Shown here piece by piece: positions 1-64,000 of a stretch of DNA of 64,000 nucleotides. The notes under the pieces were generated by a model that ran no database searches, was not told the origin of the DNA, and saw only the letters and a list, made by a program, of their open reading frames with translations. Within the stretch, counting starts at the first letter, position 1. The number at the start of each line of letters is the position of its first letter. Position numbers and translations under genes: made by a program. The stretch covers positions 744,001-808,000 of the forward strand of contig OZ024883.1 of assembly GCA_964017185.1 (NCBI GenBank), in the 5' to 3' direction. This stretch comes from Rugalucina vietnamica. Its lineage: Eukaryota > Mollusca > Bivalvia > Lucinida > Lucinidae.

Positions 1-890
1 ACAGTTAAAACATAAGTGGGTATTTCAAGACTGGCTAGATTATAAATGCAAAATTAATCGATTGATTATTCGATTACTTTTGCAAATCAATTGTAATTGT
101 AATCGATTAGATTGTGGAAAAAATTATTTTTAATCTTAATCGTTAATCGTAGGATTGAAAGTAATTGTAATCGTTAGTGATTAACTTTGAAAGTAATCGA
201 TAACAGGTCTGGATATACCGTGGTACATTATTTTTCGTGGTACCCAGCTCTATTTACGCACCCCTTTTTCATTCAATTGCGTATCTGGAATTTTAATTGG
301 GTAAGTTCAATTCTATTACGCACTCTATTTTCAATCATTTGTGTAAAATGGAAAACAGTTTGGTAAAAATGATGTTCGAGGTGTACTTTCCTTATTTTCT
401 TCTACTTTTGCTTTTGCATAGCATAAAATAAAAGGGAAACATTGATTGGTTGAGAGAATTCACTAAAATCGCAGTCAACCAACGAAAAAACAGAAAAGAA
501 ATGGCTTCCAATCGATCAATTTGCGCATGTCCAATGACATTTTTGTTTAATGTAGACGGCATAAGCCGTTGTGCAGCGCACACCGATAAAAACCGGTACG
601 CAATTGATTTTTCCGGTATTGCGTATTGGCGATTTCTTTTGCATTTTCTTACGCTACCAGATCGTTATTAATTGCGTTTTTTTCATATTTTAATTGGGTA
701 ATTACGCAAATACGCAGCCTAATTAAGGTACTGGTACAATGTACACCTCCCAAGAATAATCAGAAATTGATTGATGCGAGTAACAAGAAAACAAAAAAAC
801 AAAACACTTAACAGTAATGTCAATTTTCATACCGAATTGAGAACAATCTTAGTTTCAATCTATGTGCTGACAATATATATAAGGTTAGGG
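1..890. other. No gene recognised; AT-rich inverted and direct repeats
   Basis: Positions 50-200 are dense in AATCGATT/TAATCG inverted motifs, likely the end of a mobile element. A TTTTAATTGGGTAA motif is directly repeated near 291 and 692, with ATTACGCA words around each. Reading frames here look accidental. Confidence 0.5.
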
Positions 891-1488
891 TATACGGTGT
901 AGTCCGGTAACATTGCGCACCTAAGGTATTTCAGGCCTGATCTGACGTGAAATATAAACGCTGACTAACATGACTTACCGTGAGACTTTTTAGTGATTCA
1001 ATAACTCTAATATCATAAGATAAAATGTTAGCAATTTCCATGAAATATAGAAATATCGTGATTGAAACATATGAACCCCCTGGAAAAAATTAGAGGGAAT
1101 TTGTCCCCTAACGTTGCGCACTTCCAAATCAAATGTATATTTTATAGCAACCTGCAGTTTATTCACAGGAGTTGCATTTCTGTCAACATATATGAAAGTC
1201 ATGTGACAAATTACAAACAAGAAGATAAAGAAAAAAATCACGCTGTCTATGATGGCACAAAAATGTCACCACACACTATTTCAAAATTAAAGAAAATCAC
1301 ATATTGGTGCTAAATTGTTCAATCAGAACGGAAGGAAAATCATTTTTGTCTTCAAATTAATCTTGTACACTCTTGTTGATGTAACAAATGAGAAAATAAC
1401 ACTGGTAGTCCAATATTGTTTGAAATCTGGTTTGCATTCCAGGTGCGCTATGTTGCGGGCCGCGCAATGTTAGGGGACTCGACTGTAT
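891..1488. mobile_element. MITE-like element with imperfect TIRs (TATAC...TAACATTGCGC)
   Basis: The left end TATACGGTGTAGTCCGGTAA is mirrored by the right end, whose reverse complement starts TATACAGTCGAGTCCCCTAA; both continue CATTGCGC. The body is about 600 bp with no coding region. A third internal copy of the CCTAACGTTGCGCAC motif lies at about 1106. The TA at each tip suggests a mariner-type target duplication. Confidence 0.6.
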
Positions 1489-1507
1489 ATATATAAATTT
1501 AAATTCA

Positions 1508-1706
1508 GTTTTACATCCCTTTCAAGATTATTTCAGCACCGTATGAGACGGGCCAATCTTTAGGTTGGGTAAAAACGCCAAGACCCCCGAGAAAAACCAC
1601 CTGGTACACGCGCAAGCAGAACTTGGCTTATCTCACATGTGGCCAGTTTGGGGCTCGAACCTACACCAGACACAGTGGTGAGATGATCCAGTGATTAAGA
1701 ATCAGC
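1508..1706 (-). mobile_element. tRNA-derived SINE, 5'/head part truncated
   Basis: On the minus strand it reads the same body as the SINEs at 30510-30760 and 33560-33830 (CAAGTTCTGCTTGCG, GGTGGTTTTTCTC). The tRNA-like head is partly kept (GGTTCGAGCC-like box B at about 1655). Confidence 0.65.
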
Positions 1707-1825
1707 ACTGTTAACTGCTAGGTTCAATCCCAGACTTCTCCAGTCTGTCAGTGAGACTATAAACTGACGTCCCGTCTCCATGTGAACGTAGCTGTTGGTG
1801 GGACGTTAACTTAAGCCCTAATTTA
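1707..1825 (+). mobile_element. Second SINE fragment
   Basis: A GGTTCAATCCCAG box-B-like motif is followed by a tail (GACGTCCCGTCTCCATGTGA ... GTGGGACGTTAA) related to the tail at about 13950-14015. Only a fragment remains, directly upstream of the profilin exon. Confidence 0.5.
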
Positions 1826-1841
1826 ATGTATTATTTTCTAG

Positions 1842-2019
1842 TTGGAGAATGACTCAGAAGCTGTAAAGAATATAATACAATGTTGTAAATCCAAAGACAC
1901 ATGTAAAGCTCCGATCAAGATTAAAGGTCAGAAACAGATGGTGTTACGAGCTGAGGAAGATGAATTAGTTGCGAAGAATGGAACACATTCAGCCCTAGTA
2001 GCCAAAGTATTAAAAACAT
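1842..2019 (+). CDS. Profilin internal exon
   Basis: 178 bp, acceptor AG at 1840-1841, donor GTAAGT from 2020. It codes 59 residues (LENDSEAVKN... to ...AKVLKT) plus the first base of a Cys codon, assuming phase 0 at the acceptor. It carries the central beta strands of the profilin fold. There is no ATG in this frame, consistent with an internal exon. Confidence 0.85.
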
Positions 2020-2859
2020 GTAAGTGACCAGATTAAGTAGTCTGTATCAAAGAACGGAACCTTCAGTTATAGTAGCCAAAGTATTAAAAACATGTAAGAG
2101 TATAGTTACCAGATTGAATACACTGTGGATTGGAATACATTCTGCCATAGTAGCCAAAATTATGAATGTTTAAAAGCTTGTTAGTACCGAGACAGATCAG
2201 CCGAAACTATAAAAAAACCAAGCAACTGTTCTGAACAAGTGAATTGCTTGTCAGGTGAAGGTGTCAGGGGCAGAGTTCCCAGGGGTCTATAGTTTGGTCT
2301 TTTTGCTACTAACAAGACAGTGGTACTAAAAACTGGTACATTGTACAATATTAGCCGTGTCGTGAGAAAAATGGTCTTCGAAGTTTCCAACCAGGTCAGA
2401 CACAAACCGACCTGTACAAGCACAGAAGCAGGCTAGAAACTTGAAATTTGGGATTTAAGAAGGAAAGAAATTTTACTATGTGCAGATCAGCTCAGTTACT
2501 GCGAAGTCGATCTGCGCCTTTGTTTTTGCCCAGGCAAAAATCAAGTTTTCTCATGGCGTGGCTCATATTTCTTTTGTACATATTGACAATGTTTGATGCT
2601 AAGGATTTCTTCTACAGCAAATTTATAATGGGAAAGTTTCATTTGAAAATTTGTGTACATACATTAATATTTAATATTTATGGCAATACATGTACCATGT
2701 ATGTAACTATGTTGCATAGGCATAAATTTATTTGCACTGTGTCAATGATTTCTGTTTCCAGGTGTTGTAATAGGGGTAGGGGGTGAAGGGAAAGATGCTA
2801 GAGCCATTAATGTTGCTATGTGTAAATTGAGTGATTATCTTAAAGATTGTGGATATTAA
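1842..2859 (+). CDS. Profilin gene, last two coding exons (5' part outside window)
   Basis: Profilin binds actin monomers and poly-proline ligands in the cytoplasm. Two exons join in frame: 1842-2019 and 2762-2859, ending in TAA at 2857-2859. The first has a pyrimidine-rich acceptor (TTATTTTCTAG) and a GTAAGT donor; the second has a CCAG acceptor. The intron splits a Cys codon (T|GT). The joined peptide of about 92 residues shows the profilin C-terminal half: an IKGQKQMVLRAEEDE stretch where family members read GxxYxxLxxxD, then VVIGVGG, then the terminal helix KLSDYLKDCGY-stop, close to the fly profilin ending. Family length is about 125-140 residues, so one N-terminal exon is missing to the left. 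A Gln replaces the usual aromatic residue before the VLRA strand. The 5' splice-site end of the first exon is tandemly repeated downstream (separate entry). No polyadenylation signal is evident close behind the stop. Confidence 0.85.
1999..2172 (+). repeat. Tandem echo of the profilin exon 3' end and its 5' splice site
   Basis: The exon end TAGTAGCCAAAGTATTAAAA plus ACATGTAAG at 1998-2023 recurs about 75 bp further on (2073-2098) with its GTAAG, and again, decayed, near 2148-2172. The flanking ACCAGATT sequence is repeated with it. So a unit spanning the exon-intron junction has been duplicated in tandem on the 3' side of the working exon, giving a spare donor at about 2095. Confidence 0.8.
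2352..2565 (-). mobile_element. Family A palindromic MITE, copy 1
   Basis: Ends (A)GCCGTGTCGTGAGAAAA and TTTTCTCATGGCGTGGCTC form terminal inverted repeats. The inner palindrome (CAGATCAGCT...AGTCGATCTGCG) has decayed. It lies in the last profilin intron. Confidence 0.8.
2762..2859 (+). CDS. Profilin terminal exon
   Basis: Acceptor TTTCCAG ends at 2761. The exon completes the split Cys codon, continues VVIGVGGEGKDARAINVAMC and ends YLKDCGY-TAA. The last helix and the C-terminal Gly-Tyr are typical of invertebrate profilins. Confidence 0.85.
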
Positions 2860-3178
2860 CACTAGTCTAGGTAGGTTCAGTCAGTAAAACTCAGGGGTTA
2901 TTTTGGCTCCAAAATACCATGAGAGTAAATAGCTCTTTCAACCGAAATTGGCGAGATTTTCCTATCATTTAGCTAATTTCAATGAAATTTTTGGCAAAAT
3001 AATGAGCAAATCTCTCACAATCTCCCCCCAAAGTAATCCCTGAAACTCTGTGTTAGCTACTAATACAACATTCTTGATTCCCTAAAAAGGTGATGGCATT
3101 TGAGAATGTTCAGTTTACATTCGACAATTGTTCAGGAGCCTATAATCTTCTAGTGAGAGATTATAGGCTTCTGTTTTT
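2860..3178. other. Profilin 3' flank, nothing recognised
   Basis: No repeat or coding signal recognised. A short hairpin (AGCCTATAATCTTCTAG...ATTATAGGCTTCT) at 3137-3173 abuts the pearl-like element. Confidence 0.4.
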
Positions 3179-6100
3179 AGCTCACCTGAGCCGAAGGCTC
3201 ATAGGTGAGCTTATAGTATACCCATGCTCCGGCGTCCGTCCGTCCGTCCGTCCATCCGTCGTCGTCCACAATTTCAAAGATCTTCTTCTCTGAAACCGCT
3301 GGGCCGATTGTTCTCATATTACACATACACCATCTACAGGTAGGGGGAAAGAATAATTGTGTTTTTTGTTTTGATCGGATAAGGACTCTGGTTGCTATGG
3401 CAACTTATGCTTCCCATAGACTTATAATGGAAAAAAGTGAAAATTGCCAGTTTTTGCTGTCTTGTTGGAGATATTTGAATTTTGTTTTTGCAGAAATGTT
3501 TATTGAGTAGTCCTCTACGTTTCATGTGACTTTTGTCCTAATCCTTCATTTTGATTGGTTGCAGGGGCCCAATTTAGGGCAAAATTTCGAAAAACATTCA
3601 AAAATCTTCTTCTCAGAAACTGTCAAGGGGATGAAGCCTGTACTTTGTATACATGTTCCTGACAGTGGCCTCTACATAATTTGTGTTTTTTATTCCAGGC
3701 GGATAAGAACTCTGGTTGCTATGGCAACTTAAAGTTTCCATAGACTTATAATGGGAAAAGTGGAAATGGGCTATTTTTCCGCTAAAATTGCAGACATTTG
3801 AATTTTGTTTTTGCAGAAATGTTTATTGTGTAGTGTTTGACGTTTCTTGCGAGTTTTGTTCTAATCCTTTATTTTGATTGGTTGCTGGGGCCCCATGAAG
3901 GGCAAAATTTTGAAACCAGAGGACCAATGGTCCTGTAAACGCTCACCTGAGACGTGAGATATATACCAATAAATTTGTTTGACTAGAATGGTAATATACA
4001 TGTATATAACCCCAGAGCAACCTCTGGAGGCAATTTCTTTTTTAAATCATAAAGATTCAGTCCATTTGCCAATTTACTGCAAGTTTTGCCCTAACAATTT
4101 TCCCCATTCAAATGCGTGGGCAACCTAAGTTGACCTTGCTGTAAAAAAGGTCAAGGTCATCCAAGGGTCATGATTTATACAAACTTTGTAGAGCTCCATT
4201 GCCTGATGCTTCATGCCAAGTTTCAAAATCATAGGCCTTCTGGTTCTGGAGAAGAAAATTTTAAAGGTTTTTACTATTTATAGCCATGGCAGCCATCTTG
4301 GTCATGTGACCTTGACCATTTATACAAACTTTCATTCACTCTTCCTAAGAATGCTCCACAAAAAGTTTGGCTTTGATTGGCCAAGCAGTTTCAGAGAAGA
4401 TGTTTGAATATTATGGTCATACACATGTATATAGCCCCAGGGCAGGGGCAGACAACCCTCTGGGTCCAAAATATTTTCATAAATATGAATATTCTGTCCA
4501 TTTGCTCATTCCTAGCAAGTTTTCTGCCATTAAATGACATTTTTCTATTTTTTCCCATTCAAATGCATCGGCGGCCTAAGTTGACCTTGCCGTAAAAAGG
4601 TCAAGGTCATCCCAGTGTCATGATTTATACAAACTTTGTAGAGCTCCATTGCCTGATGCTTCATGCCAAGTTTCAAAATCATAGGCCTTATGGTTCTGGA
4701 GAAGAAGATTTTTAAAGGTTTTTGCTATTTATAGCCATGGCGGCCATCTTGGTCATGTGACCTTGACCATTTATACAAACTTTCATTCACTCTTCCTAAG
4801 AATGCTCCACATAAAGTTTGGCTTTGATTGACCAAGCGGTTTCAGAGAAGAAGATGTTTGAATATTATGGTCATACACATGTATATAGCACTGGAGCAGG
4901 GGCAGACAACCCTCTGGGCCCAAAATATTTTCATAAACATGAATATTCTGTCCATTTGCTCATTCCTAGCAAGTTTTCTGCCATTAAATGACATTTTTCT
5001 ATTTTTTCCCATTCAAATGCATGGGCGGCCTAAGTTGACCTTGCCGTAAAACAGGTCAAGGTCATCCCAGGGTCATGATTTATACAAACTTTGTAGAGCT
5101 CCATTGCCTGATGCTTCATGCCAAGTTTCAAAATCATAGGCCTTATGGTTCTGGAGAAGAAGATTTTTAAAGGTTTTTGCTATTTATAGCCATGGCGGCC
5201 ATCTTGGTCATGTGACCTTGACCATTTATACAAACTTTCATTCACTCTTCCTAAGAATGCTCCACAAAAAGTTTGGCTTTGATTGGCCAAGCGGTTTCAG
5301 AGAAGAAGATGTTTGAATATTATGGTCATACACATGGATATAGCACCGGGGCAGGGGCAGACAACCCTCTGGGCCCAAAATATTTTCATAAACATGAATA
5401 TGCTGTCCATTTGCTCATTCCTAGCAAGTTTTCTGCCATTCAATGACATTTTTCTATTTTTTCCCATTCAAATGCATGGGCGGCCAAAGTTGACCTTGCC
5501 GTAAAACAGGTCAAGGTCATCCCAGGGTCATGATTTATACAAACTTTGTAGAGCTCAATTGCCTGATGCTTCATGCCAAGTTTCAAAAACATAGGCCTTC
5601 TGGTTCTGGAGAAGAAGATTTTTAAAGGTTTTAGCTATTTATAGCCATGGCGGCCATCTTGGTCATGTGACCTGGACCATTTATACAAACTTTCGTTCCC
5701 CCTTCCTAAGGATGCTCCACGTGAAGTTTGGCTTCGATTGGCCTTGTGGTTTCAGAGGAGAAGATCTTTGAAATTGTGAACGACGGACGACGGACGACGA
5801 CGGACGACGACGGACGCCGGAGCATGGGTATACTATAAGCTCACCTGTGAGCCTTCGGCTCAGGTGAGCTAAAAAAACATTCAAAAATCTTCTCCTCAGA
5901 AACTGTCAAGTGGATGAATCCTGTACTTTGTATACATGTTCCTGACAGTAGCCTCTACATAATTTGTGTTTTTTATTCCAGTTGGATAAGAACTCTGGCT
6001 GCTATGGTAACTTTAAGTTTCCATAGACTTATAATGGGAAAAGTGGAAATTAGCTATTTTTTGAAAACTATTGCAGCCTGGGATCTGAAAAGTGGTAGAT

Positions 6101-6802
6101 GCAAACAACTAATGGATTAGATGAAGGTATATGATTAATTTAGGTCAAGGTCATCTCTTGACCTTGGCCAGTCTGTCGTCCATACACACTTTTCGAAGAT
6201 TTTTTTCTCTGAAACCACTTGGCCAATCAAAGCCAAATTATATATGAAGCATCTGTAGGAAGTGGGAACCAATGTGTATATAAGTAATCCAGGTCACATG
6301 ACCAAGATGGCCGCCATGCCCATATATGGTAAAAACCCTTAAAATATCTTCTCCAGAACCGGTGAACCGATTTCAACGAAACTTTGCATGAAGTATGGAT
6401 GACTCAAGTACTACAATGTATATATAAATCATGACCCTGTGGTGACCTTGACCTATTTTATGGCAAGGTCAACATAGGTCGTCAATGCATTTGAATGGGG
6501 AAAACTTTTAAAATGTCATTTTAAGTGAAAGTCTTGTAGGAAATGGGCAGTAGGACTGAATTTTAATGATTCTGAAAAAAAATGGACCCCAGGGGCTCAT
6601 CTGCTTTTAAAATGTTATTTGAAGGGGAAAATCAGCAGGAAATTGGCAAATGGACAGAATATTGATTATTCTGAAAATAGAAAATGGCCCAAGGGCTTCA
6701 TCTGCCCCTGCACTGGGGTTAAAAACCATAATATTCAAATATGTTTATTGGTATAAGAAGCAGACCTCAGGTGAGCGTTTACAGGACCATTGGTCCTCTG
6801 GT
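3179..6802 (+). mobile_element. Pearl/Helentron-like non-autonomous element E1 (interrupted)
   Basis: 5' tip AGCTCACCTGAGCCGAAGGC forms a hairpin and is followed by a (CGTC)n microsatellite, about 300-bp and then about 450-bp tandem core repeats. The 3' end is CTCAGGTGAGCG (reverse complement of the tip) plus a separate hairpin AGGACCATTGGTCCT. This order of tip, microsatellite, core repeats, subterminal inverted repeat and 3' hairpin is that of bivalve pearl elements and Helentron-associated repeats. It sits between T residues (TTT|AGCTC...CTGG|TT). No protein is coded. A second element of the family (3915-5870) is nested inside. Confidence 0.85.
3915..5870 (-). mobile_element. Pearl-like element E2 nested in E1
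   Basis: It is the same family in opposite orientation: CCAGAGGACCAATGGTCCTG at the left, four core repeats of about 450 bp, a (CGACGGA)n microsatellite, and the tip hairpin ending GGCTCAGGTGAGCT. The host sequence GGGCAAAATTTTGA|AAAAACATTCAAA is rejoined if it is removed, so E2 inserted into an A-tract of E1. Each core unit contains AGGTCAAGGTCAT. Confidence 0.88.
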
Positions 6803-7285
6803 TGTATATCAGATAGGTTGTTAGTCATTGCAGCTAATGTGATCTGAGCTAGAACAGACAAAGTACTTGTAGCTTGATCAGTAGTGTATGACTGGAATGA
6901 AGCAGACCTAAGACTGATACTGGGGTGTGGCACATTTTTTTCATTGCTGGACCTCAAATGGTCATTTTGTGCTATATCTTTTATTCTCTTACTGTATATA
7001 TTTTATTGTGGTTATAATGCTAATTGGATAGCTCACAAGGAAATTGGCTTGGGCACTAATGAAGTGACATTCAGGGTATATAAAGTCATATAGGATTGTA
7101 CTTTTGATGAAGAAATAAAAACAAGGATGCTTAGCGAACATCCGAGTATGCTAAGTCAGTATCAAAGAAAGCTTTGCCATCTGGAGAGAAAAAACATACA
7201 TATACATGCAGCTGAATTTTGATGAAAACATGCTTAGTTCTGAAAATAAAAAGCCTTCATTGACAATAACAATCCTATCATATGT
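6803..7285. other. Intergenic, nothing recognised
   Basis: AT-rich sequence without family repeats or coding signature. Confidence 0.4.
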
Positions 7286-7467
7286 TTATGTGTTTCAGGT
7301 TTATTTAATGATGAAACAAGGGAACAAGTTATTTTCTCTGCCAGACTATGCATACTTCAAGCGTCTCTTTGTGCCTGCTGTTTTCTGCTGTGAAGCCGCT
7401 TCAGCTGCCAGTTTTTACATGAACACGCATATGGATCATACTGAAACTTTTGTGTCTGTAAACCTAA
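7286..7467 (+). CDS. Possible isolated exon, gene unknown
   Basis: After a good acceptor (TTTATGTGTTTCAG, ending at 7298) there is a frame without stops reading VYLMMKQGNKLFSLPDYAYF then KRLFVPAVFCCEAASAASFY, up to a weak donor (GTAAAC, about 7457). Another frame reads LFNDETREQVIFSARLCILQ and stops. GC content is higher than the surroundings. I do not recognise either peptide. It may be a decayed exon or chance; no partner exon was found. Confidence 0.25.
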
Positions 7468-7472
7468 TATTT

Positions 7473-7707
7473 GAGCCACCTCGTGGGAAAACCAACAATG
7501 TGGTTTCCGACCAGGTCCGACATAAACTGACCTGTACAGTCACAGAAAAGAGCTAGAATCTTGAAACTTCGGATTTAAGAAGAAGAGGAATTGTACTATC
7601 CGAGTAGCGAAAACAAAGGCGCTGATCAGCTTCGCGGTTACTGCGAAGCTGATCTGCGTCTTTGTTTTCGCCTAGGCAGATTGTTGGTTTTCCCATGTGG
7701 CGGCGCA
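7473..7707 (-). mobile_element. Family A palindromic MITE, copy 2
   Basis: Starts GAGCCACCTCGTGGGAAAAC and ends with GTTTTCCCATGTGGCGGC. The central palindrome GCGAAAACAAAGGCGCTGAT ... ATCTGCGTCTTTGTTTTCGC is almost intact. Confidence 0.9.
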
Positions 7708-7980
7708 TTTTTTGATGAAAAATTTGGTTGTGTTCGGCTGTTCGCTGCTAAAGACTTTAGTTAATTTAATTGAATACAGTTAAAAACTGCCTCATTGAAA
7801 AGTTCTTAAATGTGCAGATTCAACAATCCATCGTGTGTGCAAGAAAAAAATTGCTGAAAGCTATTTGTTTCTCTTGAAAATTGTCATATTTACAGGCATA
7901 AAAATTGCAGTACCGGTATTTCGCTCTAGCTGCCCAATTTGTTTCTACCCCATTTCATAAGTATTCATTGATTGATTATT

Positions 7981-10388
7981 AGCTCGACTGCACGAAGTGC
8001 ATAGAGCTATTGCAGTCACCCCGGTCGTCCACTTTCCCGTTCCCGTTCCCGTGCGCGTGCGCGTGCGCGTCACACTTGCGTTAAAGTTTTCTAGAAGTCC
8101 ATATCTTGAGAACCACTCATCAGAAAGCATTCATACTTGGACCATAGATACCCTGTAGGGTTAGCTTTCATTCCATGGCACCGGGCCCCTGGGTCCAGGC
8201 CAGGGGGTGGGGCTGGAGGTTAAAATCTAGAACACCTTCAAAAATGGCAATTCTTGTGTTAAAGTTTTCTAGAAGTCCATATCTTGACAACCACTCATCA
8301 GAAAGCATTGATACTTGGGCCATTGACACCCTGTAGGGTCGGCTTTCATTCCATGGCATCAGATCTCTGGGTCCATGCCAGGGGGTGGGGCTAGAGGTTA
8401 AAATCTAGAACACCATTAATAATAATGGCTTTTCTGTGATATAGTATTCTAGAAGTCTATATCTTGAAAACTTTTTATCAGAAGGCTTTCATACTCGGAC
8501 CATAGGTACCCTGTAGGGTTGAGTTTCATTTCATGGCATCGGATCTCTGGGTTCATGCCTGGGGGTGGGGCTGGAGGTTAAAAACTAGAACACTGTAAAA
8601 AATAGATGTACTGCTGTGTAACTTTAACAAGGAGTCCATATCTTGACAACAACTTATCATAAAGCATTCATACTTCATACACTTTAGGTTCCATGACGTC
8701 GGACCTCTGGGTCGGAGTCAGGGGGGCGGGGCTAGAGGTCAAAATCTAGAACTCCCCAATTTTTTTTCTTTTTATTTCTTAATAGAAACAACTTAGGAAG
8801 ATGGTTGGTCATTCATCTTTTGACTTTGTGACACTGACTTGTGTGTCATGACGGTAAGGGTCGGTTGACCTACTTTCCATGGTTCAGTGATTTTGCCTTA
8901 TATCTTGACACTCAATTAGTATATTTTCTTACTTCTTACAGATTATGAGTGAGTACGACCAGGCCTTTGACCCCAATATACTTATAGGTCACTGTGACCT
9001 AATTTCACGGTTCAGTGATTTTGCCTTATATCTTGACACTCTAGTATATTTTCATACTTTTTTCAGATTATGAGTGAGTATGACCAGACCTTTGACCCAA
9101 ATATACTTATAGGTCACTGTGACCTAATTTCATGGTTCAGTGATTTTGCCTTATTTCTTGACACTCAATTAGTATATTTTCATACTTTTTTCAGATTATG
9201 AGTGAGTATGACCAGACCTTTGACCCCAATATACTTATAGGTCACTGTGACCTAATTTCACGGTTCAGTGATTTTGCCTGATATCTCAGTACCCAAATGG
9301 TTTATGAACAAACTTCTTTCAAAGTATGTTTGCATATGACAAGACCTTTGACCCTGAAGTAGTCCTAGGTCACTGTGACCTAATTTCACGGTTCAGTGAT
9401 TTTGCCTTATATCTTGACACTCAATTAGTATATTTTCATACTTTTTTTAGATTATGAGTGAGTATGACCAGACCTTTGACCCCAATATACTTATAGGTCA
9501 CTGTGACCTAATTTCACGGTTCAGTGACTTTGCCTTATATCTCGGCACTCAAGTGGTTTATGAACAAACTTCTTTCACACTATATTTGCGTATGACAAGA
9601 CCTTTGACCCTAAAGTAGTCCTAGGTCAATATGACCTAATTTCACGGTTCAGTGATTTTGCCTTATATCTCGACACTCAGTTGGTATTTTTTCATACTTC
9701 TTTCTGATTATGAATGAGTATGACCAGGCCTTTAACCCAAGCATACTTATAGGTCACTATGACCTAATTTCATGGTTCAGTGATTTTGCTTTATATCTCA
9801 ACACTGAATGGGTATATGATCATATTTCTTTCACATTATGAGTAAGTATCACTAGACCTTTGACCCTGAAATACTTATAGGTCAGTGTGACCTTATTTCA
9901 CGGTTCAGTGATTTTGCCTTATATCTCGACACTCAGTTGGTATTTTTTCATACTTCTTTCTGATTATGAATGAGTATGACCAGACCTTTAACCCAAGCAT
10001 ACTTATAGGTCACTATGACCTAATTTCATGGTTCAGTGATTTTGCTTTATATCTCAACACTGAATGGGTATATGATCATATTTCTTTCACATTATGAGTA
10101 AGTATCACTAGACCTTTGACCCAGAAATACTTATAGGTCAGTGTGACCTTATTTCATGGTTCAGTGATTTTGCCTTGTGTCTTGGCACTCAGTTGGTATA
10201 TGAACACACTATAACTATAACTATAAATCTTAGGTAGTTATAGTTAACTTTGATGGTTCAGTGATTTTGCCTTATTGCATCAAGGCAAAAAGATGTATGA
10301 GCATAATGCTTTGGGTTACTGGTCTGGTTTGGCCTTATGTTTGACAAAGATCAGAAGCAGTCGAGCACGCTGTCCTGCGACAGCTCTT
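7981..10388 (+). mobile_element. Pearl/Helentron-like element G with two kinds of core repeat
   Basis: 5' tip AGCTCGACTGCACGAAGTGC forms a hairpin; a CCGTTCCCGTGCGCG-type microsatellite follows at 8030-8070. Then come four units of about 180 bp (8085-8760; TAGAAGTCCATATCTTGA ... GGGGTGGGGCTGGAGGTT) and about ten units of about 128 bp (8986-10260). The 3' end carries GCAGTCGAGC, the reverse complement of the tip, then hairpin GCTGTC-CTGC-GACAGC (10369-10384). The plan is the same as element E with a different tip, so both look like members of one structural class. Noncoding. Confidence 0.85.
8986..10149 (+). repeat. 128-bp tandem array with palindromic ERE-like sites
   Basis: Ten sites of form AGGTCAnnnTGACCT occur at 8986, 9111, 9239, 9367, 9495, 9623, 9751, 9879, 10007 and 10135. 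The first five are AGGTCACTGTGACCT, a perfect inverted repeat of the nuclear-receptor half-site with 3-bp spacing. The next five have one or two changes in the spacer or final base, and all keep AGGTCA and TGACC. TTTGACCC half-sites occur upstream of most. Regulatory function is not shown. Confidence 0.9.
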
Positions 10389-10545
10389 ATTTAATTTATG
10401 GGTACTTATAATGTTAACAGTAGAACAGCCTGATCTGAGTTTATGTATGAGCCATGTCATGTGAGAATGTCAAGTCATCTTCTATGCTTGTATAGCATGA
10501 TTTGAATTGGATTTAGTGGTTGACCATAAAACATCTTTCTCAAGT

Positions 10546-10780
10546 GAGCCGCATCATGAGAAAACGGGATTATTGCCTATGCGAAAACAAAGGCGCAGAT
10601 CAGCTTCGCGGTAACCGCGAAGCTTATCAGCGCCTTTGTTTTCGCTACACGGATAGTACACTTCCTCTTCTTCTTAAATCTGAAATTTCAAGCTTCTAGC
10701 TCTTTTCTGAGCTTGTACAGGCCAGTTTGTGTCGGACCTGGTCGGAAATCCCGAAGACCGGTTTTCTCGCGTCGAGGCTC
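10546..10780 (+). mobile_element. Family A palindromic MITE, copy 3 (best preserved)
   Basis: 235 bp, GAGCCGCATCATGAGAAAAC to GTTTTCTCGCGTCGAGGCTC. The inner palindrome AAAGGCGCAGATCAGCTTCG / CGAAGCTTATCAGCGCCTTT is near perfect. Flanks show AAGT on both sides (4-bp target duplication). Confidence 0.93.
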
Positions 10781-11047
10781 AAGTAACAATGTAGAATCCT
10801 AGAATGATGTAGTCCTACTTAAATGAAGCAAACAAATCATCAAACTATACAAGCACAGAGGAAGACTGCACTTTTGGATGAGATACAAGACGGACATATA
10901 TTTGAATTTTGACATATATTTGAATTATCATGAACCCTATTCTAAAACTTGCTAATATTTGTTATGATGAGCTGCCAATCATGTTTGTTTGAGATTGAAG
11001 CCAGAAGAAATGATAGGATTAAGCATGATTAAGGGTTGTTTGAAATA

Positions 11048-11462
11048 TGAGCCTTCGCATGAGAGAACCAACAATTTGGAATTCCCACCACTAATGGCAC
11101 AAATCGGCTTTTACAGTCACAGAAGCAGACAAGGAGCTTGAAATTTCAGATATAAGAAGAAGAGATCACCTCTTTATAACACTATTGTTGGGGTCCAAGA
11201 CAGTTTCTGTGTTAGCTATCCAATCCGTGTTATAATGAGAGTAAAATGTATAGATATATAGCATAATTTGACCATTTGGGGTCCATGAATGGTCCGTGTT
11301 ATATCCAAAACCGTGCTGTAATGAACCGTGTTGTAAAGAGGTCCAGGTGTACTATCTGTGTAGCAAAAACAAAGGCGCTGATCAGCTGTGCATTTACTGC
11401 ACAGCTGAACTGCATCTTTGTTTTTGCAAATGCAGATTGTTGGTTTTCTGGTGCACCGGCTC
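11048..11462 (-). mobile_element. Family A MITE, copy 4, interrupted by family B
   Basis: The two halves (11048-11167 and 11343-11462) make one family A copy, GAGCCTTCGCATGAGAGAAC to GTTTTCTGGTGCACCGGCTC. The insertion lies between the AAGAAGAAGAG tract and the GTACTATC motif. Confidence 0.88.
11168..11342. mobile_element. Family B MITE (ACCTCTTTATAAC TIR) nested in family A
   Basis: 175 bp. TIRs ACCTCTTTATAAC / GTTGTAAAGAGGT; body with GGGGTCCA and CCGTGTTAT motifs as in the copies at 13376 and 58565. Confidence 0.8.
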
Positions 11463-12309
11463 AATTATCATTATCACCTGTCTTCAACATACAGTGAGGT
11501 TGAAAGTGGCAAAAGTTTCAAATAATGTCTAAATCATATCTTATTCATGTTCTTCTTGCCTTGTATAGTTAGAATCTTAGAATGAGATTGTATGAGTTAA
11601 TTTGTGCTTGTGATTTTTGTTTTCTTCTGTGCTTTTTTTTACACGAAATATTCTCTGATCTGGTCAATGAGCCTCAAATTTGTCCTGCTAATAAATACCA
11701 AAATAGCCCAAATAAATTGAAATTTCTGGCTTAGATCATCAAAGCCTGTGATTTATCCTGCTAATAAATGTTTAAATACATTTTGAAATTTTAACATTTA
11801 TGAGCAGGATAAATGTTAGTTTCAGCTGAGTTGAGCATGAAAAAAGTTTTATAATCTTGTGGCCTGGTGAAATCTTTGTCAAACGTGAATTTTTCAGAGC
11901 AAGAAACCACTACATTAACATCCAAACGGCATAAATTATCATTTGCTGGTATAGACTGTTTCTTAAAGTCTGTTTGTATAAATTTGAAAATGTGTGTATT
12001 TTAAAAAGACATTTGAAGGATTATGAAAAGTAAACAAATGATGTTGATATTGGGTATATTTGGACTTGTGGTGAGAAAATGAGTTGAAAACATAGGAAAT
12101 TCTCTTTCTGTGTACATGTAGATCTTACTGCGGCTTTGCATTTTAAGGGCATTTTCTCGTCTATTAGACACCTTATTTTGTTTTTGTTTATTTCATACTT
12201 GTGGTGTTTTTGTAGCCTTAGACCTAGTTGTAATAATTTTTGTGCTTGTTTTTGCGCTATAAGTTTGTTTGTCCAGTACTGTACAGAATGTCAAAAATAC
12301 ATAGAAAGT
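11463..12309. repeat. Mostly unassigned; contains family C repeat (TTTATCCTGC)
   Basis: At 11688-11868 an inverted repeat TTTATCCTGCTAATAAATG / CATTTATGAGCAGGATAAA is followed by CAGCTGAGTTGAGCATGAAA; the same sequence recurs at 34463-34606. Nothing is recognised in the rest. Confidence 0.5.
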
Positions 12310-12520
12310 GGAGCAGGGTAACATAGTGGTAGAGCATCGGACTCAAAATCGAGAGGTCCTGGGTTCAATCTCCACAGGTGGCACCTTGTTGTGTCCTTGT
12401 GCAAGACACATTAACTCCACAGAGTTCTGGTTAATACCTAGGAAGTGGTGGCTCCATTCCAACATGACATAAAATTGTTGACTGGGATGTTAAACCTCAA
12501 TACAAACAAACAGAAAATAC
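12310..12520 (+). mobile_element. tRNA-derived SINE, family 2
   Basis: The head has an A-box-like TAGTGGTAGAGCATCGGACT and B-box GGGTTCAATC in tRNA spacing. The body runs GTTGTGTCCTTGTGCAAGAC, the tail TTGACTGGGATGTTAAACCT, then an A-rich end with CAAA repeats. A full-length relative in opposite orientation is at 59163-59367. Confidence 0.8.
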
Positions 12521-13086
12521 ATTGAAGTCTAAATCAAAACTGCTTCTCTTGTGAAGAGTCATTGACCTATGAGTCAGAAGCCAAAGAAGCTTTTCCGTCA
12601 ATGTATGATACTGTATTTTTGTCATACTGTTATGGTACTTTATTGCTTCTCCTATTTTTTTTTTTTTTTTTTTTTTTTTTTCTGACATTTACATGACATT
12701 CACAATTTTCGACAAGTAGAGAAATAAAGATGGTTCAGGGATTATTACTAAGTTGTAAGATGACTTATTGTAAAGAAACAACAGCTTTACTGAACAGTAC
12801 TGAATAGTCATGGAATACCGTCTCTAATTGCCTGCTTTAAATACCATTTGATAAATGCAGGCTGTTCACAGCTTGAGCTGTTACAATATATTCTTTACAA
12901 ACAACCAAACTGAAATATCTAGTCACGTAACAATTGGAGAAAACTGATTATTATATTTGGCTGTATAAAACATCCGCATTTGAGAAATTTCTGTCATTGT
13001 TTTGTGTGTCCTTTTTGACATTTACAGAGAAAGAAAAATATCAATATTTTTAAGTCTAATCAAAATGTAACCAGTATTCATGAAAT
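12521..13086. other. Intergenic; long poly-T
   Basis: A T-run of about 27 bp lies at 12654-12681. No gene or family repeat seen. Confidence 0.4.
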
Positions 13087-13321
13087 GAGCCGCATCATGA
13101 GAAAACTCGATTTTTGCATATGCGAAAACAAAAGCGCAGATCAGCTGCGCAATAACTGCAAAGCTGATCAGCGCCTTTGTTTTCGCTACATGGATAGTAC
13201 AATTTCTCTTCTTCTTAAATCCGGAATTTCCAGCCTCTAGCCATCTTCTGTGCTTGTACAGCTCAGTTTGTGTTGAACCTGGTTGGAAACCCCGAAGACC
13301 AGTTTTCTTGTGTTTCGGCTC
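13087..13321 (+). mobile_element. Family A palindromic MITE, copy 5
   Basis: Full length, GAGCCGCATCATGAGAAAAC to AGTTTTCTTGTGTTTCGGCTC (20 of 21 terminal bases readable as TIR). Central palindrome about 62 bp. Confidence 0.92.
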
Positions 13322-13375
13322 AATCATTTCATTGTTTTGTTGTTGTCTGAATTACAGTTCTAGAAGTTTCAGTAT

Positions 13376-13550
13376 CAACCTCATTATAATGCTTTCTTTG
13401 GGGTCCATGGAAACAGACCATGTAAGAAGTGTAACCATGTTATAATGGGGTTACAATAGACATATAGCAGAATAATTCTTTTGGAAGCCATGACATGGCA
13501 GTGTTGTATTGAAAACTGCATTGTAATGAGGCATGTTATAATGGGGTTGA
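13376..13550. mobile_element. Family B MITE, copy 2
   Basis: AACCTCATTATAATGC at the left and GTTATAATGGGGTT at the right. The interior carries GGGGTCCATGGAAACAGACC and GCCATGACATGGC. Confidence 0.75.
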
Positions 13551-14282
13551 ACTGTACATTATTCTATTGGACCAGCCTTCTTTTTCTCTTAAGATTAATT
13601 TGCGCTTTTACTTTTTTGTTATTAGTCACCCTTACATTTAAGTTTTTCCTTTTGACTATCAATATGGCTGCTTTATATAATGCGCTATAGTAACTTGTTT
13701 TTCTGACTGCTAAGAATACCATTTTGATTGTTGTGATTTGGGTGAATGACCCTGTTTTATGAATTTTTGTCTCATTTGTATGTAAGTGCTATAGTCATGT
13801 TTTTTCTTCATACATTTGGAAGTGCTATACCTATTGTAAAGCTACATCATTAGAAAACTGACATATATACTTCAGCAAATGCTTACATTCTTGACCAGCC
13901 TGCGCAGCCACACAGATCAGGAACAGTACCTCAGTTCTTGGCCTATCTTTCTGATGGGACATTAAACTGAGGTCCTTTCTCCATATGAAATTAGCTCTTG
14001 GGTGGGATGTAATACGTCAGTCAGTACAACCAATTCAGTTGTCCTTACAGTGCTTCCCAAGTTCACAGGACCGTCTTACTGAGTCAGGTTAAAAAAATCA
14101 TTCAGTCGAGTAAAAATTTCTTTTGGTCCTATGAAAATTTGTTAAATCATTTCATAAATCGGTCCTGTGTAGTGGCAGTGTAGACCTTTTTGAATGTTGC
14201 AAACTACAAGTGCACATGTCAAGTTTTCTCCTGATATTGCCATCTGTTCTTAAATGATCTGTATTATTATGCATCAAACACA
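13551..14282. other. Intergenic with a decayed SINE tail
   Basis: 13905-14030 resembles a SINE tail (GGGACATTAAACTGAGGTCC, then TCTCCATATGAAATTAGCTC). The rest has no signal. Confidence 0.4.
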
Positions 14283-14562
14283 GCTTGATAATTGAGTTTA
14301 CAGCTTGAAAATACAGTTTACAGCTTGAAATACAGTTTACAGCTTGAAAAAAACAGTTAACAACTTGAAAATATAGTTTAGAACTAGAAAATTGAGTTTA
14401 CAACTTAAAAGTACAGTTTGAGCTTGTAAATTTAGTTTATAACTTGAAAATTGAGTTTACAACTTGAAAATACAGTTTTGAGCTTGAAAATATAGTTTAC
14501 AACTTGAAAATACAGTTTTGAGCTTGAACATATAGTTAACAACTTGAAAATACAGTTTACAG
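14283..14562 (+). repeat. Minisatellite, about 20-bp unit
   Basis: About 14 degenerate copies of CAGTTTACAGCTTGAAAATA in direct orientation. No open frame of note. Confidence 0.85.
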
Positions 14563-14852
14563 ATTTAATAGTAGCAGAGAGAACTTTTTCTCTATACTGT
14601 TGCTGGTCATGTCTCTTTATCTAAACTTTTATAAGAGTTCCAAAACAAAATTATACTTTATTATATCTTTTAAGTATTTACGCTTTGAATATTGATTCAC
14701 TAAATTAACAAAAGTCTTCAATAAAAAAATCAGTGTAAAATTATAAATAACTTATGATCAAACTTATGATTTGTTCTTTTTGTAAAGCCTCTCTTGCTTT
14801 TCTCCTGGTGCTTAACCCTCTGTGTACTAGAAATGACCAATGATTATTATTT

Positions 14853-15089
14853 GAGCCTCGTCATGAGAAAACCAGAGTTTTGCCTTTGCGAAAACAGGCA
14901 CAGATAGGCTGTGTAGTACATGTTACTGCACAGTTGATCACCGCCTTTGATTTCGCTTCAGGGGTAGTAAAATACCTCTTCTAAAATCGAAAATTTCAGG
15001 CTTTTAGCTTTCTTCTGTGACTGTTAAGGCGGGTTTGTGTCGAGCCTGGTCAGAAATGCAAATTGTTGGTTTTCTCAAGCGTAGGCTCA
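14853..15089 (+). mobile_element. Family A MITE, copy 6
   Basis: GAGCCTCGTCATGAGAAAAC to GGTTTTCTCAAGCGTAGGCTC end; the palindrome arms have diverged (TGTGTAGTACATGTTACTGCA). Confidence 0.85.
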
Positions 15090-15097
15090 TTCATTAG

Positions 15098-15342
15098 GAA
15101 AACACGCCCGTGCAATATACAGAGATTTTTAAAGTTGTCAAAAATGAAAATTTTCAATAGAAAAATTCTGATATTTTTCTTATTTTTGCTCAAAACATAG
15201 ATTGTGGGTACTCGTTAGAACAAGTACCCACAATCTATATTTTGGAGCAAAAATAAGAAAAATAGGTATACCCCAGCATACCCCAGTTTTGCTAGATAAA
15301 AGTGGGGTTCAAGGGGGTATACATTACACGGACATGTTTTCC
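15098..15342 (+). mobile_element. Family D hairpin MITE, copy 1
   Basis: TIR GAAAACACGCCCGTGCAATA at the left, mirrored at the right by TACACGGACATGTTTTCC. A long internal palindrome is built on TTGCTCAAAACATAGATTGT GGGTACTCG ... and its reverse. The 3' third carries GTATACCCC...GGGGGTATAC inverted pairs. It lies 8 bp from a family A copy. Confidence 0.88.
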
Positions 15343-16165
15343 TGATGTATGCGCTCAAATAAACCATGTTAACTTACAATTTTATTGTAGTATTTCTGAG
15401 TTATTGATTGCGAAAAACAACAACGTGTAGTTTTGAGTTGATTGATGATTATCTTAGTTTACACATTGAAGTGCAAGAAGTCCTGCACTATATTTGCTAT
15501 CAGTGTTGAGATCAATTTTATTGAAATATGGAAATATTTTGCCTTAAAGACCTTCGGCAGTGTTTTTTTTTATCAATGAAAGAAAAAGTCAACAGCAGTC
15601 AAGTCATTATTTTGGCATAAATGTTAGTTTGATGTACAATCAAGAAAATATCATAGAATCATTTGAAAAAAAAAATCCTGAAAAATAAAAGTGGTGCATT
15701 TCTAATGCGTCTCCATAGTTGCCACAGGTATGACTTAAGAGTTGAGAATTTTATATAAGATCTTGTGTAGTAACGTATATAACAAAACTCATTCCATATT
15801 CTCAATAAACCATGTAAAGATACTGTTGGTTTTTGTACTTCCTTCAATCCTTTGGCTCAGTTTTGAATAATGTTACCCACATAAATGCTAATTCTAGTTA
15901 GATTGTAGGAGCAAATCACCCAGACTTTATCTCTCCCCAGGTTTGGTTGTTTGCCCCTTGAGAAATACATGGGTTGCTTTTGCTTCCAGTCAAAGCTTAT
16001 AACTAACTGACCAACCACCTGACTACTGGTTACATACTTACATCAAAATCTTAAAACTTGTCATACTGTGCTTTAAGTTACCAATCTGTAAAACACGCTA
16101 ACAGTTCTACAATGCGGTGGTTGTTAGTTGATTTGGAATAACCATTTTAACTTCCCACAAACAGC
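15343..16165. other. Intergenic, decayed SINE-like piece
   Basis: 15840-16050 resembles parts of the SINE at 25868-26360 (CAAAGCTTATAACTAACTGACC versus GTAAAGCTTATACACTACTGACC). No gene recognised. Confidence 0.4.
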
Positions 16166-16170
16166 TAAGT

Positions 16171-16974
16171 TGTTACGACCTAGCGTAACTAGACAGGTAC
16201 AGCGAAAAACAACCAAGTAATTTAAACTTAACAATATTTAATCAAACAAATAAATGCTGCAAATACATAAAAACAAACAAACAGATAAGTAAATAAATAA
16301 ATAAATAACTTACAAAGTTAATGTCAAATTAGTCCTTGTCCCTCAAATGTAAGTCCACAATCCAGTAACCAGAATATGAGCACATGTATATTTTAATCCA
16401 CACTTTTATTCTAATCCAAAACACTAGTGAAACAACCAAAATTATATACTTTAAACCACTTCAAATTTCTGAATACCTACGACTGAATTGGGACCTATAT
16501 TTATACATCTAAGGAAATTCTCCAGGTTTCTAGAGAATGATATAATAAACTTTTCTCTAGAAAAGAAACGAACTAAACGAAAGTTCTTTTAAATTCTCCA
16601 AAGAGAATTTAGAATTCTCCAGAGAGAATTCAAGGCCGCAACGACCATCAAGACTAAACGAGAGTCCACTAGACCCTTCGAGATCTCAGTATACATAGTC
16701 CAAATATATTTTTAACTTATGGTAAAAAAACACTAACTCCATTTTCATCTGGAATTATCCACAAAGTGCTCATAGAATTTTCTATATTTCTAAATTATAT
16801 AACAGTGATAAAAATAATCAATGACATTCTTCTACAAAGTTCTAGATAATAAATTGTAGAAACATAAGAAATATATATTAATTAATTAGGTTACTCCCCT
16901 TTGATTATATATATATAAATTATAAGTAATAGCTTTTAAAAGAATCAATATTATTGAATCAATTATATATAACA
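16171..16974 (-). repeat. 3' LTR of the Gmr1-like element
   Basis: 804 bp, reads TGTTATATATAATTGATTCA ... GTCGTAACA on the minus strand. It contains (AAAT)n and a TTCTCCAGAGAGAATTC-type inverted region. It differs from the 5' LTR by ATAAGAA versus ATAAAAAGAA and one A/G change. Confidence 0.95.
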
Positions 16975-16986
16975 CTTCCCTTCTTC
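16975..16986 (-). other. Polypurine tract
   Basis: GAAGAAGGGAAG on the minus strand directly precedes the 3' LTR, the expected site for plus-strand priming. Confidence 0.85.
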
Positions 16987-17058
16987 AATGAAAAGAAAGT
17001 TTTGTGAAATAAAACTTTCTTTTGCAATACTCATATGCAAACATACAAGGCAAAACTG

Positions 17059-20000
17059 TCAAGCTCTTGAAAGGGTGTCTGGAATTATATTATCTCTACC
17101 TTTTATGTGTCTAATGTCAAGATTGTGCTCTTGCAACATGAGACTCCATCTGAGCAAACGCTGATTCTTGTTTTTCATTTTGTGTATGAAGGTCAGTGGA
17201 TTGTGATCACTGAAGACGACAATTGGTGAATTTGCAGAAGACAGATACACTTGAAAGTGTTGAAGGGCAAGAATAAGAGATAGACATTCTTTCTCTATAG
17301 TAGAATAATTTCTTTGATGTTTGTCAAACTTCTTTGAAAAGTAACAAACAGGATGATCAACACCATTGTCATCTTCTTGTAACAATACACTGCCTGCACC
17401 AACATCACTTGCATCCACCGCCATTTTGAATTCTCTGTCAAAGCGTGGTGCTGATAGAACTGGAGCACTCTTAAGTATGGCCTTTAACTGATCAAAAGAC
17501 TTCTGACAAGCCTCAGACCAAACATACCTGACCTTCTTACCAAGTAAATTTGTCAAAGGCTCAGCTATAACTGAAAAATTATTACAGAACTTTCTGTAAT
17601 ATCCAGCCATACCCAAAAAGCGCATCAGTTGCCGTTTTCCTGTAGGTACAGGAAAATCTGATATAGCCTCAACTTTGGCTTCTACAGGTCTGACCTGACC
17701 TTGTCCAACAATATGTCCTAGAAATGTCAAACTAGCATGGCAAAATTCACTTTTCGGTAAGTTTATTGTCAGTTTAGCATCACTGAGTCTTTTGAAGAAT
17801 TCTCTGATGATCTCCAGGTGTTGTTTCCACTCTTCACTGTAGATGATGGCATCGTCGATGTAAGCTTTACACCCATCCAGACCGAAAATCAAACTATTAA
17901 CCAAGCGCTGAAATGTTGCTGGAGAGTTTTTCATGCCAAAAGGCATCACTTTATATTGATAAAGTCCATCAGGAGTAACAAATGCCGAGATCTCCTTTGC
18001 TCTGTCTGTAAGTGGAATCTGCCAAAACCCTTTCAAAAGATCGAATTTCGTCACATATTTGGCGTGACCAATGTTGTCGATGCAGTCATCAATTCTTGGT
18101 ATGGGAAATGTGTCAGTTTTTGTGACAGAATTCACTTTTCTATAGTCTGTGCACATTCGAAATGTCCCATCAGATTTTGGCACAAGTATACAAGGAGAAC
18201 TCCATTCACTTTGACTAGGTTCTATAAAGTCATTGTCCAGCAGATACTTAACTTCTTTCCTGAGATATTGTTGTCTTTCAGGATGAAGTCTATACGGATG
18301 TTGTTTCACCGGTTTTGCTCCTTCAATAATGTCTACATCATGGTAGATTTTATCGGTTCTGGATGGAATGTCCGGAAATAAGTGCTCATATTCAAGAATT
18401 AATTGTTTGAGTTCATGTTTCTTGTCCGGATCTAGATGTGACAGTTTCTGATCGAGGTCATGCAGAATGTCAGAATTCTGGAGTTTTGAGGATAATGGTT
18501 CACAGTTCACAGAGTTCATTTCTTCAAAGTCTGTCTGATTTTGTTCATGAGGGACAGAATTAACTATGCTTACTGAGGAAATAACTGAACTATCATTATC
18601 ACTATCCCTATCAATGTACTTTTTAAGCATGTTAATATGACATAATTGTTTTTGCTTGCGCCTCCCAGGAGTGTTAACAATGTAATTTACATCACTTAAC
18701 CTTTTCTCAACAGTATATGGACCATAATATCTAGCTTGTAATGGCCTGCCAGGAATGGGCAAAAGAGCAATCACCTTGTCTCCAGGGTCAAAATTTCTGT
18801 TCTGAGCATTTTCATCAAAATGCAACTTCATTTTGCTCTGAGCTGACTTAAGATTGGACCGAGCAACTTCCCAAGCTTTTGTCAATCTAGTTTTGAAGTC
18901 AGACACATACTGAAGTAAGTTCAAAGGACTGTCATTACTTGAAAGAAACTTCTCTTTCATAAGTTTTAAAGGTCCACGAACAGTGTGTCCGAAAACAAGT
19001 TCAAACGGACTGAACCCAAGAGACTCTTGTACTGACTCTCTGACAGCAAATAATAGCAAATGTATGCCTTCATCCCAATCTTTTTCGGTGTCAAAACAGT
19101 AAGATCTGATCATGTTCTTCAAAGTTTGATGGAATCTTTCCAAAGCACCTTGACTTTCAGGATGATAAGCTGATGACTTGTATTGTTTAATGCCAAGTTC
19201 ATGCATTACTTGCTGAAATGTTCCTGACATAAAATTGGAACCCTGATCTGATTGGACTGATTTTGGAAGACCTACAAGTGTGAAAAACTTTACAAGGGCC
19301 TTAACTATTGTTTTCGTCTTGATATTCCTGAGTGGAATTGCTTCAGGAAAACGTGTTGAAGCACACATTATAGTCAAGAGATATTGGCAACCTGATTTAG
19401 TCTTGGGTAACGGACCTACACAGTCAATGATAATCCTACTAAATGGTTCATCAAATGCAGGAATAGGCTGTAAATTAGCTTTTGGAATAGTCTGATTAGG
19501 TTTTCCTACCATTTGACAAGTGTGACAGGATTTGCAATGTTGGGAAACATCAGATTTTAATCCTGGCCAGTAGAAATGCTTGAGAATTTTGTGGTAAGTC
19601 TTATTTATCCCTAAATGACCTGACATGGGAGTTTCATGGGCCAAGTTTAAGATTTCAGGACGATAAGCCTTAGGAACCACAATTTGGTGATTTATGGTCC
19701 ATTCGTCTTCCGCTGAAACATCAGGAGGACGCCATTTTCTCATTAAGATGTCATTTTTGACATAAAAACAAACAGGAACCTGAGAAATTTCATTTTCATC
19801 TAAAGCCCTTTCAAATAAAGGCGAGATTTCAGGATCACTGTGCTGTTCTTGACAAAGTTGTGACCTTGACATTTGGTCGTGACCTTGGTCAAAAATTGAA
19901 GGTGAAAGGTCATTGTCTGACCTTTGATTGTTGAAGTCAGTTTGACTTGAAGAAAGAGATTTTGAAATCTCATCATGAAAAGACTGACCTATAAAAGTGT

Positions 20001-21978
20001 CAGTTAAGTCAACATCCTGTATCCCATCATTCAATTTGACTTTCTTTGCCATAGCCCTTGTAACGGCACATGAAGGGTAAAGATCAGGAATTTCCTGCTC
20101 AATGGGATCAGGCAATTGATCCTCACAAGGTGTATTGGTCAAAAGTGGGTTTACCACAACCTTATCTCCGGCTAAGTCATTGCCTAATAGCAAGTGAACA
20201 CCTTTAAAAGGTAAAGAAGGCCTAATACCTACAGCCACAGGACCAGAAACTAAGTCTGAAGACAAATAAATGTTATGGAGCGGTACATTAACAAATCCAC
20301 ACTCTACTCCCTGAATAAGGACACTTGTCCCAGTTGAAGTCTTCTCGGAAAAAGGCAGGGTATCTGCTAAAATAAGAGACTGAGAAGCTCCGGTATCTCG
20401 TAAGATTTTAATAGGGGTAGACTGGGCAGAATCACTAGTAAGTGACACAAAACCTTCTGATAAGAATGGTTCATAAATCTCCATAATACAATCAGTCGCA
20501 GACGTTTTGGCCAAAATAGGATTTTCATCCTGAATAATCGACTGTGGTTTTGACCTTAAAGAAGTAAGACCTGTTGGTCTAGAATTATTTTGATTTTGTC
20601 TCTCTTTTCTTCTTTTCAAAGTTTCACATTCAGAAATGACGTGACCGTCACCTTTACAATAATTGCAAAACAGCCGGGGTGAGTATGAGGATCTTTGACC
20701 TTTGTTTTCACTAGTATCTTTATTTTTAGGATTATGTGAAGGACTGGAACTATCAGCTGTTAGTCCAGCTTGTGGTTGTGGATTAGGTTGAGGAGAATTA
20801 TTTCTCTGTTGAGGGTTAAATGGTTTTGACTGAGGTGTATTAGGTTTAAATTGAGGGTTAAAAGGTTTCTTGTAAGGCTTATTTACAAAAGACACCTTAT
20901 GAGTCAAAGCATAATCATCAGCTAATCGTGCTGCTACATCTAAAGTTTCTACTTCCCTTTCGTCAAGAAAAGATTTGACATCAGAGTGTATGCATCGTTT
21001 GAACTCTTCAACAAGCATGAGCTGTCTTAATTTTGCATGATCAGACTTTACATCCTTTGAAGAACACCACCTATCAAATAATTGCTCCTTAGTTCTAGCA
21101 AATTCTACATGGGTTTGGTCATGTTCTTTCCTACAATTTCTGAATTTCTGCCTATAAGCTTCAGGTACTAACTCATAAGCCTTAAGAATCAGATTTTTGA
21201 CTGTGTCATAATCTGAACTTTGATCAAGTGGAAGCTGAGTGTAAATTTCTCGAGCTTTACCAATAACAACACTCTGTAGAAGCAAGGTCCAATGCTCTTT
21301 TGGCCATTTCAAATTTTCTGCTACCTTCTCAAAATGTAAAAAGTACTTATCTACTTCTTTTTCTTGAAATGGAGGAACGAGCCTGATATGCTTTGTAACA
21401 TCAAATACTTTACTAGGATCAAAAGACACAGGAGGCATTGATTTACTGCTTAATTCAAGCTCTTTCATTTTAATATCATAATGCATTCTTTCTTTTTCAA
21501 GTTCTATTTCTTTTAACATTTCTCTGTGTTTTTCCTTCTCTCGTTCTTCCATTTCCCTTTGTTTTTCTTTCTCTCTTTCTTCCATTGCTAACTTTTGTTT
21601 TTCAAGCTCTAACTTTTCTTTTTGCATTCTTTCTTCCCTTTCTTCCTTATCTGCCCTTCTTTTTTCTTCAAATTCTAATCTTAATTTTTCCAGTTCAAGA
21701 TGCCTTTTTAATTCTAACTCTTTCAACTGTATGTCGGTTTGTGAGACCATAATTAGAGATGTAGCTGAGGGTTCAAAAAATTCCTCATCAACAAGAAACT
21801 GAATGATAACATTCTTAATTTCACGTTTTAACATAGATGTTTTGACATCAGGTATGCTATAATGACTAGCAATGTCTAAAAGATCACTCTTTTTGGCCAA
21901 GTTTAACAGCTCTTGAGAAGGCCCAGCAATGAAATCTTCAAGTTTGAATAACATGGTTGCTTTTTGCTGGTATGACAA
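17059..21978 (-). CDS. Gag-Pol polyprotein, integrase before reverse transcriptase
   Basis: One uninterrupted frame of 1639 residues. Gag: an N-terminal helical region, a Glu/Lys coiled coil (about 83-180), a capsid/SCAN-like helical domain (about 195-360), a Pro/Gln-rich stretch, and zinc knuckle CNYCKGDGHVISEC (438-451). Protease: DTGA at 528-531. Integrase: His/Cys zinc site (H781, H788, C818, C821), catalytic D852, D911 and E947 with D(35)E spacing, then a GPY motif near 1086. Reverse transcriptase follows: SSPCILVPKSDGTFRMCTDY near 1260, MPFGM, and YIDD at 1373-1376. RNase H: D1522, E1562, D1591 and D1629 or D1634. Typical gypsy pol runs PR-RT-RH-INT; here it is PR-INT-RT-RH. No frameshift separates gag and pol. 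No envelope frame is present. The start is 76 nt inside the 5' LTR border and is the first ATG of the frame. Confidence 0.95.
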   Translation of the reverse strand: MSYQQKATMLFKLEDFIAGPSQELLNLAKKSDLLDIASHYSIPDVKTSMLKREIKNVIIQFLVDEEFFEPSATSLIMVSQTDIQLKELELKRHLELEKLRLEFEEKRRADKEEREERMQKEKLELEKQKLAMEEREKEKQREMEEREKEKHREMLKEIELEKERMHYDIKMKELELSSKSMPPVSFDPSKVFDVTKHIRLVPPFQEKEVDKYFLHFEKVAENLKWPKEHWTLLLQSVVIGKAREIYTQLPLDQSSDYDTVKNLILKAYELVPEAYRQKFRNCRKEHDQTHVEFARTKEQLFDRWCSSKDVKSDHAKLRQLMLVEEFKRCIHSDVKSFLDEREVETLDVAARLADDYALTHKVSFVNKPYKKPFNPQFKPNTPQSKPFNPQQRNNSPQPNPQPQAGLTADSSSPSHNPKNKDTSENKGQRSSYSPRLFCNYCKGDGHVISECETLKRRKERQNQNNSRPTGLTSLRSKPQSIIQDENPILAKTSATDCIMEIYEPFLSEGFVSLTSDSAQSTPIKILRDTGASQSLILADTLPFSEKTSTGTSVLIQGVECGFVNVPLHNIYLSSDLVSGPVAVGIRPSLPFKGVHLLLGNDLAGDKVVVNPLLTNTPCEDQLPDPIEQEIPDLYPSCAVTRAMAKKVKLNDGIQDVDLTDTFIGQSFHDEISKSLSSSQTDFNNQRSDNDLSPSIFDQGHDQMSRSQLCQEQHSDPEISPLFERALDENEISQVPVCFYVKNDILMRKWRPPDVSAEDEWTINHQIVVPKAYRPEILNLAHETPMSGHLGINKTYHKILKHFYWPGLKSDVSQHCKSCHTCQMVGKPNQTIPKANLQPIPAFDEPFSRIIIDCVGPLPKTKSGCQYLLTIMCASTRFPEAIPLRNIKTKTIVKALVKFFTLVGLPKSVQSDQGSNFMSGTFQQVMHELGIKQYKSSAYHPESQGALERFHQTLKNMIRSYCFDTEKDWDEGIHLLLFAVRESVQESLGFSPFELVFGHTVRGPLKLMKEKFLSSNDSPLNLLQYVSDFKTRLTKAWEVARSNLKSAQSKMKLHFDENAQNRNFDPGDKVIALLPIPGRPLQARYYGPYTVEKRLSDVNYIVNTPGRRKQKQLCHINMLKKYIDRDSDNDSSVISSVSIVNSVPHEQNQTDFEEMNSVNCEPLSSKLQNSDILHDLDQKLSHLDPDKKHELKQLILEYEHLFPDIPSRTDKIYHDVDIIEGAKPVKQHPYRLHPERQQYLRKEVKYLLDNDFIEPSQSEWSSPCILVPKSDGTFRMCTDYRKVNSVTKTDTFPIPRIDDCIDNIGHAKYVTKFDLLKGFWQIPLTDRAKEISAFVTPDGLYQYKVMPFGMKNSPATFQRLVNSLIFGLDGCKAYIDDAIIYSEEWKQHLEIIREFFKRLSDAKLTINLPKSEFCHASLTFLGHIVGQGQVRPVEAKVEAISDFPVPTGKRQLMRFLGMAGYYRKFCNNFSVIAEPLTNLLGKKVRYVWSEACQKSFDQLKAILKSAPVLSAPRFDREFKMAVDASDVGAGSVLLQEDDNGVDHPVCYFSKKFDKHQRNYSTIEKECLSLILALQHFQVYLSSANSPIVVFSDHNPLTFIHKMKNKNQRLLRWSLMLQEHNLDIRHIKGRDNIIPDTLSRA

Positions 21979-22031
21979 TCAATAAATATCTTTTCAAATT
22001 CAGAATAAAATAGGTGCACAAAATGTTCAAT

Positions 22032-22049
22032 CCCGGCTCAGAGCCCCCA
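22032..22049 (-). other. Primer-binding site
   Basis: TGGGGGCTCTGAGCCGGG on the minus strand, 5 nt from the 5' LTR. The complement CCCGGCTCAGAGCCCCCA looks like a tRNA 3' end with CCA and discriminator C, which would suit a proline-type tRNA; match by eye only. Confidence 0.75.
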
Positions 22050-22054
22050 AAATC

Positions 22055-22861
22055 TGTTACGACCTAGCGTAACTAGACAGGTACAGCGAAAAACAACCAA
22101 GTAATTTAAACTTAACAATATTTAATCAAACAAATAAATGCTGCAAATACATAAAAACAAACAAACAGATAAGTAAATAAATAAATAAATAACTTACAAA
22201 GTTAATGTCAAATTAGTCCTTGTCCCTCAAATGTAAGTCCACAATCCAGTAACCAGAATATGAGCACATGTATATTTTAATCCACACTTTTATTCTAATC
22301 CAAAACACTAGTGAAACAACCAAAATTATATACTTTAAACCACTTCAAATTTCTGAATACCTACGACTGAATTGGGACCTATATTTATACATCTAAGGAA
22401 ATTCTCCAGGTTTCTAGAGAATGATATAATAAACTTTTCTCTAGAAAAGAAACGAACTAAACGAAAGTTCTTTTAAATTCTCCAAAGAGAATTTAGAATT
22501 CTCCAGAGAGAATTCAAGGCCGCAACGACCATCAAGACTAAACGAGAGTCCACTAGACCCTTCGAGATCTCAGTATACATAGTCCAAATATATTTTTAAC
22601 TTATGGTAAAAAAACACTAACTCCATTTTCATCTGGAATTATCCACAAAGTGCTCATAGAATTTTCTATATTTCTAAATTATATAACAGTGATAAAAATA
22701 ATCAATGACATTCTTCTACAAAGTTCTAGATAATAAATTGTAGAAACATAAAAAGAAATATATATTAATTAATTGGGTTACTCCCCTTTGATTATATATA
22801 TATAAATTATAAGTAATAGCTTTTAAAAGAATCAATATTATTGAATCAATTATATATAACA
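22055..22861 (-). repeat. 5' LTR of the Gmr1-like element
   Basis: 807 bp, near identical to the copy at 16171-16974. Followed by TAAGT. Confidence 0.95.
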
Positions 22862-23050
22862 TAAGTCATATGGAGACGGGACTTCGGCAATGCTGTGGGG
22901 AGAAGCTTAAAGCTTCTACGAGAACCAAATAACTTGCTTTAAATCACAGTAGACTAGGGGCAAGGTTCGGGTCTTATTGAATCAATTTAAGCCCTCCAGA
23001 AATTTCTTTACTGAATGTTCCAATGTGGCACTTTATCTTTGTTATCATTT

Positions 23051-23279
23051 GAGCCGCCACATGGGAAAACAATCTGCATAGGCGAAAACAAAGGCGCAGA
23101 TCAGCTTCGCAGTAACTGCGAAGCTGATCAGCGCCTTTGCTTCACTATTCGGATAATACAATTCCTCTTCTACTTAAATCCGAAATTTGAAGCTTCTAGC
23201 TCTTTTCTGTGCTTGTACAAGTCGTTTTTTGTCGGACCTGTTCTGAAACCACATTGTTGGTTTTCCCACGAGGTGGCTC
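23051..23279 (+). mobile_element. Family A palindromic MITE, copy 7
   Basis: GAGCCGCCACATGGGAAAAC to TTTTCCCACGAGGTGGCTC; near-perfect inner palindrome CAGATCAGCTTCGCAGTAAC ... GCGAAGCTGATCAGCG. ATTT on both flanks. Confidence 0.92.
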
Positions 23280-23433
23280 ATTTTGTTTGCCTCTGTCTGC
23301 TTCTGTTGTAATCATCTTTGTTTTTGGTTGAGCTGGATGGCTACCATTGTGGGATAGAGCTTGTCACCTGGCCCTAAGATTATAAAAAAAAAAAAAATTC
23401 AATCTCAACTCCTTGTCTTTCTATGTTACATTT

Positions 23434-23664
23434 GAGGCTCATCATAAGAAAACAAACATTTTGCATATGCAAAAATAAAGGTGCAGATCAGCTTTGCAGT
23501 AACTGTGAAGCTGATCAGCACCTTTCTTTTTGCTACATGTATAGTACAATTCTTCTACTTTCTAAATCCAAAATTTCCAGCCCCATCTTCTTTGCTTGTG
23601 TAGGCTTGGTTTGTGTCAGATCTGTTTAAAAACCACATAGTTGGTTTTCTTATGACGCATCTCA
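23434..23664 (+). mobile_element. Family A MITE, copy 8
   Basis: GAGGCTCATCATAAGAAAAC start; C-to-T decay along the palindrome (CAAAAATAAAGGTGCAGATC). ATTT flanks both sides. Confidence 0.85.
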
Positions 23665-23852
23665 TTTTCTTATACTGTCTAACACTTGTCCCACACAATA
23701 TACAGGTTTTCATTTTCATTTTTGTTTATTCAAAACCATGGTAACCACAGAACTGAGGCCAATACCCCACTGACTTGAAAACCATGCTGGTTCCGAAATA
23801 AGACTATGCTCAGGGGAAACCAATGCCGCCAGCAGAAACCACAATATTAAAT

Positions 23853-24081
23853 GAGCCATGTCACGAGAAAACCGGGTTTTCACATATGCCAAAACAATGA
23901 CAAAGATCAGCTTTGCAGCAACTGCACAGGTGAACAGCAGCTTTTTTTGCTACATAGATAGTAAAATCCCTCTTCTATTTAAATTCAAAATTTAAACTTG
24001 GCTTCTAATCTTCTGTGACTATATATGCTAGTTTGTGTTAGACCTGGTCAGAAACAATGACGAGTGGGTTTCTCACAGCTC
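23853..24081 (+). mobile_element. Family A MITE, copy 9
   Basis: GAGCCATGTCACGAGAAAAC start, TGGGTTTCTCACAGCTC end, AAAT flanking both sides. Palindrome strongly eroded. Confidence 0.82.
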
Positions 24082-24227
24082 AAATGGTCCTCAGTAACCA
24101 ACATATCTCTTGTTTGTGATGTCTAGATTATGTGCAAGTTTCCACCTTCCTGTATGGCAGATGGGCAGAAAGTCCTTTGAACAATCAAAATATTTTCTCC
24201 CACAAAAGCACTTTTATCCTTAATGCT

Positions 24228-24310
24228 GGGTCTATTATAGACATTTATGCATGGCACCTTCACATTGATACAGATCTCTTTCAATATTTTCAAGTAATCC
24301 CCACCTCCTT
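24228..24310 (-). repeat. Third, partial echo of the GTF2F2 last exon
   Basis: CACCTTCACATTGATACAGA and the following TCTCTTTCA resemble the YLKEI...YNVK part of the exon. It is strongly decayed and lies directly beyond the second echo. Confidence 0.6.
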
Positions 24311-24549
24311 GTACTCCATCCCCACTATTTCTGTTCCTTATAATGTCTAATTATTCCGGTTTGAGTTCCCACATATTTTTGTTTGGAGCCTTCACATTGT
24401 ATATACCACACCGTACATACAGCTCGTCAAATTCCAACTGGTACATCAAATTCCAGATGTTTATGTCAGCGCGTGCGTTTTGGCGGCTAAATTATTTTTG
24501 TTGTTTTTTCTTGTTTTAGTATACTTTAGCTAATGGTTTCAAAAGAAAA

Positions 24550-24875
24550 TACCGTATTCGTTCTAATTAGCGCACAGTGCGCTTAGTTTTTCAAAGTAAC
24601 TTAAAGTTTAGGTAACAAAATATCGTTCTAATAAGCGCACACTAGGAACGAAAATAACACATAAACCTCCATGTCAGAAATACCACTGATGATGTAATTT
24701 AAGTTTCCAATCATTGCACACTAGTGTTTGATCATCTAAGGTTAAGTTTTTAATGCGGTTTATTTTGTATTTATGTGTAAAACTGGTATAAAATACCAAT
24801 GTGCTAGTCGATTTTAATAAATGGCCAGGGTGTGCGCTTATTGGAGCATGTGCGCTAATTAGAACGAATACGGTA
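24550..24875. mobile_element. Family I MITE (TACCGTATTCGTTCTAATTA), copy 1
   Basis: TIR TACCGTATTCGTTCTAATTA GCGCAC, mirrored at 24847-24875. AATAAGCGCACAC motifs repeat internally. Confidence 0.85.
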
Positions 24876-25439
24876 ATAATCGGCAGTCGTGTGTGGACCT
24901 CCACGCATCTGTACATATAGGTGTCATGGTCAGCTTATCCATGGATTGGCGAAATTATTGCACGAAAGTCTTAAAACGGCACGTTTTCAAAAATCATCCA
25001 TACTTTTTGCCAAATATCTCCATAACTAGAAATAATTGAAAATCGCATGCGCGAATATATATAGCTTAGTATCTATTTAAAAGCCTGATTTAAGCTTTTA
25101 TTCAAATTAATTACTACTATTGATAGCGCAGCTCATTCTTTTGCATCATGTGTGATTTTACATGATACGAACCACGACAGTCGCTTTATACTTGAAAGAC
25201 CAGACGGACAATAGCTTTTGATACGTCAAATAACAGACGTAGAAACGACTTTGGATACGTGTCGCATCAGACGTGTTGAGTGCGATTATTTCAAATACCC
25301 ATGGCACCCTGGCATTGTTTGGCCTTCTTAAGCGGTCAACTTGGAAGTATACGTTCAAAAAATAAATTGTATTTCTTGAATTGGAAATGTTATGGATGTC
25401 ATACAGTTTATAGATGGGTAAAGAGAAAATGGCCACCTT

Positions 25440-25680
25440 AAAGACACACGACATTGATTCACTATATCAACATTTGCACAAAATGTTGAAACCGTAGAAT
25501 CAACATTAAGACACACATTGTTGAAATATTGTTAAAATAATGTTGTTTCGGTCAACCTTTAAACATTGTTGAATCAATTTGATTCACTGAATCATCATTG
25601 ATTCTACAACATTGTTTCAAAGTTGAATGAATCAACATTGGTTCGAAATTGTTTCAACTTTGTGTGTCTGCTGTTTTGTT
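25440..25680. repeat. CAACATTG/GTTGAAAC-rich repeat
   Basis: Short inverted and direct words (ATTGTTGAATCAA, CAACATTGTTT, AGACACAC at both edges) make a degenerate palindromic minisatellite or MITE. Ends AAGACACACGACATTG and CAACTTTGTGTGTCTG are roughly inverted. Confidence 0.55.
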
Positions 25681-25867
25681 TCCACTCAAACACAGTATAA
25701 CTTTATAAGAGTGATATAGTGGTCGGGGTTTGAAAAGGTAAAAGCAGACAAAGATCAGGAAAAGGCATAATCAGAAAAAGATTTCCACCTGATAGTCTCA
25801 GTTCTTGATCCTTGGTTAATCTTATTTTAAAGGCGCTGATAGTCAGCGACCTTAACCACGGCCGGTT

Positions 25868-26360
25868 GTGCGGTCGTGTGATCTAGTGGGTAGTTAGTTC
25901 CCATCATCCTCCAGAGGTTGTGGTCTCGAACCCCGACCGACACATACGCGTGTCATGTTGATGACTTTTGAGCCCCCAGACTCTGTGGCAGTATGCAGGA
26001 TGCACAATATATACATCAGTATATGTATTTGAAGGTGGTCGCTTTGCGATATGGGCACTCACCCATTGGGGGCTAAAGAAATAGATGGGCTGCTTGTACA
26101 TCCAGGTAAAGCTTATACACTACTGACCGACCATCTGATTACTGGTTAACCCCTCTGGTCTGAGCTTGCCCAAAACGTGGTTCAAGTCATACCATCCATA
26201 CGTATAAGCATTTTTGGCTTAGTTGGATGGTTATATTTCAAGCACTTGTAGGATGTCATGGCATCCTCATTTTGCGTAAAAGTCCCATAAAATAGAGGCA
26301 ACGTCCCGACATGACCTTATCTGTTGGCTGGGACGTAAAGCATTAATTCAAACAATCAAA
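25868..26360 (+). mobile_element. tRNA-derived SINE, family 3
   Basis: The head GTGTGATCTAGTGGGTAGTT ... GGTCTCGAACCCCGACC has A- and B-box-like motifs. The body has TTGGGGGCTAAAG and ACTGGTTAACCC, the tail GTTGGCTGGGACGTAAAGC, then an A-rich end. It is probably inactive. Confidence 0.6.
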
Positions 26361-27427
26361 AGCACATGTTTTTGTTCCGTTGGTATAAAAATTAAATTCC
26401 ATCAAAGAAGCACATTGGCAAACAAATAAAGCACAGGTTATGCCATGGTGTTTCTAGGGCGAAGACTCAACCGAGCGAAACCAACAATCAGTTTGAACCC
26501 TGGTATGCCCAGGCACAGACCGCAAAGTTCAGTTCCGGCCCATGCCATACTGAATTTATAATCAAAATTAGGGGTATACATATAATTAAAGCTAGAAACA
26601 ATGCGCTATTCGTAAATAATTCCCCGTCTCATGGCGCTTATACATGTGCGTGTACTGAGTCGCGTAATGTTCTATTTGAATATTTAAAATTGCTTTGCAG
26701 TAGCCATGTATCAGTTAAGTTATGTGGAATATTATCAAATGTTCACACTATCTGCTTTCATTTTTTTCCAAATTTCTATATAGTCAAAAGTACAATCAGC
26801 TTTTTGTTCATCGACTGGCCATCTTGAGTAAAAAAGCTGCATATAAAATCGTTTAAAGACAGTCGTTTCACTTTGTTTCCTTCCCAAGTAATGTTTTCTT
26901 TATGCAATTTATGGTTTGTAGCGATGCAAATTAAATCATATACTGACTATTGCATAACAAAGAGGTGTTTTAGTAGACCCGTATCATAAAACGTTGATCT
27001 ACCGTCTGGGTCATTCCGTATCGGCCGTCTGTAATTTCACTTATCATATGACATTCGCCCGTCTGTACTTTGGCTTATTGTTTTTGTCGCCAAGCGACAG
27101 AATAAAACGATAAATACACTGTCAAAGTTGATTATCAATGATCCTTCAGATGGAGATTGAAAAAATATAAGCCTCAATAAGATTATACCATGAAAAGTTT
27201 AGGTATTCTTTGTAAAATACGGCAAAATAACTTACCCGCCAAAACGCACGCGCTGACATAAACATCTGGAATTTGACGTACCAGTTGGAATTTGACGAGC
27301 CGTATGTACGGTGTGATACAGATCTCTTTTAAAAATTGAAAATCTTGAATCAGATTCATATTCCATTATAAATCATGAACTGAGCAGCCACCTTTTAGAA
27401 CTTTTAGTGACACATGTATAAGATAGC

Positions 27428-27545
27428 ACTATTTTTGTTCTTGGTAATGCCAATACCCTAGGGATTTAGTTCCCACATATTTTTGTGTGGGGCCTTCACT
27501 GTGTACAGATCTTCAAAAATTCAATGTCTTAAAATGGATTGATAT
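27428..27545 (-). repeat. First echo of the GTF2F2 last exon
   Basis: It keeps the MWELK stretch (GTTCCCACATATTTTTGTGT on the plus strand) and the flanking CTATTT stop region, with indels that break the frame. It lies immediately downstream of the real exon. Confidence 0.85.
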
Positions 27546-27602
27546 TCCAAAACTCGATCTGAACTGAACATTCCCTGAATCCGTTCAATGTAAAATAAGT
27601 TG

Positions 27603-27713
27603 CTATTTCTGTTCCTTGTAATGTCTATATTCCGGTTTGAGTTCCCACATATTTTTGTGTGGAGCCTTCACATTGTATGTACAGATCTCCTTTAAGATCT
27701 CCTTCAGGTAGGT
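27603..27713 (-). CDS. GTF2F2: GTF2F2 terminal exon
   Basis: 111 bp, acceptor CTATTTTCAG, stop TAG at 27603-27605. It codes TYLKEILKEICTYNVKAPHK then NMWELKPEYRHYKEQK-stop. Human ends YLKEILKEIGVQNVKGIHKN TWELKPEYRHYQ, so nearly every position matches. It is joined in phase 0 to ...LTNQPI across a 19.9-kb intron. Confidence 0.97.
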   Translation of the reverse strand, partial: TYLKEILKEICTYNVKAPHKNMWELKPEYRHYKEQK

Positions 27714-30700
27714 CTGAAAATAGACAGAAATTTTAAGCATAGAATTATAAGAACACGCCCATGTTACATACAGAGATTTTTAAAGTTGTAAAAAATGAAA
27801 ATTTTCAGTAGAAAATATTTGATATTTTTTCTTATTTTTGCTCAAAACATAGATTGTGGGTATACTATAGAACACCTCGTTGAGGCGGTTCTAAAGAGTA
27901 CCCACAATCTCTGTTTTGGAGCAAAAATAAGAACCAGAGGACCAATGGTCCTGTGAACGCTCACCTGAGATCTGCTGCATATACCAATAAACATGTTTGA
28001 ATATTATGGTATTTAATCCCAGTGCAGGGGCAGATGAAGCCCTTTTCAGAATAATCAATATTTGTCCATTTGCCAATTTCCTGCTGGCTTTTTCCTTCAA
28101 ATGACATTTTAACAGTTATTCCCATTCCAATGCATTGGCAACCCATGTTGACCTTGCCATAAACTGGGTCAAGGTCATCACAGGGTCATGATTTATATAT
28201 ACATTGTAGTACTTGAGCCATCGATGCTTCAAGCCAAGTTTCGTAGAAATCGGTCCACTGGTTCCGGAGAAGATTTTTGAAAATTTTTTACCATATATGG
28301 GCCTGGCGGCCATCCTGGTCATGTGACCTGGATTATTTATATACATATTGATTACCCCATCCTATAGATGCTTCACATAAAATTTGGCTTTGATTCGCCA
28401 AGTGGTTTCAGAGGAGAAGATGTTTGAATATTATGGAGATATACATGTATATTGCCCCAGGGTGGGGGCAAATGAGCCCCTGTGGTCCATTTTTTGCCAG
28501 AATCATTAATAGTCAGTCCTATTGCCCATTTCCTGCAAGACTTTCACTTTAAATGACATTTTAAAAGTTTTCCCCATTCAAATGCATTGGCAACCATGTT
28601 GACCTTGCCGTAAAATAGGTCAAGGTCATCACAGGGTCATGATTTATATCTACATTGTAGCGCTTTAGTCATTGATGCTTCATGCCAAGTTTCATTGAAA
28701 TTGGTCCACCAGTTCCAGAGAAGAAGATTTTTGAAGGGTTTTTACCATATATGGGCATGGCGGCCATCTTGGTCATGTGACCTGGATTATTTATATACAC
28801 ATTGGTTACCCCTTCCTATTGATGCTTTACATAAAATTTGGCTTTGATTGGCCAAGCGGTTTCAGAGGAGAAGACGTTTGAATATTATGAAGATATACAT
28901 GTATATTGCCCCGGGGTGGGGCACATGAACCCCTCGGGTCCAATTATTTTCAGAATCATTAATATTCACCTACTGCCCATTTTCTGCAAGACTTTCACTT
29001 TAAATGACATTTTAAAACTTTTCCCCATTCAAATGCATTGGCGACCTATGTTGACCTTGCCGTAAAATAGGTCAAGGTCACCGCAAGGTCATAATTTATA
29101 TACACATTGTAGTGCTTGAGCCATCGATGCTTCATGCCAAGTTTCGTTGAAATCAGTCCACTGGTTCCGGAGAAGAAGATTTTTGAAGGGTTTCTACCAT
29201 ATATGGGCATGGCGGCCATCTTGGTCATGTGACCTAGATTTCTTATATACACATTGGTTCCCTCTTCCCATAGATGCTTCATATAAAATTTGGCTTTGAT
29301 TGGCCAAGCTGTTTCAGAGAAGAAGATCTTTGAAAATGGTGGATGACGGACCGACGGACGGACGGACGACGGAGCATGGGTATACTATAAGCTCACCTTG
29401 AGCCTGACGGCTCAGGTGAGCTAAAAATAGGTAAACCCCTGCATACCCGAGTTTTACTATATAAAAGTGGAGTTTAAGGGGGTATACATTACATGATGTA
29501 AAGAATATAAAGGGTTTGTTCCTTTTAAAGTGAATCGTGATGTTCAAAGCCTCTGTCCAAATCTTTTCAGCAAACCTTTCTTGGGTAGTACCAGCACTAT
29601 AGTACCTGCAAGTGAATGTGTTTTCAAGTTGATCAAGAAAACAACCACACCGATGCATGTTTTGAAACCACGATCTTTGGAGCCCTGGGCTTTACCACTA
29701 GGCAATATACAACCCTCCTGTATGTAATGATTTTTTTTGTTTTGTTTTACATTTGGGATAACAAAAGCATTATCAGCTGTTTAACATAGTACAGCCTTCT
29801 CAGTGGCTTCTAGCCTACTATAACCTACATCTCGTTTTCTTCTCATGAAGTTCTATGAATATATGTATCTGAATACAAGCAGTATCTTACAAAATAAAGC
29901 TATTCTAATAAGAAATCTGTAAGCTAATGCTGAATGAACATTTCATACAATCTTTGGTAATAGTAATGTCAGTTATTCCAAAAATTTAGGTTTCCCACCA
30001 GGCCCCACACAAACCAGGCTGTACTACCTCAAGAAAATAGCTAAAGTCTTGAGATTTCGGATTTTGACAGTATTGTACTATTGTTACTGCACAGCTGATC
30101 TGCAGTTTTGTTTTTGTATAAGCAGTGGCTCAATTTACACCTATTCCAACTGCATTGCAGTAAATGTTACATCATTTATTATGACTTAATGACATTTAAA
30201 TATGTATGCACTTTAGCACCACAATCATAAGTTTATCAAGTACAATTGTAATTACTTTTGTTATAAATGATTCTATCTAAAATAATCTTGGATGATTTCT
30301 TGGCAAGGGGGGGGGGGGGGAGTGTTTTATTTTCAAGGTGAGCAGACTAATGTAAGCTGAGGGCGATAAAGGCGTCTCACTCAGGATCTAGATTTGTAGC
30401 CCATGGGCCTGAGTTGTGTCCTCAAGGCAAAGTAACTGTTACTCCTAAAAGTACTGGTTAATACCCAGAAGCTGTGGCTGTGTCTAAACATAACTTAAAG
30501 GCGGCCCCTGGGCTGCCCCCGTGGCCGAGCGGTTAAGAGCGCTGTTTCTTAATCACTCGATCATCTCACAGCTGTGTCTGGTGTGGATTCAAGCCCCGCA
30601 CTGGCCACATATGAGACACGCCAAGTTCTGCTTGCGGGTGTGTCAGGTGGTTTTTCTCAGGGTGTTCCCGTTTTCGCCCCACCTTCTGATTGGTCCATCT

Positions 30701-33700
30701 CATATCAGCTGAAATAATCTTGAAAGGGACATAAAACTGAAAAAAACAAACACAACAACTAAAAAATTGTTGACTGGGACATATACATTAAACCACAAAA
30801 CAATACAGAGTCACTTATGTGTAAAAGGTGTGAACCCCAACAAAGACAGTTTTTTTTCTAACACCATTATCAACTTTAGCTGCCAAACAGCTGTGAGCTT
30901 GATAAACCCAAGAGGTATTCAATAAGTAACTTCAATGTCTGGATCAGATGAGACTTGTCACAAGAAGATCTAGCTTCTCAGCTTCTGATCAGGGCTGATG
31001 TGAACCAAGAGGCACACACACGGTCAGACAGAGGCTTGAGACGGTCAGACAGACGCTTGAGCTGAGTCCTAGCAAGCTGAAGGTGCTGACCAGTCTTCTT
31101 GGTATTTTACACTACATAGCAAGCTAAGCAGGATTGTCCTTTGCATAACAAAAAAAAAAAATGTTTTTCTTGTGTTTAGGCTCGTTTACTACAAGACTTT
31201 CTGCCAAACATGTTTGATAGGTGCAGCATTAATCAGAATGATCAATAATACATACATTCTGACAGAAAATTGGGGAAAACCTGTTTATAGCATGCATGCA
31301 CAAAATACATGTAGCAGATAATCTTGTATAATATGAGCATGATCATGAGAAAAACGGATTTTTGCCTATGCGAAAACATAGGCTAGCATTTTTCTGTGAC
31401 TGTACAGCTCGGATTGTGTTGGACCTGTTCAAAAACCACATTGTTGGTTTTCCCACGAGGTGGCTCATATCTATTATATTTATGAAATTGAATTAAGATC
31501 ATTTAATTATTATACTCATCATCAACTTTTGATTGATTGCTTCAACTTTTGATTGATTTTAAGTTTCAAAAGTTCTACAAATTATCAACTCAAACATTTA
31601 CAAAGAGCTATATCCTCCATTTCATTTGAAGTTTGATATTGCTGTACGTCATGTACATATATATATATATGCACTTAGTCCTAGAACTCATTAGGTCTTG
31701 AAATTTCAGTTGGAGACAACACCAGCAGGAAAAATTGTCGCAACCTTTAAGGCCTCGTCACACATAAGCGAAAATCTCAAGAATTTTGAAGAGTAATGTT
31801 TGTAAATTTGATCTATTGCTTTATGTCCCAGTCAACAGCTATGGTCATGTTGGTCTAACTCTCTGTTAGCTGTTGAAAGGGACAAAATCAATAAATCAAT
31901 CTAACAAAAAATCCTTTTCACAACAAAATTCAAGTCAGAATCAGAATCAGAATAGTTTACTGGGGAAACCTCAAGCTGACAATACCACACCAGGGGGGAT
32001 GGGGCTTGACCGGAGGGGATTAGTCCCAAGTCTATGCAGCAAGTCAAGGAATTTTCACTTATGTGTGACAAGTGCTTCAGTGATGACATAATATCTGCTC
32101 ATCTTTTACGATACTAATGACAATATAAAACAGCTTTCTGTTCAAAGTTTTTTGTTTTATTTTCTTTGGAATTATAAGAAAACCTGACATATCCAGGTTA
32201 TATGCTACATCATGAGAAAAACTGCTTTGATCTAGTAAAAGTAAAACTGGCTTTTCTTGATCTCTTATATTCTGGGAAATTTGCTAAATATGCAGCATCT
32301 ACATTGTTTTGCATTATTTATTTCTTTTAAATATAATAAATCTAAACAATTTCAAGCTTCTCTATAGCATGATCTGTGTGATGAAGATTAAAGACAAGCT
32401 TTCTGAAAATGGTGATCCATTATGATTATGAGATATGAGCGGCTGCACAAGAAGACCAACAATTTGCTTATACGAAAACAAAAGACGCAGATCAGCTGTG
32501 CAGTAACTGCACAGCTGATCAGCGCCTTTGTTTTCGCTGCACGGACAGTACAATCCTACTTCTTTTTTAATAAATTCAAAATTTCAAGCTTCTAGCCTGC
32601 TTCTGTGACTGTACAGGCTGGTTTGTGTCAGACCTGGTCAGAACCCAAATTGTTGGTTTTCTCACACCCAGGCTCATATAATTGCACTGACTGTACTTAT
32701 AATTAAAAAAGCACAATAACTTATGCAATATGTTTTATCCATCAAAAATCATTTGTGATTTTTTTCTCTAAAAACATATAACATATAATACCACCAGCAT
32801 GGAAAGGGATGGGAGAGGCATATTTCATCTAATTAAAAGGTACAAGTAGGCAATGATCAGGAAATGGCGCAATTAGAAAGAAATTCCCACTTGAAAAAAA
32901 AATGACAACTGTTGAAGGAACTTATACTAAGAAAGCATATTGTAAGCCGACTGAGCAGCTATTTCCCCAACAGGTGGCCACTCAGTTACCCAAACTTAAC
33001 AAAAAGTATGAAAACGTTAAGGTGTAAATAGCACAAACATGCAACACCCAAAACACAAAACAATTTGAACCACAACAGAAGTTTCTCCTTGTATCTTGAA
33101 ATCTTTGATGACCCAAGCTAATAATGTGTGTTTAAACTACATGTGGCAGATAGAGAAGTTTATGATTAAATAGTTCTCAGCTAGTTTTATGAGAATATTT
33201 TCTAAGATAATAGTATAGGCCAATCAATGTCAATCTGACACAGCTAATATGAGCCGCATCATGAGAAAACAGGATTTTTGCCTATGCAAAACCAAAGACG
33301 CAGACCAGCTCTGCAGTAACTGCACAGCTGATCAGCGCCTTTGTATTTTTGCTACACAGATAGTACAATTCCTCTACTGCCTATATGCAAAATTTCAAGC
33401 TTCTAGCCATCATCTGAATTTGTACAGGCCAGTTTGTGTTAACCCTGGTCGGAAACAGTGAAGACCCGTTTTTTCGCGTCACGGCTCATGCAACCACCAT
33501 ATAGCTTGCACATGGCAAAGTAGAGACTTACCAATACTTACAAACCCTATAAACCTGTGATACAACAGATTTTTTTTTAATTCAGTTTAACAACCCTTTC
33601 AAGATTATTTCAGCTCTTATGAGATGTGCCATTCAATAGATGAGAACCCCGTGAAAAACCACCTGCAACACCCGCAAGCAGAACTTGGCTTGTCTAACAT

Positions 33701-36700
33701 GTGCCCCATGTGGGGCTCGAACCCACACCATGCAGACACAATGGTAAGTAGATCAAATGATTAAGGGTGGTAAGGAAATATCAGCGCTCAGCCTCTTAAA
33801 CACTCCGCCACTGGGTCCGCGGCAACAAAATTTGTTCCTGCACAGACATGTTTCTGTTTTGTAACTTGTGATATTGCATCAACCTGGACAGTAACAAATT
33901 TGGTAGTATCACAGGGGTGTATAGTATGACTGACCATTAGAAGGGATCCATACTGTATCAGCAGAAAGAGAATAAATACAGACTGGGTAGCTACAAACAT
34001 AGACTAGCTACTAGTCTGTGAAACATATAATTACGAAATGTTTATTGTTTTCATAATTATTTTGTTTCCCCTTTCGTAAAAAAAAAAAGTCAGAGTCGAG
34101 CTGATCCATAAATTTTTCGGCAGTAGAGTTGTCGGAGTTTTACAGGCTTAGAAATCGATCCACATCTATAGACTGGCCACAGAGATTGAAAATACATGTA
34201 ATATCTTTAGAAGTGAAAATAGGGAAAAGTGTGTTTCTAAGTTTTCTAAGTCTTGGGCAAGGCTACTACAAACCTAGTAGCACTGAATAAACCAATATGT
34301 TGCTAGTTTTGCTGTTCTCTGGTTAATTTAATCAGAATCAATCAGATAACTTGTCTCAAACTGATAAGCTGGTTCCTTTGAAAACCTGGTTATGGCATTG
34401 AAGCATTAGTTTTACTAGCTAAATAAAAAGAGCCGCATCATGAGAAAACCAGATTGTTGGCATTAGCAGGATAAATTACAGGCTTTGGTGATATAAACCT
34501 AAAATTTCAATGTATTAGGGTTATTTCTGTATTCATGAGCAGTTTAAATTTCATGCTCAGCTGAGTTGAGCGTGAAAAAAGTTTTACAACCTCGGGGCCA
34601 GGACTAAGACTTAGAATACATTTCTTTTGCCACTAATTGACAAATAAGCACAAAAAGAAGAATAGCCTTAACAATATTTTTATGATCAAATCTTTGTGAA
34701 AGAAATGATTGATTGTGGGTTCGCTGCTTCATACTTCAGACATGCTACCATATAATGGCCAATAAGTTTGCCCACAAGATTTTTTTTCTTTCAGATTTTT
34801 TCGGTCTTGGCATCACTGTATTATGAGAATATTGTAATTAGGTGTATTATTGGTGTAACAGACTGGCAATGTCTAGCACTCCTGACACAGCTGAGCCACG
34901 TCATGAGAAAACCAACATTATGCATATGTGAAAACAAAGGCGCAGATCAGCTTTGCAGTAACTGCAAAGCTGATCCGCGTCTTTGTTATCACTACACAGA
35001 TAGTACAATCCCTCTATTTTCTTAATTTGAAATTTCAAATCTCTAGCCTCCTAATCTTCTGAGACTGTACACATGGTACAGGCTGGTTGTAAAAAAAAAC
35101 ACACAGTTGGTTATCTCCTGACAGAGCTGATCACAGATTAAGCTGATAATCTGAGAATTTCTCCTAAAAACATGACCTAATCATGACTCTATTGGAATAC
35201 CATAGACTTTCTAATAAGTAATCCTAAGGCTAATTCTGCATTACAAAATATGAGCCGTGACGAGAGAAAACCAGTCTCCGGGGATTCCAACCAGGTCGGA
35301 CAGTGTCCGACGGACACAAACCTGCCTGTACAGACTCAGATCAGAAGAAGACTAGAAGCTTGTCATGTCAGGTCTAGGTAGAAGAGTAATTGCACTAGCT
35401 GTGTAGCAAACATTGTGCAGTTCCCACACATCTACTCTGCACCTCTGTTATAGCATAGGCAAAAATCTGTTGTTCTCTTGATGTGGTCTAGTATAAGATA
35501 TACTCCATAGGAGTGTGGGTCTAGTCTCGCCCTTGAAGTGGAACCATGAATTAAGTCCCATCAGCCCAGGAAGACGTTACAAGCTACAACTACTACTACT
35601 ACTACTGTGTGGGTCTAGTGGTATAGTGTCAGCTTCCAGAGAATTGGGTAAGATCCAGGAGCCTATAATCTCCTGGTAAGATCCCCAAAGGTGTTGTGCT
35701 GTGTCCTTGAGCAAAACTGTAAGACATATCAAATCCCCATAGTACTTTGATTATTTTTTGCTATAATATTATATCTATTTAAATAACCTCATTATAACCA
35801 TGCAGCCCACAGATAGTGTTATAATGAGGTTGACCTGCATCTTACAAACATGATGTTAATAAAGCACATGTAGACAAGGGTAAATAATTACTTCCACATA
35901 ATGACATCATTGTGGAAAGTGACTAACTTCCTTATGGAACAAAACAAAACACAACTTCACCACAAAATCATGAGAAAAGATGCTTACTTGAAAAATGTAA
36001 AATGAGTTGTGAGAAAATCGGATTATTGAAAAACAAAGGCGCAGATCAGCTTCGCAGTTATTGCGAAGCTGATCAGTGCATTTGTTTTCACTACACGGAT
36101 AGTACAATTCCTCTAAGTTCTAAATCCAAAATTTCCAGTCTCTAGTCATTTTCTGTGCTTGTACAGCTCGGTTGGTGTCAGACCTGGTCGGAAACCCCAA
36201 AGACTGATTTTCTCGTGTTGCGGCTCAAATGAAAAGCACAGATGATCAGAGGCTAAGCTGGCCAGAGTCTTTACATGGAAATGAGTGAAAAACTTCTCAT
36301 GATAAGTAATTTGTAAGCAGATAAAGCCCCGTTTACACATTCACGATTTTTGGCTACGGTGCCGCTACAAATCGCCATGATTTGTAAAATCGTCGTGTAC
36401 CATGGTGTACTGTGGTCATTCGTAGTGAATCGTGGTGAATCTTGATGGGCGTGGCCTAATTCGTAGCGCAACCGTAGCGGAATCTTGCTTATTCGTACTG
36501 ACACCGTAGCTATATTCGCGGCTATTTGTGAGAGATTGTAGCCAATCGTGGAGCTCCGTAGCGAAACCGTGGAATCTTTTACACCACGAACTCTCAGGAT
36601 TCACCACGAATTGTGTACGGTTGTCCTACGAATCATCCAGGGTTTCGCTACGTAGCTACACGATTGGCCATGACGGCTACCGCCGTGAATCGTACTAATA

Positions 36701-39700
36701 CCGTATCAAACCGTACAAGCACCGTGAGCATTCGTTGTGCCATCGTGGTTAATCCTCATTGACCGTAGCGTTGCCGTCATGAATCGTCATTGATTCGTAG
36801 CGATACCTTACAGACACCGTACTAAGATCATGGACATTCTTACTAGAATCGTAGAGATACTGAATATTTCCACTTTTCGCCACGATTCACCACGATCCAT
36901 ACCGATTTTTCTGACCATGAGAAATCGGGGTAAATCGTGGTGAATCCTAGAGAAAATCGTGAATGTGTAAACGGGGCTTAAGACTGTTTACCTAAATCAA
37001 ATATTAAGCATCAGCACATTCTCAATTCAAATCAGGCATTTGATTTTTTTTCTGTGTTTTGACAAGTTACAGGTATCATTTTAATTTCCTTTCAAGGCTA
37101 TAAAAAAGTCCAAACCACAAGATAAAGATACCTTTTTTGTTTTCATTATGAAAACATGCCCATCAAATATACAGAAATTTTCATCAGAAATGCAGATTTA
37201 AAATTTAATCCGAAAATAGTTTTGATATCTTTTATATATTTTTGTTGAAAACATTGATAGTGGGTACATGTTAGAACCGCCTCTAACGAGTACCCACAAT
37301 CTATGTTTTGGAGCAAGAATAAGAAAAATTGTATTCCCATGAATACCCCAGTTTAATTGTATAAAAGTGGGGTTTAATGGGGGTAGACATTTTACAGACA
37401 TGTTATCGTGATAACTGAAGATAAAAGTATCTATCCTGTTTTTAAATGAACCGCATCATGAGAAAAAAAAAGAGCGTTTTGCATATACAAAAACAAAGGC
37501 GCAGATAAACTTCAGCTGATAAAAGCCTTTATTTTCACCACACAGATAGTACAACACCTTTTTTTTAGATCTGAAATTTCAAGCTTCTAGCCTTCTTCTG
37601 TGACTGTACAGTGTACAGGCAGGTTTGAGTTGGACCTGCTTGGAATCTAAAATTGTTGGTTTTCTCGTACAGTGGCTCATAATATATCATGAAGGGAAAC
37701 TGAGTCAATATTTTTTTTCTTTTTTCTTTTTTCAAAAACCTCCCTTTTGCATATAATCAGGTTAAAAGTTATAAGCAAAGTCTCCCTAAATGATCAATGT
37801 TCTCCCTGACTTGAGCCGAAGGAGAAATGGAACTACATTTATCTAGGCAAACTTGAAATCCAAGTCAAAATTTGTAAAAATTGTGATGGGAATTTAAAAT
37901 CATAGTTTTGGCCCCTAGTTTGTACCCTGGGGTTGAGGCTTATAGCAGGGCACTTACACAAAATTCATAATCCCCACCCTTGCCTATCGATTGGGGTGTG
38001 TGTGTGGGGGTGATGCCTACTTAAAGACTGGTTCCTAAGATTTTTTTTTCTTTTCAGTTACAAACACTTAAGTTCAATTTCTTTATAGGGTAAATTTTAT
38101 AGGGACATCTCTTAAATATTACCCATTGACAATTATCTGAAAGCAAAGTTAATTTAAATTTGAGGTCATCTAAGTCATCTAAGTCAAGTTAAACTTCCCC
38201 ATATCATTAACAAATACTTGTCATTTTTATTGACATGTAAAAGTGTTTAAAGTTAACATTTCAGTAAATAGTCTAAGGGAAATAACTCCAATACAAAGAT
38301 ACAATTTTTGCTTTGCATATTAAGCTGTATCATGACTCATGAGAAGACCCAAAGTGCAATTTATGCGCCAGTCTTTTGTTACCGCTTCCTCCTCTGGGCT
38401 GGGGGACATCACGCTAATATGTCTGTGTAAAGTATGCCCCTTTATACCTCACTTTTATATAGTAAAACTGGGGTTTACAGAGGTATATCTATTTTTCTTA
38501 TTTTGATCCAAACCATACATTGTGGACACTCATTAGAGCCGCCTCGGTGAGGCAGGTTCTAACCTGTACTCACAATGTTTTTAGCAAAAATATTAAAAAT
38601 ATCATTTTTCCCAATGACATTTTCAATTTTTACAGCTAAAAGAAATCTGTGTATATTATATGGGCAAGTTTTTGTAATGAAAAGCAGGAATCTGACTAAA
38701 TCCCCGTTGGTAAATGCAAATACTCATAAGTAAATTTAGGTTGGAATTCAAGCCCCTGCTACACTACGGCACTGATAGGACAATGCCGCCATCAAAACAC
38801 TGCAATTAAGCCCAAATATGTCCCACCTATCCCCTATTGGGCCGGTTTACAGTAATGGATGCATTGCATTTTCAGGAATTTGTCTGATGTAAATTGTAAT
38901 GTTTTACATACACACACCTGTTCTTAGAAAGAAATTGTGAGTATAAGACTTAAAATTTCATTTATCTTTTGTAAAGGTCCAAAATTTTGGTAACAAACGA
39001 AATTCTGACGTCACTCAAGGGCCGTAACTTTGTCAATATTTAGGGAAAAATAATGGGCAACAATCCCAAGCTAGATCATGTCAAGGTTGATGAGCATACA
39101 AAATTTGGTTAGATTCTGTCTATTCGTTCTCAAGATATATATATTGAGCGAAAACAAAATTCTGATGTCAATATAGGGCCATCCAAGGGCAATACCTCTT
39201 CTGCAAATTTGGGGAAAACGACATGCATTGATATATAGTAGATATTGTCAATATGCCAAATTTGGTAGAAGTCTAGCAATTGGTTCTCAAGTTATGAGTG
39301 GTAACAGAATTATGGACGGAATAACGAATGGACAGAAGGACAGAATGATGGAAGGACAGGGTGAATCCAGTATAGCCCCACTTTTTCAAAGCGGAGTTAT
39401 AATGAATAAAGTAATTTGTCGTAGTACTGATGATTACCCAACACCCAAACTTTTCTTTGATTTTGTTTCATATGCTACTTATCACCTTAGATCATTGTGA
39501 AGATGAGAAATGGACTTGAACTCTCATCTGAGAAACTAGAGAGGCCCAGGATCAAACCTACAACTCATGATCTACATGAAAAGTGGCTTTACCACTTGGG
39601 CACGAATGCTTCTTCTCTAAAAAGAAAAAAAATGTTTCTTTCCATCAAGACTTATTCAGCTCCGATCTCAACTTTCCCCTACCCTACACTACATACCTGG

Positions 39701-42700
39701 TAGTACCTGGTACATATACACAAAAATAATAGAAAATACTTCTAATAATGGGTTAATTCGTTAGCCTGACCTGAGATCCCTGATGTTGTAATACAGATGT
39801 TTTTCAAACATAGAAAATAACTGATCCATCACCACTTCTTACTCCCCTAACCCCCAAGCAACCCCCCTCCCCCACCCCCACACACATGCATAACATCAGA
39901 GGACCATTGGTCCTGAGAAAGGCTCACCTGAAGCCTGATCTTCGAGCATTTAGTCATCATGAAATGACCTTGACCTTGAATACTCACACACCTTTATTGA
40001 CTTCATTAGTTGTCTGCATCTGCCAAGTTTCAGGTTTAAGGCTGCAATAGTTTCCAAAAAAAACTTTTGTTTTCACATTTTTTCATGTAAAAGCCAGTTT
40101 CCAAAATTGACCTTGCTGTAAAATAGGTCAGGGTCATCATTTGAACAAACTATGATGAGCTAAGGTCCCTGATGCTACATACCAAGTTTCAGGAATATTG
40201 GCCCTCTGGTTCTGGAGAAGAAGATTCTTGAGCATTTGTGAGCATGGCAGCCATGTTGAGCATGCAACCCCAATTTCATGAACAAAATTTCATTCTCCCT
40301 ATGCATACAGGCTTCAAATAAAATTTCACATTCATAGGCTAAGAGGTTACTGAGAAACACAAGTCTTTTCGATAGTTCAATGACCTTGGGCCCAGGTCAA
40401 GAAATGACCATGACCTTAATTAATTGCATACCTTCATTAGATGTCTGCTTCTGCCAACTTTCAGGTCTAGGGTTGCAATATTTCCAAAATATCCACTGTT
40501 TTCACTTTTTCCCATGTACTAGCCTATGTATTCAAAACTGACCTTGCTGTAAAATTGGTCAAGGCCATCCTAGGGCCATCATTTGAACAAAGTATGATGG
40601 GCTGGAGTCCCAGATATTACATACCAAGTTTCGTGAAAATCAGCCCTACGGTTCTGGAGAAGAAGACTTTTGAGCATTTTTAAGCATGTCAGCTATGTTG
40701 AGCATTTGTCCCAGATTTCCCCCTATGCATGGAGGCTCCGCATAAAACTTCACTTTTATAGGCTAAGCGATTTCTCAGAAAAAAAAACAAACAAAATCTT
40801 AATTTTGATATTTCAATTATCTTAGAAATGACCTTGACCTTAATTGATTACATACAAAATTTCATTGCCACTACCCAAGGAATTTCAACTTAATCAACTT
40901 GATCGGCCAAGGGATTTCAGAGAAGAAGATCTTTGAAATTGTGACTTAATTTTGACATTTAAATGACCTTAGTTCAAGGTCATTTCTTAATTAATTACAT
41001 ACCATAATTGACTCCATTAGTTGTCTGCATGTAGCAACTTTCAAGTCTCAGGCTGCAAAAGTTTCCAAAAATATCCAATGTTTTCACCTTTTTCTATACT
41101 GAACAAAAAAAGAAACGCAACAATTATATTCCACTGAATTTGAGCAAACTACGATACAATTAGAAATCATTGCATTTTCTACTTCTGCATGAGATATCAG
41201 GCTTCCGAATGCAAGAAACCAATTTTCATTTTGATGAGTATTTACGGCGTTATTCGATGCCGACTATAGTCATGCTGAAAGTAGAAAACCACACAGTGCG
41301 CATGCGCAAGCATAAAAATAATGGTACGATTTAAATCCGCTATAAACCTTCATTCGAAATCACAATTAACCGCTCAGCAGATAACTCACATGTTAAAGAA
41401 ATAAAGCAATTTAAATTGAAATTATCCCCCTTACAATTAAACATATAGGGATTTTTATGGTTTTAATTTGTCGTGAAACTTTATTTCTTTTTCATGAATT
41501 TTAATAAGGGGGCAGCTGATATTGTTTCTTGATGATTTAGAGGTTCAAAAGAGTGCGCATGCGCAGAGCAAATCTTGCTCAATTTGCATTATTTAAGACG
41601 ACAAAAAATTTTCATTCAATTTTTATCGAAATGAAAATTGGGTTTTTGCATGATATACCCTAATATCCCACGAATGGGGACCATACAGCAACAGACCTGA
41701 AATTATTAACGTTTTATCATTAAACTCGAAAATCCTCGGTGGCCTATTGTTGCGTTTCTTTTTTTGTTCAGTATATATAAAAGTCTCTGTTTCCAACATT
41801 GACCTTGTTGTAAATAGGTAAAGGTCATCCTAGGTTCATCATTATGTCAAACTATATGATAGGCTGCAGTTTTCAATGATACATACCAAGTTCCATGGAA
41901 ATCGGCCCACAGGTTCTGGAGAAGAAGATTTTTGAAGGATTTTTACCATATATGGGCATGGTGGCCATCTTGGTCATGCACAAAGATATCCCGAACACAA
42001 TTTCAATGCCACTACCCAAGGAGGCTCCACATAAAATTTCAATTTCATTAGCCATGCGGTTTCCGAGAAGAAGATATTTGAAATTGTGACTTAATTTTGA
42101 CATTTCAATAACCTTGGGTCAAGGTCAAGAAATGATATTGACCTTAATTAATTACATACCTTCATTGACTCCATCAGTTGTTTACATCTAGCAACTTTCA
42201 AGTCTCAGGCTGCAGATGTTTTCAAAATATCCATTGTTTTCACCTTTTGCATATAAAAGTATAACTTTCCAACATTGACCTTGCCATAAAATAGGTCAAG
42301 GTCATCCTAGGTTCATCATTTTATCAAACTATGATGGGCTGGGGTCCCCAATGATACATATCATAATAAATGGAAATCGGCCCACCAGTTCTAGAGTAGA
42401 AGATTTTTGAAGGGTTTTTACCATGTATGTGCATGGTGGCCATCTTGGTCATGTCACTAAGAACAAAATTTCAATGCCACTACCCAAAGAGGCTCCACAT
42501 AAAATTTCAACTTAATCGGCCAAGCGTTTCAGAGCAGGAGATCTTTGAAATTGTGGAAGACTGACACATACAGGATCATGGCCATCCTATAAGCACATCT
42601 TGTGAGCCTTCACACGCCCGGTAAAGTGCAAATTGACCACCGCCGGTGGTCAACGTAAAAAAAGTTGATATACATCCGGTGGTCGTTTTGAGCGTTTCCT

Positions 42701-45700
42701 GTTATTAGTTTTCGTGAGTTTGGTGGATGTGGAAGGTAAGATATTTTTTGAACAAAAACGTATTATAAAAATCAAAGAATGTCAGGCTATCAGTTTTTTG
42801 CCGTTGATTGTCTAGCCGAAGTGGTAGTTGAAAAAAATAAACCGTTTTACTGCAATCCTTTCCGGCCCGTTTGATCGGTAGTGAAAACGAAAGTAGAATC
42901 TGGTCAAACACAGGTTAAAATGCCCTGATCGTGCATTTGCAAGCTTTCTGTAACCAATGGTTGTTGCAGTTAGTTAAATTGACACTAAATTAGCTTTTCA
43001 GACATAATTTTAAAATATTTCAAGCTTTCCTTTCATCACTTAGATCGATTTTGTACCGGCGGTTAACTTGAAGTTGCGGTGGTCGTATTGATAAATGGGG
43101 ATTACAATGTAAATTTTCATCGTGAGAGAAAGCCAGCAAAAATGCAACTTGATGTCGTTTTCTGTTAGGGGGCACGGCAACATTAATGGAGATGCATTCT
43201 AGACACAACCAAATCCAAATCAATGCCGTCGAAGTCCTCATAATTCAATTTCGTTTGTCCATTAGCCATTCAGTCACATAGTTTAGCAATATCGGATGTA
43301 TTTATTACTAATGTTTGGTAACCCCAACAATACAAATACTACCTCATGCAAGATGCATTGATTTTATGTACATAATTCGCATTGACTTGAAGAAAAACCA
43401 CTAGAATAACAGTGTGGTCAATTTGCAAACTAGGTGGTCAATTTGACCTTAAAAATGAGCAATTTTGAAATGATTTACTGTCCAATTTGAAAAGTATTGA
43501 AGGACATGCCTGCTGTTTAATGTTGAGCAGGCTCAGTCTTGCAGATTTGACAATTATAGGAGTAACACTAAGCAAAGCGTTCATTGTGGGTATGAAATCT
43601 ATCTCCTGTTTTGCAATATCAATTCTTTGAATATGTTAAGGTGAATAATCACGTGGTTTATATCAATTTCAGTCCTAGATCTTGACCTCAGGTCCCACCC
43701 CCACCCCCACCCCCATGCATGGACCCTTGGGTCTAGCCCTTATGTGGTACCTATGTTGTGTTGTAAGCATGAACATTTTCTGACACATGGTTGTCAAGAT
43801 ATAGACATACAGAATATTAATCTTGGTAACTATTCTATCTTATAAATGTGTCCTAGATTTTGACCTCCAGCCCCACCCCTGGAGTTTGGTGCCATGGAAT
43901 TTAATTCAACCCTAAAGGGTATCTATGATCCAAACAGGAATACATTCCTATAAGTATTTGTTAAGATATGAACTTAGAGATGAAAAAACACTATGTAAAT
44001 AGCACATTTTCAAGGTGACCTAGATTTTGACCTCTAGCCCCACCCCCGGGCATGGACCCAGGGTCCGAACACACAGAAACAAAGCAAACCATATATGGTA
44101 CCTATGGTTAAAATATGAATGGTTTCTGATCATTGGTTCATGAGATATACACCACCAGAGAAACTTAAACCAAAACTTTGATCCAAATTAAAGGTGACCT
44201 AGATTTTGACCTCTAGCCCCACCCCCGGTCATGGACCCAGGGTCCGAACACACAGAAACAAAGCAAACCCTATAGGGTACCTATGGTTAAAATATGAATG
44301 GTTTTTGATCATTGGTTCATGAGATATACACCACCAGAGAAACTTTAACAAAAACTTTGACATAAATTCCACGAACGTTCCGGAATAACGAACGAACTAA
44401 CGAACGAACGAACAAACGAACATACGAACGGACGAACCGAAAAGCGAAAACTATATACCTGTCGGCATAAATGCTGGGGGTATAATGATAAGATTGTCAA
44501 TGCTAGATGAATTGGCGTGTAAAAATACACATGCATGTACCTCTTCATCACATTGTCACGAGCAGTTGGAATAATAGATTCATAATGTTTCTGGATTTTG
44601 CCAGCAGTCGATTGGCTCGCTGATTAAACCCAAACGCTAGTTCAAACGAGTCGAGATCACGTGATTGTCCACTGCAAAGTGTAGAATGAATGCATGTATC
44701 AATGCTGAAGAATAACTGGCCTTGTCAGTTCTAGTTGCGCCTACTGACCTTATGTTTTCTTTTATACTTTACAGGAAATCCAAGACGTTGTCCAGAGTCC
44801 GTTCAAATCGCCATCTAAGAAAAAGCCAAAATACAGTTCATCACCCTATAGAGCTATTGGTTCATCACCACAAAAGACAATTTGTTCTAAAATCTATACA
44901 CCGAAAGGAAAGTTCGGATTTCCTAAGAAGAAAAACATAAAAACAGGGACTTAATCAAAAGTATTAAGGCCTGTCGATAAGACAACTGTAATGAGCTCGA
45001 AAAGCAAGAGTTATCATTATTAGGTTCTTGTAAAATTTGTATTGTTTAATATAGATTACACATATTGTGATGAAAATCATATGGTTGAAGAAATGTTCAT
45101 ATCCCATCAATAGAAGAAGTAAGAAGAATGGAAAATGAAAATGCATCGAAATTGCTTGTTTTGTTCTTTTTTTTTTTTTATTTAAAAATTATTAATAATT
45201 GAACAGATGTTTTAAATTCTCTAACTAGAATGCCTCATCTGACACATATCCAGTCGGTATTGATAGGGAAATAATAACTTTTTACATTCAAGTTGAAGCT
45301 TTTAAAAATGTTTCTATAGCATACTAATTGTCGGGACAATATGATCGTGGTGTGCGACAAGTGGTGGTTTGGTCCTTATATCGCATCTAATATTTATTAG
45401 AATTTAATAATTTTGGTATCATCACATTGGCAATTTCCGAATCTAAACATCCATACATAACCAGCTTTAAAAATATTTTTGAAAAAAAATTAATGAGGTT
45501 GCCGGGATATGCACCTTTGGTAGGGGTGGGTGTGGGAAAATGCTTATAGCAGCTTAAAAAGCGTGGAAACAGCTATCAATTTATGCATTATCTTATTTGA
45601 TAATCATTACCATGTTTAAAATCAGTTGTTTGTTATTCTAAGTATATTCTCGGAGATGTACTGGACAAATATGTTCAAAAATTTAATAAAAATATTTTCT

Positions 45701-48700
45701 GCAAAAAAAAAATTGTATTTTGCCCTAGAATGCATATACATGTATTCATTTTTACCTTTCAATTTTGTTATTTGCCACTTAGCTTGTGAATACACTTACA
45801 GTTTAAAACACATTCCGTTTACATATTTTAGATCTATTCCGTGAAGAATAAAATTGAAACTATTTCTAAAAGTATATTTTTCTCAATTTTGAAAACCCGT
45901 ATCTTTTTAAAAAGCATGGATACCCCCACAAATAGTTTGCTGTTTGAGTAGCATTCCACCTATATTTTAAGCTGTCTAAAATTATAGATTTATTTATCAA
46001 CAAAAATTGGTATCGAGCCACCTTAAGTCCGTACATGTATACTAGCACCCCAAAGAAATCAAAACGAAGTTTGATTATGATAGACCATAGCTATGCAAAA
46101 GCACAAGCCTATACAGAATCTATTGGCAACAGCAATTCACAAGCTGTTGCACCCAGAGAACTTCTGATATAATTGATATGAACCACGTGATTATTCACCT
46201 TTACATATTCAAAGAATTGATATTGTAAAACAGGAGATAGATTTCATACAAACAACACAATGGACGCTTTGCTTAGTGTTACTCCTATAATTGTCGAATC
46301 TGCCAGACTGAGCCTGCTCAGCATTAAACAGCAGAGATGTCCTTCAATACTTTTCAAATTGGACAGTAAATCATTTCAAAATTGTTCATTTTAAGGTCAA
46401 ATTGACCACCTAGTTTGCAAATTGACCACACTGTTATTCTAGTGGTTTTTCTTCAAGTCAATGCGAATTATGTACATAAAATCAATGCATCTTGCATGAG
46501 GTAGTATTTGTATTGTTGGGGTTACCAAAAATTAGTAATAAATACATCCGATATTGCTAAACTATGTCACTGAATGGTTAATGGACAAACGAAATTGAAT
46601 TATGAGGACACCGACGGCATTGATTTGGATTTGGTTGTGTCTAGAATGCATCTCCATTAATGTTGCCGTGTCCCCTAACAGAAAACGACATCAAGTTGCA
46701 TTTTTTCTGGCTTTCTCTCACGATGAAAATTTACATTGTAATTCCCATTGATCAATACGACCACCGCAACTTCAAGTTGACCGCCGGTACGAAATCGATC
46801 TAAGTGTTGAAAGGAAAGCTTGAAATATTTTAAAATTATATCTGAAAAGCTAATTTAGTGTTCATTTAACTAACTGCAACGACCATTGGGTACAGAAAGC
46901 TTGCAAATGCACGATCAGGGCATTTTAACCTGTGTTTGACCAGATTCTACTTTCGTTTTCACTACCGATCAAACGGGCCGGAAAGGATTGCAGTAAAACA
47001 GTTTATTTTTTTCAACTACCACTTCGGCTAGACATTAAATGGCAAAAAACTGATAGCCTGACATTCTTTAATTTTTATAATACGTTTTTGATCAAAAATA
47101 TCTTACCTTCCACATCCACCAAACTCGCGAAAACTAATAACAGGAAACGCTCAAAACGACCACCGGATGTATATCAACTTTTTTACGTTGACCACTGGCG
47201 GTGGTCAATTTGCACTTAACCGGGCGTGCTTCAGCTCAGGTGAGCTAAAATGTACTTACTATGGGTTGATTCGTAAGTCTGACTAAGTCACTGATGTAGT
47301 ATTGATGTTTTTCAAACACAGAGAATAATTTATCCATAACCACTTCTTTATCCCCTACCCGTGAACTACTCCCCCCCCCCCCCCCCCCACACACACACAC
47401 ATAGCACAACAACAACTACTTACAATAGGTTGATTTGTAAGCCTGACTGGGTCACTGATGTTGTAGTACTGATGTTTTTCAAACACGGAGAATAATTTAT
47501 CCATCACCACTTCTTTATCCCCTACCCCCTAACTATCACCCAATATCCCCCCCCCCAACACACAAACACACACACATAGCACAACAATTACTTACAATAG
47601 GTTGGTTGGTAAGTCTGACTAGGTCACTGATGTTGTAGTACTGATGTTTTTCAAACACGGAGAATAATTTATCCATCACCACTTCTTTATCCATTCTCAT
47701 TCTTTTTCCTTCTTCTTTCATTTTCTTGTTGTGCTGTATCTGAAATTGAGATTTAAGAAATAGATCAGCTCTAGCAGTGAATTGTTGAGTAATAATTCAC
47801 TGTTTGGAGGTCAGTTGTAAAGAAGATCAAATCATGAGCGTGTAGCGCGAGTGATTTATCTTCTTACAATTGACCGACAAACAGTGAATTATTACTCAAC
47901 AATTCACGCACCTGAGCTGATCTATTTCGATTCTAACACACAATAAACGTAATAAATATTGCTGAAACCGTTGATATCGTTCAGCTTTCCGCCATTGCAT
48001 TGCAGATATCCCGCCAAATATTTGACTGTAATGCTGATATTTACACACACTTATTACGTTTGTTGTGCGCTAAAACGAAGTTTCACCATCTAACGCTGCT
48101 TTGTGGGATAGCTGACGTCACAAATGCTGCAAAGTAACGTCACGCTTATTCGCCCAGTGAAATTGTTGCACAATATAACACGTTTTTTACCATTGGCTAT
48201 ATAGGCGAGGTGTGTTAGAATAAATGTTTTTAGCCTGAGGTCCCTTTTATGGGACATAGGCAAACAGAATAGCCCCAGATGTGACGCCGCAGAACGCGGC
48301 GTCCCATCTGGGGCTATTCTGTTTGCTTAGAGAATTTTCATCGAAAAATAAAATAACATTTAAAAATCACTCCTGAGACCACTAAAAATGAAAGTCGACT
48401 CGCCCAAATGATAATGATGGAAAAATCCATTTGTCAAATATGGGTTAAATGTTTTTATTGATGTTGTTTGTTTGATATGCTACTTAACCTCCAAGTCAAA
48501 AGGTATGTTGATGTCAGGGTGTTGCCTTAATTTTAAAGGGTCTTCTACCACGAGCTTTGCTTGGAACCACAGAGTCATCTCATTTCAGCTCTCACAGCCC
48601 CAAAAGGTTGGAAGGCTTGATGCTATATAAGAAACTTCAATATGAAGTTTACTTTGTTATTGTTGAACCCAAACAGATTGGCAGATTTAGAGGGGATTTT

Positions 48701-51700
48701 GAGATTTGCTCCGACTCCCAAAACAACCATTTCTCGGATATTAATCAGCACTATTGGTAGTAAAATGTGTCTTGCTCAAGGACAAAACCAGCTGATGGGA
48801 TTCAAACCCTTGACCTGTGAATCCACACTCTAGACCTCCGAATCCACACTCTAGACCTCCGAATCCACACTCTAGACCTCCAAATCCACACTCTAGACCG
48901 CCAAATCTACACTAGACCTCCGAATCCACACTTTAGACCTCCGAATCCACACTCTAGACCTCTGAATCCACACTCTAGACCTCCGAATCCGCACTCTAGA
49001 ACTCCGAATCCGCATTCTGACACTCTACAACAAGGCCACCAAGCTCTTTCAGCTAAGATTGACTCAACTTGTGATGACAGAAAAAGACCATTCCAGAATA
49101 AGGCCCAAGGCGTGTTGTACTTTTGGGAGAGAACATGGGCCTGTGGCAATCATATGAGCAGACAATAAGGACAACATTGAACATTATGTGATAAGTTGGT
49201 TGCCATTGTTTGTTGATTAAGTGTTTTATGTCACACTCAATAGATACAATCATATGGAGATGAAACTTTGTTTAAAGTTTCATCTGAAAAACTAGGGAAG
49301 CTTGGGATCAAACCCAGGACCCCTAGATTACAAGGCCTGTGAATTAGCCTAGAAGACTTCTAATGTGAATGACCACTGACATATGGTTAAAACTAACATT
49401 ATGTGCATGGTCACTGACAGGTTTATACATGTAGACTACTTTTGTAATCTGTTTACAGCCATTCAACAGTCAGACAGAGTGTTATGATGTGTGTGTTGGT
49501 GTGTGTGTGTGGGGGGGGGGGGGGGGGGGTTGTGGTGAACTTACATTATGTGCGTGGTCACTGACTGGTTTATACATGTTGACAACTGTTGTGATTTGCT
49601 GAACTTCTCTCTTAGGCTTCTGTACTGACTCCATCTGTAACCTGAATAAAACAGAAAATAACTAATTAATAACAGTGATAATTCTCTCTACTATTGGAGG
49701 GTAGCATATTTAGCACAAATGCCAGTCTTTCATACGGTCCTCCAGTGAATACAGACATGAATTATTATGAGACTTTATCATACTTGCTTTAGTTTTTACA
49801 TGTGATGTTAGAAATGCAATAGTTTGGGAGGAGAGAAACCAATTCTTGCATTATAACGTTGAGTGTCAAACAAGGTGGCTAGTGGAACCACTACAAAATT
49901 GAGCCGTTGCACAAAAAGCAAACTGCATATACGAAAACAAAGACGCAGATCAGCTGTGCAGTTACAGATCAGCTGTGCAGTAACTGCACAGCTGATCAAC
50001 GCCTTAGTTTTCGCTACTCGGATAGTAGATTTCCTAATCTGCTAAAAAATTTCCAAAATTTCAAGCTTCTAGCTTGATTCTGTGACTGCACAGATTGGTT
50101 TGTGTCGGTCCTGGTCGGATACCACATTGTCGGTTTTCTAGTGCAGTGGCATTCCCAAAGCACTCTGACCATTAAGCTATCAGGGCTGACAACTGAAACA
50201 TAATTATGAGCTAGTAAACCTGTCAATAGAGTTTCCAAATAGGGCTCACAAAACAGGCCTATACAGCCAAAGACTGCAACAGGTAATTAGGGAAGTCATA
50301 GGCATGTGGGCTACCTCCCTAGCAAAATCACTTCATCTGAGTCACTTAGTCTTCACCACAGTGACCGAATGAAGACATGATAGAATGGTCACTCATCCTG
50401 TGCCAGACCTACGTTTTGCATAAAATACTGTATTCGTTCTAATTAGGGCACATGCTCCAATAAGCGCACAACCCTGTCGTTTCCGAAAAACAGGTGCATA
50501 AGCGCACACTGCGTCAATAGTATGTTGGTATTTTACACCAATTATACACAATCATAATGTATTAGACACATTGCAACTTAACCGTGAGCGATCATTAACT
50601 ACTTTGCAACAATTTGAACACTTAAATGACATCATCATTGATATATTTGACATGGTTATTTCAGCATTGTGATGTGTTGTTTTCGTTTGTAGTGTGTGCT
50701 TATTATAACGATATTTTCTTACCTCAACTTTTGGTCATTTTGAAAAGTTAAGCGCCATGTGCGCTAATTAGAATGAATAAGGTAACAAAACAAATGAAAA
50801 ACTACAACATGTTCTACTAAGATGCAGAATAGAACAAGATAAAGAAATTTTACAAATCTTACTTTTTTAGTTTGAGGTAGTTAGTATCTGCTACAGGACG
50901 ACATTCAGCTCGCTGTAAAACTTTGCCTTCTAGGGCTATTCTTTCTGGAATACATTACAAAAACATGCCCACGTAATATAAAGATTTATCTTAATTTGTA
51001 AAGAAATAAAAAAATTTATTGGATAATTTTTTATATTTTTCTTATTTTTGCTGAAAACATAGATTGTGGTTACACGTTAGAACCGCCTCGGCAAGGCGGT
51101 GCAGTTCTAACGAGTACCCACAATCTATGTTTTAGAGCAAAAATAAGAAAAATAAGTATACCCCTGCAAACCCCAGTTTTTCTTTACAAAGTGGGGTTTA
51201 AGGGGGTATATATTGCACAGATATTTTCCTGATGCTGTACTGATATTTTTACTGAAAACAAGTTAGTCATCTATGCAATGCTGACTCTGTGATCATGAAG
51301 TGGAATAAATTATAAGAAAATTGTGTTGCAATACGATTTTGTTAGAATGTTACTATATGATGTCTGCCTCACAGAAATGATGGTTTAAAATTTCAAATTT
51401 GTGTTAAAGGATTAGCCTTTGAATGAAGTAGGAGTGATCACTTCAGTTGAAACTACAATAAGATGTGCTGAACCAAAAGCAAGCATCTTAGAAGACATTC
51501 AACACAACACCCAAAGAAGAATCAAGATGGCTAGAAGGTTTGAATATTTCCAATCAAGGAAGCAGTAAGATCATTATATGCAATAACAACAAAGGCATAA
51601 ATCAAGGGCATTTTACATGTGCAGCTGATTGAATATGCCTTTGTTAAAATATTTGCACAAAGTTGTTTTTCCCATGAGGGCAGCTTAAAATTTGAAAATT

Positions 51701-54700
51701 GGTTGAAATGAAGAAATTGTAACAGTACGAAAACATGCCCATGTAATATACAATTTTTTCTTAAGTTGTATAAATTTAAAAATTTGAGAAGATTTTTTAA
51801 AATATTTTTCTCATTATTGCTCAAAACATAGCTTGTGGGTTTATGTTAGAACCTCCTCGGTGAGGCGGTTCTAACGAGTCCTCACAATCAATGTTTTGGA
51901 GCAAAAATAAGAAAGATTGGTATACCCCTCCATACCCCAGTTTTGCTATATAAAAATGGGGTTCGAGGGGGTATACTTTTCATGGACGTTTTCCTGATGA
52001 AAAAAGAACACTGATATTTTTACTGAAAACAAGTACCCCTGCATACCCCAGTTTTGCTATATAAAAATGGGGTTCAAGGGGGTATAAATGTCACGGACAT
52101 TGTTATCCTGATGAAAATCTTCCAGCTAGTAGAAACAGAATTACCTGATATGGCCTCTGCTGATGAACTGACTGAGGTTGAGCTTTCTGAAAATAACAGA
52201 AATATAATATTATTTAATGTTTTATTTTATTTTATTTTATTTTTTTTTTTTAATTATACTTGAATAGCCTAACAATAGTTAGCCGCTAAACATCTCAGAT
52301 AAGCAATGTGTTATAATTAGCCCATAATTTATGGGAAAGGGACTTTATAAGCTGAAAGCTTTCGTTCTAATCCTATACTTCATTATTGTATGTACATATG
52401 TTTCACATGTCAAACTTATATTGAGAATAAATATGTTTAAACTAAACTATTTAGCCCATAATTATGCTCTTTAAAACACACACCAGGTTTTTTCTTCTTT
52501 TTTTTCTCAAAAAAGCTGTGATTAATAAAACAAAGCACAATGATAATTTATAATGCAGCCACTTCAGACTTTTCTTAACATATTGGAGGCACATGTAACT
52601 GTTTGATTTTAACATCCCAATCAACCATTATTTCAGTCATGTTGAGACTTCCTCAGCAGTTCCACAACTATGTGGAGTCAACTCAGCCAATATAGGGTCC
52701 AAACCCAAGACCTCTTGATTCATATAGTCCCACAATATACCTTAGTAGTCTAAGCTACTCAATAGCTGCTGGTTATTCAGAGACAACCAACATGACTGAG
52801 AACAACTACCACAGGGATAATCAATATGTAACAATATTATATAGGGTTCAAATATGATTTTCCAGTCATTAACATTCGCTAGGTCCCTAGGGGAGTGTTG
52901 AAAACCCAGGGCGCAACATGAATTCTGCATAAAAGAAAGAAATAATGGTGCACTATATTTTACAGGCTCATTTTCATACGCATTAAAGTTTTCATCCTTA
53001 TGCTTGTTCCGGGTAGACTTCAGATACTCATTATTAGCGTGTGTTTTGCGTGGCGCCCGGTAACGAGCATAAATAAAAGCCATGTATGAACAGCATGCAC
53101 ACACGCAAATTGCTATAGTAATACATGGCTTTCTTTTTATTAATATATGGCTGTTAATATCGTGTGACACATGTAAATATGCAAGAATATGTAATAATGC
53201 CACTGATTGGAATGATCCATGCAAAGATGTTCCCAGACAGGTATTTGAATATGTCTTCAGTCAAATATTGATTTTATCTGCATTGATTGTTCCCAGTCTT
53301 GTTGCATGTCTCTGAATAATCTGCATGACACTGGCTGCTAAGTTTTCTTTACCTGTTGGTTGTCTAGAGTAGACCAAGAGGTTCTGGTTCCCTACACCAG
53401 TCAGTATAAACTGGTGATCTTTCCCTACGACTGCAGGCTGACCAGGTACTAGAGTAGACCTAGCTGTTGGTTGTCTGGAGTAGACCATGAGGTTCTGGTT
53501 GCCCACACCAGTCAGTATAAACTGGTGATCTTTCCCTATGAATACAGGCTGACCTGGTACTAGAGTAGACCTACCTGTTGGTTGTCTGGAGTAGACCATG
53601 AGGTTCTGGTTCCCCACACCAGTCAGTATAAACTGGTGATCTTTCCCTACGACAGCAGGCTGACCTGGTACTAGAGTAGACCTACCTGTTGGTTGTCTGG
53701 AGTAGACCATGAGGTTCTGGTTGCCCACACAAGTCAGAACCAGAGGACCAATGGTCCTGTAAACGCTCACCTGAGTCTGCTGCATATACCAATAAACATG
53801 TTTGAATATTATGGTATTTAACCCCAGTACAGGGGCTTATGAAGACCTTGGGCCGTTTTCCTTTTTTCAGAATAATCAATATTCTGTCCATTTGCCAATT
53901 TCTTGCTGGCTTTTCCCTTCAAATGACATTTTAACAGTTTTTCCCATTCAAATGCATGGGCAACCCATGTTGACCTTGCCATAAACTTGGTCAAGGTTAT
54001 CACAGGGTCATGATTTATATATTTATTGTAGTACTTTAGCCATGGATGCTTCACGCCAAGTTTCATTGAAATCAATCGATTGGTTTCAGAGAAAAAGATA
54101 TTTGAAGGGTTTTTACCATATATGGGCATGGCGGCCATCTTGGTCATGTGACCTACATTATTAATATATACATTGGTTCCCCCATCCTATAGATGCGTCA
54201 CATAAAATTTGGCTTCAATTGGCCAAGTGGTTTCAGAGGAGAAGATGTTTGAATATTATGGTAATATACATGTATATTGCCCTGAGGTGTGGACATATGA
54301 GCCCTAAGGTCCAATTTTTTTTTTTCAGAATCATTAATATTTAGTCCTACTACCCATTTCCTGCAAGATTTTCACCTCAAATGACTTTTTAAAAGTTTTC
54401 CCCATTCCAATGCATTGGCGACCTATGTTGACCTAGTCGTAAAATAGGTCAAGGTCACCACAGGGTCATGATTTATATACACATTGTAGTACTTCAGCCA
54501 TTGGTGCTTCATGTCAAGTTTCTTTGAAATCGGTCCACCAGATTCGGAGAAGAAGATTTTGGAAGGTTTTTACCATATATGGGCATGGCAGCCATCTTGG
54601 TCATGTGAACTAGATAATTTATATATACATTAATTCCCCCATTCCATAGATGCTTCACATAAAATTTGGCTTTGATTCGCTAAGCGGTTTCAGAGGAGAA

Positions 54701-57700
54701 GATGTTTGAATATTATGGTAATATACATGTATATTGCCCTGGGGTGGGGGCAGATGAGCCCCTGGGGTCCAATGTTTGTCAAAATCATTAATATTCAGTC
54801 CTACTGCCCATTTCCTGCAAGACTTTCACTTTAATTGACATTTTAAAAGTTTTCCCTATTCAAATGCATTGGCGACCTATGTTGACCTTCACGTAAAAAA
54901 GGTCAAGGTCATCACAGGGTCATGATTTATATACACATTGTAGTACTTGAGCCATCGATGCTTCATGCCAAGTTTCTTTGAAATCGATCCACTGGTTCTG
55001 GAGAAGAAGATTTTTGAAGGGTTTTTACCATATATGGGCATTGCGGCCATCTTGGTCATGTGACCTGGATTATTTATATATACATTTAATAATTACCTCT
55101 TCCTATTGATGCTTCACATAAAATTTGGCTTTGATTGGCCAAGCGGTTTCAGAGGAGATGATGTTTGAATATTATGGTAATATACATGTATATTGCCCCG
55201 GGGTGGGGGCATATGAGCCCCTGGGGTCCAATTTTTTTCAGAATCATTAATATTCAGTCCTACTGCCCATTTCCTGCAAGACTTTTGACTTTAAATGACA
55301 TTTTAAAAGTTTTCCCCATTCAAATGCATTGGCGACCTATGTTGACCTTGCCGTAAAACAGGTCAAGGTCATCACAGGGTCATGATTTATATACACATTG
55401 TAGTGCTTGAGCCATCGATGCTTCATGCCAAGTTTGGTTGAAATCAGTCCATTGGTTCTGAAGAAGAAGATTTTTGAAGGGTTTTTACCATATATGGGCA
55501 TGGCGGCCATCTTGGTCATGTGACCTGGATTTCTTATATATACATTGGTTCCCCCTTCCTATAGATGCTTCATATAAAATTTGGCTTTGGTTGGCGAAGT
55601 GGTTTCAGAGAAGAAGATCTTTGAAATTGTGGACGAACGGACGGACGGACGACGGACGCCGGACGGACGCCGGATCATGGCCATCCTATAAGCTCACCTT
55701 GTGAGCCTAACGGCTCAGGTGAGCTAATAAACTGATGACCTTTCCCGATGACTACAGGCTGACCTGGTACTAGAGTAGACCTACCTGTTGGTTGTCTGGA
55801 GTAGACCATGAGGTTCTGGTTGCCCACACCAGTCAGTATAAACTGGTGATCTTTCCCTATGACTACAGGCTGACCTGGTACTAGAGTAGACCTACCTGTT
55901 GGTTGTCTAGAGTAGACCATGAGGTTCTGGTTGCCCACACCAGTCAGTATAAACTAGTGATCTTTCCCTATGACTACAGGCTGACCTGGTACTAGAGTAG
56001 ACCTACCTGTTGGTTGTCTGGAGTAGACCATGAGGTTCTGGTTGCCCACACCAGTCAGTATAAACTGGTGATCTTTCCCTACCACAGCAGGCTGACCTGG
56101 TACTAGAGTAGACCTACCTGTTGGTTGTCTGGAGTAGACCATGAGGTTCTGGTTGCCCACACCAGTCAGTATAAACTGGTGATCTTTCCCTACGACAGCA
56201 GGCTGACCTGGTACTAGAGTAGACCTACCTGTTGGTTGTCTGGAGTAGACCAAGAGGTTCTGGTTGCCCACACCAGTCAGTATAAACTGGTGATCTTTCC
56301 CTACGACAGCAGGCTGACCTGGTACTAGAGTAGACCTACCTGTTGGTTGTCTGGAGTAGACCAAGAGGTTCTGGTTGCCCACACCAGTCAGTATAAACTG
56401 GTGATCTTTCCCTACCACAGCAGGCTGACCTGGTACTAGAGTAGACCTACCTGTTGGTTGTCTGGAGTAGACCAAGAGGTTCTGGTTGCCCACACCAGTC
56501 AGTATAAACTGGTGATCTTTCCCTATGACTACAGGCTGACCTGGTACTAGAGTAGACCTACCTGTTGGTTGTCTGGAGTAGACCATGAGGTTCTGGTTGC
56601 CCACACCAGTCAGTATAAACTGGTGATCTTTCCCTACCACAGCAGGCTGACCTGGTACTAGAGTAGACCTACCTGTTGGTTGTCTGGAGTAGACCATGAG
56701 GTTCTGGTTGCCCACACCAGTCAGTATAAACTGGTGATCTTTCCCTACCACAGCAGGCTGACCTGGTACTAGAGTAGACCTACCTGTTGGTTGTCTGGAG
56801 TAGACCATGAGGTTCTGGTTGCCCACACCAGTCAGAATAAACTGATGATCTTTCCCTATGACTACAGGCTGACCTGGTACTAGAATAGACCTACCTGTTG
56901 GTTGTCTGGAGTAGGCCATGAGGTTCTGGTTGCCCACACCAGTCAGTATAAACTGGTGATCTTTCCCTACCACAGCAGGCTGACCTGGTACTAGAGTAGA
57001 CCTACCTGTTTGTTGTCTAGAGTAGACCATGAGGTTCTGGTTGCCCACACCAGTCAGAATAAACTGGTGATCTTTCCCTACGACAGCAGGCTGACCTGGT
57101 ACTAGAGTAGACCTACCTGTTGGTTGTCTGGAGTAGACCATGAGGTTCTGGTTGCCCACACCAGTCAGTATAAACTGGTGATCTTTCCCTTCCACAGCAG
57201 GCTGACCTGGTACTAGAGTAGACCTAGCTGTTGGTTGTTTGGAGTAGACCATGAGGTTCTGGTTGTCCACACCAGTCAGTATAAACTGGTGATCTTTCCC
57301 TATGACTACAGGCTGACCTGGTACTAGAGTAGACCTACCTGTTGGTTGTTTGGAGTAGACCATGAGGTTCTGGTTCCCCACACCAGTCAGTATAAACTGA
57401 TGATCTTTCCCTACGACTGCAGGCTGACCTGGTACTAGAGTAGACCTACCTGTTGGTCGTCTGGAGTAGACCATGAGGTTCTGGTTGCCCACACCAGTCA
57501 GTATAAACTGGTGATCTTTCCCTCGACAGCAGGCTGACCAGGTACTAGAGTAGACCTACCTGTTGGTTGTCTAGAGTAGACCATGAGGTTCTGGTTGCCC
57601 ACACCAGTCAGAATAAAATGATGATCTTTCCCTATGACTACAGGCTGACCTGGTACTAGAATAGACCTACCTGTTGGTTGTCTAGAGTAGACCATGAGGT

Positions 57701-59575
57701 TCTGGTTGCCCACACCAGTCAGAATAAACTGATGATCTTTCCCTATGACTACAGGCTGACCTGGTACTAGAGTAGACCTACCTGTTGGTTGTCTGGAGTA
57801 GACCATGAGGTTCTGGTTGCCCACACCAGTCAGAATAAAATGATGATCTTTCCCTATGACTACAGGCTGACCTGGTACTAGAATAGACCTACCTGTTGGT
57901 TGTCTAGAGTAGACCATGAGGTTCTGGTTGCCCACACCAGTCAGAATAAAATGATGATCTTTCCCTATGACTACAGGCTGACCTGGTACTAGAATAGACC
58001 TACCTGTTGGTTGTCTAGAGTAGACCATGAGGTTCTGGTTGCCCACACCAGTCAGAATAAACTGATGATCTTTCCCTATGACTACAGGCTGACCTGGTAC
58101 TAGAGTAGACCTACCTGTTGGTTGTCTGGAGTAGACCATGAGGTTCTGGTTGCCCACACCAGTCAGTATAAACTGGTGATCTTTCCCTACGACTGCAGGC
58201 TGACCTGGTACTTCACACTTCACTTGGCCTTCACTCATAGTAAACATAACCTCAGCTTTCTTACCAGGTAACCTAGGACAGAGAGAAAGACTTGTCATAA
58301 AACTGGCATACATATAATAGCCACTGCACGGAAAAACCAACAATTTGGGTTCTTACCAGATACGACACAAACTGTCTTAGGGTGCAGCCACAGAAGCAGG
58401 TTAGACGTTTGAAAATTTGAATATAAGTAGAAGAGGAATTGTACTATCCTTGTAGAAAAAACAAAAGCTCTGATCAGCTGTGCAGATACTGCAGCTGATC
58501 TGTGCCTTTGTTTTCGCATATAGGCAAAAATCCAGTTTTCTCATGACATGGCTCATATACATTACAACCTTATTATAACACTATCTTTGGGATCCACAGA
58601 AACAGATTGTGTTATAAATGAAACTGTCTTATATTGAGGTTCTTTACTTCAGGAACTATAGAAAAATAATCATTTTGGTGCCATGACATGGCCGTGTTAT
58701 ACTGAAAACCATGTTATAATGAGGCACATTATAATAAGGTTAAACTGTACATACTGATTTTTGAACAATTTTCTTGTCAAGACTATCTGGAGAAGTAAGA
58801 GGTATTGAAGTGTTTTCAGGGTTCTGATAAATGTAATTTTGCACAAACCTGAAAAAATTGTATTTGCCTAGATGTAGTCACACTGAGCACTTAGTTATTT
58901 AGCATTTTGATCTCTTGTGTAATGGTACAGTAGAAAGGATACTGCCTCTTTATCATTACGAAAACATGCCCATGCAATATATATAATTTTCCTAAGTTGT
59001 AAATTTTTTTCTTATTTTTGCTCAAAACATAGACTGTGGGTACTCGACAAGGCAGCTCTAACGAGTACCCACAATCAATGTTTTAGAGCAAAAACAGGTA
59101 AACCCCTGTATATCCCTGTTTTACTTTATATTTTTTTTTTCTTTTTTTATTTTATTTATTTATATTTTTTTTTTGTATTGAGGCTTAACGTCCCAGTCAA
59201 CAACTTTTCAGTCATGTCGGGACGGAACCAACTCTTCCTGGGTTTAACCAGTACTGTAGGGAGTTAATGTTTTGCTCGAGGACACAACACGGTGACGCCT
59301 CTGGGGATCGAACCCAGGACCTCTCGATTCGGAGTCCGACGCTCTACCACTATGCCACCGTGCTCCCTAAAGTGAGGTTTGATGGGATATATACTACACA
59401 GACATGTTATCCTGATGTTTAAAAATCTTTTTGACCATTTTCCTACATGAAAACTGATGGGCAACAGCAAAGCAAATTTCTTTAAAGAAACTTACTTTGA
59501 CCTGGTGATTCTAAGTTTTCCAACTTCACATTTCCCATCAGCGTTCTTCCATCTCTCTGACAAATACTTGGGCAC
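27603..59575 (-). CDS. GTF2F2: GTF2F2, general transcription factor IIF beta subunit (RAP30), all but the first coding exon
   Basis: TFIIF beta pairs with TFIIF alpha (RAP74) and brings RNA polymerase II into the preinitiation complex in the nucleus. Exons on the minus strand, 5' to 3': 59496-59575, 58115-58272 (first unit of a repeat array), 52145-52186, 50863-50944, 49545-49641, 47596-47739, 27603-27713. All have AG/GT borders and compatible phases (0/2, 2/1, 1/2, 2/2, 2/0, 0/0, 0/stop). The joined reading matches the family throughout: VPKYLSERW...EVGKLRI near the N-terminus, DHQFILTGVGNQNLMVYSRQ in the dimerisation barrel, LEGKVLQRAECRPVADTNYL, then the winged helix with FSVFEKHQYYN and the end KNMWELKPEYRHYKEQK. 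With one repeat unit and an expected first exon of about 22 codons the product is about 260 residues (human: 249). The first exon (usually ending GVWLVK) was not found and probably lies beyond 64000. The last intron is about 19.9 kb and full of transposons. Confidence 0.95.
27751..29496 (+). mobile_element. Family D hairpin MITE, copy 2, split by a pearl element
   Basis: 27751-27931 and 29423-29496 are the two parts: ...GCAAAAATAAGAA | AAATAGGTAAACCCC. The A-tract at the junction is duplicated by the insertion. Confidence 0.9.
27932..29422 (-). mobile_element. Pearl-like element E3 (family E)
   Basis: CCAGAGGACCAATGGTCCTG start, three core units of about 450 bp each with AGGTCAAGGTCA(T/C), a (GACGGACG)n stretch, and tip GGCTCAGGTGAGCT end. 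AA is present on both sides of the element. Confidence 0.9.
29497..29989. other. Intron, nothing recognised
   Basis: Lies in the last GTF2F2 intron. No exon or known repeat seen. Confidence 0.4.
29990..30132 (-). mobile_element. Family A MITE, degenerate copy 10
   Basis: Recognised by GGTTTCCCACCAGG, ACAAACCAGGCTGTAC, CAGCTGATCTGCAG and GTGGCTCA. The first palindrome arm is missing. Confidence 0.65.
30508..30762 (+). mobile_element. tRNA-derived SINE, family 1 (full length)
   Basis: The head GTGGCCGAGCGGTTAAGAGC is a clear Leu/Ser-type A-box region; B-box GGATTCAAGCCCC follows. Body CAAGTTCTGCTTGCGGGTGT and AGGTGGTTTTTCTCAGGGTG, tail TTGAAAGGGACATAAAACTG then A-rich. Copies lie at 1508-1706 and 33560-33828. 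Confidence 0.85.
30763..31333. other. Intron, nothing recognised
   Basis: Only short simple repeats (AGACGGTCAGACAGACGCTT type, 31020-31060). Confidence 0.4.
31334..31467 (+). mobile_element. Family A MITE, copy 11, internal deletion
   Basis: GAGCATGATCATGAGAAAAA to TTTTCCCACGAGGTGGCTC with ATAT on both flanks. The central palindrome is deleted after GCGAAAACATAGGC, as expected for slippage across a hairpin. Confidence 0.85.
31468..32436. other. Intron, one SINE-tail fragment
   Basis: TATGTCCCAGTCAACAGCTA at 31823 matches the common SINE tail; the rest shows no signal. Short (AT)n at 31661. Confidence 0.4.
32437..32675 (+). mobile_element. Family A MITE, copy 12 (TGTGC-type stem)
   Basis: Full length with ATAT flanks. 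Palindrome arms read CAGATCAGCTGTGCAGTAAC / TGCACAGCTGATCAGCG, a matched change from the TTCGC/GCGAA stem of other copies. Confidence 0.9.
32676..33250. other. Intron, nothing recognised
   Basis: AT-rich, no family repeat or exon seen. Confidence 0.4.
33251..33487 (+). mobile_element. Family A MITE, copy 13
   Basis: GAGCCGCATCATGAGAAAAC to CGTTTTTTCGCGTCACGGCTC end; left stem half CTCTGCAG no longer pairs fully with CTGCACAG. Confidence 0.9.
33560..33828 (-). mobile_element. tRNA-derived SINE, family 1
   Basis: Reverse orientation; GTGGGGCTCGAACCCACACC is the B-box region and CAGCCTCTTAAACACTCCGC the A-box side. Confidence 0.75.
33829..34431. other. Intron, nothing recognised
   Basis: No exon or repeat family seen. 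Confidence 0.4.
34432..34606. repeat. Family A end fused to family C repeat
   Basis: GAGCCGCATCATGAGAAAAC at 34431 breaks off after the terminus and continues as AGCAGGATAAATTACAGG ... CAGCTGAGTTGAGCGTGAAA, the family C sequence also at 11688-11868. Confidence 0.65.
34893..35130 (+). mobile_element. Family A MITE, copy 14
   Basis: GAGCCACGTCATGAGAAAAC start; stem CTTTGCAGTAACTGCAAAG is again internally matched. The right end is decayed. Confidence 0.85.
35252..35489 (-). mobile_element. Family A MITE, copy 15
   Basis: GAGCCGTGACGAGAGAAAAC start; contains a duplicated GGTCGGACAGTGTCCGACGG stretch. The palindrome is mostly lost. Confidence 0.75.
35610..35725 (+). mobile_element. tRNA-like SINE head fragment
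   Basis: GGTCTAGTGGTATAGTGTCA resembles an A-box region and GTGTTGTGCTGTGTCCTTGA matches the body of SINE family 2. Preceded by (ACT)n. Confidence 0.5.
35785..35832. mobile_element. Family B MITE, short copy
   Basis: AACCTCATTATAACCATG to GTGTTATAATGAGGTT: only the TIRs and a few bases remain. Confidence 0.65.
36004..36225 (+). mobile_element. Family A MITE, copy 16
   Basis: GAGTTGTGAGAAAATCGG start, GATTTTCTCGTGTTGCGGCTC end; stem CTTCGCAGTTATTGCGAAG intact. Confidence 0.88.
36325..36978. mobile_element. Harbinger-like MITE with repetitive interior
   Basis: TIR AGCCCCGTTTACACATTCAC GATTTT at both ends; TAA on both flanks (36322-36324, 36979-36981), the PIF/Harbinger type of target. The 654-bp body is an unusual mosaic of short words such as CGTAGCG, ACCGTA and GAATCGTGG in both orientations. 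Confidence 0.88.
37150..37408 (+). mobile_element. Family D hairpin MITE, copy 3
   Basis: GAAAACATGCCCATCAAATA to TTTACAGACATGTTATC; the hairpin core GTTAGAACCGCCTCTAACGA is shortened. Confidence 0.85.
37448..37678 (+). mobile_element. Family A MITE, copy 17, core deletion
   Basis: GAACCGCATCATGAGAAAAA to GGTTTTCTCGTACAGTGGCTC. Most of the palindrome loop is missing (GATAAACTTCAGCTGATAAA). Confidence 0.85.
37679..38418. other. Intron, nothing recognised
   Basis: Homopolymer runs and (TG)n near 37995; no exon or family repeat. Confidence 0.4.
38419..38676 (-). mobile_element. Family D hairpin MITE, copy 4
   Basis: Opposite orientation: GTATGCCCCTTTATACC at the left, CATTGTGGACACTCATTAGAG CCGCCTCGGTGAGGC core, TGGGCAAGTTTTTGT at the right. 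Confidence 0.82.
38985..39405 (-). mobile_element. Pearl-like element, short variant
   Basis: Two diverged core repeats (GGGCCGTAACTTTGTCAA / GGGCAATACCTCTTCTGC; GGTTCTCAAGTTATGAGTGG), then a (GGACAGAA)n-type microsatellite at 39315-39360. The tips are not clear. Confidence 0.5.
39741..39842 (-). repeat. Third echo of the FEKHQYY exon, separated by a pearl element
   Basis: This repeats the same exon part as the copies at 47254-47523, more diverged. It was adjacent to them before a pearl-like element with its own nested insertions (39897-47247) landed in the spacer: the CACACATGCATAACA spacer ends at the element and resumes after it as TGTACTTACTA. Confidence 0.83.
41099..41771. mobile_element. 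Mariner/Tc1-type MITE
   Basis: Perfect 26-bp TIRs starting CTGAACAAAAAAAGAAACGC, TA on both sides (41097-41098, 41772-41773), 673 bp, noncoding. Confidence 0.93.
43669..44470 (-). repeat. Pearl-like core repeats inside the 4.6-kb element
   Basis: Four units of about 180 bp with TAGATTTTGACCTCTAGCCC and CACCCCCGG...CATGGACCCAGGGTCCG; the same core as at 8085-8760, inverted. It ends in (AACG)n at 44373-44440 and GTCGGCATAAATGCTGGGGG. Confidence 0.75.
44775..44954 (+). CDS. Basic Ser/Lys-rich C-terminal exon, function unknown
   Basis: After a strong acceptor (TTTTCTTTTATACTTTACAG) the frame is open for 59 codons: EIQDVVQSPFKSPSKKKPKY, then SSSPYRAIGSSPQKTICSKI, then YTPKGKFGFPKKKNIKTGT and TAA at 44952-44954. 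PSKKKPK and PKKKN look like nuclear localisation signals, and SP/TP pairs could be phosphorylation sites. It looks like the C-terminus of a nuclear protein. Since it sits in the loop of the long-TIR element, it is either the last exon of that element's own gene or a captured host exon. No upstream exon was found. Confidence 0.5.
   Translation, partial: EIQDVVQSPFKSPSKKKPKYSSSPYRAIGSSPQKTICSKIYTPKGKFGFPKKKNIKTGT
44955..46170. other. Loop of the 4.6-kb element, nothing further recognised
   Basis: Very AT-rich with poly-T/poly-A runs; the frames here look accidental. Confidence 0.45.
47254..47523 (-). repeat. Two echoes of the FEKHQYY exon (about 160-bp unit)
   Basis: Positions 47418-47523 and 47254-47352 repeat the 3' two thirds of the exon, starting at the same internal point (GGATAAAGAAGTGG on the minus strand), together with the donor region and a C-rich/CA-rich intron piece. 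Both have substitutions (for example YYN codons altered in the second) and no upstream acceptor. The spacers hold C-runs and (CA)n that may vary in length. Confidence 0.88.
47596..47739 (-). CDS. GTF2F2: GTF2F2 exon: winged-helix domain (FEKHQYYN)
   Basis: 144 bp, phase 0 on both sides, acceptor AATTTCAG, donor GTAAGT. It codes IQHNKKMKEEGKRMRMDKEV then VMDKLFSVFEKHQYYNISDL and VRLTNQPI. This is the core of the DNA-binding winged helix of RAP30 (human KKKEDGKRARADK...FSAFEKHQYYNLKDLV). A strong inverted repeat starts only about 15 bp upstream of the acceptor. Confidence 0.97.
47757..47935. repeat. Fold-back repeat next to the FEKHQYY exon acceptor
   Basis: AAATAGATCAGCTC...GTGAATTGTTGAGTAATAAT at the left pairs with ATTATTACTCAACAATTCAC ... 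GAGCTGATCTATTT at the right. It starts about 15 bp from the acceptor, so the branch point probably falls in it. Confidence 0.85.
47930..48222. mobile_element. MITE-like element with TTCTAACACAC ends
   Basis: TTCTAACACACAATAAACGT at the left and GTGTGTTAGAA at the right; an internal inverted copy (TTATTACGTTTGTTGTGCGC) lies at about 48051. Confidence 0.55.
48260..48326. repeat. Strong hairpin (GCAAACAGAATAGCCCCAGA)
   Basis: 67-nt palindrome: 22-bp outer arms GCAAACAGAATAGCCCCAGA TG, then a nested GACGCCGC-AGAAC-GCGGCGTC stem. GC-rich compared with its surroundings. Confidence 0.9.
48327..48814. other. Intron with a SINE-like fragment
   Basis: GTCTTGCTCAAGGACAAAAC then GGGATTCAAACCC (48770-48805) resembles an inverted SINE head. 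Nothing else is recognised. Confidence 0.4.
48815..49018. repeat. 21-bp minisatellite
   Basis: About 9-10 copies of CCGAATCCACACTCTAGACCT. On the minus strand it reads as a Gly/Cys repeat (ECGFGGL), most likely without coding meaning. Confidence 0.9.
49394..49460 (-). repeat. Decayed echo of the GTF2F2 linker exon
   Basis: The stretch ACATTATGTGCATGGTCACT and the following TTTATACATGTAGAC repeat the 3' part of the exon at 49545-49641, about 148 bp downstream in gene orientation, with several substitutions. A G-rich simple repeat separates the two copies. It has no acceptor of its own. Confidence 0.75.
49545..49641 (-). CDS. GTF2F2: GTF2F2 exon: linker before the winged helix
   Basis: 97 bp, acceptor TTATTCAG, donor GTAAGT. 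It codes LQMESVQKPKREVQQITTVV then NMYKPVSDHAHN, equivalent to human LQIEESSKPVRLSQQLDKVV then TTNYKPVANHQYN. It ends in phase 0. Confidence 0.93.
49901..50150 (+). mobile_element. Family A MITE, copy 18, with duplicated arm
   Basis: GAGCCGTTGCACAAAAAGC start. The arm CAGATCAGCTGTGCAGTTA is doubled (CAGATCAGCTGTGCAGTAAC) before the matching ACTGCACAGCTGATC, a duplication inside the palindrome. Confidence 0.85.
50426..50784. mobile_element. Family I MITE, copy 2
   Basis: TACTGTATTCGTTCTAATTA to TAATTAGAATGAATAAGGTA; the same GCGCAC words as copy 1. Confidence 0.85.
50863..50944 (-). CDS. GTF2F2: GTF2F2 exon: LEGKVLQRAECRP segment
   Basis: 82 bp, acceptor GTATTCCAG, donor GTAAGA. It codes RIALEGKVLQRAECRPVADT then NYLKLK and two bases that complete Lys in the next exon. 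The match to human LEGIVVQRAECRPAASENYMRLKR is clear. Confidence 0.95.
50959..51230 (+). mobile_element. Family D hairpin MITE, copy 5
   Basis: AAAACATGCCCACGTAATAT to GCACAGATATTTTCC; core GTTAGAACCGCCTCGGCAAG GCGG. It lies 15 bp upstream of a GTF2F2 exon acceptor. Confidence 0.88.
51231..51728. other. Intron, nothing recognised
   Basis: A CACATGTGCAGCTGATTGAA TATGCC piece may be a family A remnant. No exon. Confidence 0.35.
51729..51993 (+). mobile_element. Family D hairpin MITE, copy 6
   Basis: GAAAACATGCCCATGTAATA start; core GTTAGAACCTCCTCGGTGAG GCGG; ends TCATGGACGTTTTCC. Confidence 0.88.
52034..52112 (+). repeat. Duplicated 3' end of family D copy 6
   Basis: TACCCCTGCATACCCCAGTT ... 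CACGGACATTGTTATCCTGA repeats the last 80 bp of the preceding copy, ending about 30 bp from the GTF2F2 micro-exon donor. Confidence 0.85.
52145..52186 (-). CDS. GTF2F2: GTF2F2 micro-exon: Ser-rich linker
   Basis: 42 bp, acceptor TTATTTTCAG, donor GTAATT. Phase 1 to 2 reading gives (E)SSTSVSSSAEAIS(E). It joins the barrel exon to RIALEGKV and matches the TESSSDKLSLEG region of human RAP30 in position and composition. Its phase fits every repeat-unit donor. Confidence 0.85.
52187..53352. other. Intron with a SINE fragment
   Basis: 52600-52745 reads as an inverted SINE (ATCCCAATCAACCATTATTT, GGGTCCAAACCCAAGACC). The open frames at 52742-53224 and just past the array are probably chance; the piece coding NLAASVMQIIQRH continues the array frame beyond the donor at 53352. 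Confidence 0.45.
53353..58205 (-). repeat. GTF2F2: 26-unit, 111-bp (37-aa) tandem amplification of a GTF2F2 exon
   Basis: About 26 near-identical 111-bp units, counted by the GGTTCTGGTT landmark, each code 37 residues around GKDHQFILTGVGNQNLMVYS. Two main variants differ at PAVV versus PVVI. The repeated peptide is the RAP30 segment that reads EHPFVLQSVGGQTLTVF in human. Reading from the 5' end, six units are open. A one-base deletion (CCCTCGAC instead of CCCTACGAC, near 57522) then shifts the frame. A further 13-14 units are open to a stop at about 55955 (CAG to TAG). A pearl-like element interrupts the array at 53739-55725. The last four units end in donor CAACAG|GTAAAG at 53352. Almost all units carry CAACAG|GTAGGT in the same phase; two (about 53465 and 57232) have lost it (GCTAGG). 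The array is either an oversized, now broken exon, or mostly intron with about two dozen competing 5' splice sites. Confidence 0.93.
53739..55725 (-). mobile_element. Pearl-like element E5 inside the GTF2F2 repeat array
   Basis: CCAGAGGACCAATGGTCCTG start; four core units with AGGTCAAGGTCA; (GGACGGAC)n; tip GGCTCAGGTGAGCT. It splits one 111-bp unit as CAGTCAGAA | AATAAACTG, with AA on both sides. It makes a read-through of the whole array impossible. Confidence 0.93.
58115..58272 (-). CDS. GTF2F2: GTF2F2 exon: first unit of the amplified dimerisation-barrel exon
   Basis: The acceptor TGTCCTAG ends at 58273. The exon opens LPGKKAEVMFTMSEGQVKC, corresponding to human RTEVSFTLNE, then VPGQPAVVGKDHQFILTGVG and NQNLMVYSRQPT. 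A strong donor CAACAG|GTAGGT lies at 58114. Spliced here, G joins AA of the exon at 52186 to give Glu (QPT-E-SSTSV), like human TVFTESSS. This is the only unit with the unique 5' part, so it is the simplest productive exon. Confidence 0.8.
58319..58554 (-). mobile_element. Family A MITE, copy 19
   Basis: GCCACTGCACGGAAAAACC start, GTTTTCTCATGACATGGCTC end. It ends about 45 bp from the acceptor of the amplified GTF2F2 exon. Confidence 0.85.
58565..58745. mobile_element. Family B MITE, copy 3
   Basis: AACCTTATTATAACACTATC to CATTATAATAAGGTT; GCCATGACATGGCCGTGTTA interior. Lies 10 bp from a family A copy. Confidence 0.8.
58842..58985 (+). repeat. Direct duplication, left copy
   Basis: GCACAAACCTGAAAAAATTG ... 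CATGCCCATGCAATATA is repeated at 59759-59916 with about 15 extra bases (AAATATTTTTGCAAC) in the second copy. Confidence 0.9.
58960..59414 (+). mobile_element. Family D hairpin MITE, copy 7, split by a SINE
   Basis: 58960-59140 and 59368-59414 are the two parts; GAAAACATGCCCATGCAATA start, CACAGACATGTTATCC end. Confidence 0.82.
59163..59367 (-). mobile_element. tRNA-derived SINE, family 2, nested in family D
   Basis: On the minus strand: GGAGCACGGTGGCATAGTGG TAGAGCGTCGGACTCC (A-box region), GGGTTCGATCCCC (B-box), a body with GTGTTGTGTCCTCGAGC, and tail GTTGACTGGGACGTTAAGCC. A T-rich stretch (the A-rich tail) lies at 59140-59175. This is the best-preserved copy here. Confidence 0.88.
59496..59575 (-). 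CDS. GTF2F2: GTF2F2 exon: VPKYLSERW segment
   Basis: 80 bp, acceptor TTGTTTCAG, donor GTAAGT. It codes VPKYLSERWKNADGKCEVGK then LRITRS plus two bases (AA) that join G of the next exon to make Lys. This is the second conserved block of RAP30 (VPKYLSQQW...EVGKLRI in human). Confidence 0.95.
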
Positions 59576-59599
59576 CTGAAACAAGGCGACAGAACATAC

Positions 59600-59758
59600 A
59601 TTACTAACATTACAAAAACACTCCAATACAATCTACAGAATTTTTTTTTGTTGTAAAAAATGAAAATTTTCAATAGAGCTTTTTTTTTTTTTTCGATATT
59701 TTTCTTATTCTTGCTCCAAACAAAGATTGTGGGTACATGCTAGAACCGCCTCGCCGAG
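59600..59758 (+). mobile_element. Family D MITE, copy 8, truncated
   Basis: The left arm and half the hairpin (AGAACCGCCTCGCCGAGGC) are present; it stops where the 59759 duplication begins. Confidence 0.8.
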
Positions 59759-59916
59759 GCACAAACCTGAAAAATTGTATTTGCCTGGATGTAGTCAAAA
59801 TATTTTTGCAACACTGAGCACTTAGTTATTTAGCATTTTGATCTCTCGTGTAATGGTACAGTAGAAAGGATACTGCCTCTTTATCATTACGAAAACATGC
59901 CCATGCAATATACATG
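59759..59916 (+). repeat. Direct duplication, right copy
   Basis: Second copy of 58842-58985. The first copy begins before a family D element, so the duplicated segment includes that element's left end. Confidence 0.9.
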
Positions 59917-61072
59917 TATACACATGGAAATAAGTTAGGGAACACCTGCAGTAATGTGACTACCAACTTTGGACCGTATATATCCTTCTTTGTAAGAATT
60001 ATGAAGAATGTTTTGACAATTTGACAGACTCTGTAGTATCGAAGGTTGTTTCTATGTGAAATTGGTAAGCATCAAACATAAACTGCGGCGGGCAGCGGCC
60101 ATCTTTGATTCAGAAATTTTTTGCTAGATTTACGAAATACGCTGATATTCTTTGCGATAACTTCATTATGTGAACTCGCATTGTCATCATTTTTCTTAAG
60201 CATCAAGCTGAGAAATCGCTTGTGGATTGGTTATCATTAATTCTTTATTTTCTGACCGACTGTCGGCGGTAGATCCATACTTTTACGGGGGTAGGTTTTA
60301 TGATCACGTTTTGTTCTTTGGCTATACCTTTTGCAGGTTGTAAACGTTGGGCCAGATACTCGATATGACCCTTTAGGAATTTAAACATGCACATTCTGGT
60401 CACAGTGTCATAGCGGAATTATTCTTTTACGGCTTTATTTGCAAAAATTCCAACAATTTTGCTTTCCATAGAAATCAATGCAAACTGCAGATTTTGTATG
60501 CTTAGTTGGTTTTGGAGATGAAACATGAATTTTTAGATTCGAAGTCGTTTATTCATTGAGAACGATCAGATACAACATTCTATTCCTGTTTCGCATTCAA
60601 AAGTTGAGTTTTGAGGAGTGCAGAAGCAAAAGGCAAACTCGTATTCAGCAAAAGTGGAGTTTTTCATACATGACACATTGTTTCCTCCCTAGTACAAGGA
60701 CAAAATGTTGTGAATGTCCATAAATTGGCCTGTAGCTAGGCTAAGGTATGAAATACATGTGATAAAAATTTCAGTATCGCCAGAAAATAGGAAAATGGAT
60801 TTTTTCAAACTTTTCCCAAGAGCTAAAAGTGTTCCCTAACTTATTTCCATGTGTATATATAATTTTCTGAAGTTGTAAATTTTTTTCTTATTTTTGCTCC
60901 AAAACATAGATTGTGGGTACTCGACGAGGCGGTTCTAACAAGTACCCACAATCTATGTTTTGGAGCAAAAATAAGAAAAATAGGTATACCCCTGCAAATT
61001 CCATTTTTTTTCTACATAAAAGTGGGATTTAATGGGGTACACATTTCACAGACAAGTTTTCCTGATGACTAA
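59891..61072 (+). mobile_element. Family D MITE, copy 9, split by a 933-bp TIR element
   Basis: 59891-59918 and 60856-61072 are the parts; ends CACAGACAAGTTTTCC. Confidence 0.82.
59921..60853. mobile_element. 933-bp TIR element (CACATGGAAATAAGTTAGGG)
   Basis: Perfect 25-bp TIRs at 59921-59945 and 60829-60853, TATA on both sides, no coding frame. The TA target suggests a Tc1/mariner relative. The perfect ends suggest a recent move. Confidence 0.92.
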
Positions 61073-61082
61073 CACGTACATG

Positions 61083-61140
61083 TATTCATTCTAATTAGCG
61101 CACATGTTCCAATAAGCGCAAACCCTGGTCGTTTAAGGAA
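61083..61140. mobile_element. Family I MITE, end fragment
   Basis: GTATTCATTCTAATTAGCGC ACATGTTCCAATAAGCGC matches the terminus of the copies at 24550 and 50426; the other end is absent. Confidence 0.6.
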
Positions 61141-61837
61141 ACATTGTGAAATAGCATACTCTGCTCGACTAGTACATTCGATGTTTATAATGAATGTTAC
61201 ACATTCATCATGTTTATGCCGTATAAACAACATTTACATGATAAAACTTAAAACTTAACATTGCAAGCAATAAGAAACATCAGTAGTGCTACAACCCTCA
61301 TTCAGGTAGCCTCATCCCATTTGCTTCACCAGTGACAATGGAGAAATGCTATTCATTGATTGAATCCGCAAAACGGGGAAAAATGATTGTCAATTTTTCT
61401 TCATTTAAAAAAAGAAAAATATGACGAGTGTGGAGATCAAGGGTGGTTCTGCAGGGCTTTCGTCATCTTATGTAAACAAGTATGGCCATCAAACAATGAC
61501 AGTCTTTGCGAAATCTTTTTTCAGCTGCAGGACAGCACATTTTCGCAGGACAAAATCCAATTTTGTAGGACAGTTCTGAACATTATCGTTGTAATTTTGA
61601 TTATTCTTGCCGGTGGACATTAATTTGTCTGACATAATAAATTTAAAAATATTCTGTCAGACAAAATGATAATTTTGCTGGTTTTGACAGACATTTTTGT
61701 GAAGACTGCAACAAAGGTGTTTTACAAGTGCTGAATATGGAGGACCCGAGGTTGCATGAATATCCCCTGAGACCATACATATGATATTTTCCTTCTCTGC
61801 AAATGGGAGATTTTCAGTTTGAAATCGTAAAATTGTC
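61141..61837. other. Nothing recognised
   Basis: Contains short reiterated GCAGGACA/GTAGGACAG words (61525-61575). No exon of GTF2F2 was found here. Confidence 0.4.
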
Positions 61838-61910
61838 TGTCATATCGGGAAGTTTATATTCTCAAGGTTATGAGTCATGACCATGAGAATATAAACTTCC
61901 CAATATGACA
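61838..61910. repeat. Hairpin with 27-bp arms
   Basis: TGTCATATCGGGAAGTTTAT ATTCTCA pairs with TGAGAATATAAACTTCCCAA TATGACA around a GGTTATGAGTCATGACC loop. Confidence 0.88.
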
Positions 61911-61959
61911 GTCATGACTCATGACCAATTACATTCAAAAGCTCAGTCTTTTTGGGGGA

Positions 61960-62107
61960 TGTTGTGTCGCTTGATTAATAACTAAACTTCATTAGTGTAA
62001 GTTTATTCAGCCATTACTCTAACAATGTATAATATATAATAACGTTAACGTCGCGTGGAAACGACGTTATCTATAATTAGAAAATCTATAAATATCACAA
62101 TACCACA
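61960..62107 (-). repeat. Short 3' LTR (148 bp)
   Basis: Reads TGTGGTATTGTGATATTTAT ... GCGACACAACA on the minus strand, TG...CA. It has TATTTATAG (TATA-like) and AATAAA, and a GTTTCCACGCGACGTTAACG stretch. The flank GGGGA (61955-61959) would be one copy of the target duplication. Confidence 0.75.
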
Positions 62108-62119
62108 TTTCTCCCGAAT
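62108..62119 (-). other. Polypurine tract of the second gypsy element
   Basis: ATTCGGGAGAAA on the minus strand directly before the LTR. Confidence 0.65.
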
Positions 62120-62271
62120 TTTGAAAGAAGTAACCTCAATTGAAACAGAGACATATACAGATTGAAATAGGTACAAATCTAAAGTTATGTTGAAAAGAAT
62201 TAGCGTGTTAGAAAATGTGTTCCAGTTTTACAGTTATATAAATCACTCCAAATGATTAAAAGTGAATTTGA

Positions 62272-64000
62272 TTAAAGTTCTGTTTCTCTGTTTTTGAATC
62301 CCACTATATAGTCTTTAAGTTTAGGCGGTGGTCTTCGTGTTCTTTGTGGAAGTTGCCTTCTCGGAGGTTCTGGTCGTCTGATACATTGTCGCCCTGTTCC
62401 AACTTCGTTTTGGTGGTTCCTAATCTCTTCCTCGTTGTAGCCGTCGTGTCTCGCTTCCTCTTCCCTTGCCTCATTTCGTTCCTCCTGCGCCGGTGGTTCT
62501 GTTTCGTTCGTGGTTGCCTTCGGTTTGCGCCTGGATGATCTCAACAAGCGCTCTCTCCAGTCATTGTTCCTGGCTTCGTTGAACTGCTTAAATTTTGAAG
62601 CATCTCTGGTTATGGTGCGTCCATCTGATGTCCTCTTCGCATCTATTGTTGATCCGCTTATCCCGGTTATTCTATAGTATTCTTTTTCGAATGCTGGGGA
62701 CCATTTATTAACCTTTCGTTTCTTCAGCAGTACTTTGTCCCCAATATTGAATCGATGCTTCTCGACCTTTGGATGTCTATGCTGATTCTCCCAGTTCCGT
62801 TTGTACGCTTTGTCTCTTTTGGTGATTTCTGTCTCCATTTTGTGGTAGTTTTTTCTCATGGACAAAGAGTCGTAGTCCAGTTTAGTTCTCACATTTCTTC
62901 TCATAAGGGCCTCGTACGGACAATAACCTGTAGCTGGATGCGGCGTTGATCGGTAGCCCATGAGCATGTCTTGTAGTGCAGCGCTACTGGCTCTCCCTTC
63001 GCTATGCGCTATTTGTTCTGTTTTATTCAGAACCTTCATGAACCTTTCGGCCTCACCGTTTGCTCTGGGGTGTTCCGGGGTCACTCTGTGGTGTTGAAAC
63101 CCCATTTCTTCAGCGAAGTTTCTAAAATCTATCGAGTTGAATGGTGGACCATTGTCTGACTCGAGCCTCATTGGTATTCCGTGCATGGCAAATATCTTTC
63201 TTAACCTATCGCATGTTGCTTTGGAGGAAGTTGTCGTCATTTGCTCAACCACTGGAAACCTTGTCCGCTTATCGATTACAACCAGATTGTAATGACCATC
63301 TGGGTATGGACCACCGAAATCAACAGATAACGTATGCCAAGCTGTCTCTGGTATGTCTGTTGGTTTTACTGGCTCCTGTCTGTGTTCTTCAGTGCATATC
63401 TGACATTCGTGGCATTTTGAAATCGCATCCTCAACCATGCTGTTGAGTCTCGGAAACCAATACTTGGCTCGTAGCATCTTCTTCGTTTTCGTCATCCCGA
63501 AATGCCCCATGCTGTGAGCGGCTGTTATGACATCTTTCTGTAGTTTCTCTGGGATAACTATCTGTCTGCAACGTAGAAGCATCCCCTTTGCTTTGCAGAG
63601 TTCATGCCGAACTAGGAAATATGGCTTTATTTCTGGCTTGTCCTTATGTCTATCCCAGTCGTTTTGTTTCATAATGTTCAATATCTCTTGAAGAACTGGA
63701 TCTGATGTCGTTGCTTCTTTTATACTCTTCATGATGACTCCATGTTCATTGCTAACTATCAGATTTATCATTTTCTCTGTGTCATCTGTCTCAGTTTCTG
63801 GAAGTGGATGTCTCGACAAATAATCCATCGGGTCTGCTGAGTCCTTGCCTGGTTCATACACGAGCTCATAGTCAACATCTTGCATTTCCATAACCCATTT
63901 CTCTATTCTTGGGGGTAGCTTTGTACAAGATTTGTTGAACATAGGTATCAGCGGTTTGTGGGAGGTCATGATCGTGAACCTTGGTGCTCCTAGCAGGTAC
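62272..64000 (-). CDS. Ty3/gypsy Pol C-terminal part (RNase H end plus integrase), partial
   Basis: The frame is open to the window edge; the ATG at 63969 is internal, since YLLGAPRFTI precedes it in frame. RNase H end: MTSHKPLIPMF, then RIEKWVMEMQDVDYELVYEP and the DYLSRHP motif. The catalytic Asp of the usual TDHKPL motif is Ser here (TCC). Integrase: His/Cys zinc site (HSMGHFG ... CHECQIC), catalytic Asp in SVDFGG, Asp in ESDNGPPF, Glu in NGEAERF. C-terminal part: FNIGDKVLLKKRKVNKWSP, then a charged Arg/Glu-rich tail ending FKNRETEL-stop. No stop or frameshift in 565 codons. The missing Asp could mean a defective copy or a lineage feature. Confidence 0.93.
   Translation of the reverse strand, partial: YLLGAPRFTIMTSHKPLIPMFNKSCTKLPPRIEKWVMEMQDVDYELVYEPGKDSADPMDYLSRHPLPETETDDTEKMINLIVSNEHGVIMKSIKEATTSDPVLQEILNIMKQNDWDRHKDKPEIKPYFLVRHELCKAKGMLLRCRQIVIPEKLQKDVITAAHSMGHFGMTKTKKMLRAKYWFPRLNSMVEDAISKCHECQICTEEHRQEPVKPTDIPETAWHTLSVDFGGPYPDGHYNLVVIDKRTRFPVVEQMTTTSSKATCDRLRKIFAMHGIPMRLESDNGPPFNSIDFRNFAEEMGFQHHRVTPEHPRANGEAERFMKVLNKTEQIAHSEGRASSAALQDMLMGYRSTPHPATGYCPYEALMRRNVRTKLDYDSLSMRKNYHKMETEITKRDKAYKRNWENQHRHPKVEKHRFNIGDKVLLKKRKVNKWSPAFEKEYYRITGISGSTIDAKRTSDGRTITRDASKFKQFNEARNNDWRERLLRSSRRKPKATTNETEPPAQEERNEAREEEARHDGYNEEEIRNHQNEVGTGRQCIRRPEPPRRQLPQRTRRPPPKLKDYIVGFKNRETEL

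Follow-up and report, generated by a model that had tools for sequence, protein, structure and literature searches.

How a gene for a core transcription factor came to hold 26 tandem copies of the end of one of its exons, and what such an array means for its product, is the question raised by the window studied here, a stretch of 64,000 nucleotides from the bivalve Rugalucina vietnamica (contig OZ024883.1, positions 744,001 to 808,000; coordinates below are those of the window). The original prediction saw in the array an amplification of part of the fold of TFIIF beta. The account favored here, which can be held with considerable confidence, is that it represents a minisatellite lying across the boundary of exon 3 and intron 3 in a working bivalve GTF2F2 gene, with the extra copies being spliced out.

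The gene in the window is GTF2F2, which codes for RAP30 (TFIIF beta). Exons 2–8 are within the window and exon 1 is beyond it; joined together, these exons form one open frame with AG/GT borders on the minus strand, running from 59575 to a stop at 27603, which bears out the earlier claim that the exons flanking the array are in compatible phase. The exons are as follows:

59496 to 59575, minus strand: exon 2, with AG/GT borders, a phase fitting exon 3 and a match to the database protein P0001
58115 to 58272, minus strand: exon 3 in its most likely spliced form, its last part being unit 1 of the array; borders tctctgtcctag/...CAACAG/gtaggt, phase-1 donor, P0001 in agreement
52145 to 52186, minus strand: exon 4
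50863 to 50944, minus strand: exon 5
49545 to 49641, minus strand: exon 6
47596 to 47739, minus strand: exon 7
27603 to 27713, minus strand: exon 8, the last, containing the stop codon

From these coordinates intron 2 can be computed to span 1223 bases and intron 3 to span 5928 bases; intron 6 holds 10 copies of a 21-bp tandem repeat (48812–49018). The identification as RAP30/GTF2F2, already made in the original prediction, is secured by the protein encoded by exons 2–8 with one unit, which matches both the N-terminal dimerization domain (Pfam PF17683, 41.6 bits against a cut-off of 25) and the C-terminal winged helix (PF02270, 86.4 bits against a cut-off of 23), and which aligns to PDB GTF2F2 chains over residues 23–244. 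The 37-aa unit alone matched no Pfam family. The named proteins nearest to the joined product are those of Mactra antiquata (70% identity over the full query), Mya arenaria (68%) and Mercenaria mercenaria (68%), all three being heterodont bivalves.

The array and the lesions within it are located as follows:

53353 to 58211, minus strand: the array, in which 26 units of 111 bp each consist of the 3' part of exon 3, a 5' splice site and a short tail
57436 to 57545, minus strand: unit 7, with a 1-bp deletion; the first read-through stop follows at 57500
55882 to 55992, minus strand: unit 21, with an in-frame TAG
53738 to 55726 (ends approximate), minus strand: transposable element splitting unit 23, with a core of ~460-bp tandem repeats (Tandem Repeats Finder row 53862–55632; junctions)

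Tandem Repeats Finder reports the 111-bp array in two stretches, at 53350–53737 (3.5 copies, 93% matches) and 55727–58212 (22.4 copies, 96% matches), and anchoring on the unit start with up to 2 mismatches gives a count of 26 units. The unit count of the original prediction thus stands, as do the one-base deletion, the TAG, the insertion of about 2 kb, past which unit 23 resumes at 53737, and the six units in frame from the 5' end: on reading through from exon 3, units 1–6 are open up to the stop in unit 7. The spacing is 111 bp throughout, save for unit 7 (110 bp) and the split unit 23. Among the 25 unsplit units the pairwise identity is 90–100% (mean 95%), with 22 variable positions in mixed combinations. 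Unit 26 diverges from the unit sequence past GTA, and nothing of the array lies beyond it.

Each unit begins inside exon 3, passes the last base of the exon (ACAG) and continues through a donor, GTAGGT, into the short tail; unit 1 is the end of exon 3 itself. The presence of the exon's own 5' splice site in the unit went unmentioned in the original prediction. The GT is retained in 24 of the 26 units and the entire GTAGGT in 23, while units 9 and 25 lack the GT (ACAG/CTAGGT) and the last unit reads ACAG/GTAAAG. All the units after the first lack the exon 3 acceptor, being preceded only by a CTCTAG junction with a pyrimidine tract that, judged by eye, is poor. The array is hence no tandem duplication of a whole exon, in which each copy would have an acceptor as well as a donor. 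Read as a stand-alone exon, unit 2 would measure 96 nt and have a fitting phase; despite this, on account of the poor tract at the CTCTAG acceptor, stand-alone cassette exons are retained only as part of the bolder, improbable proposition given below, under which such a later unit would be a potential phase-1 cassette exon and raw material for new exons and introns. The tail, GGTCTACTCTAG, is one base off a stretch within unit 1, and the same stretch is identical to it in other units, e.g., unit 2; a shuffled tail came equally close to unit 1 in 4 of 20000 trials. This suggests that the tail may be templated filler from the first duplication event.

Since every unit comes with a 5' splice site, and nearly every one of these is an intact donor, the first donor can be joined to exon 4 with units 2–26 being removed as intron, and a normal transcript needs no more than one unit. 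With the first donor in use, exon 3 is 158 nt long, the intron extends from 58114 to exon 4, and joining on to exons 4–8 yields full-length TFIIF beta except for exon 1. The U1 duplex energy of the first donor (GTAGGT) is -11.8 kcal/mol versus -8.3 for the last donor of the array; the donors of exons 2 and 4–7 range from -4.5 to -8.1 kcal/mol. As for how a spliceosome chooses among such donors, one study (PMC9225289) records that exon-defined minigenes given two strong donors of identical sequence were spliced exclusively at the one lying upstream, and that the upstream donor was favored in 60% of strength-matched human alternative-donor events, whereas the downstream one was preferred in about 60% of all human alternative-donor events taken together. 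Such mammalian results would carry over to a bivalve only by extrapolation. In Rugalucina vietnamica main use of the first donor appears probable.

The protein databases point in the same direction. P0001 is 98% identical to the spliced sequence across the full 237-aa query, with 4 of 237 residues differing, and it contains a single unit, which passes into exon 4 at the residue expected. Its source contig measures 965 bp, whereas the same exons cover about 32 kb in the window, and P0001 must therefore represent a spliced sequence. It may derive from a sister species whose GTF2F2 is devoid of the array, and repeats can in principle be lost by collapse when a contig is built from short reads. 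An open reading frame from a 960-kb contig of a relative (P0121) has one unit followed directly by unrelated residues until its end, as expected if that relative is without the array, though copies farther along would escape view. When a query made of the start of exon 3 and units 1–6 was scored against 7995 candidates, all 12 proteins that matched it were found to hold one unit. Likewise, the 533-aa open frame of units 7–21 gave no match at E<=0.001 when scored against 7994 candidates of 0.55–1.75 times its length, and hence no database protein bearing the array was seen. Two GTF2F2-like gene models of the crayfish Procambarus clarkii (P0013 and P0079) have the C-terminal or N-terminal part repeated and may be tandem gene copies fused in annotation.

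These results bear on the possibility that the array acts as a ladder of competing donors that is partly used, with some mRNAs retaining 2–6 units and giving a TFIIF beta whose dimerization barrel contains additional blocks of 37 aa. The arrangement does leave room for some multi-unit transcripts, for 111 bp preserves the frame, units 1–6 are open, and their donors are identical, in phase 1 and each able to join exon 4 in frame. Nevertheless, the absence of multi-unit proteins from the 12 matches, the lack of significant constraint on the units and the smaller duplications at exons 6 and 7 considered below make this unlikely. With respect to constraint, the coding part of 25 units (unit 23 was left out) has 21 distinct variants, 8 synonymous and 13 nonsynonymous; without constraint 5.5 synonymous ones would be expected (P=0.15). 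This is a weak test with small numbers, in which the excess of synonymous variants is in the direction of slight constraint and is not significant; protein-level constraint on the units was considered and is not supported. Among the variants seen once, 7 of 8 are nonsynonymous and one of those is a stop. Both the variation among units and the frameshift fit with what would be passenger DNA. An amplified protein fold as the main meaning of the array, as originally predicted, was accordingly abandoned: each unit has a 5' splice site, both P0001 and the matches to the six-unit query have one unit, and significant constraint is lacking.

On the preferred account of a spliced-out minisatellite, the array would have started as a tandem duplication covering ~97 bases at the 3' end of exon 3 together with the first part of the 5' splice site; replication slippage or template switching is the probable mechanism. 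A 12-base filler would have been joined to the duplicated segment, and the whole would later have expanded to 26 units. Splicing would then lead from the first donor (58115) directly to exon 4, with units 2–26 discarded as part of the intron, such that the resulting protein would have one normal unit while the array would drift as passenger DNA.

That such events are not confined to exon 3 can be seen from the further partial copies of exons in the same gene, which the original prediction did not mention:

49391 to 49451, minus strand: extra copy of the 3' end of exon 6 (61 bp, 87% identity), with the donor AAT/GTTAGT
47253 to 47520, minus strand: two extra copies of the 3' part of exon 7 (87% and 89% identity), with donors after 47424 and 47260
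39712 to 39840, minus strand: older, displaced copy of the 3' part of exon 7 (76% identity over 129 bp; tblastn)
27429 to 27512, minus strand: extra copy of the 3' part of exon 8 (80% identity)
24325 to 24406, minus strand: extra copy of the 3' part of exon 8 (94% identity)

Thus, four of the seven exons (3, 6, 7 and 8) have extra copies, every one of which starts within its exon and sits 3' of it, while blastn of the window (E<=1e-3) returned no 5' part of an exon copied upstream for any of the seven. This asymmetry may reflect survivorship, as a duplication that begins within an exon and carries the donor along would keep the first copy working and hide the rest in the intron. The read-through stops of exon 6 (49484) and exon 7 (47538) precede the next copy, and the extra copies there therefore cannot be translated through use of a donor farther downstream. 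This is an argument for regarding the in-frame length of 111 bp at exon 3 as luck, a chance of one in three.

Duplications at several exons, along with the 4 residues at which P0001 differs, might also be taken as signs of a non-functional or diverging copy, with an intact one-unit GTF2F2 elsewhere in the genome. This is quite improbable given that exons 2–8 have their AG/GT borders, an intact frame and 98% identity to a spliced sequence; moreover, the presence of introns means that the locus is not a retrocopy, an origin that was rejected for this reason. The locus is, on its sequence, probably functional. Another alternative, that the array or its copy number was made by the assembler, has in its favor the general difficulty of assembling long near-identical arrays, and one amphioxus globin mirage was aberrantly assembled in a genome draft, as stated in the available part of the report (PMC3087553). 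It is extremely improbable in the face of the 22 variable positions in mixed combinations among the unsplit units, a transposon inside one unit and the smaller duplications at exons 6–8. The copy number could nonetheless deviate from 26.

The window is otherwise populated by transposable elements. A transposon end, TAGCTCACCTGAGC, occurs in five copies when one mismatch is allowed, at 3178 on the plus strand and at 5871, 29423, 47247 and 55726 on the minus strand, the last of which interrupts unit 23, the insertion point lying apparently between two T's, with no clear target duplication; ~455-bp tandem repeats adjoin three of the five. The elements bearing this end resemble the bivalve 'pearl' or Helentron-type elements. 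At 17059–21978 on the minus strand, a 1639-aa open frame codes for SCAN and integrase (H2C2, rve) domains followed by reverse transcriptase and RNase H; by its domains this is a Ty3/gypsy-type element with the integrase before the reverse transcriptase, as in the Gmr1 group, and it is probably a recent insertion. Upstream of exon 2, an open-ended frame with integrase domains (62272–63999, minus strand) is part of a second gypsy-type element.

What sets the GTF2F2 array apart is its size and the recurrence of such duplications at four of the seven exons of one core gene. It can be seen as a natural 26-fold experiment in donor duplication, performed in a gene that should pay dearly for a wrong choice, and RNA from this animal would therefore directly test whether the donor nearest to the acceptor prevails. 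The array further suggests that donor-carrying copies of exons can accumulate unnoticed in the introns of core genes, and gene predictors may misreport such arrays as repeat proteins. A bolder proposition, to which a low but real likelihood may be assigned, is that 23 identical donors and a weaker terminal one behind a single acceptor give rise to isoforms in 37-aa steps of up to six units in some cells or haplotypes, and that a process in this lineage repeatedly copies the 3' ends of exons together with their donors.

Among known systems, partial parallels exist outside the mollusks. Among the papers listed by the literature searches, judged by title and the start of the abstract, no molluscan exon-boundary minisatellite emerged; the entries included one on introns of cone-snail genes, one on amphioxus PGBD5 and one on earthworm metallothionein genes that contains the terms minisatellite and splice site (PMC12783039). 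In human genes within segmental duplications, internal tandem repeats at exon–intron boundaries can alter introns or exons, and these, like the GTF2F2 array, are minisatellite expansions at exon borders; however, going by the available text, their units average about 30 bp with 4 repeats and belong to primate-specific paralogues rather than to a core transcription factor (PMC2812944). The potato RdRp gene, as far as its available description extends, offers a tandem duplication that similarly crosses an exon border and turns partly intronic, though there a new intron arises, whereas in GTF2F2 an intron already in place, intron 3, has most likely become longer (PMC4974935). The closest counterparts are the amphioxus 'mirages', which the available sections of two reports describe as minisatellite-like tandem duplications of exon–intron boundaries in Adh3, BflGb6, BflGb9, troponin C and PGBD5, with units of 10–72 bp in Adh3 and 150–160 bp in the globins, many with AG/GT signals, and which, as far as tested, do not disturb regular splicing (PMC3087553, PMC3902484). 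Units of the BflGb6 mirage are 81–100% alike (same sources). As in these mirages, so far as they are described there, the 26 GTF2F2 units span an exon–intron boundary and bear splice signals (the GT donor in 24). In contrast, the 26 copies in the single haplotype analyzed compare with 6 and 3 in the two BflGb6 haplotypes, and four exons of one gene are hit with copies solely on the 3' side, whereas in amphioxus, on the same accounts, both boundaries are hit, with the 3' end of an intron and the start of exon 2 being duplicated in BflGb6 and the 3' boundary of exon 2 in BflGb9. The GTF2F2 array fits the structural features of the mirage class, and, lying in another phylum, it suggests that exon-boundary minisatellites are not specific to amphioxus.
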